This document shows, piece by piece, positions 1-64,000 of a stretch of 64,000 bases of DNA. Under the pieces are notes generated by a model. The model did not search any database. It worked only from the letters and a program-made list of their open reading frames with translations, and had not been told where the DNA came from. The translations under genes were made by a program, and so were the position numbers. Origin of the DNA: Struthio camelus (Eukaryota; Chordata; Aves; Struthioniformes; Struthionidae); NCBI RefSeq assembly GCF_040807025.1, contig NC_090952.1, positions 23,433,068 to 23,497,067 of the forward strand, in the 5' to 3' direction. How positions within the stretch are numbered: the first letter of the stretch is position 1; each line of letters starts with the position of its first letter.

Positions 1-80
1 AAATGCAGCCTTGCTCCGTTATGGACAAACTTCTCTTAAAATAGGCAAATATCAAATGGACCTTCCGGAGACCCAAGTGA

Positions 81-1660
<1,580 letters not shown>

Positions 1661-2990
1661 CTTAATCAGTTCTGAGTCAGTGTTTGGCTGTGCTGTTCCC
1701 TTGCTGTACTCCTGTACAGAGAAACGAACTCTGATCCTTGAACCATTAACACAAGGATTAATATTAAATGGAAAAATTATTGTAACTGTAATCCTTGGCA
1801 ACTTTCCAGTGATTTTGATTTATCCATTTAATGGACATGTTAGACCATATTAATGTCTGATTTTGCGGATTTATTTTATAAGCAAGATGTCTGCTAAGAT
1901 TATACTAACTTTTTTGCTTTCAAAAACTTGCATACACTTTTTGATTCCAAGATAGGTGTCTACCTATTAGTGTTGCAATTTTTAGAAAAATACTTCTATC
2001 ACTATTGTGGTCACTATGTCTAGGGAAATGATGTGATTCAGAAGGATTTGAAAATATTAACTTATTCTCTGGCACTTCTACCATTAGGTAAAGCTATTCT
2101 ATTTGCTTTTTTTTTTTTTTCTTCCCTCCCCAATGACTACCCTCAAATTCTCTTGCAGAAGGGGAAAAAAAATGAGATATATATATATATTTTTTTCCTA
2201 GTGCTACCAGTCATTTCTTTTGATAGAGAAGACCACTATGGGTCTGGAAATCTCGCTGTCTTGCATTTTGAAAAAAATAGTGACTGGTACTTTTGCCATC
2301 AGTGGAGGAAATAACAATGCTCTATGAACGTGATTAAAATAGCTGCATAGTTCTCTCCCCAGACCCTTCATCCTACAGATGATATGGAATTTGGTCAATT
2401 TTCGGAAGCATTTGACCAAGGAAGATTAATCCATGCCTCGATCGAAGACATACAGTGCAAATAACTAAGTTATTGAAACTACTGTGTAGGGGAACACGTA
2501 TGGCACCATCAATGTCTCCTGTGGCATTGAGGTCATAGGTATTTGTGCCTTAGGGGACATTGTTACAAAATTATGGAATGTAAACGTGAGGGGTGGGTGG
2601 GAAAAGTCCTTTGTGTACAGCTTGTTTATAGAGTGCTTACCAGAATCTCTCGTCAGTGCTGCTTTCCTTAGTGTTCCCCTCCAAGGTATGTGCTCCGTTG
2701 CAAGGTGCTGTGGGCAGTCCCAACCATGCTGTGAGACGGCAGCCTATATAATACCTTTTGAAGCCGCTGTGTACAGCATTTATGCCTTTGTTTGTCGTGA
2801 GCAGGGCAAACAGCTAAAATGAACGTTTGATTTCTAAGGAAAGACTTTGAAGTTTGGATTGCATACTAGCTCTGCAAATTGTTTGACTAAGGAGTTATAT
2901 TTGAGCTATGAGTAGTCTTGATACAGTACCTTGGTCAGTCTGAGGTAAGACAATAGATATTTTACTTTTTAAAAAGACTTAACGGGGCAA

Positions 2991-2996
2991 AATAAA
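2991..2996 (+). terminator. Poly(A) signal AATAAA (proximal, PABIR2)
   Basis: A canonical hexamer 1.33 kb after the PABIR2 stop codon. It is a candidate proximal polyadenylation site. Confidence 0.4.
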
Positions 2997-3507
2997 TCCG
3001 TTTGTAATCTACTGTGTTATGCTATTTATTATTTATAACTATGTAAAAAGTCTGTGGTGATGAATTATAGTATTTTTTTATGATTGAATAAGTTTTTTAT
3101 GTTCAGTAATTGCTGGCTGGTTTGTATTTAATACGCAACATTGTCTGCCAGAATCATAAGCTTCCATTTTTGAATGTTTGTAAGTAACAGAAATGCTTTT
3201 GTTATCTAAAAGTACAACTTCTGATCTTTTTTGAAAGAAAATAGCACTGAATTTAAAGAAAGATTATGTGCTTTAAAAGTGGGCACAGTCTCTGGCAATA
3301 CTGTCTGGCTAAAAAGGGGAGGGGGCGAGCCATAGTGTTTTTTTTCCTGTTCTGAAAAAACTGTCTAGTTTCCAGAAGACATGTACGTACCATGTTATTT
3401 TTTATAAGGTGTTTCCATTAAACTGTAAGAAGTACCATAATGGGCCAACAGTGGCACTTTCATTTGTATTACCATTTTAATCTGTGGAGCGTTAGTTCCC
3501 CACCTCA

Positions 3508-3513
3508 AATAAA
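3508..3513 (+). terminator. Poly(A) signal AATAAA (main, PABIR2)
   Basis: A canonical hexamer followed within 30 nt by T/G-rich sequence (tattgtccattggtg), as expected of a downstream element. This is the best candidate for the principal PABIR2 mRNA end. Confidence 0.5.
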
Positions 3514-3540
3514 TGTGCATAATGTAAAAATATTGTCCAT

Positions 3541-6500
3541 TGGTGCCATTTTTAAATGAGCTCTACAGTATTGAATGTTAATTTTATTTGTATCTGCACA
3601 GTGCTATTTCTTGAATTTTTGATGTCTTAAATCGCTTTTTTATTCATGCTTGTATTTTCTCTGCCTCCTTGATACTAAAAGAAGGCTGCTTTTACATTTA
3701 CAAAGTACTGATAAACAGTCTGTGGTAAAATTCGACTTGTTATTTGTGCCCCAGTTCCATTATACTATGCGTTTATTGGTTCTGTGAGTTAAGAAATCTG
3801 AACCAGGGTGGCAGAAGGGGGAAGCCTATTGCATGCTTTCTTAAAACTGAGAAGAGCATAGTTACTGCTTATTTTTGGCTGACTTACCTGTACAATTGCT
3901 GTATTCCAGATTTGTTTGTCAGTGGAGAGTCTTATATAAGTGCTGGCCTTTGTAAACATTAGAATGTAAACTTCATAAAGCAAACGCACAACTATCACTC
4001 TTGTTACAGCATTTTTTTAATGTTTTGGCTAGTCTCCACATTTCAGAAGATATTGCTCTTTTATTAAAAAAAAAAATATATATATATACACGCATACACA
4101 CTGTGTCTGTTTCAGAATTAATGTCATTGTGAAATTATAATAGGTCCCATCTAGGACTGAAATGTTGCACACAGCTGTAAAGACCACTTGTTTAAAACTA
4201 GACATACAAAGTTTTCTAACAGCTGGTGCTTGCACTTAACTGCATGTGAGTTGCTGCTGCTTACAGAATCAATCTTTATTGCGGTCTAAAGGTTAGTACA
4301 GCATACTCTGACTAAAAGTTACATCTTTTGGATTTATTAACTGTCTTGGCTGTAGTGAAGTAGATATCAGTTTGGGGAAGGACACCAGCTGCTGCTGGTA
4401 GTCAGCTTTAACGGATAACCACAGACCCTTTGCATGCAGTCTCTGGGGGTTTTTTGTTTGTTTTTTTTTTACTTCACCAGATTTATTTGTACTGAATGGC
4501 CATAACGGGTGTCTGAGAATTTCCCACCACCACCACTTTTTTTTTTTTTTTTTTTAGTAGTTGGACGTAAGGGGCCACTCAGCGCATACGTATTCCTGAG
4601 AAACCCCAGAGACGGCTTACCTTTAGTACAGTAATGATTGAGAAGAAAAACATACTTGCAAATAACCAGTGTAATTCAAGCAGCGTTTTACATAGACTAT
4701 TTTTAGTATTTTGATTAGTACAGTTATGATGCCAGTTTTTGTATGGCTCATTGACTAGCACTGCCTTTAAATTAAACGGTAAGTATACTGAACCCTCGTT
4801 TAGCAAGCTTAAAATGCTGGAAAAATTTTATCAGTGGTTTAGAAAACAAAAGTGTACGTCAGCTGTAGAACTCCTTATGTTTTGATAATATCAAGTGTTC
4901 TGAATCAGGAAGTGGATCGCAGCGTGCACGTTTCGTCCCACGTCGTTGAATTTCAAATTGGGGATCGTGGGCCTCAAAAAAGCCTGTGTTTAAGGGGTTG
5001 TTCTGACTGTATGCGATTAAGTATGTTCTTCTACGAAGAAAGTAATTAAACTGTCAGTGGGTGGGGATGTAAATCCGAGCCCTGCAGACTTCATTGGGAA
5101 GCTCAGTCTTGAAATGCACAAGGCAAAAGATAATGTGTATAGAAACAGTGAAGTGGAATTTTTTTTGAAGTCATGATAAAAGTAGAGAGCTCAACATCAC
5201 TAAATGCTCGGAACTTTTTAAATGTAAGGCTTCAATCTGGCAGATTTATCTGGACAGAACTATGTTGGAGGCTGTATGCAAAGGTTAACTTGATCTCTAG
5301 GCAGATTTGGGACTCTCTTACTATGTTTGTGTGCCAGAATTGACTAGTTTGGGGAATTTTTTTTCAGTTGTCCACATTCTTATCTGTAGACCCTGCTAAA
5401 ATATTGTGTGACGACAAAGATGTGAATTTGTTTTTCCTGGAGCAATTTCATCTGCATATAGGCTTCCTGGTAACTTCATAATAAAAAAGCTTTGCATTAA
5501 TATTGGTTCAAATATTTCATGAAGTCATAGGACTGTTTCATTTGCTTTTTTGGAGTAAAGGCCAAGAAATATTTCTGCAGCTATACAAACTGCCTCTTGT
5601 ATTCCAAGGCTATTATATAAATGGCAACAGTCCATAGAAAGTACAGAGAGAGACTTGCCTACCATTCAATGTTTTAGTTTCTCTTCCAATTAATTAAATA
5701 ATCCATAGCAAAGTTGGTGATTGATGTAAGGTGGGTCATTGAAGGTACCACATGACTCTGAGCAGCTGAAAGACATAGTAACTAGCTCCTTGGAATACAG
5801 ATTGTAGTGTTAGCCTTGAATGTAGACTTCACTTCTCCAACTAACCTTCTACTCAAAAATGCGTTTTTTGGCACCTGAGAGATCCTCATGAGGGTATGGC
5901 CTAAACAGGCTTCTAGGGAAAGACTCGCTGGCAAGTCTAGGGCTGTTTTGCTCAATCCATCCCCAAAAGAAAAAGCCATGTTTGCCAGTCAAAACCTGGA
6001 GTCACAGCTGCCTGAGTTTCGTGGCTGTCTTTGGAGAGGGCAGGGAGTTGGTGGCTGGATTTCCTTAAGGACGCCAATTGCCTAATTCCCTGCAAGGACC
6101 TTTGTCTTCAGGCTAAAATCAAAAGTGGATGTTGTTTTAGGACAGGTCTGTTTTCTCAAGGAATGAATAGGCTGCAGCGCTGGTTTAAGCATATCAGCCT
6201 GGATTTACTTCCTGCTGCAAGTAAAGAGTCTTCACGTAAGTGGGTTATAATGACTGGGGCTGCAGGCTCGTCACTACCATTCCCATAAACGCGACTGCAC
6301 ACAACTTCCACTTTTAACTTGTGCGTATACCTCAAGGCTATCCTTTTATTAGTGCACTGGGCGCTTAACGGAAGTCTCTTGTTTCAGTCCAAACCATTTT
6401 GCATTAAAGCTGCTTTTTATTACTTGCTTTTAGATCTTGAAGCCTTTTGTTATGGGGCCTATTGGGCCTTGGTTTTGAGTCTTGACTCCGATTAGCATGC

Positions 6501-9500
6501 CTGGGCCAATATTTTCTTTTTAAACCTGGGCAAATTTGTTTTGCTCTTAAACTCTGAAGGTTTGGAAATGCAGAGTAGGTGTGTTCTTGTAGTCAGCAAA
6601 GAATGCACGCCAGTTTTAGTGATCTTTAAAGACTGTAAAGTTTAAAAAAATGCTGAAAACAGAACAAAGAAACGCCTATTTTTAGCATACAGATTTAGCT
6701 GATACTATAGCAGACTTCTTTTCTTAATGTGGGGAATAGTCTTTTGAATAGATCCATAGTAACATAGCAACAAAATCCAATATATCCCCCCCCCCCACCC
6801 CCACCCCCACATTTTTCCTTGCTGTAAAGTAAGAACTGATTACTGAAGGACCACGAGTTTTGTTCATTTCTAACGCAGAGCGCATGACCTGTTTCAGGTC
6901 TCTGAATGCCTGTTTGTAGTAATGATCCCCGTGATCCAACAGAGCCATTAATGACACCGAGCTGTCTGGCAAGTTCCTTTCTGTAGCAGTCCAAAAAGCA
7001 TCACTTTAGACTGTAATAAGGACACCTTTAGTCTCCCTTAGATTATTTCTGAGGGCCTTGAGAGCTTACCTTTATAGAAACAGAAATAATTACTTCCTGG
7101 TAATTACAGAAGTTGACTGTCTTACTATAAGTAATAGATGTGGTAAAACTCCTACCGGACTCCATGGACTCTTGCACATCTCTTATTTTGGGATATAACA
7201 AAGTTTGGGGCTTTTGATTATTTTTCAGATAATGCCATGTCTGTCTTCCGGAAGAATTATCCATTGTGTTTTAATTCTGCAAGGCATTTGGATATAGTTT
7301 ATGCAGAAGTCTGTCTAAAAGTAACTCATATTTAACAACATGAGTCAAATGAGTCTTGGAGACAAGGACAGGCGTTTGTTTTTTCAGCAGTTGGCTATGT
7401 TAACTCTTGCATTGCCTGAACGGATGTCCTGCAGTCAGCCCCAGCCTCCGCTACTTGTTAACTTTCCCCAGAGTTAAATGAGTTGGCCAAAGCGCCAGGC
7501 TATCGTTTGTATTGGGGCAGTTTATAACTGAGATTATGAAAACCCTATGGGGCTAGAACAAAAAGATTTTCCTTACCCCCAAATAATTTGCAATTTAAAT
7601 TTGTTGCAAGAACTATAATGGTTTATCAATGCATTGGGTGGTCAACAATTTTTTTTAGTATTAAAAAAAAAATAGGTGCAAATACACGGGTAGGAAAGGG
7701 GTGGTATCACAAAGCGCGGGCCAAAGTAGCTAGTCTGGAATCCAAATCTAAATGTTGTATCTAGGCACTGACAAATCACACCGTTTGCTCTGTGAGCTCC
7801 TCACACTTGGGGAAAATTCAGCTACAGCCATGAACTCCACAGCTTAGTCTCAACTCTACTTCGGTGTTGATACTTCTACTTAAGATCAGGACCTCTAAGA
7901 ACTTGGAAGAAAAATAAATGGGAAAGGGAAAACTAGAATAAAAATGCCTCCGTGCCTATGATGTATGAGCATTGGTTTGAAAAATGACACAAAGAACAAA
8001 GTATAGTGAGTTGGGACAAACGTGCTTTAAATAAGAGTTGAGGATGTGCTATGTACAGTACGTGTAACATCTTGTTCGTGTGCGAGAACAGGCTGTGAAA
8101 GAAACAGCTTTGTTTGTGTGGGAGAAGCAACATCAAAGAGCTTGAAAGAGCTTGTACTGTAATAGGAAACATTTGCCTTTTGAGGACTGTTGTTGCTGCT
8201 GGTCACTTTTTTTTTTTCCCTCCCCCGTATTAAAACCCAGCAGCAAGAGCAATGCAAGGCAGCATGGGGAGAGCGGGCCAGGTTACAGCTCGCGGAGCAG
8301 GATCAAGTGCACATTTGAAAGAGAGGTGGGGGACAAGGAGGGGTATGGAGGGCAAGCTGGATTTGGGTGTTTGCTTTCACAGCTTCCCCCCACCTCCCCC
8401 GGCTGGGATCGCTTCTGCCTTGAAGATGAGAGTCCTGTTTTGTTGGCCAGCTAAAGCAAAGCTGGATGCTCAACTTGCTGTTTCCAGGAGCGTGATTGCC
8501 AGCTTCCTTTGAAAGTTGGTGTGTGTCCTAGGTACCGGTGGGCAAAGGTCTTTGCGAGGGAGAGGGGAGATGACAGAGGAACCGAGCATGTTGAGGATGT
8601 AGGAGTGGAACAGAGCTGTCCAAAGAGCAGCGCATGGTGGGTGAGCAAGGGACCTGCTGGGACAAGGGACTGTGGAGAGCTTACTAAGCTGGAGGAGAAA
8701 GGGGAAGTAGGAAGGAGATGGCACAGCAGGGTGGGAGGCTGGGACACTGCTTGGCATGGAGGAAACGATGGTTCTCCTGTTAAAACCATCATGGTTAGCT
8801 TGTTGCCAGTAAGGCGGGTGCTGAGGAAGAGGGGCTGTGGCATAGCTCTGCAGACAGCGAGCCAGCCGTGCAGCAGCCACATCATACAACTTGCACTTAT
8901 TGGGCTTTATCAGGTATTTTCCAGACAGCATCTACAATTGTGTAGCCTTTCTTTGTAGTAGCAACGAGGAATTTGGTGCATATAGTACTTACCGCGTCAG
9001 CACACGCTAGGTGCAATCTGACTGCGCTTAGTGCCTTGGAGCAGAAGGAGCGAGAAGTTAATGGTTATCTTATGACCACAGGATGGCGTATCGTGGCTTG
9101 CAAAGCACAGAGTGGTATTTAATGAGCAGTGGTGGTGTTAGCTGAAGCACATCTAAATTGTGATTGCCCTGCAACAGCTTATAATGTTTTCTTTCTTTTC
9201 ACTCTTCCTCTCAGAGTCAATGATGTCTTTCTTCGTTATACTGATAATGTTACAACTGATCAAAATAAAACAGGTGGAAGCTGTTTGAACGCAAGAATGA
9301 CTCAATCCTGTGCTAGAGAGACTTTGATCAAATCCACTGACAACCTGAGCTGGATGAAAAGGCCCTAGTCACAGAAGGAGAGCTTTTTTAAGAATATGGC
9401 ACATATTGGCTGTTTTCCCAGGGCCATGAAGTCTTTTAGAAGCATGCTGTGGCATGTTTAAGTTAGGTTTAGTCTTTTCCTGAAAGGCTGATGCTGCGGC

Positions 9501-9939
9501 GTTCCCATCAAACCGCGCGCGGGAAGATTGTCTTTCCGTTATTTCTCCGCAGGGACAGACGCAGACCTGGATCTTGGAGACTTTACAGCAGATTCAGCTT
9601 TGTACCCCACAGGACCAGGGGAACATCTGCCCGTGCGGAGCGAGCGTCTGGCCCCGTAGCCGTGCTCTGGCACCACGTCCAGGTGAGCGCTTGGGTGAGG
9701 CTGGCTAGCACGCCTCTTGGGGTCTGCTGCTGCTGTGGCTGTGACTGGGATTATTTACCAGAAGCCGATATGCAAGGAGGACCAAGCTCCAGCTGTGAGC
9801 TGTGTGCCGGAGAGCCCCCGCCAGGGTTACAGCGCAGGTCAGGCGCAGGTCAGGAAGGATCGGACCGCTGCCCTTGCAGCCCTGCAGTCCCAACCAGCCC
9901 GCGCAGAGGTGGGGGAAGGTGGATAAGCCTGATCTCCTC
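3541..9939. other. AT-rich intergenic DNA, no gene seen
   Basis: No splice-consistent coding segment or structured RNA was recognised. Simple sequence includes an A-run plus (TA)n at 4066-4089, a T-run at 4537-4555, and a C-tract with (ACCCCC) units at 6786-6810. A distal AATAAA lies at 5480-5485. Short open frames are scattered on both strands and resemble no family I know. Confidence 0.7.
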
Positions 9940-9998
9940 CATAAAGTGCTTTGAGATCTTTCCGTGGCATGTGCTGTAGGCGGGTTGAGTATTATCAG
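9940..9998 (+). mobile_element. Ancient SINE/LINE 3' tail fragment
   Basis: The string ataaagtgctttgagatctt, followed by a 'ggcatgtgctgtag' block and 'gagtattatca', resembles the common amniote repeat tail (aaagcgctttgagatc...aaggcgctatataa...tattatta). That tail is shared by old L2/L3/CR1-type LINEs and their dependent SINEs. It is diverged and fragmentary, and I cannot assign the family from memory. Confidence 0.45.
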
Positions 9999-10459
9999 TG
10001 CTGCTGTTGCTCGGAGTTCTGGTGTGGAGCCCGGATTGGTGATGGGCCCTGTTGTGACTGGGCTGCACGTAGTTTTGTCTCGAGTTGGGAGCGGTTTCTC
10101 TGCTCTTTCATAGTTTGCCTTCTCCTTCGCACGTCTCCAGCAGGAAGTGCAGATTCAGCAGGCATTGTGTGCTTCAGCAGCCTGCCAGCTGCCTTGCTGA
10201 AGCTAATTCACAATTCAAGTCACTCCCGATAAGTTTGCAAACAATGTGCAGTGATTTCTGAACTAGATAGCAACCGAGCTGAGCTACTCCGTTTCCAGCG
10301 TGTCAGCTGGATGAAGCTGTACGTTTACTCTGTAAAGCTCCTCGGTCAAACCTGGTCTTAGACTTAATCCTTTTGCTTCTGTGATGTTTCTAATATTTCT
10401 TATTTGTTGAGGAATAATTTTAAATGAATATCATCGTTATTTTTTAACCTCTTGAGTGT

Positions 10460-10575
10460 GTATGTGAAAGCACAGAGAGGGTAAATGATTAGTGTTGATT
10501 TAGTATGAGCTAGGAATTGAACGCAGGACTTCTGACTCGCGCTTTGGGTTTCTGATCACTGGGCAACTCTGTTAC
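10460..10575 (-). mobile_element. MIR/CORE-type SINE remnant
   Basis: Read on the - strand, this segment has 'gtcagaagtcctgcg', then 'ttcaattcctagctc' (a B-box-like GTTCAATTCC), and later 'accctctctgtgctt'. This order matches the tRNA-derived head and core of MIR-like amniote SINEs. It is an old, decayed, truncated copy. Confidence 0.6.
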
Positions 10576-13500
10576 ACCCTTCGTAAAACACCGAATCCCA
10601 CCCTGGAACAACTCCAGTGAAAAGAAAAGAGCAACATCTTTTCCTTAAGCTAACTTCATGTGGCGGCCACTGAAAGCGCGCGCTGCAGATCTGGCCCAAA
10701 GGAAGCTACTCCACACTCCTGGCTCATCAGCACAGGCAGGAAACAATAGGTCAAAGCCAAAAGTAACTTGCTTAAAAGCTAACGAGTGAGTGACGCAGCA
10801 AACATCAAGAGAAAGCTGCCTTGACAGCCAGCAAAGGAGAGTGGTGTTCGGTATCTCAGTCCTTACCCGCTTGCTTTCTGTTGGTTCACATCTATTTTAC
10901 TGCAGATGCCAAAGAGATGATCTATCTGAAAAGGATCTGTGGGTGAGATTATGCTCACCGCTCATCAGGAGTGATCTATGCATAAGGCCCCCTAGAAAAT
11001 GGCTTGGTATAGAACATATACTATTTAATTTTACTCAGTATGTTTTCATTAAATGAAATCCTTGTGACTTTGTATCTCAGCTTGGCAGATACTAGTTTTC
11101 TTCAGATGTGTTATCTCAGTAAGTCTCAAGCATAGCAGCGCAGAACTATGGGATGAATTTGACTGTTTTGTTCAAAAACTGTTACAATACAGTGGCAGAA
11201 GGGGTAATATACATCACTTCTGCTGGAGGAGAGCAGGATTTTGCTGATGGATAAGCCTACAGAAGCTCACCTTGGTGCACTTCCCAAAGGCATGAACTCA
11301 CGGCATAGGCGGACTTACGTTTTGAAGCGTGTATATTGTCATTGTGCCATACATTTTCTTTTATTCCTCCTTTAGTATTGGAACTGGAAATTCAAGTTGG
11401 AGAAATGTGAAAGCAATTGGGCCTAATCCATTCCTGTTGTTACTCCTTTTGTTTTCACTGGAGGTACTCCAAGGGTGAATTCAGTATATGATGAACAACT
11501 TGTTCTCCAAAGTCGGAATTTAGGGGAGAAGGTTTTAGGGATGATCACGCAACTCTCCGAGGCTCCTTCTCAGACAACTGAACCCCCCCCACCAGAGGGA
11601 CAATATATGGTGAGTTCGGGTTATTGAATTTAGTGCAACCTTCTAATAATAAGCCCTCCAGTCATAATAATACATTATTATCCATTAGAACAATTACTTG
11701 AATGAAACCCAACTGCTAGCTCACTAGGATTGCATGGAAAAATACTAGCTGTTGATCTCAGTTGCCAGTTAGCTAAACACATATTAACCATAAGCAAAAG
11801 ACAAGCGGTTCTGAGGTCGGTAATCCTCCTCCCTGCCTCCCGTTCCACTCTCCTTTTCTGGAGGCCACTCTTCGAGGGGTACCGCTCACCAGCGTGGCCT
11901 GCTTTTAACACATTGACCGTCTTACCTGCAGCCTGAGAAGGTCTCCAAACAGGTTACAAGCCCAAGGACTATTTTGCTTAGCGAGAACTAGAAAAGGGCT
12001 ACAGGCTATGGAGAAGCTGCATGTTGCTAACTGAAGACTAGGTGTTGCTTGTTGAGGTTTGTTTTTTCCAGGAAGGGGGATATTTTTTTGAGATCAAAGA
12101 CAAAACTCTTCATAGATCTGCAAGAATTTGCTGGCTAATTCCTCCTGCGTTCCTGTGCGCCGTTGGAGGGGTCATGGCAGACACAAGGTCCCCCTGGTAA
12201 AATTAAGCTCTGCTTTCTTGGAGAAATAACCGTTAATGTCTCTCTGGCTCACTCAGCTTCATTTACTTCCCAAACAACTTAGATCACAAAGAACTCCAGG
12301 AGGGGTACGCTGCTTGCAAAGGGAAGGGTTTGGATGATTTTCTCTGTTTCAGATAGCCTTATGAAAGTTGTGCTTCCGGCTCTTGCACAGGGAGGAGGTT
12401 TTGTAAGAGATCCTGCAGTCTTCACTGGGTGTGATCTGGAGTGCAGAGGATGCACCGAGTGTGCTGTGCTAGGGAGGTCAGAGTAGCTTTCTGCTGAATG
12501 ATACGAGTCCTGCCTGGCTAATGGAAAAACCCTCTGTCCCAGAGCCCAGATAACACGTAGACATGAGATCCCTTTCTTGCATCACCTCTACCATGCTGGG
12601 GTGGACCCTGGGCACATCTTCTTTACAGCTCTGCTCAGGGCAATCCTTAGAGCCACATCCCTGGTCCTGCCACGATCTGGCTGAAGTTGAGCACTTCTCT
12701 GTTACCTTCTGGATACCATCTCCCTTCCCCTCCCCTTTGTTTCTGACACAGGGGCGGGATGCTGGCTCATTTCCCAACCATTTCTCCTTCATAGTATTTT
12801 TTGCAGATAATTGGAAATGGGGGAATCATTTCTGTAACATCCCTAGCCAATACACAGGGAAAAAATGTTTTCCTCAACAATTATATCCTTAGTAAGGTGG
12901 GAGGAAGAACTCTGTGCTTTTAAAACAAAAATAGAGCAAGTCTCAGTCTTGCTTGCCTTATTTCTCTCCACAACAGAAAATGCACCGTTAATAAGATGAT
13001 CAGTGTAATGGTTGATGGAACACTGCTTTGCTTAGATCTGAGAAGGTTTTAGGTAGAGAGCAGAACATTTGATGCGTTGCACACATTTACTGACCTCAAG
13101 GCCCAGCACAGCGAACACCAGAGAGCCAAGGAAAACAGTAGGAGTAGTTAAACCTTACAAACCACAGCACGGAGGGATTATCACACCAAAGTCTGCTTAA
13201 AGTTCAAATAGCAAGGAGGATCACTGGCTTCCTAGGAACTTACACTCCTACTGTTTGTCTGACATGTGCTGGTCCAAGGCATAATCACTTCCCAAAGTTG
13301 ACTTAATCATTGGGAGCTCTATCCTTTGGGCTCAGGCGTTCCAAAGCCTTTAACACTAAACTGAGAACATTACGCCCAAGCTTAAGCATATGTATCAGTG
13401 AAGGAGGGGGTGTATTTGGACTTCTTGGTCTGTATGTCTGCAAGGTGCCTAACCACAATATAAATACCTAGGGTTTTGCAAGAGGCATAACGCCTGACGG

Positions 13501-13847
13501 TCTTCAAAGGTGAGACCTCCTCATCTTCTGTGTGCCATGTGTCAGTGCACTAGGGACCACAGGGCACGGTGACGGGAACCCCAGGAGAGCAGGCAGGTGT
13601 GTGTGTGGCTGATGGCGTCTCTGTCCTGAGCCGGGGCTGTCGGTGAGGAGCAGATGAGAGTGCTGTGCCTCAGCTAGGGAGGTTGGCACTCACATGCTGT
13701 ACGTAAGCGAAAGATAAAGTCATAAGGAAAGGTTGCAAGCCATGCCCTCTCTAGGAGCCCAGCACCAGATAAGATTGCAGGCTTTGAGTGTTTTGTGTGA
13801 TCTTATTTTGCCTTCTATTTGGGATTTCACTTCACTTCCCTTTAAAT

Positions 13848-13874
13848 ATTTGGCTCCAGGAGTTGGAGCCAAAT
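13848..13874. repeat. Perfect 10-bp inverted repeat
   Basis: ATTTGGCTCC at 13848-13857 and its exact reverse complement at 13865-13874 are separated by 7 nt. It could form a short hairpin but is too short for a microRNA precursor. No function is assigned. Confidence 0.8.
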
Positions 13875-16800
13875 CTCGTCTTTCACCTTGAAACTCTCTG
13901 TTCCTTCTAGCTATTGAGCCATCTGGGAATTGCAGCTCCTAAAAGTTTGGAAACTGGAAGGTTTAAAAAAAAAAAGTCAAAAATGGTATCATCTTAATTC
14001 ATGGAGGAGGCAGCCTGTAACTCACGTTCTTGAATGCTGTGGTTAGGTGTTCAGCCCATTCCTCCTGTAAGCTAAGATTTTGTTTATTTTGCCCTATGAA
14101 GTATTTGCCTAAGGACTTTCTTTTATTCCCAGGTTAGCAGTAACACCTGCAGAGAAAGACTAATTGCTTCTTAAAAAATAGACTCAAATCCAGGCAGAGG
14201 TGGCAGATGTGCACCAAGAAGCCTGCCGCTGAGAGCAGAGGGGCTATTTCGGAAGAGTCATTCCTCCTCAAGGAACGATCGCACACCACGCTCTTTCAAC
14301 CCAAGTGCAAACTTTCTGCAAATGGGGAAGTCTGGGTTCCGGATTGAGCTGCGAGAGCTGAGTAGCAGTTTCCCCGTAGGTGTCCATACTCCTCCTTGAA
14401 CAAAACCAAGGTTCAGTCCAGGCCATCGAGATACCAAGTTCCTTGCTTGCTGCTCTCTGTGCTCCGTGGAGGCTCCCGTGGTGCCCGAGGCGGATGCGAT
14501 CAGCCCTCCGTCCATGGGCTGTACGTGGGACCTCTCTGCAGAGGCTGCTGGATCAGCAAGCACCGAGAGGTGCACCTCTGGGCCAGGCCCTCCCCTGGCA
14601 AGTGCTGTTGGATTTTTTTCCCTTGACCTTTTTTGAAATGCACACCCATACTTCAGGACCTTCAAGGGCTGCTTCTCTAATCTCTCCAGAAGGATTATTG
14701 CTGCTGGAAATCATGAGGGTTTGGACTAGCTATCGGCTTTATCAGGAAAGCTTCTTTCCGGCCAAGCTAGTAAGAGCTTTGCTAAGCGGGAATCTTGGGT
14801 CGAAGCTGCTCTTCTCATATTTCACAGATGGCCTCAATGAATGATTTACTAGGAGAGTAAAAGATTAGCCAGATTCCTCCAACTGCATCTCAAGTCGTAT
14901 AAAGCACCGGGTTTTATTGGGGCCTAGACAATTCCTAATTCTTTAGCCACATTAGACTGTTTTACAATGACTAATTGCCCTGCACTGCCTTCCCTGGGAA
15001 TCAGGTGTCTCCTGGGGGGGGGGGAGGAACCCACGCTCCTCGCACGAGCCTCTCCAGTGGCTTTGAGATAGTTCTGCCAGGGAAGGCTTCTCCATATGTT
15101 CAGGTACCCACAGTGACCAGAAGATGTTATGTCTCTAATTGTATTTTATTGGCGAGGTTAATATGCTTCTGGGAGGGGGGGGTGGTAAAGGGAATACTTA
15201 AAATATGCAATGAGGTGTTTCCATAAAATTATCCAAAGCTTTGCAGAATCTTCCTACGGAGAAGAGCGATTGCTGGAGAATTCACACAAACCCTAGTTTG
15301 TATAGGGCAAAACCTCTTGCTTTAATGTTTCAGCCAGTCTCCGGGGCTGGGGTGAGCTCTTCTAGGGGAAGGGCGACTACCCCAGTTTTGCCTGTTATGG
15401 AGTTTCTCACATTTTTCCCTTTTACATTTGGCAGCCTTAACTCTGTGTCTGATTATCTATGGCAATTCCTACAGAGTCTGGCTGTTTTAAAGGACTGCAG
15501 TACTGACTTAAACATCCAAATTGGAAAAGCAGGGTTTAAAGTGGACCTATTTTTTTCCTTTAGAAAGAGGCTCGTTAAAGATCTTTGTTAAATTATTTAC
15601 CAGTGGTCTTGCAGGATCAACAGATCTTTCCATTTAACCACTTGTATGACTTCCATCATGCTTTTTTTTTCCTCTCCCTCCACAAAGAAATCAATCACAG
15701 AATTGTAAATAAGACTGCACTGTGACAGGATACAACACAAAACTTAGCTCTTCTGCTTCCCATACCCAGTAGATACTTCTGCAAATGTCCTAGAAATGTG
15801 TGGTGTATATTTTCTATTTAGATAGTCTCTTTTTGCATATCTGTAACATCACCCCAGTCTGGCTGCCCAGGGAGTTTGCTGATAGAAAGTGCACCTTTGC
15901 TTCTTGCGGTTGCTCTGTTAGTTCATCTCTTTCAAAGTCTTCAAAGCACAGGCTTTAGGGAAGCTCTCGCGAGTCCTCCCACGGATATCCTTTACTGCCC
16001 TGGAGCCCTATCACCCACAGCCTGGCGGTGCACGTGGGTGTGTTAGCAGCCCCCATCTGCCCAGCCGAGACCGCTAGAGGGCTTGCTCGGATGTTCTTCC
16101 TATTCATAGAGATATATGATGTGCACGTGCCGTAAAGTGTAAAGCACTATGGGCATGTGCTGATCTAATGTAAACAGTCTTTGGTTTATAGTGGTTAGAG
16201 ATGAGAGCTATGAGATTCGCTGGGGAAATCAACCCCTAGCAGAAATGTTTAAAATATTTGGGTTTTAGCCAAGAGGCTACGAAGAGAGAGAGTTTGCATC
16301 TTCCATTCTCTCTGCTGTGATCTCCTCCTGTGCAATGCTAAAAGCTACACGTGAAATAGAAACAAGAAGAAACAGCCCTGCCAGACTTGTCTCGAGGTGT
16401 TAAAAGAGGTTGAAGACGCTCTCTGTCTGCCCTACAAGTGCAGGGATAATAAAATATGCTACGCTTCTGACTGTTGCACCACCACTTACCTGCGTAAGTT
16501 GGGGCTGAGCCTGTTCCTCGGCAGTCCCTTCTTGCTGAAGCTGCCACATAAGGGAGACGGAAACAGCCCCTGGAGTCCCCTTGATACAAGCTCCCCCACC
16601 GTAGCCGTCCCCGGCGGCGCGCTGGGGCTGCCCCTCTGGATAACACGGCAGTGCCGAGATGGAAGCAAGCGAGAGGAAAGCTGCTGCCCGGGGTGCACGA
16701 GCGACCTGCTGCAAGCGTGGGGCAATGGCTGGGCTGAAACACCTCCAGCAGCAGCTCTAACACCAGCGGCTCTGCTTAAATCGGAGGCTTCATGCCATTT

Positions 16801-19800
16801 ACCTTCTGAGTGAGGAACTGTGGGGGGTCCCTTTAGCAGCTTTGCTTTGCGATCCTGAGAGCTAGGAGCATTTTCAGGCATGCTTTTAAATCAGAAGTTG
16901 ACTCACGCACCCACTTACAGGTCGTCAGCTAGCAGCATGCACAAGGAGGGTTAGTTGTGTGTGGTCGCGCAAGGGAGTGCGCTTGGTTTACCGGCTTAAA
17001 GCTCAGTCCAGCCATCAGTGGTAGGACCGGCAGCAGCTGCAGATGGACCCAGGGTCAAGGCTAATGAAAACGAAAAGGCAGGGGTCTTGCTTAAACGCTG
17101 GCGATATCCCTTCAGGCTTTCCTCTTCTTTTCTTAATGCCAGCCCAACTTCATATTGACGAAGAAGCATCTCTGAGCGAAGAAAATACCTTTATTTAATT
17201 ACAAGACTTTGCTTGCATGGGTCTGTCATCTGCCAGTGCCAGCGGATGGCCAGCAGAGCAGCAAAAGCAAATCTGGGTGAGCCAGGAACAGGGCTCTGCA
17301 ACTTCTGTACCCGTGAAAAAGTGGCTAAATTAGGACTGGGTTCACCAGACACCAAACCGCCAAAGCGTTTGTTTCTGCCTGAGATCGCCCTGCGTTACCC
17401 TAGACCTGTTTCTGGGAGGTGTGACCTGCCAGGCGCCGGCGCCTGGAGCCAGACCCAAAGAACTTGGTGGAAGTTTTGCTGCTGGCTGTAACTGGGCCTA
17501 AGAAGAGCTGTAAAAAGTACAAGACTGCAACTCTGTCCTCTTCTCAGTGAAGGTAGAACTAAAATGTGTGTTTCCCATGATGCAACATGCTCTATTACTA
17601 GTCACATATAAAATAAATGAACTGTGTGTATTAGCATCTGTTATATATACAATTTTCAAAGCGTGTCAGTTAGCAGAACGGATCATCATTTATCCTGAAT
17701 GAAGACAACCTCTCTCCAAAGCAACTAATGTGTAGGAGTGGCTATTTATTAATAAACATTGATTTAAAAGCAAATGTAATCCTTTGATATTAAAAAAAAA
17801 ATAGTATTTGTCAAGCCTATGTTTATAAGAATAACTTAAAATCCCAGAGGACTACTCCACCATAGCAATTTCTGAGGATAGAGGGATCTCTGGGACTGCC
17901 TTAGTGTGATCTCCCGTCAGTGGCCATCGAAAGTCTTGGAGCACCTTCTTGCTAGACCGAGAGCACCCAGCCTTGCTGGGCAAGTCGTCGTCAAAGCCAC
18001 TGTCTCCACTTCCCATTGCCAAGCAGAAGAGGCCATTGATCAGAACAGGGGTCTGAAAAGGCACCATCAAAAGATGGAGCAATCTACAGGAAGAATTCAG
18101 ACGAGAAGAGACATAAAAGTGATTTTTGAATATCACTATTATTTTTAGACATACTATCTTTTTCCCAGAGGCACAGAGTTGGTGCCTGGCATCGTGACAT
18201 CTTATTCAGACGAGATGTTGAGCCGTGGTTCCCGTCTTTCGCGGTACCTCCCTTCGTGTCTGCTTGTTTGGAAGTCTGCGTTGGCAATGATGGGATAACT
18301 GTGCAATATCCTGCTATAAAACGCTCCTATCACAATGTTGTCTTTTTTCCTATTCTTTTCTTCCAAAAGAGCGTTTTTGCCAGTGAAGCAGTGCATCTGC
18401 TTCTACAGAAAGGTCCGTCCTCTGCGTGGCTGCCTTCACCTATGCGCAGAGGCTAAAAGTAACCTCTCTCCAGACACAAACAGGAGGAAAAAAAGTAATG
18501 AGCTAAAGAGGAAATGAAATTGCTAACGAATTGATGAGAGTACTTAAATGCTTAATTCTCACCAAAGCTATTGCTACAGCGTGCTCACTTGCCAGCGCAG
18601 GGGTGGTTGCGCTGGATCCCGGTCCCAGCATCAGAGAAAGGCAAAGGTAAGAAAGGAAACAGCTGTGATCCCTTTTTGCAGCACTGGATCCTCTTCACCC
18701 CCTTAGATGTATCCCAACATAAACAACCTTTCAGATCATTTTACAAAGTGCCTGCTAAGTGGGACCAAGGAGAAGGTAGTCTGTAACGTAATAATTTCTG
18801 TTCAGTCTTCCTTATTTTCCTGCTCGGTCACGGAAAGGAAATCTGGCTGGTTGTTCATTTGAAAGCATTTGCAGAGGTGATGGCATAATAGATAGGAAAG
18901 TATGTTAGGCTCTGGCAGCTACTAATATATGGAGACTTTCACATGAAAAAAATGCAAGCGGCCTGTAAAGGCTTCCCATTTGTCATGAGCAACCCACAGC
19001 ACCGTGGGACAGCTGTTTGCCTGGGATCTGTATCAGAGCTGTAAGGAACCAGAGCAGACACGTGCTGTGTTGTACAAAGACCATAACCCAAGAGACAGGG
19101 AAATCATTCTTTATAAGGCAAAAACATCATAGAGAATTAATGTTTTCTATAAAAGGTACTTTTCAGGTTTTGCTCAGTGTTCTACATAACTTAATCAAAA
19201 ACACAGCTTAAAAATGCAGAAATTATGGTCTTTCATATTCTAGCGCTCTAGTAAGTTCCCCAGGAGACAGATTTGGCGCTGTTGTAAGCGTGACTGCGTA
19301 CCTGCGGGGTTTGTTTTGGCAAGGAGGGCTGCCGTTGTCGTACAAGAGCAGGGAGGTGAAGCAGGTGGCAAAGGTTTCCCGGGAGAGGTTGAGTACAGCG
19401 TCTTTACACTCCTCAAGCCAGCCTTCGCTTTGCCTCGTTCCCCATACCAGAGAATTTGCTGAGTCTTCATTTGAAAATCAGAATGAAAAAAGTCCAGAGC
19501 TAAAGCTTGAAACATCCTCGGTAGAGGAGCAGCCTTTAGTGAAGGCAAGACAAGGACAGCACCCGCCACGGGCACAGAGGAGCTCCTGAATGAGGCCACA
19601 AGGAGAGCCAGGGAGAAAGGCCAAAATCTGAGCAAGAAGCTAGAAAGCAGGAAGGGACCCAAGGCGCCACGTAAGGCCATGCGAGCCTCACACGATGGCA
19701 CCTGGTACTGAAGCAGCCCAAAAACGTGCAGGGTGAACAATTTCTGGATTATGTTATTGCTTTGGCCAGGTTTCATGGAAGGCGGGTTTGGGTTTTTTTT

Positions 19801-22800
19801 TTTTTTTTCTTGAGAGCAATCAGGAATGAACCACTCCAGCATCCTCTGGTAGCGATGGCTCTTCACCCTCCTGGATCACCGCTTGGATGAGATGAATCCA
19901 CACTGTGTGAAGATAAAGCGAGGCAGCCCCGGCACTGAAGGACCAGGAGGGAGATACGACAGGGGCAGAGGAGCGCTCCCACCTTCCAGCTGAGCACAGG
20001 TCGTCCCGTGTGGCTGAGCTGGCCCGATTTGGCCATCTGGCCTCTTCACTGGGAACGCTGGCCCCAGCCCTGTATTTGACTGCAGATGCGTGCTCCTGAT
20101 CCATTGCAACAAGAAGCAAAATGCTCTGCTAAAATGATGAATTTACCAAAACCACTGCTGAAGGCCGTTTACTCACAGCTTGCACTGGCTTTCCGATGTC
20201 AGAATTGCAGTACTATGCTGCTCCCAACTGGGCACGATACTTTAGCTTCTAGTATTAGAGGGGGGAAAATGTTACGTTTTTTTGTACCTCCGTGTAAGCC
20301 TCGTATATGGAAGGTTTTCCAAGGAAACTTGATAATTGGTTTATGCAAAGGTCTTAAATCGAAGCAGAGGTACCATCATCACGGTACCACGAGCTTTTTG
20401 TAGAACAGTCTCAGGACAAATACTCTTCCCTGAGCTCCCCATCAGCCTCCCTGTTGGCGTATGCTTAGTGACGCCCCTTTTGGTCCGTTCTACCCTGGGA
20501 AATTTTGCACCGAGCTCCCCACTGCGCTGCGCCACGCTGGCATGTTGCAAAGGCAAAGCACATCTGCATGAAAGCGTTTCCACTAATACTAATTTCCCTA
20601 GCTTTAGCAGGCCCTAAGATTTCCTCCTCTCCTTCTCTATTCTCCCTTCTCTCTCTTCTCTTCTTTTTGGTTATTGCTTCAGCTGAGTAAGACAGAAAAC
20701 CTTGTAAACAAAAATGCAAATAAAATGGCAAGATTAACTGAGCTGTGGGCTAAGGGTGTGCAGGCACAGGAAAGTGAAAGAATATTGAAATAAGCTTTCA
20801 AAACTTTGTTTCTTTGCCAGAGCTCAAACTCCAGACACTAGTTTGGCTGTACTAGTAGTGCAGTTAAGTGTGTTCCTCTGTTAAGCCATATATATTCCCA
20901 ACAGGCCAGCTCCTGAGCAGCTGCTAGCTACAGGCTTTCTGCAGTCTGAGGTCTCTGGGTCAGAAATGCTGTATCTTCCACCATCCTATCTCCCTCAACA
21001 GCTCCATGCATGGGTAATCTGTCTCCTGGCAAGGTAAATTCCGGTTTTCAGAGTGCTTTAGCTCAACGCCTGTTTGCAACACAGAGGCTGAGGCCAGCTC
21101 AGCAGCTGACCGCTCCGGCCAGAGACAGCCATCGCGCCAATAATCCGGAGGCTCGGCGCTGTTCGTTGTCACGCTAGGCACGCGTTTTAGCTGAAAATAA
21201 GACAGACTTTGCTGCAAGGAGCTATGCTTGGCTGCTGCATGCTCACCACAAGCTGCATAAACCACTGCTCCCGTGCATTTAAACGCAGGCATCTTGCTTT
21301 CTTCAAGGTGGTGCAAGGTTTTCCTTTCCAACGTCTTCAGGCATGATTCATGTAGGTGAAATCCACGGCCTGCAGAGCACACAAGACAGGCCGAGACGCC
21401 AGGGCCGCAGGAAGTCTTGTGTCAGGACGATCTTCACTTTGTTGCTGCTACAGACAGATATTATTTTTAATGTAAAAGTTATTGCCTCAGGCAGACTTCA
21501 TCTCACCAGTGCACCGTTTCAGAATGCTTTAAATTAAGTCTGGAGGCTAAAAGTGTGTTAGTCATTGCCCATATAGCATGGGGGAAGCACGGCCTTCTGC
21601 AGTTGTTGTTAGCATCCAGCATCTGGTTTATGTTTCTAATGATTTATTCAATGATGGGAGACAGGTAAGGAACCATCATGGAAGACAAACTAGACAAGAT
21701 GGGGATTTTCAGAGCTCTGAAACCATTGTTAAATCAAAGTTGTCTGACTTCAAAAGCAATACATGAATTGATTAAGTTCTTTGAACAACGTGCAACGCTC
21801 GCAAAGTTGGCAGATATTCTTGCAGGCAGAGTTGGTAGCACAGCCAGCTACGAAGGTTGCTTGACCCTTCTGAGTATAAGGCCCTGCTCTTTTGTCAGGA
21901 CATTGACTTTTTCTTTTTTTTTTGAGAAAATTTCAGCCGAGGGGTTCAACTGCCGGCAAGAGCCAGGATAGAGAAGAATACATTGTTTTTTCAGTGCTAG
22001 AATAATTCAGGAAATCCTTTCTTTGGAAAGATCTAATGCTTCCATACTTTGAAGTGAGGACTTGAAATCCAATGGGGGAAGATAGGCTTTGTGTTAAGGA
22101 CGGGCGCGTTGCCATTGCCATAAGGATCTGACCACGGTTGTTTCAGTTTTATGAGCCTTCGAGACAGCCTAGTTTGTATATGTGCAGTAGAGCTTTGCAA
22201 GAGCTTAGCTGAGATTAGAGGAGAGTCTCTGCTCGAGTCTGCCGGTGCCTGGCCCTCGCTGGCCTGCGCAAGTGGTGGAACTGGCCTGCGAGCCCCTTGC
22301 GGGAGGAGGGAGAGGAGGGGAGTCTGGGCACCGTGGAAATGCCCCTGAGGGAATTCGTAATTCTGCTTGCGGAGAAGTTTTGGATATTGGCAGTGACTGA
22401 GGGCTGGCGTCCCAATTTGACCGAGAGAGGAAACCAAACCTGCAAGCACGGCCCTTCCCACGCGCTGAGCGAGGCGGGCTGGGGAGAGCGAGCCGTGCTA
22501 GAGCTGTCCTGCACAGCGCGGGCACCTGAAGGCGGATTTTTTTCAGTTCCTAAACCTGAGTGGCAAAGATTTTCTCAAACGAAGAATACTTTCGCAGGGC
22601 GAGAAAATAATTCATCTCCTGCCCCAACCCCTCTCCCTCCCACAAGATCCCTGGTGCTTTTCCTGACGCCGATTACAGAGCGAAGTGAGGAAGGAGTTGT
22701 GTGAAAAAAAAGCTCATATGTCACGGCACAAATCTTTCTGCTGTCCATCAGTTCTTCCCCAGGCACAGCTACTACTGGAGGATGACAAGAAGGACCCTGC

Positions 22801-25800
22801 ACTCAGCGGGTGGTAGGTAAAAGCTGTATCTGGAGACCCGAAACTCTTCCTCCAGCTAAACAAAAGTTTGTTCATCTCACGCACTTTTTTGGACAGAAGA
22901 CGCCCTCCTCGACTGCAGCTGCAGCACCCAGCAGGTTGATTCTCTGCAGCGGAAAGCCCACGCCACGGGGCAGCTGCTGCTCTTAGCTTCCTGCTGCAGC
23001 GTCCTCTGCCTTGTTACGGCGCAGCCGGCCTGCCCGCTGCCGGGGGACGGTGGTGGGACACCTGGGACCGGGCAGCCGGAGGGACACCAGATGCTGCCAG
23101 GGCCCACGCGTTTCTGCTCACGGGGAACTTCTCCAAGGCTGTGCCGCGGACGCGGCGGAGGCCGAGCGCACCCGAGCCGCCGGGCACAGACCTCCCGTGG
23201 GGATGGCTGGCTGGGTGGCCCCGACGGTCAGACCTGTGACCTTCCCCAAGTGGAAATACATAAGCCCTGTTTTGCGTTGGTGCCATTCACCTGGGCTGAG
23301 GCTGCGCGTACCGACCGGACCAAACCCCCGGCCGGCGGGCGTCCCTGTGTCCGAGTGACGCAGCGTCACGCTCACGGCGCGAGAAACAAACCGGCGCGCG
23401 GCGCGGGGAGTTCGCCGGGATGCCGGGATGCTCCACTTCGAGAAGCGCCCCAGCCCCAGAGCCACCCAGTTCAGCTCGAGCAGGGCTGCTCGGCCAGACG
23501 ACGCGCCTGGCTTTCTCTGCAAAGTGGACGAGCGCCAAAGGGGTTTTTTAATTTCCAGATGCTTTTAAAATAAAAATAAAGCCTTGCGCTGTAAACTGGC
23601 TTTGAATGGATGCGTCTCCTTCAGCCAAATAGTTGACCGATACGGGCTCGATGACTGGGCAATAAAACCTTTCGTTGCAATCTGGATCGCCGCAAGGGCT
23701 GGCGAGCTCGGCGCCGCGTGGGGCAGCGGGGCCGCGTGGCTCCCCGTGCCGCCGCAGCCCGCCCTCCCCGCGGCACGGCCGCCCGCCGCTCCCCAAGGGC
23801 CCGCTGGCTCCAGACAAAACTCTTTGCATGTTTTTTAACTTGTTCTTTTTTTTTTGGGGGGGGGGGGCAAAGGCAGCTGGCAGCCGAGCGGGAATTAAGA
23901 GTTTCGAGGGGGCGGAAATATCTTCCTGGACACACGGACAGGGCTTGGAAATGTTTCCCCCATCCTTAAGCGAAGAGGGTTGTGCCGAGCGCTAGGGTCC
24001 ACGTGCAGCTGTGCGGCTCTCGGGTAAAGCCGGTTTCTGCCCGAAAGGCTCCCGGGAGCCCGGCCGGGCTGGTGGCACCGCGGGGCCCCTCTGCCCTGCC
24101 ACCGGCCTGGCCCCGTGCCCGGCGTGCCGGGCCAGCCGAAGGTGTGTTTCCAAGCCAGCCTGGACGGATCCCTCCGAAAGCAGCTCAAACCTGGCACGTG
24201 CCCCTCGAGCACAAGGACAGTGGCAAACGGAGTTAAATTAGTTTTCCGCGCCTGCGGGAGCGGATCACGAACAACACGGCGTCCTGAAAATTCCCTCCTC
24301 CTTTAGAGAGATACGACTGAAAACCCGACGGGATCCTCGTCTAGGCCGACTAGAGCCAGCGATCCGGAAAGCGGATGTTTAAAGCGGAGGTGGATTTTGG
24401 GAACCCCGAAACGCCAGGGTCCGTATGAGACATGCATCCCCGTTTTATCCCGTTCCCGGCACCGAGCAGGCACACACGGCAGCGAGACGGGCCCTGGGGC
24501 CGGACGCGGCACAGGGCGACGGGGCCGGAGGAGCCGGCCACCAGCATCCCGGAGCTGCTCCTGGGAAAAAGGCTGGTTTGGGCGGCTGGCGCGCTCCGCA
24601 CCTCCGGCTGCCGCGGGCAGGGGTGAGGACGGCAGAGCTGTTTCAGCCAGCCCTGAGGCTGGGGGTGACGGCGGGGTGCCCGTCGTCCCTGCCTCTCCGG
24701 GCGCTCCCGCGCTCTCCGGCCGCGACGCTGTGCCGCGGAGCCGGCGGGTTCCTGCTCCTCACTCCTGCTTCGAAGTTCCCTCGATTCCTCGTGGCTTCTT
24801 GCAAAAGCCTGCACAGGCAGCGAGCATAAAAGCAAAATAATCGCGGCTCCGGGGAGGCCTCGGAGGAGCCCGGAGCGGACTGCGCCGGCGACGCCGCGCG
24901 TGCCGAAGGCTGCCAAGGTGGCAGACGGGCTCCTCGCCTCCGGAAGAGACACTCTCAGGCGACAGCACATGCATCTGTGTTGGTCCCTGTTGCTCACTTG
25001 TTCTGGCTGGGCTCGCCTGGCCCCGGGCTGAAACCACAGCAAATTCGGGTATTTCCCCCCCGTCTTGCTCAGCTCGCTGATGACATCTCCCGGTCCGCCG
25101 TGCGCTGGCTCCCGGGATTCGTCTGCGAGTCTCCCGAGACACCCGCCCGCTGCAGCAGCAGCCCGCAGCGCAGCGGCATTTAGCATATGAATGCTGCCAC
25201 ACAGTTTAACCAAACCCAAAATTGCCGGCCTTTGTGTGCCCTTGGCCCTCTTTGTGCCGGCAGGCGGGGAGCCGGCGCCCGGCCGCCCCGGACAAAGAGC
25301 CCCCTTGCCGCGGGCCCTGCGCCCTGCCCTCGCCCACCTGCTCACCCCCCCCCGCCGCCCCCCGGTAAGCGGATTTCTGGATAGTTTCTGCGCACCCCGG
25401 CAAGGCGTTGGGGTGGGGGGGGGGGGCTTTTTTTAGCCGAGGGTGAGGAGGGGGGGGGGGAGAACTACGGGAACAAGCTTCTTTCCGTGCATTTTCTGCA
25501 CCGGCTTGTATAGACCCAAAGCGCAAAACCGCCCGGCGGGCGCTTCCCGAGCCTCCCGGGACGGGAGCTCCTGCACAGCCTGGTCCCGGCGGCTGCTTTG
25601 CTCCCCACGCCCGGGTCCCCCCGCCGCCCCTCCGGGGACGCACGCTTAAACCGGAGCCGACGGCGGGGGGAAAACAGCCGCAAAAACGTCCAAGAGGCGG
25701 AAAGGCGAACACGGGAAAAGCTACAAGTCTTCTGGCTGCCTGAAGGGTGCCAACGTCCTCAAAAGCCGCTTGGGTTTGCAGAAATCCCTCCGAAATGGTG

Positions 25801-26124
25801 TAAACTTTTCGTGAAACAAAACGTTAGAGAGCGTCGCGGAGCGTACCTGCCGCCGGCGCTCACAGCAGCGTCGCTGGGCTGGTGCCCTCCAACCGCACCG
25901 CTCCGGGGCTTGCAAAGGGCACGGTGCTGCCCGCCGGGAGATGGGGAAACCGAGGCACGGCCGCCGCCGGCCTCGGCGCTGGGGCCGCGTGGGGCAGCCG
26001 GCAGCCCGCGGCTGGCGGGTTGAGCCCTCTCGTGAGACTCCCCGATTCATGATGACCTTTCTTTCTGCGCAGGGGCATGGATGGGAGGACAGGGGAACTG
26101 GGAAGGACTCTTGTTCCCAGTAAC

Positions 26125-26400
26125 TGCTGGCCTGACACGAACGAATGACTCTTCTTAAAATATTGCAAAGACTATTAAAAGCAGCACTGATAAAAGGCAA
26201 GAAGCTGGGAAAACGGACTAGACTGGACTATTTTTAGCAGCGGTGGCATCTGGACAGCATGAGAATTGCTTCGCACAGATTTAGCGCAGCTGACGTCTGA
26301 ACAAAACGTTTGCTGGATAAGCTGAAATCGAGCAGAACAGATACCTAGAGAAACAGCGACCAGCACAAAGCAGCCGCTCAAACCCAGGCCAGACAAACAC
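26125..26400. promoter_or_regulatory. AT-rich island, candidate cis-regulatory element
   Basis: A ~275-bp low-GC island inside CpG-rich DNA. It carries a perfect MEF2-type box CTATTTTTAG at 26228-26237 and a GATA-like TGATAA. The contrast with its surroundings suggests retained noncoding function. This is inference from composition and motifs only. Confidence 0.3.
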
Positions 26401-27894
26401 GCAGCCAAGGGTCACTCGCATCCCCACAAAGGAGCGATGTCCCTCGGCCGGCAGCCAGAGCGCCGCTCCCGCCGGGCCGGCCGCGCTCAGGGGGCTCCGG
26501 CGACGTGCGCGGGGCGGGGGGGGGGCCCCAAGGCTGCTCGGGAGCGCCGGGGCAGGTTACCCCAAAAGGAGCAGTCAGGCGGTGGGGCAACAGCTCCCGG
26601 ACACCGGCGTCGGGAGGTGAAGAATAGGAGCAGCAGCCGGGGAGCTGCCCCGCTCCGGCCATAACCCAGCGCTGCTTATGGTTTTTTTGGGGTTTTTTTG
26701 CCCCATGCCCGGCTGGATTGGGGAAAATAGCTGCCCTGTATTAAACGAAGCCAAGCCCGAAGGGAGGGCACCCTGCAGCGCGCTGGGCAGGTTTGGGGGT
26801 TGTCGCCACCCCGGGCTCGCCGTCCTCGGGGACCGCGCGGGGAGCAGCCACCACTGCCACGAGCACGCTGGGGCTCTGCGCGGCGGGAACCGCCGCTCGG
26901 CCTGAGCGCTGCTCTAAAAATAGCGCCGAGAAAGCCCGCGCCGAGCCCGGGCCCTCTGCTCTCCTTACCACCCTCTCCCTCCGGAGAGACCCTGGGGAGC
27001 AGCCGGCAAATAAACGGCTTAGCGTGGGCCAGCGGTGGCTGCTGCCGGCGCTCGCCCCGGCGGGAGGGAGCCGGCGGCAGGCAGCCCGCCGGGGCTGCCG
27101 CTCCGCGCGGCGCTCCCCGTGCCGAGCAGCCCGCCGTCAGCCCCCGGAGGTTGCAGACCGGCGGGGGAGCGCTGCCGAAGCAGACAGGACGCGAGACGCG
27201 TCCTCGCCGAGGGGCTCGGTAAAGACCCTTCCCCCCCCCCCCCAGCGTTGACCATCACGCGGGAGAGGAGACTCTCCAGCCCGGGCGGTGGGACACAACC
27301 CACCCCCAGGAGCTCGCAACAGGCTTTCCTCGACAGCCCCAGCGAGCGCCCAGCCGGCCCTTTCATTGCCGCCGGGAACCTGCGTACGCTGGGGTGCTGG
27401 GGGCTGAACTTGGGCTGCCGTCGTGGTGGCAGGGCAGCCCACGTGAAGGATGGGCCTCTCGGTCTCTATAGGCGGTTGGGTTACTCCCGGCCGTGCTCCC
27501 GTGTCCAGGAACGTCTGTAGTTTACCCTGATCTGACTTGGCTGGTTCAGGTGCTCGTGAAACTCCTTCCCAAGCCACAAGCACTGAGCTGCAGCTTACGC
27601 CGAGCGTCTGGGAGGAGCCGCGGCGCTCGGGCTGGCGACCGCCGTCTGCGCCAGACCTTGCCCGCGCGACTTCTCCGTACGGAAACCCTGGATTTTAGCT
27701 GGCCAAAGGAAAGATAAATAGCTCGGGATGGATACAAAATAACAGATTTTTTTTTGCCTACGTTTTCTATTTCGGCAGCCTAGGTCTCTGCAGGTACCTA
27801 CCAGCCCGCTCCGGGCTGCCGGTGCCTGCTGCCGGGGGGACCCGCTGTGGGGCTCTTCCTCCCCGCACGATGGCCCCGGAGCTGCCTGGAAAGC

Positions 27895-27985
27895 CAGCAG
27901 TCATTGCCTGAGCTCTTATTACACATCAATCGTATAATTAAACATCGAGGAGGCGGATTACGATTTCGCAAGTAGCAGTTCGGGT
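27895..27985. promoter_or_regulatory. AT-rich island with homeodomain-like motifs
   Basis: A short island containing 'ttattacacatcaat' and 'tataattaaac' (TAATTA core) within GC-rich DNA. It is a candidate conserved noncoding element. Evidence is limited to motif content. Confidence 0.25.
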
Positions 27986-28289
27986 GTTTCCTACCTCTCG
28001 GGCACTTGTCTTGGAAATCCTGCCTCGTCGCAGGGGAGGGTTTCTGCACGCTGCTGAGGTCAGGCGCGAGCCTCCAGTCCGCGGCGTCGGCACCCTTGGT
28101 GTCAGGGACCACCGCTTGCTAAGGACGGTGCCGCGCTGTCACCAAACATTACTGCCCGTGGTGGGGCGGGGGGGGGGGGGGAACAGTTTGTTGCTCGCTC
28201 AAGAAAAATAAATCCTTGACCCTTTACCAGACCTGTGCAGCAGTGGCGCCGCTCGCTCCTTGTGAAAGTGTGTGGGTGGGAAAAGAGTC

Positions 28290-28700
28290 TGCTCCGACTT
28301 TTCTGCTAGCTATGGGAACCGCGCAAGACATATAGGCTTTCGATAGATGGCTGATAATGTGCGGCTACTCCTCTACGCGCAGCCTGCAAGCCCCTGAAGA
28401 AACACCAATTGCAAGCATGAAATTAAAGTCTCCCACTCATTATTTGAGAAGGACATGCCTTTCACAGCCAAGCGGCCCCTGCTTGCTTCGGGGAAACATG
28501 TGCTTATCTCTTATTGCTGTGATTTATTTCTTTAGATTAATGCATCAAATTGGCTCGCTGCCAAGCGCACAGTCAAGTCTCCGTTTTCACGGGACTGTCC
28601 TGAACCACGCGGGCTTTTTGCCGCTTGTTTGTTTTCTGAAACCGAGAGGAGGATTTTTATCTCCACCGTAAAGCAGAATTGAGGGGGTTTTCTGCAGACG
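28290..28700. promoter_or_regulatory. AT-rich island, candidate conserved noncoding element
   Basis: About 400 bp of balanced composition between CpG-rich segments, with ATTA-bearing motifs such as 'agattaatgcatcaaatt' near 28535 and 'gaaattaaag' near 28420. It has no coding frame with a family match and no transposon features. Confidence 0.3.
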
Positions 28701-29214
28701 TAAGGCAGCCAGCATTGTTTTGATCTGCGAGCAAACGCCAGCCTGCTCGGAGCTGGAAGAGGGCTGTTAAATCCGCCCCGGTGGAGACGCAGCAAACGAA
28801 ACCAGAGGGGCGCAAGGCTGGCGAGGGGTTCGGGGGGGGGGCTGTTTCTGTGCACGCGCAAAGGCACCCAAGCAAAGCAGGGCGAGCGAGCTGATGAGCA
28901 GCTCGTCCGGGATGCTCGCTTTTACATGCCGCCGGGGCAAGCAGAGCCGAGCGTGCCGTCCCTCCGGTCCGCCTCCGGTTATAGCTGCCCGCACTCTGCC
29001 CCGCGGCAGCGCTCGCCGGCAGCCCCGCGCCGCTCGCCGGCAAGCGGACGCCGGGCGCTTCGCCCATCGCTAGTCGCTGCAGACAAAGCTTAACCCTCTC
29101 CCCCTCCTTCTTCCGCGCTGCTGCCCCAGCTCGTAGCGCCCGCCGGGTTTACGGGCAGCAACGCCGCGCGGGGGCCCCGGGGAGGACGCCCCGCCGGCCC
29201 GCCAGGATTTGCCT

Positions 29215-29350
29215 ACCCGCAGCTTTGCATTGGCTTAAATACACCGAGGCGGCTTCATGAGCAGGCGTGATCATGTTGGTTTAAAGTAGTTTTTTTTTTT
29301 CCGGGTAATTCAGTTAAAACCCACTGCCAAACAATTTAAACTAGGCCTGT
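29215..29350. promoter_or_regulatory. AT-rich island, candidate conserved noncoding element
   Basis: A low-GC segment (ctttgcattggcttaaat, gtaattcagttaaaac, caatttaaac) embedded between CpG-rich stretches. Candidate status rests on composition and TAATT/TTTAAA motif density only. Confidence 0.25.
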
Positions 29351-31282
29351 TCCCGTTTCGAGTGAGACGCCGCCGTGCCCATGCAGCGCTCGGCTCCGCT
29401 TTGGACGTCACATCTTCAGCTGAACCAGAGACGTTCCCGCCGCGGCCTTGGAGCCCCGTTTCTCTGGGAAAACAGGCCTCGGGTCTACGCGACACTTCTA
29501 CGGCGCGTTGCTGCTTTTCCTTGTTATTTTATGAAACGATTTTGTTGGCACCTCTTTTCGCCAGCGCTTTGCACGGAAGGCAAGGCGTTCTGGTTACGGT
29601 GGCGGGCAGGACAGCTCAGCCCCGTTCTGCTCACCAGAGCTGCGATCCCGTAGCGAAGGAAAGCAGCGCTGGGGGACCAAACGGGCCTGAAGACAGCAAT
29701 AAGATAACGGGGCCTAAAATTAAACCAGCCAGCAGCTTTTTAATCTTAGCGCGGGCTGGAGGGGCAAAGGGGGCCCGGCGCGGGGCGGCTCGGCCGGGCG
29801 CTGGGGACCGCGCCGCCCGCAGCCCCGCTCCCCGGGGGGATTTCTGCACTCTTGTGCTCCCTCTGCTGGTCCTCGGCCTGGCACGGCCGGGGCCTCGGGG
29901 CCGCTTGGGCTCCCCGGGGACCAGGGATGCCCCAGAGCACCTTTCGGAGGAGCCCTGGGGCGAGGGAGACGTCAGCGGCGGGGCCGGGCGCAGGGATGCT
30001 GCTGCTCTGGCCCCCGGCAGAGCGCTGCGGGATGGGGCCCGGAGCCGCCCGGCGCCCAAGCATCCTCGGGAGCGGCGCCGAAAACGTGTTCCCCCCCCGC
30101 AAATAACAGCTTTAAAAAATGCTGGGGAGAACGATATTACGACCATAAGAGGCTAAGACCATAACTAGGATGACGATTAAGCAAGCTGGACCGGTACCGC
30201 CTGGGCAATGGTATTGAATGAAGCAACACACGGGCGCAGCAGGACGCGGCGCGTTTGTCAGCCCCCTTTCCAAACCGCGCTGCGCAGCCTCGTGCACGGG
30301 TCCCCCTGCCCCGCTGCCGCCCCCGGGGACGTGCCCGGCTCTCGCCTTGCCCAGGGGTAACGGGCCGCCGGCGGAGGGGGAGGCCGCCGGCACGCGGCGA
30401 AGGCTGCAGCTCGGCTCCCTGCCGCCGGCTGCCGTCCTGCCAAAGGGGACCAGGAGGCACGGATTTTGGGCTGGGGCGTTGCAACGCTAGGGCCGGGACG
30501 AAGCTAGCTCAGGCTGGGCGCCCCGGCTGCGCGCCAGCCTCCTGCGTTTTCTGGGTTTGCAACGCTTGCCGGCTTTGCTAGAAAACTAGCTGTTGTTTTA
30601 AGGCTGCTTTGTAACCAGGGACGGAGGCGGGGGGGTTGCACGCCGAACCGGGTAAGTGACAGCTGCCAGGATCCCTTCTCAAATGACCAATAAAAAGCAC
30701 TTTTATGGCTCAGGCTGCTTCATTCCAGCCAAGCAGCATCCTGGGAGCAGCGACCCGACGGCGGAGGCTGACCCGCGCGGGGCCGAATCGCAGTGCCCCC
30801 CCCGTCCCCGGATCGTGTTCCCGAGCCACCGGCGGGACGGGCACGGCAGCCACCGCGCTGGGCACCGTCGAGGAAAGCCGCTCCGCGGCGGCGCGCGGGC
30901 GTCCCAGGCTCCGCCGGCACGGCACTGCAGAGCCGCTTTCCGCAGCAAACAATAAATCTTTAAAACAAGCGTGGGGTTCCCTGAATTCAATGGCTCCGCT
31001 GCACAATAAAGCGGCTCTTCCTGAGCGCCGGTGGCTCCCTGCCCGCCGCCCTCCCGGGGGACGGCGCAGGAGGTGAGCCGCTGGCTCAAGCCTGCAAACG
31101 GCGAGCGCTGAGAAAAACAAAATCTGCCCAGAAGTTTCGATGAGCAGAGATTAAAAACCCATGAGGCCAGGAAGGGGCGCTCGGCAGCACCGGCGGGACT
31201 GGAGGACGCGGGGTGGCTGGGTCGCAGCGGCATCGTGAGAGGTGCCATGTGGGAATTTCTTCCCACCGAGCAATAGCAGCCA

Positions 31283-31772
31283 GTTCCTGCACATCACCGG
31301 GCTGTTCTCGCACATCGCTGGGCTGTTCCCGCGCATGGCTGGGCTGTTCCTGCGCATCGCTGGGCTGTTCCTGTGCATCGCCGGGCTGTTCCCGCGCATG
31401 GCTGGGCTGTTCCTGCGCATTGCTGGGCTGTTCCCATGCATCACTGGGCTGTTCCCGTGCATGGCTGGGCTGTTCCCGCGCATTGCCAGGCTGTTCCTGA
31501 GCATTGCTGGGCTGTCCTGCACATTGCCAGGCTGTTCCCACACGTCGCTGCGTTGTCCTGCACATTGCTGGGCTGTTTCCACACATTGCCAGGCTGTTCC
31601 TGTGCATCGCCGGGCTGTCCTGCACATTGCTGGGCTGTCCTGTGCATCACTGGGCTGTTCCCCCCCATCACCGGCCTGTTCCCACGCATCTCTAGGCTGT
31701 TCCTGCCCTATTGCCTCTTGCCAGGCTGTCCCGCCTGTCGCCAGGCTGTTCCAGCGCAGCGCTGGGCTGTTC
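31283..31772. repeat. Minisatellite, ~21-bp unit, ~24 copies
   Basis: A tandem array of units like GCTGGGCTGTTCCTGCGCATC, with 18-21-bp variants. Because the main period is a multiple of three and the unit lacks stops, several frames on both strands stay open (on the + strand a heptad of the type AGLFLRI). No start-site context, splice signals or homologous protein support translation, so it is a noncoding VNTR-type array. Confidence 0.95.
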
Positions 31773-32870
31773 CTTCTTCACTACCGCTCCAGTCCCCCGT
31801 CCCTCCCAAACCCCCTGTTTCGCCCTGGCGGCGCTGCTCGACGCCCAGCAGCAGCAGCAGCGCTCGCCATGCCGTCCAAGAGCATCCCTGGCAAAAAAGA
31901 AACCAGCTCTTGGGCCTTTTGCAGATTGTGCTTTTGCTGATTAAGCAAAATACTTTCCTGAGACAAATTCTTTGTGTTTTCAAGCTGAACTCTCCCCTTT
32001 CTGGAACCATTTTTTGTAGATGCAAATAAATGGTTAAAAACACGTAGGTGTGTGTCTCCTATGTTAACTTTCTTCAGTATCATCAACAGCTGCTTTCCCT
32101 TCAGTGCAAGAAACCACAGAGCTGAAATAAGTGAAAGTGTGAAAGAAGCAGGGCTCAGATAGTAAAACTTTCCCAATTAAAGGCATATAAAATGAAACAG
32201 GGAAAGTTTTTCCATGGCTGAGAATAGCCCCATTATCTTTTCGGGCCGCAGGAAGCAAAGGCAGAAGCGGGTGAGTCGGCCGGGCCGCCGGCTGTCCCCG
32301 GCACACAGGCGCTCCGGGAGCAACGCTTGTCCTGCGCAGCAAGATTGCAGCTATATGTAAGTCACAATATACTGCCATATATCGAGAAAAAAAAAAAAAA
32401 CAAATAAAATTCTTTACTGTTGTTAATTCTTCAGTGAAATTATTCTTCCAAATCTTCCTAAAACCAGATGTGGAAACACCGAGCCACCTCTGCGCCCTCC
32501 CAGCTCCCTCCGCCCCCCGCAGCCGAGCAAAGGCTTTCTCAGCAGATGAGAGTGGGGGGGTGGAAACCGTGAGCAGTTTCGGCGAAACTCATGCTGGATT
32601 TCTCAATTCGTGGTATCATTTACCGACATCACGCAACTAATTTGGGCTTTTTCTTCTGTCTCTTGACAGTTAGGTATTTTCCCCAAGAGGCTACAATTTC
32701 TCTTTCTTTAATACAAAATTGGATTTCTTTCCTGTAAGAGGTAAGGGCAATTCAGATCCTGTTCCCAGGAGCAAGGTTCAGGAATCATTGTTTTTTTATT
32801 AACATATTTTATTAGATGTAGCCAGCGTGCTCTTGCAAAAGCACAGAAATAAAACGCGGCCGTCCCAGTA
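31773..32870. other. AT-rich intergenic segment
   Basis: A mostly AT-rich stretch after the minisatellite. It includes a short CAG run near 31850, an A-run at about 32386-32400, and a TTATTAACATATTTTATTAG patch near 32797. It holds no gene or recognisable transposon. It may include regulatory sequence like the neighbouring AT islands. Confidence 0.5.
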
Positions 32871-35800
32871 GACCAGGGTCAGCCGGTGTCACCGGTCGTC
32901 CCCACCCTGGGCATCGCCCGCGGGCTGGCTCCCGCGCTCCTCGCCCCGGCGGCGCGTTCCCAGGCGGCCACGGGGAGACCAGGGGCCTCGGGAAAAACAG
33001 CGTGAGATCTGCAGAGGGTGCAATGTTCCCCAGGGCGGCAAACAGCCGAGCCGGCCGTTTCGGGCCGAGCAGGGTCTGGGGCAGCCTCGGCCGCGGCGGG
33101 GACGGGACGGACCGAGCGACAGCGGAGGCAGGGCAGGAGCTTTGCTGCCCGGAGGCAGCAAAACGGGGCATCTCCTGAAGTTTGCTTGCAAAAGAAAAAA
33201 AAAAAGCAGAGTTGTTCCCCCCCCCCGACTACACGCACGTACACACGCTCGCGTAATTACACGGGGGAACTTGCTGCCGCAGGATGCTGCCGAGGTCGAA
33301 TGGGAACAAACGGGCGGAGGAGAGCAAGGCCCAGGAGGGCGGCCGCGGGAGCCCAGGCTTGGGCTCGCCCCCGGGGCTCAGCGGACTCGGAGCAGGCTGC
33401 CCGCGGGCAGGCCAGACTTTGCGCCGGCCGCGGGGCTCGCGGAGGCTGAGAGCGGCCAGGAGTCACGGCCCCGCGGGCCTCGCTCGCCCGCCGGAGCAAC
33501 GCGCTCTTGCACCCTGTGGGCCGCCGTCTCGGGAGGGTGCAGACGAGCAGAGAGCGGCGCTGATTGAGGAAAAGCGCTAATTAAGCACGTTCTGGGTGGT
33601 CTCGCTTTGGCACGCTGCCTTTTGGGCTAGGCTGGTTTTGCTGCCGCTTCCCTCTTTCCCGCGTTTTTCTCCCATCTCTCTCTCGGTGCACTTGGCACCC
33701 ACAGCCCTCTCCGTCGGGGATTTCCGCGGCGGCCGGCCCCGGTGCCGGGGGGGACGGCGCAGCCCCGCTGCTCCCTGCTCGGGCGCGGGGCGAAAGGTGC
33801 CCCACGCCGCACACAGGTTTTGGTCTCCCAGACAGGATACCTGATGCAACAGCTCCTCTTTGCACCGAGGGCAACATGAGACATGCTATTTGAAGCCTGC
33901 TTTACCGTTGCTTTTGCGCTATGCCTTGCTGCATTCATTCCTGGTGCAAGCCAGCAGTTTTGCATAGAAAGTCAGATTTGACTGTGTGGGTTTAAACTCC
34001 ACGTTCAACCCGGAAGCCTTCACGCAAGGCGGGGGGCACAGCGGGACAGCAAGCTCTGGATAAAAAGCGTTTCATTGTGAAAAAAAAACCCGCAAAGGTG
34101 CATCGCACCCTGGCAATCTGCTTAACGTTTCTGCCGAGGAGCAGGGCGCGCCGTCCTGTGCAAGCTCCGCTCACAGGCCGCCCGGCTCACGGCCAACCTG
34201 CTCGTTCCGTGTTGTGATTTCCTCTCGTCCCCCTAGCGCGAAACAGCTGGACCAAGCGGCCACAACCATTTGAAGATGGCCTGCTACAAAACAGCGCTTT
34301 TGCCAGGGAAAAACAGGATGGGGAGAGCGGGCCGGAAAGGGCAGGGGGTACCCGGCAGAGCCAGAGCAGAGGCTGCGCGCAGCGTTTCGGCGACGCGCGG
34401 GGAGCAGGGCCGCCGGGTTCACAGGTAGCCAGTGGCTTGGTGGACGTCGCCTGCGAGCAACGCACGGCTTCACTGCTTCGTTTTGTTTTCACCAGTCCTA
34501 CGTGACCTGGCTTTTAGGAATTAATATCTCCCCTAGGTAAAAAGCCACTAGGCAGACCGTCGTTCCTCGGAGGCCAGCCAAGGCGTCTGAAGACAAGCTT
34601 TAACTTACTGTTCACAGACTCGGCGCGAGTCTAAGGGGAGCCTCCTGGGGCTCCTGCCTCGAATTGTGCAAAATAACTCTTGGACGGTATAATTAAATGC
34701 TACGTGGCATACAGCAGATGTCCATGGGGTGGTAAAGGTGCATGATACAAAAACTATTCTGCTGAAAATATCGGTTTTCCTACAGTTTCAGCATAACAAG
34801 GACTCTTGCAAATGCCTGAGGTCAGGACTGATTTGTATTGCAAATGTCCCCGTCTAATCAACAGCTCTGTATTAAATAACACATCACGTTATTGTGACAT
34901 TTTGCTTTGCCAGGAGAGTGCAACATTTATACACACATGCCCGGAGTACAGTGTTTCTGACAGGATACCGTATTCATGACAAATTGCAAGTTTGGTAACA
35001 CAAGTCAGAAAAAGTTCCAAACCTGCAGGTTTTAGGGAAGTAACACGAGAATGTTTAGACATGGGAAAATTGCAATAGCGGACAACGTTATCGTGTGCAG
35101 CTGGGATAAATACTGATCTTCGAAACCGCTAACGGCTTTGCAGTCAGAAGGCTGAGAGCTGCTACCTTGGAGAACGTCTCGGTGCTATTTCACCCGCACG
35201 AGAGGTGCCTTGCTTTCAGGATGCAAAAGGCTCCCGGTTCACGGCGCTTGCCCATCCTCTGCCAAGGGAACTTGCCAGCTCTTCGTGGTCCGGAGACTCC
35301 TGAAGGGAGATCACAAGTTTTCAGGGTGTTTTTGCTCTCAGTGTTTCACTGTCGTTGGTAAGAAGCTGCGTTTTGTTCGCCTGCTGAAAGGAAAACGGTA
35401 CGAGTGGTAAGAGAAACGCAGCGGCTGCACTTTGGCTTTCTGCAGTGACTAAAAACAGAGCGGCCCTTTTCGGGGCCACCCTGACGCCCACCTGGCCGCC
35501 GCGCGCCGCTTCCCGTGCACCTGCCTGCTTCCCCTCCCAGGCGGGAGCGGGGCGTCCCGTCTTCGCCCCTGCCCCGTCCTCGCCTCGCACGCCGACGGGC
35601 TGAGCCGGGGCCGCGCATCCCGCGGGCTCCCGGGCCCGGAGCGAAGCGGCTCGGCCACGGCCCGCTGCAATACCTCACTCTCCTCTGACCCCGGATGGAG
35701 CGAGGATGTTTTACGGCCACGGAAGCGGTTTTCTACCGAGGCGTTCGCTGCGCTATCAGACCGCTCCCTCCCCTGCGCGTAATCAAAATATTTTGATAAC

Positions 35801-37790
35801 CGAAAGGCATCAGGCGATGCAGCAAGTTTTGCAGTAAATACAAAACAGGGCAAATAATGAAAGGGGCCAGGAGGGGAGGAGAGGGGAGCTGGGGCTTTGG
35901 CACAAGCTTTCCTGCGGTTGGCCCCGGACAACAACAATAAAAGCCCTTAAAATTACTATTTTAACAAAAACAGGCATTTTTGACAAAAATAATCCCCCTC
36001 TAGCGGAAAAAGGAGGCTGACGGTAGCTCATCTCACACGGCTGGTTCACACCTCCGCTCCGGAGGGGCAGCGTGCGGCACGGCCTCGCGCCGGACCCCGC
36101 CGGGGTGGCGCGGCGCAGCGGGAACCCGGCTTCGGCCCGGCAAACGCGGAGCCGCTCGTCGCCCCGGACGAGCAGCGATGAGATGAATCGCCTGGCAAAC
36201 GAGCCCGCAGCGAGATGCTAAACACATCGCAAAGACGCGTGACAGATTGCAACGACAAGGTTGCGCTGGCAGGCTGCGCGGCGGGTAACAAAACCCCTGC
36301 CCAGACAGCGCTGCGCCCCGGGCACTCCTCGAGCCAAGAGGAGGGGAGCGATGCTGCCAAAAGCCCGTCGGCGCACCCACCGCACCCGTTTTCCATGTTC
36401 TGGCTAGCCGCCGAGGCCGTGGCGGACCCCGACGACGCGCGGAGAGCTGAGCTTACAGCTGCCACCCGATGCACAACGCTGGAGAGCTGCAAAACGCTGT
36501 GCAGGTCGATGCACAAGGCCCCCGCTCCGAGGAATGTAACTTTGGACCCGCACAGAAACCCAGCGCGGAAGCAGTCCGTCGGGCTGGCTGCAAGGAGCCG
36601 AATCGCCGGAGGAAGGGTTCCTGCAGGAGCAAGAAGAGGAGAGCTCAAGACGGGCAGTTTATTTCTCGGCACGGAGCAAGGCAATAAATAAAGCACAATT
36701 CTCCCCTTTCCGCACCTCGCGAACAGAGGGGCGCTGGGGCCCTGCCAACCCCGCCGCCCCTCAGGGCGCCCCAGCGTCACCCACCTGCACAGCCGACGCG
36801 GGGCCCGGGGCGAGCAGGCGCCCCCTTTCCCAGGCAAAACCCTCCCTGCCCAGCGCGGGGATGCGGTTCGGGGCCGGCCGGCCGCTCACCCAGCGCCCGG
36901 AAGCAGACGCGGTTTATTAGCCCAGGAGCAGGGGAAAGAGCGCAGGCCTGGGCAGGGTGCTCCAGGGCGCGGGCTCCGCACGAGGCTCTCGCCGAAATGG
37001 GATGCCGAGGGCAATGCTCGCAGGATAACTCTTAAAAACCCCAGCCAGCAGCTTTTTAGAGATGATGCTCTCTGGACGTTTGTCCCCTCCAGTGCCACCT
37101 GGCCCACCTGTCCCACAGCTCCCGAGCTTTCGGCTTTATTCTCCTTCCATTTGCTGTTAGCGAAGGCGAGCCCATTATTTGGGCTGGCAGGAAAAATTAA
37201 AAAATCACTGCAGAAACAGAATTGTTCTCTTGAAAGGAGAAGTCTCCTACGTTCACCGTTTCACCTGCATTTTGCCTTTTGCAGCTGCTCCTCGCAGCCC
37301 CGGGGACTCGCCGGCCGGCCCCTGGCCACGGGGACGGCGGCCCCACTCCCGGCAGGTATGAGGAGGGGAAGCGTTTCCGCCCGCCACGTCTAACTTCTGC
37401 AGCGCCGAGCCGCTTATTTTTCACCCCGTCCCACGGCTGCAAAGGCATCGGGGCGAGCTCTGCGCCTCGCAAAGCCGGGCGCAGCGGGAACGCCGGCGTG
37501 CCTGGCGGCGCCTCGGCGCTTCCCCGGGGACGGGCCCAGGGCCCGCGCAGGTGCGCGCCGGGGAGGCCAGCGGCGGGGGAGAGCGGCTGACAGCTTTGCC
37601 CGGTATTTTGGGCTTTTTGCTTTGAGCCCGAGCGGTCCGCAGGGTGCACGGCGGCTTGGCGCGGGCGGACGCAACGCATCCGTCTGCACAAACGCCGCGG
37701 CGAATCCCGCTCCCTCCCCCCGGTCTCTGCTAGCGGCGCTCGTTCTTTGCTCTCGCACGCCGAGCCCTTGCTCCCCAAGAGTATTCTCCC
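32870..37790. other. Second GC-rich, CpG-dense block
   Basis: CpG-dense patches at about 32880-33800, 35440-35780, 36040-36900 and 37290-37780 alternate with AT-rich islands at about 33820-34120 and 34480-35150. Overlapping long frames on both strands show no known domain. C-runs occur near 33217-33226. No gene is supported. Confidence 0.5.
34480..35150. promoter_or_regulatory. AT-rich island, candidate conserved noncoding element
   Basis: About 670 bp with strong compositional contrast. It contains TAATTA ('gtataattaaatgc' near 34690), a POU-like 'tattgcaaatg' near 34838, and 'gtctaatcaac' near 34852. It is nonrepetitive with no coding signature. Together with 37790-38340, this is the most enhancer-like stretch in the window by eye. 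Confidence 0.35.
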
Positions 37791-38340
37791 TTTACAAAGC
37801 AAGATCATAAAGCAGTGACATAATCCAAGCTTGGCAAACACTTTTGCTGATGTTAAGCCTGTGCCTTTCGTGGGTCTCGCTGCTGCTTTTTAGTCCGTGA
37901 TATAGATGGCGCAACCGGCCGATTAAACGTGCAGGAGCCTCCCAAGATACCGTTTCATTTGAAACGCTGACATTTATATTTGACATTCCAATAAGTGTGG
38001 GGCCTTCTTTTTTCTTTCTTCTTTTTAATTAGTTCTTGCAAGGGTGCGGGTCAGACAAAGCTACACAACAAAGTTTTCCATAGGCGAGGTATGATTCAAA
38101 CAGATGACTCCCGGCCAGCCTTCCTACCCTATCTACCTTGCAGCTGAGCCTCGAAGCCAAATTAATTACGGGCCACCCACAAATAGATGCGAGAGGGAGG
38201 TGAATCTTTTTGCCCATTCATTCCCTGCCACCTCTGTCGAGAACTCTTCCTACACGCTAAGGGCGAGTGGGAGGGCTTTGGTGCTAAAAAACGACCCATT
38301 CATTTCGTTTTGACACCAAAGTGCCGTCAGCCAGCCGGGA
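37790..38340. promoter_or_regulatory. AT-rich island, candidate conserved noncoding element
   Basis: Nonrepetitive ~550-bp segment at the right edge of the GC-rich block, with 'gccgattaaacgtgc', a palindromic 'gtttcatttgaaac', and 'ccaaattaattacgg' (TTAATTA near 38160). The motif richness and lack of decay by simple repeats suggest constraint. This is inference only. Confidence 0.35.
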
Positions 38341-38844
38341 TGAGTAGTGATAGTAAACAAGAGTAGTAATGCAAAAAATATATATATACAAAAAAGATGC
38401 CTCAATGAAGAGGTGTGATTGTTGGCAAAACGTGTCCTGTTTTAGTTTATGGGATGTACAGAGTCTTTTTATTAGGGATACTTTTTGCTATTAGCGTAAT
38501 AAAAAAGGACCGATTGTTTCTGCCATCTGAGAAAACTCTTGGTGGAACAGGCAGAAATCCAGGAATAATTAAGAAAATAATAGTGCACACCCAACAAGAA
38601 AAACATTATTTGCCTAAAGATGAAGTCCCTCCAGACTACTTGGTAGTGATTGCGTTTCTTTCAAAAGAGGGGGGGGGAAAACCCTTCTAAATGAAAAGCA
38701 GCAGTCATCAGCTAGTTTCTAAGATCTTGAGTGGAAAAAGCGCAGTGCTGTAATACCCTTCGGTGGTAAGACTTTTTCCGTTTTCACTGCTGTTATCAGG
38801 CTTTGCAAGTTGCAAAATAATAGTGTTTTGCCCTTACATGTTTC

Positions 38845-38922
38845 CATCAGAGGATCAGAAGCACTTCACAAAGCATAATTAATTGAGCTTCGCTGCTCAC
38901 CTGTGAGAACAGAGCAATTATT
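38845..38922 (-). mobile_element. MIR/CORE-type SINE remnant
   Basis: The + strand reads 'catcagaggatcagaagca', 'cttcacaaagcataatta', 'attgagcttcgctgctcacc', then 'tgtgagaacagagcaattat'. This parallels the antisense core of amniote MIR-like SINEs (gaggatct..agcgctttacaaa..attaattga..cctgtgagg..tattat). Truncated and diverged. Confidence 0.6.
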
Positions 38923-39444
38923 TAGCACCGGGGTTTTTTCTTTTTTTGGAGGCGGGAGGGGTTGGTAGAAGTAAAAACTGCAACAGCAAGATCACGAATC
39001 CCCTGGACTCTGCCTAAGTCATTGGAGACTTCGGTGCCGTGCCCACACCAAAGGACGCCTGCCACAAAGCTGAAAATTTCCGACCTCCAGATCTGCATTT
39101 TTCCTTCAGGAAAAGAGAACTGCCTCAGCAGTATCGCTTCTCCCCGGCCTCTGGGCTCGCTGGGCTTCCCGGCAGTACACGCTGCCTTTCCTCCCAAGCT
39201 CTGGCTCTTCCCATTGAATCCTCAACAGTCACTTCTCCAAATAGCCCGTTTTCCCGCGCCCCGTCCTCCCCCAGGCCTCCTGCCCGCGGCGTCCCCCGGA
39301 GGGTGCACGTGCCCCTCCTGCTCCGATTCTCAGCCCCGTCCCCACCGCTTCACCCACACTTCAGAAGGCCTCTTTGACAGCAACGTGTTGCGGTACCAGC
39401 CCACACCCAGTGCGCATGCAGTGTGGTTCCCAAAATAATCCTGC

Positions 39445-39532
39445 TGCGGGTAAGGCGCTAGGCAGAGGGAGCCGGGTTTGATTCTTGCGCGACTTTGGGC
39501 AAGTCACTGAAGCTGTACCGCCTGCGCACAGA
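39445..39532 (+). mobile_element. tRNA-derived SINE head (MIR/CORE-type)
   Basis: It carries 'taaggcgctaggcagag', a B-box-like GGTTTGATTC, then 'actttgggcaagtcactga'. This matches the tRNA-like head and the conserved 'gaccttgggcaagtcactt' core of MIR-like SINEs in order and spacing. Only the 5' part is recognisable. It lies 0.5 kb from another, oppositely oriented remnant. Confidence 0.7.
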
Positions 39533-40929
39533 AACACGGAGAACGTTTCCTGAGCTGGCGGGCCGGGGAAAGGAAGGTCACGAATCAGCATCTGTGGAGA
39601 ACTCAAGTATCGCAGTAACATAAAAAAAAAGAAAAAAGATTGCAAACCCCACTCTGATATCCTGTGCTGCATTTGGACAGAGCGGTAACTGATGCACACA
39701 ACCCCACACCGAATAACAAGAAATTAACTTTCACCCAACCTGTATTGAAAAAGCATCAACCACTCTCTGCCCCAAGCGAGGCCATAAACCGTCGAGGGAA
39801 GCGGCAGGGGAATGAACCTATCTGCAGGCAGGGCGAAGCTAAGGTTACCCACTCAATAGCATGCAGCTTTTGTGACTTTTTTTCTGACGAAGCTTTTCTT
39901 CTGAAAGCAACTTTTGGCTTCTTGAGAGGCCAAAAATGGAGGCATCTCCATTGCACTGGAACAAGGCAGGTGACGCCTCCTCCCCAGGTTCCCTCAAAGT
40001 CCTGCTTCCACAGAGCAGCCGGCACCTCAATCTCTGCATCTGCCTACCCTTCCTGGACTGAAATCCCAGGAAATCCCACCAATCCTCTTGACACACAACA
40101 CAGAAATCCTAGGCTGGGAGCACAGGACGGGACCGCTGGCCTGAAGGCTCCGTGCTCCGGCTGACATTGTAGCCGAGGCCACCCGTAACGCCGGCAGCGG
40201 TCCCCGGGCTGCCAGCTGCTGGCGCTCTCCCCACAGACCCCAGCCCTCGCACAGGTCTGCTCTCTTTCTCTACTCCTGCAGCACAGGAGCTCTTCAGGAC
40301 TGGTGGCCAATGTCCCTGACCTGGCCTTACTTTGCTCTTCCCTGTTTTCCCGTGCCATCCTCTGTATTTAAAAGACTCCGCATCAGTTCTATTTAAGGAC
40401 GATATTTAATTACTATTTTCACTCCCCACAGAAACGTCAGAAGAACAAAAATCCAGCCCACCACCGAGAAGGCAGAAACGGTGACCCTCAGACGCGAGCC
40501 GATCTCAGTGCGATCCGCGTGCCCCAGGCCGCACCGGCTGACTCCGGACGAAGCCGCCGTGCAAACGCAGCCCTCCGAGACGGCCCGGTTATCCAGCGGT
40601 TTTGAAACGCAGCTGAACAGTGCGCATTTGGGTCCTGATGCACGGACCCAAAGCAAGCATAATCTGGTATTTGTTTCATGTAAACCCAGACCATCAAAGG
40701 AGGTTATTAAAACTATATATTACGTCAAAAATTCCACATACGCGTTTGGGTCCAGATGCACGGGGCTCCCTGCTAGCCAGCAGCTACCTGGGGACGGCCT
40801 GTCCCCTCAGAGGGCAAACAGAGCTGACAAGGGCAGCCAGCAGGTGAGGAGCCCCTGGGGGCATCTGGAGAGCCAAACCACCCTCAACCATCATGCCAGG
40901 GAGCGGCTGCCCTGCTGTGGATCTTCTGC
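39533..40929. other. Intergenic DNA, no gene seen
   Basis: Moderate-GC sequence between the SINE head and the large minisatellite. No splice-consistent coding frame, RNA gene or clear repeat was recognised. Confidence 0.6.
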
Positions 40930-42762
40930 TCAGCCCCCTCACGATCCTCCTGCCCCACCACAGCCCTCCTGCCCCATCACCCTCCTCCTGCCCCACCACA
41001 GCCCTCCTGCCCCCTCACGATCCTCCTGCCCCACCACAGCCCTCCCGCCCCCTCACGATCCTCCTGCCCCACCACAGCCCTCCTGCCCCCTCACAATCCT
41101 CCTGCCCCGCCACAGCCCTCCTGCCCCCTCACGATCCTACTGCCCCACCACAGCCCTACTGCCCCATCACCATCCTCCTGCCCCACCACAGCCCTCCTGC
41201 CCCCTCACGATCCTACTGCCCCACCACAGCCCTACTGCCCCATCACCATCCTCCTGCCCCACCACAGCCCTCCTGTCCCATCACCATCCTCCTGCCCCAT
41301 CACCATCCTCCTGCCCCACCACAGCCCTCCTGCCCCCTCACGATCCTCCTGCCCCACCACAGCCCTCCTGCCCCCTCACAATCCTCCTGCCCCACCACAG
41401 CCCTCCCGCCCCCTCACCCTCCTCCTGCCCCACCACAGCCCTCCTGCCCCCTCACAATCCTCCTGCCCCGCCACAGCCCTCCTGCCCCTTCACGATCCTA
41501 CTGCCCCACCACAGCCCTACTGCCCCATCACCATCCTCCTGCCCCACCACAGCCCTCCTGTCCCATCACCATCCTCCTGCCCCCTCATGATCCTCCTGCC
41601 CCATCACCATCCTCCTGCCCCACCACAGCCCTCCTGCCCCCTCACAATCCTCCTGCCCCGCCACAGCCCTCCTGCCCCCTCACGATCCTCCTGCCCCACC
41701 ACAGCCCTCCTGCCCCATCACCATCCTCCTGCCCCACCACAGCCCTCCCGCCCCCTCACCCTCCTCCTGCCCCACCACAGCCCTCCCGCCCCCTCACGAT
41801 CCTCCTGCCCCACCACAGCCCTCCTGCCCCATCACAATCCTCCTGCCCCACCACAGCCCTCCTGCCCCATCACCATCCTCCTGCCCCACCACAGCCCTCC
41901 CGCCCCCTCACCCTCCTCCTGCCCCACCACAGCCCTCCCGCCCCCTCACGATCCTCCTGCCCCACCACAGCCCTCCTGCCCCATCACCATCCTCCTGCCC
42001 CACCACAGCCCTCCTGCCCCATCACCATCCTCCTGCCCCACCACAGCCCTCCTCCGCCATCACCATCCTCCTGCCCCCTCATGATCCTCCTGCCCCATCA
42101 CCATCCTCCTGCCCCACCACAGCCCTCCTGCCCCACCACAGCCCTCCCGCCCCCTCACAATCCTCCTGCCCCACCACAGCCCTCCCGCCCCCTCACGATC
42201 CTCCTGCCCCACCACAGCCCTCCTGCCCCATCACAATCCTCCTGCCCCGCCACAGCCCTCCTGCCCCCTCATGATCCTACTGCCCCACCACAGCCCTACT
42301 GCCCCATCACGATCCTCCTGCTCCACCACAGCCCTCCTGCCCCATCACCATCCTCCTGCCCCCTCATGATCCTCCTGCCCCACCACAGCCCTCCTGCCCC
42401 CTCACGATCCTCCTGCCCCACCACAGCCCTCCTGCCCCCTCACGATCCTCCTGCCCCACCACAGCCCTCCTGCCCCATCACCATCCTCCTGCCCCGCCAC
42501 AGCCCTACTGCCCCATCACGATCCTCCTGCCCCGCCACAGCCCTCCTGCCCCCTCACGATCCTACTGCCCCACCACAGCCCTACTGCCCCATCACGATCC
42601 TCCTGCCCCACCACAGCCCTCCTGCCCCATCACCCTCCTCCTGCCCCACCACAGCCCTCCTGCCCCACCACAGCCCTCCCGCCCCCTCACGATCCTACTG
42701 CCCCACCACAGCCTTCCTGCCCCATCACGATCCTCCTGCCCCACCACAGCCCTCCTGCCCCC
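40930..42762. repeat. Large minisatellite, 19-bp unit in 38-bp higher-order repeat
   Basis: About 1.83 kb of tandem units of the type CCTCCTGCCCC + ACCACAGC or + (A/C)TCACNAT. The 19-bp half-units alternate to give a 38-bp period, about 48 copies, with point variants (CCTACTG, CCTCCCG, CCGCCAC). The + strand is C-rich and the - strand G-rich, with closely spaced runs of three to five G. Open frames of several hundred codons (Pro/Ser/His-rich) run through it on the + strand in more than one frame. They reflect the rarity of stop trinucleotides in the unit, not a gene. The array ends at the start of the CpG island. Confidence 0.97.
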
Positions 42763-44090
42763 GCCGCCGGCTGCAGCGAGCCGCGGCCGGCCCGAGCCCA
42801 GGTCTCCCGGCCCCGCGGGGACAGCGGCACCCGGCCCGGGTCCCGGCCGCAGCCCCGGCCGCTCCGCGCCGCCGGGCCGGGCCGGGCAGGGCAGGGCCGA
42901 GCTGGGCCGGGCCGGGCTGTGCCGCGCTCGGCGCCCGGCGGCCGCCCCGCCCCGCCCCGCCCCGCCCGGCCGGGCGGCGCCTGCCCGCCGCCCCCGCTCC
43001 CAGCAGCCCTTGCAGCCGCCTACAATGAAATTTGCGAAGTTTTTTCGGTTTCGGCGCCATTTTCGAGTGGACTCGGAGGTGAGGAGGGAGGGCGGGCAGG
43101 GCGGCGGGGCCGGGGCGCCGCGGGGGGCCGCCCTCCTTCCCCCCCCCACCCCCGGCGCCCACCGCCCCCGCAGGCGGGCCTCGGTGCGGGGCGGCGGCGC
43201 GGCCCGACCGGACCGGACCGGACCGCGGCGGCGGCAGCGGCGGGGCGGGGGCGGCCCCTCGGCGGGGGCCGGAGCGCGCTGCCCGCCCGGGCGCTGGCGG
43301 CGGTGGCGGGGAGTGGGGGGCAGGCCCGGCCCCCCCCCCGCCCTCCTTGCCCACGCCGAGGAGGGCGGAGCAGCAGGGAGCGGGAAAAAAAAAAAACGAG
43401 GAGTGGCAAAATTACAAAAAAAAAAAAAAAAACCCAAAAAGGAGGTGGGGGGGGCTGCAAAAAGGAAAACTTTTTTAGGCGGGGGGGGGGGCGGCAAGCG
43501 CGGTAATAAACAACCGCTGCCCCGTGCGGCCCCCCCCCTCCCCCGCCCGCCCTCGCGCGGCGGGAGCCGCCCCCGCGGCACAAAGGCCGCCCCGGGCCGG
43601 GGTGGGGGGACGGCGGAGGAACGGGGGGGTGGGGGGGGTGCCGGTGCCCGCGGCCGCGGTGCCGCCGCGCGGGGCAGCGGCTGCTGCGCGGCGCCGTGAC
43701 GCAGCTGGGAAGTGACAGCGGGGGGCGGGGCGGGGGCCCCCCGCGGCCGGACCGTTAGGGCGGGAGCGGCGCGAGGCCTCCGCGCGCGCGGCCGCCGCCT
43801 GCGCCGCCGCCCGGCCCGGCCCGGCCCCCACGTGCGCGGGCCGCGCAGCCCCGCGCGCCCTGACAGGCGGCGGCTCCCGCCGCCTTTTTTACTTTTTCTC
43901 CGCTCTTTTTTTTTTGTTGTTTTTTTTTCCTTTTTTTTTCGTATTTTGAGTTTGAGGGGGTTTTTTTCCCCCCCCCGCGGAAAGCGGCTCGCCCTCCCCC
44001 GCGGCCGCGCACCCCGGCGCCCCGCTTGGCGCGGCCGTTCCTGCCGTCCGCAGGTGCGTTTCGCTGTTGTTGTTGTTGTGGTGGTGTTGG
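42763..44090 (+). promoter_or_regulatory. CpG island, candidate promoter of the miR-15c/16c host transcript
   Basis: A ~1.3-kb, extremely CpG-dense segment with GGGCGG/CCGCCC (Sp1-type) boxes. Near 43049-43063 sits an E2F-like TTTCGGCGCC overlapping a YY1-type GCCATTTT, a combination typical of TATA-less vertebrate promoters. A good splice donor (CTCGGAG|GTGAGG) follows at 43079, so a short noncoding first exon is plausible. Nothing protein-coding is nearby. The nearest + strand transcription unit downstream is the miR-15c/16c pair 6.5 kb away, so I infer it drives their primary transcript. It could also be bidirectional. Confidence 0.6.
43049..43063 (+). promoter_or_regulatory. E2F-like / YY1-like composite site
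   Basis: TTTCGGCGCC at 43049-43058 overlaps GCCATTTT at 43056-43063 (YY1 core AAAATGGC on the - strand). Both motif types cluster near vertebrate CpG-island start sites. Factor binding is inferred, not shown. Confidence 0.4.
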
Positions 44091-47000
44091 GTTCCCCCCC
44101 CCCCCACCCTTTCGTTCGGGTCTTATTTATTTACTTATTTTTAAACCAGAACTTTTTAATGAACGTTTTCTGCCGGCCCCGAGCGGTTTGCGCGGCCGGC
44201 CCGCGCGCCCCGCTGGCAGGCGGCACGGGCCGTGGCGCGGGTGTAATACCCTCTCACGCGGGATTTTGCTATATCAAAATATATTTTAAATAAGTATAAA
44301 CGCAGAACAATTTGGCGAGCTAATTTAAAGTAATTAAAAAAAAATCGGCGCCCGATTTTTTTTTTTCCCCCTTCGCTCGTTACTTGCTTTGTACAGGAAA
44401 TTTGAATATCCTGGCAAACGCCAGCTTCCAAGCGACGCTTTCCTTCGGTGAATTAGTCCCGGTTGCTGATCCGCTGTGATGAGAGCGACATGCGGGGGGG
44501 TTTCTTTTTTCTTTCTTTTTTTCTTCTTCTTTTTAATTTGTTCCAAATCCATCATTTTTAGCAGAAGTACCTCAGGTACATAAACGCAATTTTTTTCGTT
44601 TAAGAAAATCAGCTTTCTAAAACATTAAATGTTTGGGGGGGGTTGCCCTCTTCTGTTCTGCGGGTACGTAGGTAGGTGAGCGAACATCTGCCGAGTTTCA
44701 TCATCTGCTCTGAAGAAATGAAAAGAAGTTACCATCGACTGTGAAAGTCTGTATTTAGTTAATCCACTTTGGTGGGAAATACAGTAAAACTGAACTGCTA
44801 ATGCAATAAACGTTTATGAAATACAAGAGGGAAGCTTTAGGTTAATGCTTCAGGCGAACTGACCCAAATATATATATATATTTTTTTTTAAATAGCGTGT
44901 GCTTGTTATGTTTTGAATTAATGTTCATCTGACCAAACAAATTTGTTTTTTTCTGTTCTTAACAAATAAACTTTATAGGATTTGGGCTTCCGGATCTGTC
45001 CCTTGTTGTTTAAAACTGGATGAGACGACAATGCAAAAAATGGAAGTAACAAGGAGCATCATACTTTTCTTCTGTTCGGCAGTGTTGAGAAAAAACTGTG
45101 GATCCTGGAATTTTACTGTGGATTTTACTGGTTTTCTGGAGTACTGTAAGTCGAAGTCTTATCTTGCAGGCCTTTGCAAGCAGAAGTAGCTCGGTCTCAT
45201 GTTAATAGACCCATCTTGATAAATACAATCAAACTAGTAAGGATGTTTAAATCAAAATTGAGTAAAATTAATGAATAATTTTGTACGTTATTTGAATTCG
45301 CCCTTTGTAGTAGCAGTTTGGTTTCGGGTGTCCTGTGCCATGTAAAGGCATGTTAAAGTTATGTGATTCAACATGCAGAAGATACACTGTGCTTAAAATT
45401 TAAATGTAACTCTAATGTGCTTTTATTTGTCTAAAATGCATACTACTCCTCTAATCTTCTTCTAAATAGGTTAGTGAGGAAAGAATATTTTAAATGAAGT
45501 GTATGAGAAATTATCCACTCTCGCACAACTCTGACATACGAGCGTATGTTAAATTATATTTTATGGATTTATTTTCTGCCACCTGGGAAGAAGTCTTAAC
45601 TGCATAAATGTGTGTAACAGCGATTTTTGTGTGACATCTGCGCACGGAGGAGATGCGCTGTAGGTGCTTGTGCAAACGAAAGTAACTTTGCTGTGTGCAG
45701 TTCCCACATCTGACTGTTAGTGCTGTTTAGTAGTCATTTCTCTGGACACCGCCTTAGCTCAACTTCGACAGACTTGTAGGTCGAGTCGTATCGGAAATGT
45801 AATAGCTGGAAACATTTGGTGGTTGTCGATCAAACATCGGGTCTGATTTGAGCTATTAGCCACATCTGTAAATATTAATACGTGACTTTTGTTTAAATTT
45901 TGTTGTTCAAACGAAGGCAGAAATGAAAGTGGTGTGATTTCCCCCCCCCCCCCCGACCCAATGAAATACAAAGTATTTCAGTGGGTGCTACTCACCCCTT
46001 TGCTTTTGTTTTGTTGCTATAATTTTAAGTGTCTCACTAATGTCTGGGACTTTCGACTGTAATGAGATAATTTATTTTAGTCTTTTTGTAAAGTAAATGC
46101 CACTTTTATTTTTTATTATTCTTTCAAATGAGAGCAATGACTTCAGGATTTGTTTGTACATTTCTCTTAAACGTTTTGATAGCAGTTTTTTTTCCTGTGC
46201 CTAAATATATAGGAAATGCTTAATACTTATTTGTCTTTGAGCTTACCTAGCACTGAAGTGGAGAGTGTGCAAGTCAGTGAAGGCTGTGTATGCAAATTTG
46301 TCTTGTCATGGGCTCGTATATTTATTTCCTTTCCTTTCCCATGGTGCTCTTTCTCACTTTTTTTCTTTTTTTTTTCCTGGTTATAGTGACAGTAAAGAGG
46401 GACTAAGTTGCATTTTAAGGGAACCCTCTATTTCGGGGTGAATTTGTCTGTTGAGGGGCATAGTTTTCTTCTTAATTGCCCAATATACTTTGGCAAGCAG
46501 AAGTTGCATTGTTCTGTGCAATGGATTTTTGCACGTTCAAATTCCCCAGTTACTTAGAAGATTTAATTGAACCTCGGTAGGTGTCTGGCTTGTGTATGTG
46601 ACAGGTAGAAGTCTTAATTTCTAGAAAAAAATTGTGTGTAAACAGCAAGCATGGAGCCCTCATTGCTCATGGCAGAGGAGGAAATACGCACGTCACTCAC
46701 CTGTGGCGCTCGCTTCTCGTCCGTAAGGTGGGAGCGAGGGGCACGTTTGGGAAGCTCAGGTTTTATGGAATATATTGACACCTTTGCACTCGAGTAGAGC
46801 TCTTGAGGCTGCCCAGAGCATGAGCGGGGTGTAGTTCCCGGGCAGTGGGTGCTGCCAGAGATGCCCCTCAAAAATCACTACCCTAAATACTCTGAATTTT
46901 ACTCATTTGTCTGGGGGGCGGTTTATCTTCCAAAGCAACACGAGTAATGTATTTCCTTTCCCTCTGGGCCATTGATCTGCTGGATCAACAGGTCCCTCTT

Positions 47001-49538
47001 GCTGTTTGAACTCCTTTGGGGAAGGAGGGTGCGGGGGGGGGGGGGGGGTTGCTGCTCGTCGAGCTGTTGTGCAGTGGCTCTTTCTGCACGTTGTGCTTGG
47101 GACCCCACTCGCCTGCGGAGCTGCTGCTGCTTTCGGTGCTGCTTCTGCACGGGGTCCGGTCAGTGCTGTGTCAACTCCCCAGTGCCGCAGACCACGGGGG
47201 CTCCCAGTGCCGTTTGTAAGGAACGTGCTGCTGGCAGTCAGCTCGCTCTGGGGGTGCCACTGGGCCTGGCTAAAGTAGCTGGGAGAACAGGGAGAGGGAC
47301 GCAACTGCTGCGTAAGTACTTTGTGGTCCGGCCTATCTGTGGGGTGAAAGTCTGTTTTTGTTTTTATATTTATTTGTTTGTTTATTTATTTTCTCCCCAC
47401 CCCATCCTGTTCAGAAAGGTTTGTGCCCCTCAGAGCCTTGTGTGTTATCTTTGTTCTTTGCGTGCAGCCAGGCCTGGGGAGAAGACGCTCTGTGGCTGTG
47501 CTGCAGCACAGGTCACCCCTCTGCAGCACGGTGCCTGTTGGAGCGCTTCGTAAACTCTTCTTTGTGTTGTCTTCTAGTTCCTGTTGAAACAGAGATTGCC
47601 CTGTGTCAAGCAAGAATCATGTGCAGGAGGAGCTGATGTTTCTTTGCGCTCAGTCAAAGGTGAGTTGGGAAGGTAAGTTTGTGTGCCTGACTCGCTTTGA
47701 ACTGCTTGTAGCATCTCTGTCCCCCGTGCTCTGGTAAATGCAAAGCCCTCTGAAGTGCTTGTCCTCTTTGGGCACTGCAGTTGACACCTAGAGGAGGCAG
47801 AGATAAAACTCTCGGATCATTCTTTTTGGTTAACATCTTTCTGATTTAATACTGAGAATCCAAAACACAAACTAAATTTTAAAAATCCTGAAAGAGACTA
47901 AAGTGTGAAATGGGATGGTTCAAACATGTAGCGATATTGCTTAAAATGATTACGCTGTCATAGCATAAATTCACATATTTTCTCAGATCTGTATTTTAGG
48001 GCCTGTTTTGAATTACCCTTTGCCCAGTACTCAGGGTGAATGTTGGTTTTCTTTCTGTGCCGGAAAAAAGGTTAGTGGATGTGTATTGAACCCTCACTTT
48101 GGAAAGTCACACTTGTTTAGGAGAGAGCTCTTGCCCCCCATGTCGAACGAGACTAAAGACTGATTATATATAAACACTCATTAAAACATGAACCTCAAAG
48201 ACAATCAGAATGGATTCTAGAACTAAGCTTGTTTGCTTTTTTTTTCTTTTAAGTCACTTGAAAAGATGAAAGAAATAAGACTACACAGGTACAGTCAAAA
48301 CATTGTCACAGAAACAAAATGGGTAAAATTATTTGGGGACTTGTTTTGGCTTATACAGGTTTAACTTCCTCTTTGTACTTATTTGTTTCTTTGCAGTGAG
48401 TAGCAATTGCTCTCTAGAGAGCTGGAGCTAGTGCTATCAGTATTGAGGACACTAAAGTGGAGAAAAAATAGTGCTTTTTTGTTGGCAAATATTTAATTTA
48501 AAAAATTGCAATAATTTGGCACGGGTCATAAGAGCTTTTGAAATTCCTATTTTTCAGTTTGCTAAAAAGGCAGGGACTAGGAGGTGGACATACTGCAACT
48601 GAGATAACCAGTGTGTTCAGAGACAGCACAAGCATTTGAACTAATAGCACCATTTCTGACATTGTTCAGTTTTTTTGTGATGCTGCTTTTTAAGAAAATG
48701 AATTGAAGGAAGTTGTCACATAATGGGGGGGGGGGGGTCAAAAGGAAACACAAAAATGTCAGGCTATCTGCTTCTGTACTGGTACTCACATGCTGACGTG
48801 TAACCACCTCTAGTGGCTCTGCACTTGAAAGTTACGGCTTTGTTTGTGCTCTTTTCTGCCCTGCACAGTCATTTTCTTCTCCTCTGGTATGGGCAAGGGA
48901 GGCAGTGAAGTACCAGGGTATTTTCTATTTCTGGAAACTTGAGTTTTGTCATTCAAATAGGCAACGAGCATGATCTAGTCTTTAAAACAAAAGTTTGGGG
49001 GTTTGATTTTTTCGGATTTTTTTTAAGATGTCTCAAAAGTCAAAATCATCCAAATGAAAAATAATTTTAGGAAAGCATAAAACAGTTTTGCACTGTAGGA
49101 ATTTGGACTTAAATACTAACAGGGCTGCTACTGGAAAATCCCTGGTGTTGAGCAGCCCCGAAGAGGGAAGTACAAGGCAGCGTTTCCCAGGAGACTATTT
49201 GGAAGGGCCAGAAAGGTCTGTGGGATCTTTACAGTAGATCAGCACATCTGCTAGATCTGAAAGTGTAGGTTTGCCATATATTTTGGGGCTTGGAAGAATG
49301 GTTTGTTTCTGATTTTGTTTCTGAAACTGGTTCCTTTACTCTGTGTAACTGCTTGTTCTTTTATAGTTACAGACTTTCCAATAGCACCCATGAAGAAAAA
49401 ATGTCCAGTGGTGGTAATGCATGCACGTTACATGTCTTCATTGTAGAGTGTTCTTCAGTACCTTATATCACGGTTTTAAAAAACAAAAAACAAAACAAAA
49501 AAAACAAAATACCATTTGGAATGTCAACATTCAGTGGG
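44091..49538 (+). other. Putative 5' body of the miR-15c/16c primary transcript
   Basis: AT-rich DNA between the 43-kb CpG island and the microRNAs, with no coding frame of note. Simple sequence includes C- or G-tracts at 44094-44105, 45941-45954, 47033-47048 and 48725-48737, T/A repeats near 47356-47392, and A-rich (CAAAA) repeats at about 49479-49508. That it is transcribed is inferred from position and strand. Exon boundaries cannot be fixed from sequence alone. Confidence 0.35.
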
Positions 49539-49620
49539 CTTTGAGGAGATGTAGCAGCACATCATGGTTTGTAGGGACAAGGAGATACAGACCATTCTGG
49601 GCTGCCTCATTACCTCAAGG
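49539..49620 (+). ncRNA. MIR15C: microRNA precursor mir-15c
   Basis: The 5' arm carries the miR-15 mature sequence at 49552-49573, starting TAGCAGCACATCATGG with seed AGCAGCA. The 3' arm (about 49587-49609, accattctgggctgcct) pairs with it across a ~13-nt loop, and the basal stem CTTTGAGG/CCTCAAGG closes the hairpin. From knowledge of the family, this is the miR-15c of chicken, and miR-15/16 microRNAs repress cyclins, CDKs and other G1/S regulators and BCL2. It sits 0.5 kb upstream of mir-16c on the same strand, between PABIR2 and HPRT1, where mammals carry miR-424(322). Confidence 0.95.
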
Positions 49621-50037
49621 ATAAGACAAGAAAGTGAGCTTCTGGTTATCATAGATGTGGAAGCTAACACATTCCCATGTATGTCTTTAGTTCAGTTGAA
49701 CAGGTACGTGTAGATAAGTTTTCTCGGTGCTTATATCTGTGCACTTTCTTTGCAACTGCAAATATATACTGTATGAGTTTGTGCTTGTGTGTGTCTGAAC
49801 CGGGCTGGGCCTGCAGGCAGGAAGGACTTTCAGCTCCTTTTTGTTGTTTTCCAACACGGGCATGGCTTGGTCTTGGCTGGAGCACAGTGCCTTCAGCTGG
49901 CTTGTTACCCCTCACATATTGTTTGAGGTAACGCTCCTGCTGTCCGTCGTTTCCCCGGCAGAGGGTTTGCCAGGTACTGTGTTACCCTGTGTGCAGGGGG
50001 GTCTGGAGGCCGTGGAGAGGCGCTAGGATGGAAAGCT

Positions 50038-50122
50038 GTCAGCAGTGCTCTAGCAGCACGTAAATACTGGAGTTTGGGATTGCCTGTTGCTCTCCAGTAT
50101 TGCATTGCTGCTTTAGTGAGGC
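50038..50122 (+). ncRNA. MIR16C: microRNA precursor mir-16c
   Basis: The mature 5p strand at 50051-50072 begins TAGCAGCACGTAAATACTGG, identical to the core of miR-16. The 3' arm, beginning CTCCAGTATTGCATTGCTGC at 50092, pairs almost perfectly with it across a ~19-nt loop. It shares the AGCAGCA seed with mir-15c, so both target the same cell-cycle mRNAs (family knowledge). The pair is presumably processed from one primary transcript. Its position corresponds to mammalian miR-503, although its mature sequence keeps the ancestral miR-16 form. Confidence 0.96.
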
Positions 50123-50256
50123 TGGAAATCAGTCCCTGCCGTAGAAGCCAGGGCTGCGGCTCGGGGGGCGCCTGGGGGCCGCACACCTTGCTCGGCGCAG
50201 GGCCCAGGACCTTGCCTGCTGCTGGTCGGGCCCCGGGGCTCCCTTCTCCCTGCACA

Positions 50257-50262
50257 AATAAA
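50257..50262 (+). terminator. Candidate poly(A) signal after mir-16c
   Basis: An AATAAA on the + strand about 135 nt beyond the mir-16c hairpin. It is the first candidate end for the primary microRNA transcript. Confidence 0.25.
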
Positions 50263-50367
50263 CCACTGCGGAGGCAGCAAGCAACGAGGGCTCGGTGTCG
50301 TTCATGGGGATGGGATTTGGGGGGGGGGCTGCACCCTGGCGCTGCCAGGCTGGGGGCACTGCTGTGG

Positions 50368-50453
50368 GCCTGAGTCCTGAGTGAGGGGTGCAGGGCAATG
50401 GGGGGCTGGTGCCTGAGTCTTGAGTGAGGGGTGCAGGGCAATGGGGGGCTGGT
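50368..50453. repeat. 43-bp tandem duplication
   Basis: Two adjacent copies, 50368-50410 and 50411-50453, of a unit beginning GCCTGAGTCCTGAGTG differ at one position. A partial third copy seems to start at 50454. This is a small minisatellite 250 bp downstream of mir-16c. Confidence 0.85.
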
Positions 50454-51005
50454 GCCTGCCTGGGGGGTGAGGGCTCATTGCCTGCCTGTGGCAGCTGGGG
50501 GCAGACACGAGCGCTGGTGGCAGCCTTGTGGTCAGAGCCTGCATGGGGTGGGAGGGATGGGGCCCCCCTGCCCTGTGCTGCCAGGGGTGCTGGGAGCTGC
50601 CCTGGCTGCAGGACCCTCACCCCACAGCCTGGGTGGCCCCTGCTCCTTGGGGGTTGATGTTGGGGTGGAGGGCAGCGAGGGGGGCTGGAGCTGCCAAGTG
50701 ACTTATCCCAGAGAGGTGGGGAGGGGTGAGGAGTGCCGTTCCTGAGAAAGGTGACACTGGCACTATGGGGGCTTTTCCCAGCTCTCTCCTCTGGGTTTCA
50801 GGGGTGGGAGCCCCAACCTGAGCAGAGGGTGTAGTGGGGAGGGGGCTCAGCTCCTGCCTGGGCACGGGTGCTCTGAGGCTGGAGCAAAGCCACCTGTGCG
50901 GTGGGGAGCGGTGTGCTGCGCACAGCACGATGCTGCCGTCGCCTGCTCAGTGCGGGGGGGCTGTCTGTCCTTGGATGCCTTTTTTTCCAACTATTTTTAG
51001 GAATT

Positions 51006-51011
51006 AATAAA
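51006..51011 (+). terminator. Candidate poly(A) signal, distal to mir-16c
   Basis: AATAAA on the + strand with a G-rich stretch about 20 nt downstream. It is a second candidate end for the microRNA primary transcript. Confidence 0.25.
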
Positions 51012-51749
51012 GATCGAGAGTTACAGGCTGAGGGGGGAGGAATGTCCTCTTGCAGACTGACAGCTTAAATCACCGCTGCTGGTTTGCGAGGTGAGCGCTG
51101 GTACCGCCAAGAGATCGATGTAAACGGCCTGCGGTGCGTAAATACTGCTTAGAGCACCCTGCAGGGGCAAAAAGAGCGTGCACGGTTAGGACTAGCTTTT
51201 AAAAAGCTTGACCTAGTCACCGGGACAATGCGTGCCTACAAACCGTTTTAAGTCACAATATTTGGACACCCAATTAACCTATTTCAAATGCTTTCGCTTG
51301 TATCTGTAGAATGGTACGTTCCCGCTGCCTACAAGTCAAGCCCTTAATCGCCATTAAAAAAATACTGCTTTCCCACAGGAATAATGAACAGTGACTTAAT
51401 GAAGATCGACTTGTTTTACAGCGAAATTGGTCAGGAAAGCGATTAATTCCATATTTCTATACTTCTTTAAATTTACATTCGATTTTTTTAATGTGACCAG
51501 GTAAGTTTTACGTTGGTAGCATTTATATATGGCGTGTAAGAGCTAAAAAAAACAAAAAAACAAAAAAAAATCAACTTTATAGCGTTTTCTTTTTGTTGTT
51601 GTTGTTTTTTAAAGACCTCTCTGTTGCGATCAGCTTGATTCTATTCAGCTGCAAAAAGAGATTTCCACCTCATTTGCAGTTAGAAGACTCCTGCTCACGC
51701 TGTGCTTTCGCCCACTGCAGGCTCTAGCCTCCAGCCAGGATGAAAACGC

Positions 51750-53190
51750 GCTGACGGCAACAGGAGGGTAAAACCGCCCGCGGGCGAGCAGAGAATTTGA
51801 GGGCTAAAGCGAGCCCGGGTGGCGGGGGGACGGCCCCGCGGTAGGTAGGGGGCCGCCCGCGCCGCGGGTGCGCGGGAGCCAGCGCGGCCCCGCGCCGCTC
51901 CGAGCGGGGCGCGGTGTTGCCCGTCCAAAACGGCAGGAGGGCGGCGGGGGGGGGGGGTGGCGAGCCGGCCGAGAAGCCGGCGGACCCTCCCGCCAGCGCG
52001 CACCTCGAGGCTGTTCGCAGCTCGGCTTCCAGGCTGGGCTCTTCCCTGCTCGCGCTTGCGGCGCGCACCGCCTAAAATAACGCGCAGCGAAAGCCCCCGG
52101 GAGAAGAGCACGGGGCTGCTGGCAGCCGCCCCGCGCGGGCGGCCGCGGGGAAGCGCCGCTCAGGGGCGCGCAGGGCTGGCGAGGGGGCGGCCCGCGCGGG
52201 CTGCTCCGGGCGCTGCGCGACAAACCTGCCGCCGCGGGCAGGCGAGGGCTGCGGCCGCCGCGGGCCGGGGGCCGTCGAGGTCCCGCCGGCGTTTTGGTGC
52301 CCTTTCCTGGAGAAGCCGAAAGGAACGGGCTCACCGTTCCTGGCGGTGAGTACCTACGCGCATCGCCCTACGTCTCTGCGTAGCTGCTGGGTTTAAAAGG
52401 CGAAAGGTAGGCAAAGTTATTAACCACGCGCCGTTACACCAATTCCCCCCCACACTCTTTTTTTTTTTCAATTTCCCCCAGACCGAAACCCTCCCACACA
52501 CTGACAGTAAGGGTATGTTACTGCACTCTCAGTACCAGGTACCTCCGTTAGAGAGCGAGCGCTGTGGGAGCCAAATGAGGTGTCCTGGATTCCTGTAAGC
52601 ACTAGACGAAGCAACCCCCAAAGCCACCTTATCCACCTGCAGCCTTCTCCTGCTCACCTCCTTTGATGCACGAGGAATTTTGGCGGTGGTTAGCAGCTCG
52701 GGGGGTGGGAGCCAGCGCTATCTTGCTTTCCCTGCGCTTCTTGCCCACCCAGCGCATCTGCTTTTCCTCGTCTCGCGTGCAGCGTGCGCTGAGCCAGGAC
52801 GGGGTTTGTACGTGTCTGTGCAGCGCCTTGCACGAGGGGAACTCCCCGCGCTAGCTGCTAATAACTTCACGTCTGGCTCCTCGCACTGCCAGGCGGGCAA
52901 CGCTTTCCATGCCTCTCTCACCGAGGAGAGTCGTTCGGGCTGAGTAATGCCACCCTAAGCGTGCGCCCGGGAGCGTGTGGCTTCGGCAGAAAGCATCCAG
53001 CGTCCGTTGAGGCGAAGCTGCAAGAAGGACGACGTTGCCTTCGGTCAAATGAACGGCGTGGAAGGTGGCCCGGCACCTGGCAAAGCGGGCTCCGGCCCCG
53101 CCGTCGGACGGGACGGGCGGGCGGGCGGGCGCGGAGCGGAGCGGAGCGGAGCGCGGCGGCGGGTCGGGCGCCCTCATGACTCAGTGGGTC
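51750..53190. promoter_or_regulatory. Second CpG island
   Basis: Very CpG-dense at about 51760-52350 and again at 52960-53175. It has (GGGC)n at about 53115-53130, (GCGGA) pentamers at 53131-53153, and an AP-1-type TGACTCA at 53177-53183. No first exon of a known gene is recognised on either strand. It may be an enhancer, an antisense or lncRNA promoter, or an alternative element for the microRNA locus. Confidence 0.4.
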
Positions 53191-56100
53191 TTGGCAACAA
53201 ACGCCGAATGCGAGAGAGAGAAATACAGTTTCTGAAGCAAAGTATAACGAACTGCTGGCAGGGATTTCTCACCTACATAAAACCATCCTTGTGTTCTGCT
53301 CAAACAACAGACGAGGGAAGACTGCTCAGAGAGCGCGTGTTCGTTTATAAACTGCCCAAGGATGCGCTCTCATGCCGTGCCCGCTGCAAGAGAGAGCAGC
53401 CTCCTCCCCGGAGTGAAACACTTCGACTGAAGTCAGTGTGCATAACCGGCGGGAAAGACCCGACGGAGAGGAGGAGACGGGGTATTACGGAAGGTGCAGC
53501 TAGAATAAGTTTGTGTATGTGATTTTTTTTGTGTTTGTGTGTGTGTTTTCTTATTCTTTACTAGGAAGCCCCAAATGGTTTTCTAATTACAAGCCTAAGG
53601 AGTTTACACTGCAAAGCACACGGCTGCAGGGCATCTAGTTTTCTTCTCGGCTCCCTATCGGGTACTTTGCATTTTGTGAATGGGAGGGAGAAAAATTGAC
53701 AAAAGGAATTTAAGGAGAAAAGAGCGAACACGCTGTAATGCGCACTTAAAAGCCTCTGTGAAGGGGGCCGGGGGAGGGGGAGGGAGCCAAGGCAGCACCT
53801 AGCGCTCAGCGAAAGCCCTGGGCTGCGGGGGGGGCGGCGAGGCTGCCCGGGGCCGGCGAGCGGAGCGCTCCCGCGGCTGCTCCGGCCATCGCCGGGTGGC
53901 ACCTCGGGTACGGACCGGCCGCCCAGCTGCCAGTTACCTTCCTCCGACGGGTATGGCGAGAGCTGGAGGTTGACGGTTCCCTATCGATTCCCATGCAAAA
54001 ATCATTAGCTGTTTGGTTGTTTTCCTGGCCACGTTTGTGACAGGGGAAGAAAAAAATCGCCAGCTGCACGAGCGCACAGACCACCGGCGAAAACAAACAA
54101 CAAAAAACCCCCCTATTCTAACGCCCCCAGTTGCAGTCAGCATATACATCGATCCGCTCCGGGCAGCGGCGAGGCAGGCAGAAGACGCCAGAGGCTTATC
54201 TTCCTGCTTGCAGTGAGGGGAAAAAATAAGTCAGCGCTGGTTAGTCACATGTTAGAGAAATACTAGCCCCGGCAACCGGCTCATTTGCCTACATCTCGAT
54301 TTACTCATCACAACGGCGTAGCTCGCCTAGCAGCGCACTGATTTATCACGGTCGGAGATGCTTCAATTCACCAGTAGTGTTTTAAGTGTAGAAGAGCCTG
54401 GAAGAAAACGTGTTTACACAAGTAGCATCAATATCATCCAAATGTGTCATCCTCCCCCGCCCCTGCACCGCTGTCACCAGCCTCGTATCCCCTGGCCGTT
54501 CAGAGAGTGGAGGTTTTCTCAGCTTTCCTGGGATAACAAGCCTCACCGCCAATTCGTTCGATGTCTTGCTGACTCTTCATGTGGATGCTGCTGCAGTTCA
54601 GCTCGACCCTCTTCACCTTCGGGTCCGCAACAACTGTAACCCTGCTGCAGTTAGGATGCTGTTTCCCCATCAAAAGACTTACCCAACACTATGAATTCAA
54701 TAAATGTCAAGTTCGCAAATACTACAAAAAGACAAAAATTAACCAAGCACTGTGACTTCTCATTTGCTAATAAAAGTAGTTATATACAGTCGAGATCTGA
54801 TCTTGCAATGTGCAACCTTGAATGGGAATTAAAGGCAGTCAGACACGGCAGAAACAGTCCTTTAATGAAGCATGTGTAATGAGCTTCCTGGAAGTAGCGT
54901 TAAGATTTTCACTGCTGGTTTAATGCACGTGTAACAGGCTTTTCAGAGCATAATATACAGTGATGCAAAAGCAATGTCAGGCTAACATGTCAAGGTACAA
55001 AAGTCAAGATATACAATTACAAGGCAACTTAAAGGTCCTCATTTAGCTAAACTGTCAAAAAAAACCAGAAAGATTTCTCTTTAATGATAAAACAAACAAA
55101 CAAACAAAAAACCCCTAAAAACCACCCATAAAAGTCAACTGCCAGCCCAGGTTGTATAAAGACTTTTTAATTAAGTCTTCAAGCTCTGCCTAGAATGCTT
55201 TAGCTTCTGATCAGCGTGAACTTAAAGCAAGACGAATAAATAGTCCAAACCAGAGCTACACGTTTGTGGTACCAGCTCAGTTAGTGTAAATGGCCTGTGG
55301 CAGGCTAGAATTATAAAAATGTACAGAAATTCCAGGTGTCATAGGGTGAGCGAATATATTAACGCCTATAACTACCCAAAAATCATTTTTTCAGCACACA
55401 TTTGTGATTCATAAAATGTGGAACTATAATGAATTTCAAATGCCACATAAGTGCTCAAATATAAGGTTTTCCTTTGTGCTTTCATAATATTTTAACAATA
55501 TATGGCTGGGTTGCATAAAGTTTGCATTTAACTTAAGAAGGTGTAATAATAACTCAGGCTTTTAACCAAGATTACTGAACTGAAAATGAAGAGTCTATTT
55601 TCAACTTTTTTCTCGTGAGAAGCTAGCTTAATTTAGTCCACGGGCAGGGTCTGCAAAAGTAAGCTGCAATACGTTAGCACTGTTCTAGTAAGGGTAAATT
55701 GTTACATTTTTTTTCTTTATGAACAAAGTTAGTGCAAAGAAAATAACATGAAATCTTCTGAATGGGGAACCACTTTGGGGTGATAAACTTCACCTGAAAA
55801 ATGCCTATGTATGTGCACTAAGTACCAAAAAAAAAAAAAAAGCCCATTCCCCAGTATTTCAGATGTGGGAATACTCAGTAAGATTTTTTTAAATGTTTCC
55901 TTCAAACTTATCAAACTTTTCTATGAAACACAACTGATTCTGCTAGAGCGCAGCCTCCGCTCCTGCAGCATCGCTCTTGCGGGCAGCGTCACTCAACTCA
56001 GGAGCTCGCGATGTGCCCCGCGCCCAGCCTCTTCGCTCACTGCACTCCCTGCGATTCCATACAGCTCCTTTCCACAAAAGGCCAACGACTTCCCTGCTTG

Positions 56101-57239
56101 CGGTAGGTTTTGGAAGATAACTCCATCATTACGAAGATCTCGCCTCTCCTCCCTTCCCCCCAACCACAGCATTTGAATTTTTGACTAAGACAGATAGGAA
56201 AACATTTCAGGACAAACTGCTTCACAGGTTTAGTCTAAAAGATACTGAACAGATCAATTCTCACCGTTTTCATGCGTTAGGTAGGTATTTTTATGCCACC
56301 TCTGACAGAATCTCTACGCACCACAGATTTCTTTTAAAAACACTTTTGCGCAGTAGGAACTATTAAGGGCAGGGAAACAGTGCTTCTGGAGATCACATCT
56401 TAAGTTCAACCAGACCTAATGAAAGTATGAATGGATGTAATAATTCTGAAGTTCATTTAAGTTTTTCTACGTTGCTTTTGTTCTTTGTTGGAGGTGTACC
56501 ATACATATTCCAAAACAAAGTCCCAGGGCCAGTACATGTTCTTGAGAAAGCATACACACACACACCATTTAGGACACAGAGAAATAAATTCAGTCTTTGT
56601 AGTGCATTTAAAGCAGCTCCTTGGAACATTAATTGTAGAATATTAACTATGGTTTAATTATGACCAAATAGATCTTCTGCTGATTGTGGTTATCTAATAT
56701 AAATTGTGTTGTGTAAACTGTTTTTATTTTAGGTCTGCCACTAATGACTACAGTAGCAATTGAACATACTGTAGACGGACAACGATGCGCAGCAACTGAA
56801 AATCAGAAATATGACTACACTTTGAAACCAGAAGCACAATTCAAAGTAGGCTGGCAGAAACTTAATTATGTATTAAGCCTCAAACAGCATCAAATCCTAG
56901 CGCGTAACAGAAGAATCCAGGCGCAGAAGTACACAAACCGGGCAAGCTAAGGGACTGAAAACCACGGCTGAAGGGCAAGGTGTGGGACCAGCTGCCCCGT
57001 TCAGAATTAAACTCAAGGCGAACAGAGATGTTCATGAAACAAAAGCAAATGATTACTTACAAAATGGGTGGGTGGGGGTGTGTGTGATTTCCCCCACGTG
57101 TACACATTTAGTTAACGTATTATCTTCACTCTTAATTTTTGCCAACACAGAACAAACAACAGCGCTTACATAGCATTTTCTCTGAAATAGGGTTCGGTTA
57201 TCGAACGTTAAGTATTTTGGCATTTTTTCCCCTCAGCAC
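53191..57239. other. AT-rich intergenic DNA, no gene seen
   Basis: Mostly AT-rich except a GC-rich patch at about 53760-53940. It contains a (CAAA)n run near 55088-55108 and an A-run near 55828-55842. Short frames on either strand match nothing I recognise. A longer HPRT1 3' UTR isoform could reach into its right end. Confidence 0.6.
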
Positions 57240-57245
57240 TTTATT
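57240..57245 (-). terminator. Candidate poly(A) signal, HPRT1 (distal)
   Basis: TTTATT on the + strand gives AATAAA on the - strand, followed by a G-rich stretch (gtgctgagggg) in the transcript sense. It lies about 1 kb after the HPRT1 stop. Confidence 0.45.
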
Positions 57246-58225
57246 GTCTCTCCCATAGATAGCATAATGTTAACCAAAAGGCCTATGGAGATAAAAGCGG
57301 AGAGTCTGCCTTCACTGATAGAAACATTTACAAAAAAATATTAGTGAGAACAAAATTCAAAGAGGACTTTAATATATGGAATGATTGGCATAGATGTATG
57401 GGGCTTATTTTAAAGAGACAGCCTTTATTTAAAGTACTTTGTTTTGTAGATCTTATAAAGTAAACATTACAATACTTTTTCACAAATATATTAAAATTGT
57501 TTAGATTTAAAAGGCAATTCCACTGGCTGATGAATATTTTTAAAGAAAAAAAAATCTAACAGAAACGGGCAGCTCAACTAAAACTAGATTTTTAAACATT
57601 CTGTTTTGTCATTCCATCTCCTTATAGCTCAAAAAGTGACATTTTTCACCCAGACTTCTTTTACAGCAATAAGGCAACTCCAGGAGATTTGGATGAGCTC
57701 CTCAGAGATTACAGATACTGTAACTGGCTGCTCTTCATGCTATATAACACCCAAAGGTGCAACTATTCAATAGTCACAACCACACTTGTGCATTAAAATA
57801 TAAAACTTAAATTACAGATTTTAAAAATATTACTAATAGACTTCCCTATCATAAAATGTTTTACATTTACAGTACTTGAACTATTTCAGTTCTGGGTTGA
57901 TGAGGTTTAAGCAATTTACCACTGCAAGAGTTAGACTCTGGAGCTCACAAACAGCACAACCCAACCAGGGGCAGCAATAGTCGGTAGAGTCATAGTGCAA
58001 ATCAAAATAAGGAGTGCAGAATTGCACTAGTTGTTTACATTTCTAAAATATAAATGAACAAGACAAGATTCTTATATTGTACATGCAATAAGTTATAGTA
58101 AGTATATGACAATGGGGCTGGGGCATTCTACAATTTTAGCTGGTGTACCAGAGTTGAAGCCTGTGAAAGATAGGACTCAGTAAACAAAACAATTCAAAGC
58201 TCTGTTGTCACAGCACTTGAAGCTT
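57246..58225 (-). other. HPRT1: HPRT1 3' untranslated region (end inferred)
   Basis: AT-rich sequence follows the HPRT1 stop codon on the - strand without splice sites or coding frames. AATAAA signals at 57424-57429 and 57240-57245 suggest 3' UTRs of roughly 0.8 and 1.0 kb. The exact end is inferred. Confidence 0.6.
57424..57429 (-). terminator. Candidate poly(A) signal, HPRT1 (proximal)
   Basis: AATAAA on the - strand about 0.8 kb downstream of the HPRT1 stop codon. Confidence 0.45.
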
Positions 58226-58273
58226 TCATGCTTTGTATTTCTGTTTCCCCGTCTCGCTGATCACACAGATATG
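58226..58273 (-). CDS. HPRT1: HPRT1 exon 9 (terminal coding part)
   Basis: On the - strand a ttttgtttcag acceptor precedes 48 coding nt reading HICVISETGKQKYKA and a TGA stop (plus-strand tca at 58226-58228). From family knowledge, this is the C-terminus of hypoxanthine-guanine phosphoribosyltransferase, whose human form ends HVCVISETGKAKYKA. The enzyme is a cytosolic homotetramer that makes IMP and GMP from hypoxanthine and guanine with PRPP. With exons 6-8 it completes residues 134-218, exactly the length expected from the 218-residue human protein. Confidence 0.98.
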   Translation of the reverse strand, partial: HICVISETGKQKYKA

Positions 58274-58942
58274 CTGAAACAAAATAAAATAAAAAGCTCC
58301 TGTTAGAAAAGTAATGTCTATGAATAAGAGAATGATATTTTACATTTATTCAGTAATGCACTTAAAAAAAAAGAAAAGAAAAGAAAAGAAAAGAAAGTGT
58401 GCTTATACATTTCAGCACTAAATATAATGATCTTGTGTTATCGTTCATGAAAAACAATTTAAGTCTTTTGTTGGTCAAAAATCTGAACGCTGCCTTCTTT
58501 CTCTTCCCTCTTAACTATCTCACCCAGTGTCTGCCACAGGCTTTGAGAGACCCAGATGAAAAAATGAATGACTTGGAATAAAAAGTGGACCCTTCTTGAA
58601 CTCGCAAGGCCTCTCTCCTCTAACCCGCATATATAATTAAGCAAATGCACTTCTTTGTTGTAGACACCTGGCAAGATGAGAAACTTTACACAAATTGTCA
58701 CATTATTTCAAACAAGTTGATAGGAGATGTGCAGCCTCTATTCTCTACGAAGCTGAAAACAGAATAAACGTTAGTTTCTTAAGAGCTCTAAAACGCTGTC
58801 CTGGTGCTCCAGGGTTTGCTCTAATCGTTGCATCGCACAATTTGCACATGAGGCATCATTTACACTGAGCAGGGAGTGTGGCTTGAAGACACTTCTCTCC
58901 CTTCCTCCTCCCTAGTTTTAAATGGACAAAAACATTACTTAC
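58274..58942 (-). other. HPRT1: HPRT1 intron 8
   Basis: GT-AG intron of 669 bp (donor GTAAGT, acceptor TTTCAG on the - strand). It contains an (AAAAG)n microsatellite at 58364-58396. Nothing else is recognised. Confidence 0.95.
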
Positions 58943-59019
58943 GTTCAAATCTCTAAAGTACTCATTGTAATCTAGGGCGTATCCCACAACAAATTTGTCT
59001 GGCACTTCAAATCCAACAA
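58943..59019 (-). CDS. HPRT1: HPRT1 exon 8
   Basis: 77 nt, the same length as human exon 8, with acceptor ctttttcag and donor AAC|GTAAGT on the - strand. It encodes (F)[20 protein letters not shown] and FRDLN. It carries the purine-binding residues known from the human enzyme: Lys185, Phe186 (stacks on the base) and Val187 in PDKFVV, and Asp193 in YALD. All are present, so the active site looks intact. Phase matches both neighbours. Confidence 0.98.
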
Positions 59020-61233
59020 CTGAAAAAGACCATAAGTCACCAGTACGTTAGAAAAAACTTCCTGAAGTTCATTAAGCCTTTTTAAGAGACACAATCTGGA
59101 ATTTTATAAAGAAATAAGTATCCTAACTCTTTTTTTTGGTTCCACTCAAGTATTCTAAGATTAATATTCAAGCTATTTTAAAAATTTAATTTACTTCCTT
59201 GATTTCATTCATTCACTAAACCAAAATTAAGTAGATTTATTCACTGGCTCCCAAGCAGCAGCACGGCGCTGGCACGCAGTCTGCGAGAAGCAAACAAAAA
59301 CATGCAATCTGCAGACAAGCCGTTCTCACCAGAATGCGAAATCCTTTTCAATTTTTCTGCAAATTGGTAAATATATAAGAGAGAGCCAATACTTCCCAAC
59401 ACTTCCTGGATCTTCGAAACGCCCGTGCACAAGCAGTGGAACTGGTGCGCACAGCACCAATCACCCTTGCAGGATCATTCAAAAGGCAGCACTTTGGGGA
59501 GTGAGGCCTAACCTCGGGTACCCTTACAGCGTGCTCTACCCAAGGGCATAACAGGAAGGCGCGGTTCAGCCATCAGTTCCTTCACCACTACAAGTACGCA
59601 AGTCCAATAGGACACCCTGCAAAGAGCTAAGGGTGAGAACGGAATAATGCGAACGTCATAAAGAACCACGGTTACTGCAGGGAAACCGCTCTCTCATCTC
59701 TGAGTCACCGTCCGAACGGACTCTGCTTTTGTGGCTCACAGGCAGGGACCAGAAATGTAAGAACGCGCTATGGCTGCGGGACAGCTCTGCTGCCTTGGAG
59801 GCTGCTCCCTCGATACAGAAAACAGCAAAGCGCAAAGGGCCCCCTGCTCTTTATGGAGTCACTTGCAGGCTACAGAAACAGGTTTTTTCCCCCCAAAGCA
59901 GCTGCCTAAAAAGGACATGGTAGCCAGTCCGCAGATCGTCTAAATGGGTATGACTCTAGCAGGACGGTTTGGGGATGGCCAGGCAATATTAGTCTAATCT
60001 GTCCACAAACACTATAAAACAACCTACGGAAATTTCCAAACGGCCATTTCCAAACGGCCATTTCCAAACGGCCTCAAGCTAAAAATCAATGACTCCCGAC
60101 CACATAAAAGCCAGGATGTTTTTCCTCTCCTTGAGTACAATGAGGCTCAGGAAAGAAAAGAGGCAGACAAATCACATAGTTCAGATGAAAGGCTGTGTCC
60201 TCTCTTGGAAAAATTAAGGTGATGTTTAGAAGCTACTTTGCTGTCCTGCGCTAGGGGGTAAAAGAGAGGCCCAGCCACATATGCCTCATTGTCTCCTGCT
60301 TTTGGAGATCACGTGTTCTGTCCTAAACAGGTTGCCGCTGCGGGCAGACGGCAAAACAAACCATCTGCTTTGAAGGGCTCAAAAGGCAGACCCGTTAACC
60401 CTGCTAAGCCTATAATACGATCTCAAGAAAAAGGGGCATCCTTAATTGAGCGGAGCACCTCAAATTAAGCTTTTCAGGCATCTAGAAATTTAAGTTTAAG
60501 AATATTGTACAACCTCAGAAAGGGGAGGAAGAGGATGTGATTCTGTTGCTAAATTCACTCCGCTTCCTCACTGAAAGCGCACACTCTAGGTTAACAGGAA
60601 TTCAGGTCTCTGAGAAAGGCACAAATCACAGAGCTCTGGCCAAGCCACGACCGGCTGTCGCTCTGCTACAACTGCCTGCTCTGCGTGCTATCCCCTTCTT
60701 TGAAGTCTTGGGACAGAAAGGAGAAGACAAGAAGGGAGTAATTCAGATACTTAAAAACAACTGTTTCAGTGCCATTTTAGATACCCTTTCACTATAAAAC
60801 CTGTGTCAGACCTGCTACCCCTTCTGTCCATCTTAGACACCTGGGGGCATCCAAATGACATTAGGCAGCTATGTTCAGGAACCTGAATCACTCCCAAAAG
60901 TGTCAAACGTGAATTCAGCAAATTCTGCTTACCAAAGCATTTGACTACATGCACGTTGGGAAAATTTCCACCAGAAAAGGGATTAACCTGGACCAAAATA
61001 TCAAAGTTTCCTTTTCATATAGTAAAATATGTTACAAAAAAAAAGGGGGGGGTGGGGGAGAGACCAAACCCATATTAATTCTGTCAAAATATATTCCAAA
61101 TATTTAAATTCCCTAAATAAGGGCAAAAACAATCAAGAATCATTGGTGAAAACTTATTTGGAACATTCCTGGACTTTGACCAAACGCTAACACACGTTTA
61201 ACATTTAATGATGGTTGTCGAAAAGTCACTTAC
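59020..61233 (-). other. HPRT1: HPRT1 intron 7
   Basis: GT-AG intron of about 2.2 kb. It holds a perfect triplication of a 14-bp unit at 60032-60073 (listed separately) and a G-tract near 61045. No other feature is recognised. Confidence 0.95.
60032..60073. repeat. Perfect 3x14-bp tandem repeat
   Basis: The unit ATTTCCAAACGGCC occurs three times without mismatch at 60032-60045, 60046-60059 and 60060-60073, inside HPRT1 intron 7. Perfect identity suggests a recent expansion. Confidence 0.95.
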
Positions 61234-61280
61234 AGTCTGGTCGATATCCCACACTTCGAGGAGTTCTTTTAACCAATAAA
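61234..61280 (-). CDS. HPRT1: HPRT1 exon 7
   Basis: 47 nt, identical in length to human exon 7, between a tatttgacag acceptor and an ACT|GTAAGT donor on the - strand. With split codons it reads (S)LLVKRTPRSVGYRPD(F). It includes the Lys165 position (LLVKRTP) that contacts the purine 6-oxo group in the human enzyme. The frame is open and the phase is consistent with exons 6 and 8. Confidence 0.98.
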
Positions 61281-63247
61281 CTGTCAAATAAAAACAATAT
61301 AAAACTGAAATATGTAAAAGCAGCAGGACAAAGATGTAAGACTGTTTTAAAGACAGACAGGCTGAATACGGCCTTCAGTGAGACGGAAGGCATACAACTG
61401 AAAGCATAATTATGTACATCTTAGACATACTATTTTATTTCCAGGCCCAGCTGGTCATAATGACAGAATCAAGACTTCTTTAAAACACAGCGTTTACAGC
61501 CTAAGAATAACTAACAGGTCTGTGAGAAAGAGCCTAAGAGATACTGCTCTCGATGGACTTCCATCGTGAGAAGTGACTTAATGAGGTTCTATGTGCGTTT
61601 AGAAACTTCAGGTACAATCACTTTAGTTTACAGGTGACAACTTGGGTTCTGGCCAGGCCAACAAAGTTCTTTTCATGAGCATGAGTATTATGAAACAGAA
61701 GTTCAGCTGGTCAAAGCATCCTCAGCTGTACTTATGCAACATGTCCTCAACCGTTTTTCCACCGGCAGTACTAATTACCCCCCCCATAAATAAAACGTAA
61801 TCTGTTCTGGGGATGAAGTGACACAAGCATTACACCAGCTCCGCTCTCCCAGAATTAACTGTCGGAGAAGCAGAAAATATGGAAGTGCAGAGTTGGGGGT
61901 TCTGTAGTACGGAGAAATGCCTTGCCAGTTTGACTTAACTCTCTCATTCAATCGAGCATTTCTACCTTTTATAAGAGGTCCCCAGGTGCCTGACATTTGC
62001 CTTTCTTTAGGGACAGGGAGACTTTGGGAGGAAAAGAAAAGGTGGCTGACGGCTGACTGTAAGGACAGCTTGAGCTGATCCGCATTCTCAGATACCCATC
62101 TGTTTCAGGGAAGAAGTCTCCACTGTTTAATCAGTGGGAGGTCACTTGTCAGGTTTACAGTTTCAGTTTTAGACATTCAGAAACTTCTATCAGAAGGACT
62201 TAATTTTTGAGTACCTGTGTAGGCTTTGATATAACATACCACAAATCATATTAGCATTAATTGGCATCACCCGGCTACAACTGCATCACTTATCAGAGAG
62301 AAAGAAAATTAAGAAAAAAAACAAAAGAGTGAGGCAAGTGAAGTAACTAAGGACATCTTTATACTTCAGACCGTCTACAATGATCACATTTACTTGCTCA
62401 GGTCTTTGACAGACCGAAATTACTGCAACAGATTTAAAAAAATAGGAAACTGGACTTTGCTCCTACTGTATTATACTCAGGAGGTACACTGCAATGATAG
62501 GGCACTTTTCAATGACAAACATTTAAAATTTGGCAACATTTATCAGGCCAGGGAGAAATCCTAAACGATTTCACCTTCAATAGGTCACCACCAGATTATC
62601 AGCAAGAAGAGCTGTTCTAGTACCTCTAACAACTGTTTTGGGATTGTTATGGCAACACAACTGATTAGATATTATACCTCGCTCTGGTTTATCTCTAATC
62701 CCCAGCAATCATTACGCTTTTATTGTAAAATACACAACCACAGCAGAGCAGTGTGAAAGATGCAACTTAAAAAGAAGTAGGAGGAATGTTGATATTGGTT
62801 AATAATATAAAATTGTCTACATTTCTTGTTAGACGTAAGTTTTTTTAATTAAAAAATGTTCTGAAACTATTTGATTAAAAAATGTAACTAACTAGAAGAG
62901 CCTGGAAGACCATATGGCTGGTGACTCTCACAGTGTGACCTCTAAAGCCCAGCTACACTACGTACACTATGCAAACAGTAACGTCGGAGTACAAGTTAGT
63001 TTAATTCTATGATTAAATCCAGCAAGGCAGATCAAGAAAGATCTCCATTGCACAGGTACACGGCTTCGGTAGACAGAAGCGACAAATAAACACATTCAGA
63101 GAGATACTACATGTACCTAAAAGACAACCACTGATATTTTTCTTACCCCAGTTGCTAGGAAGAACGTTTATATTTATGAACTAATTCGGGGAAATTTGAA
63201 AAAGCCTCCACTAACTTAAAGTTGTTTATTTTTAAGCCCAAAAAGAA

Positions 63248-63280
<33 letters not shown>

Positions 63281-63619
63281 TCCCACAAACCTTACCATAA
63301 CATGATATGCCAACAGATGTACCAGACATGCACAAATTATCCCTTTCTGAACACGGAAATCCTTCCAGCAATATGATTGGAAAGAAGAGAATACTGTTTC
63401 TGCCAGCCTAAACGAACACATATTTTCATAACAAGCACACGTGCTTTTGGAGTTCAAACAAAATACTAAACTCCAACAGATCACGTCCTATATGACTCCT
63501 ACAGAAACGTTCCCTCCCACTTCTGCTCTATGGAAATGTATCCTATACTACTTTTTTTTTTTTTTTTTTGAACATTGTGTATCATTGTTAAAGTGAAATA
63601 TTCGTAATTAAAAGTTTAC
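61281..63619 (-). other. HPRT1: HPRT1 intron 6
   Basis: GT-AG intron of about 2.3 kb, AT-rich. It contains a GA-rich microsatellite at 63241-63280 and an 18-nt T-run at 63552-63569. No other gene is recognised. Confidence 0.95.
63241..63280. repeat. (GA)n / (GAAA)n microsatellite
   Basis: Forty bases made only of G and A in GA and GAAA units, within HPRT1 intron 6. Confidence 0.9.
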
Positions 63620-63702
63620 CTGGCTACTTTCACCATCTTTGGATTGTACTGCTTAAGTAGAGACAGCAATGTTTTCATTGTTTTACCAGTATCAATTATA
63701 TC
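63620..63702 (-). CDS. HPRT1: HPRT1 exon 6
   Basis: 83 nt, the same as human exon 6, with acceptor attttcag and donor CCAG|GTAAAC on the - strand. It starts in phase 0 and encodes [20 protein letters not shown] followed by PKMVKVA(S). DIIDTGKT is most of the PRPP-binding motif of type I phosphoribosyltransferases and includes the catalytic-base Asp (human Asp137) and the loop binding the 5-phosphate. The preceding Glu is encoded by exon 5, outside the window. Differences from human are conservative (Q to K, VR to LK). This is the most 5' HPRT1 exon present here. Confidence 0.98.
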
Positions 63703-64000
63703 CTGAAAATAAAAATCTCACGTAAGAAAGGATATTAAACCTGTCAGAGTAGCATTTTCAGGTTCTTACCAAACAATCTTTCAACTTTGATAGCAGGAAA
63801 AAATGCTAAAATACTGTTCATAATCAAAGACAAGTGAGATATAAAAGACCATTTTGTGCTGATGTGTCTGTGCCCAGCAAAGTGATCAAACACTTTAACA
63901 ACAGTTTAATTGCTGTGGGTAACAACTGTTTTTGAAAACAGTTACTGAACTATGGCCTTCTCAGCTCCTTGTGGAGATTTTATGGCTTGTGCTGGTGGCA
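63703..64000 (-). other. HPRT1: HPRT1 intron 5 (partial)
   Basis: Intronic sequence upstream of exon 6 on the - strand. I looked for the 18-nt exon 5 (encoding NVLIVE in human) and did not find it, so it lies beyond the right edge. Confidence 0.85.

Follow-up and report, generated by a model that had tools for sequence, protein, structure and literature searches.

The mammalian miR-424(322)/miR-503 pair belongs to the H19X (MIR503HG) locus at Xq26.3, which one review places between PLAC1 and HPRT (PMC6394552). The same 2018 review terms the pair mammal-specific, and it places miR-424(322) nearest to miR-15c from opossum, platypus, chicken, and frog, and miR-503 nearest to miR-16c from chicken, platypus, and frog (PMC6394552). 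The age of MIR503HG is given as at least 370 Myr in another paper, which cites Necsulea et al. (PMC4833476). In chicken, a study of lung and trachea lists gga-mir-15c and gga-mir-16c with read counts on chr4 near 4.05 Mb, and lists other miR-15/16 loci on chr1 (15a and 16-1) and chr9 (16-2) (PMC2777939). Both miRNAs have been counted in chicken skeletal muscle (PMC3107184). According to a comparison of 7-week muscle with 14-day embryos, miR-16c was lower in the muscle, and miR-15c was lower in the dwarf line only (PMC3428657). The link of miR-15c/16c to miR-424/503 is thus already published. Here, we describe the corresponding region of Struthio camelus in a window of 64 kb, meaning the whole stretch of DNA that was analysed. 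The locus is almost certainly miR-15c/miR-16c, the older tetrapod form of the mammalian miR-424(322)/miR-503 locus.

The window contains two hairpins on the + strand, pre-miR-15c at 49539..49620 and pre-miR-16c at 50038..50126. Their guide-like 5p arms lie at 49552..49573 (TAGCAGCACATCATGGTTTGTA) and 50051..50072 (TAGCAGCACGTAAATACTGGAG), so that the mature starts are spaced by 499 nt. Each string occurs exactly once within the 64 kb, and the reverse complements of both are absent from it. We take the two arms to be equal to the mature forms of gga-miR-15c and gga-miR-16c, and the mature ends are likewise adopted from the chicken forms. Fold energies were compared with 200 dinucleotide shuffles per hairpin. 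The region 49539-49625 folds at -38.4 kcal/mol, its shuffles averaging -18.95 (z -6.25), and the region 50030-50130 at -38.6 kcal/mol, its shuffles averaging -29.12 (z -3.19); for neither hairpin did any of the 200 shuffles fold as well. The opposite strands also fold well (z -5.49, 0/200 shuffles as good, for the first hairpin; z -3.11, 1/200, for the second), as strong hairpins do on the reverse strand. The Rfam mir-15 model separates the strands, scoring 35.9 and 42.8 bits on the reverse strands against 55.6 and 63.1 bits on the + strand.

In both 5p arms the seed AGCAGCA begins at position 2 (49553 and 50052, respectively) when the mature ends are taken from the chicken forms. Both arms thereby carry AGCAGC near the mature 5' end, the mark of the miR-15/107 group, and both loci combine a stable hairpin with a mature sequence in one arm, as microRNA genes do. 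The 7-mer itself is found at 39 places in the window (16 on the + strand and 23 on the - strand). Because the seed word is so common on both strands, we rejected its count as evidence and rely on the hairpins together with the family match.

The second hairpin matches Rfam mir-15 (RF00455) with 63.1 bits (E 5.4e-14 over 64 kb), exceeding the gathering score of 57.3. The first hairpin reaches 55.6 bits, 1.7 bits under that score (E 3.8e-12 over 18 kb), and for this reason it is missing from the gathering-threshold listing and surfaced only in the E-value search. At the gathering threshold, the whole window yields three matches, namely the second hairpin and two copies of snoU109. To these results the earlier note's description of two well-folded + strand hairpins about 0.5 kb apart, with miR-15- and miR-16-type arms and a common AGCAGCA seed, corresponds in full, and the RNA folding check that it had proposed came out in its favor for both regions.

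Subfamily models were searched against the 661 bases around the pair, with + strand matches considered, and by E-value against 18 kb (46000-64000). In the 661-base search, the first hairpin matched mir-15, mir-15_2 (53.8 bits), and mir-322 (40.1 bits), and the second matched mir-15 and mir-503 (22.3 bits). Apart from the second hairpin's mir-15 match, all of these lie below their own gathering scores, which are 62 for mir-322 and 54 for mir-503. The mir-503 match is marginal, with E 0.031 over 661 bases and 0.86 over 18 kb. In the 661 bases, no match was obtained between the second hairpin and mir-322 at E up to 10, or between the first hairpin and mir-503. The 15-type hairpin thus corresponds to mir-322/424 and the 16-type hairpin to mir-503, a pattern that may simply restate the contrast between 15-type and 16-type sequences. 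Scores below the gathering level rule out the family names mir-322 and mir-503 for these hairpins, not common descent. Other matches in the 661-base search, among them mir-1179, mir-6132 (second hairpin, 15.3 bits), and mir-497 (first hairpin, 15 bits), had E values of 0.39 to 8.1 and were taken as chance, as were two sub-threshold matches elsewhere, MIR6024 at 51538-51621 and MAT2A_A at 57223-57297, both on the - strand.

The flanking genes were located by tblastn with human FAM122B and HPRT1 queries. On the + strand, PABIR2/FAM122B is represented by its penultimate coding exon (~109..205, E 3.1e-14, with ends set by eye from splice signals) and by its last coding exon with the stop (~1510..1660, E 2.6e-12, 85% over 47 aa, with the splice site and stop read from the sequence). 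On the - strand, four HPRT1 coding exons with approximate ends were found: the last (58229..58276, E 2.8e-5, containing the motif CVISETG), the penultimate (58943..59017, E 1.2e-11), and two others at 61235..61282 (93.8% over 16 aa, E 3.9e-5) and 63622..63705 (85.7% over 28 aa, E 5.6e-11). The exon near 59 kb also matches HPRT chains of 31 distinct PDB sequences at E up to 0.001, microbial ones among them (best E 3.9e-12), and the best-scoring chains are presumably human-type HPRT entries. The two genes are convergent and separated by about 56 kb. The hairpins are positioned in the last fifth of this gap, on the PABIR2 strand and 8 kb short of the 3' end of the HPRT1 coding part. The earlier note had likewise placed them in the PABIR2-HPRT1 interval. 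The last PABIR2 intron contains two near-identical tandem copies of the H/ACA snoRNA snoU109 on the + strand (1020-1163 and 1267-1415, 119.7 and 111.5 bits), which represent a local duplication offset by about 247 bp.

In the human locus, the miRNAs lie on the FAM122B strand with miR-424 preceding miR-503. The pair described here likewise occupies the PABIR2/FAM122B-HPRT1 interval on the PABIR2 strand, with the 15-type hairpin first, so that strand relative to the flanking genes and order are the same, as expected of an orthologue. It also resembles miR-424(322)/miR-503 in adjoining HPRT1 on the PABIR2/FAM122B side and in its AGCAGC core, as described in the review (PMC6394552). With chicken gga-mir-15c/gga-mir-16c it shares the tandem pairing and presumably identical mature 5p strings, and it differs in spacing, with 499 nt between mature starts here. 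The chicken loci are about 370 nt apart in the coordinates published for them (PMC2777939).

Comparison with other species relied on published statements and on known human and chicken sequences. Against human precursors, the local scores of the first hairpin are 72 for 15a, 52 for 15b, 36 for 424, and 35 for 497; those of the second are 83 for 16-1, 66 for 16-2, 52 for 195, and 39 for 503. The pair shares family and seed with miR-15a/16-1 and miR-15b/16-2 and is nearest to them by sequence; the mature sequences of mammalian miR-424(322)/miR-503 have diverged. These scores, in which 195 also outscores 503, count in favor of an origin as a duplicate of miR-15a/16-1 or miR-15b/16-2, inserted here in one lineage and similar to miR-424/503 without being orthologous. 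We regard such an origin as very improbable, because the interval and the strand are the same as those of mammalian H19X, the designations 15c and 16c are used in frog, chicken, and platypus alike, and one published tree groups them with 424 and 503 (PMC6394552). Moreover, chicken 15c and 16c are both listed on chr4 within a few hundred bases of each other; the listed 15a and 16-1 loci are on chr1 and 16-2 is on chr9 (PMC2777939). A closer match to 15a/16-1 would also be expected if the mammalian copies had diverged, and it is compatible with a pair that changed slowly here and rapidly in mammals.

Even less credence is given to the idea that one or both hairpins are decayed, unprocessed copies, a reading that could draw on the first hairpin's score of 55.6 bits, slightly under 57.3, and that we consider close to negligible. 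Both hairpins have long stems, and both 5p arms equal what we take to be the chicken mature forms. In chicken, one column of a muscle table reports 6058 reads of gga-miR-16c and 1038 of gga-miR-15c (PMC3107184).

Orthology with miR-424/503 is carried by position, strand, and order, since human 15a and 16-1 outscore 424 and 503; a proof from sequence only was rejected for the same reason. On this footing, the earlier note's argument from same place, strand, and seed to orthology is supported by the H19X position and by the published grouping of 15c with 424 and of 16c with 503 (PMC6394552). Its phrase "sauropsid counterpart of mammalian miR-424/503" holds for the relation, and fails for the implied division between sauropsids and mammals, as the names used in the review assign 15c and 16c to platypus and 15c to opossum (PMC6394552).

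We then consider the parts of the mammalian locus that differ here. Rfam holds models of both miR-542 and miR-450. Neither model matched in 46000-64000 (E up to 1) or in 1-46500 (E up to 0.5), and neither matched at the gathering score anywhere in the window. The interval contains 17 ATG-initiated ORFs of at least 150 aa, of which 10 were scanned against Pfam; the other seven lie in a 21-bp array (four), in a 38-bp array (two), and in the CpG island near 43 kb (one). None of these 10 of 17 ORFs gave a PLAC1-like match at E up to 0.1; nine had no Pfam match at that level, and the remaining one matched gastrin below threshold (E 0.092). PLAC1 is coded in a single exon, and the ORF scan would accordingly speak against an intact single-exon PLAC1, not against remnants. 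Unlike the mammalian locus, the window thus yields no Rfam match to miR-542 or miR-450 and no PLAC1-like match in the scanned ORFs, which agrees with their being mammalian additions, as seen in one genome only.

Several tandem repeats and CpG-rich stretches were observed in the interval, in which no protein gene was recognised. The 21-bp array is located at 31283-31706. The 38-bp minisatellite at 40946-42761 (about 48 copies, 90% matches) reaches the first bin of the 42.5-44.5 kb CpG island and yields a 711-aa ORF that is probably spurious. GC-rich stretches with high CpG o/e extend over 23001-31500 and 32501-38000, with the exception of the bin 34501-35000.

One non-coding primary transcript on the + strand would carry both pre-miRNAs. 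A candidate promoter is the CpG island at 42501..44500 (four 500-bp bins, CpG o/e 0.77-1.34), near which the transcript might start. It might end shortly past 50.26 kb, at a candidate AATAAA hexamer (50257..50262, +) located 131 nt after the 16c hairpin. Both ends are tentative, because other CpG-rich stretches lie nearby and AATAAA or ATTAAA occurs at eight other places in the 8.6 kb scanned. Scans for splice and poly(A) strings returned several candidates and do not fix the exons of the host transcript. As is general for the family, Drosha and Dicer would cut both hairpins from the primary transcript, and the 5p arms would be loaded into Argonaute and repress mRNAs whose sites pair with the AGCAGCA seed, cell-cycle genes being the main targets. 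A 43-bp tandem repeat (50368-50473, about 2.1-2.5 copies) follows directly past the candidate transcript end. A further CpG-rich stretch at 51501-54500 (o/e 0.75-1.10), 1.4 kb past the miR-16c hairpin, may be a promoter of its own, located between the miRNA pair and HPRT1.

The 56-kb interval could conceivably represent the pre-therian state, in which a non-coding transcript started at a CpG island carries only miR-15c/16c beside HPRT1, as an unexpanded H19X; we put this forward as a speculative reading, somewhat doubtful on present evidence. With similar reserve, the HPRT1 neighbourhood in that state might be the place that holds Rsx in marsupials and PLAC1, miR-542, and miR-450 in eutherians. 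Marsupial Rsx is stated to have its counterpart in a segment that lies downstream of HPRT1 (PMC3820666), and elsewhere it is described as the gene downstream of H19X (PMC6394552). Given this location of Rsx, the interval is an outgroup of some interest. By itself the locus teaches nothing new. With it, one further genome shows the miR-424/503 locus in the form of an old miR-15/16 pair, with place and seed kept and the mammalian sequence changed, and the locus can serve as an outgroup for H19X and for the Rsx neighbourhood.
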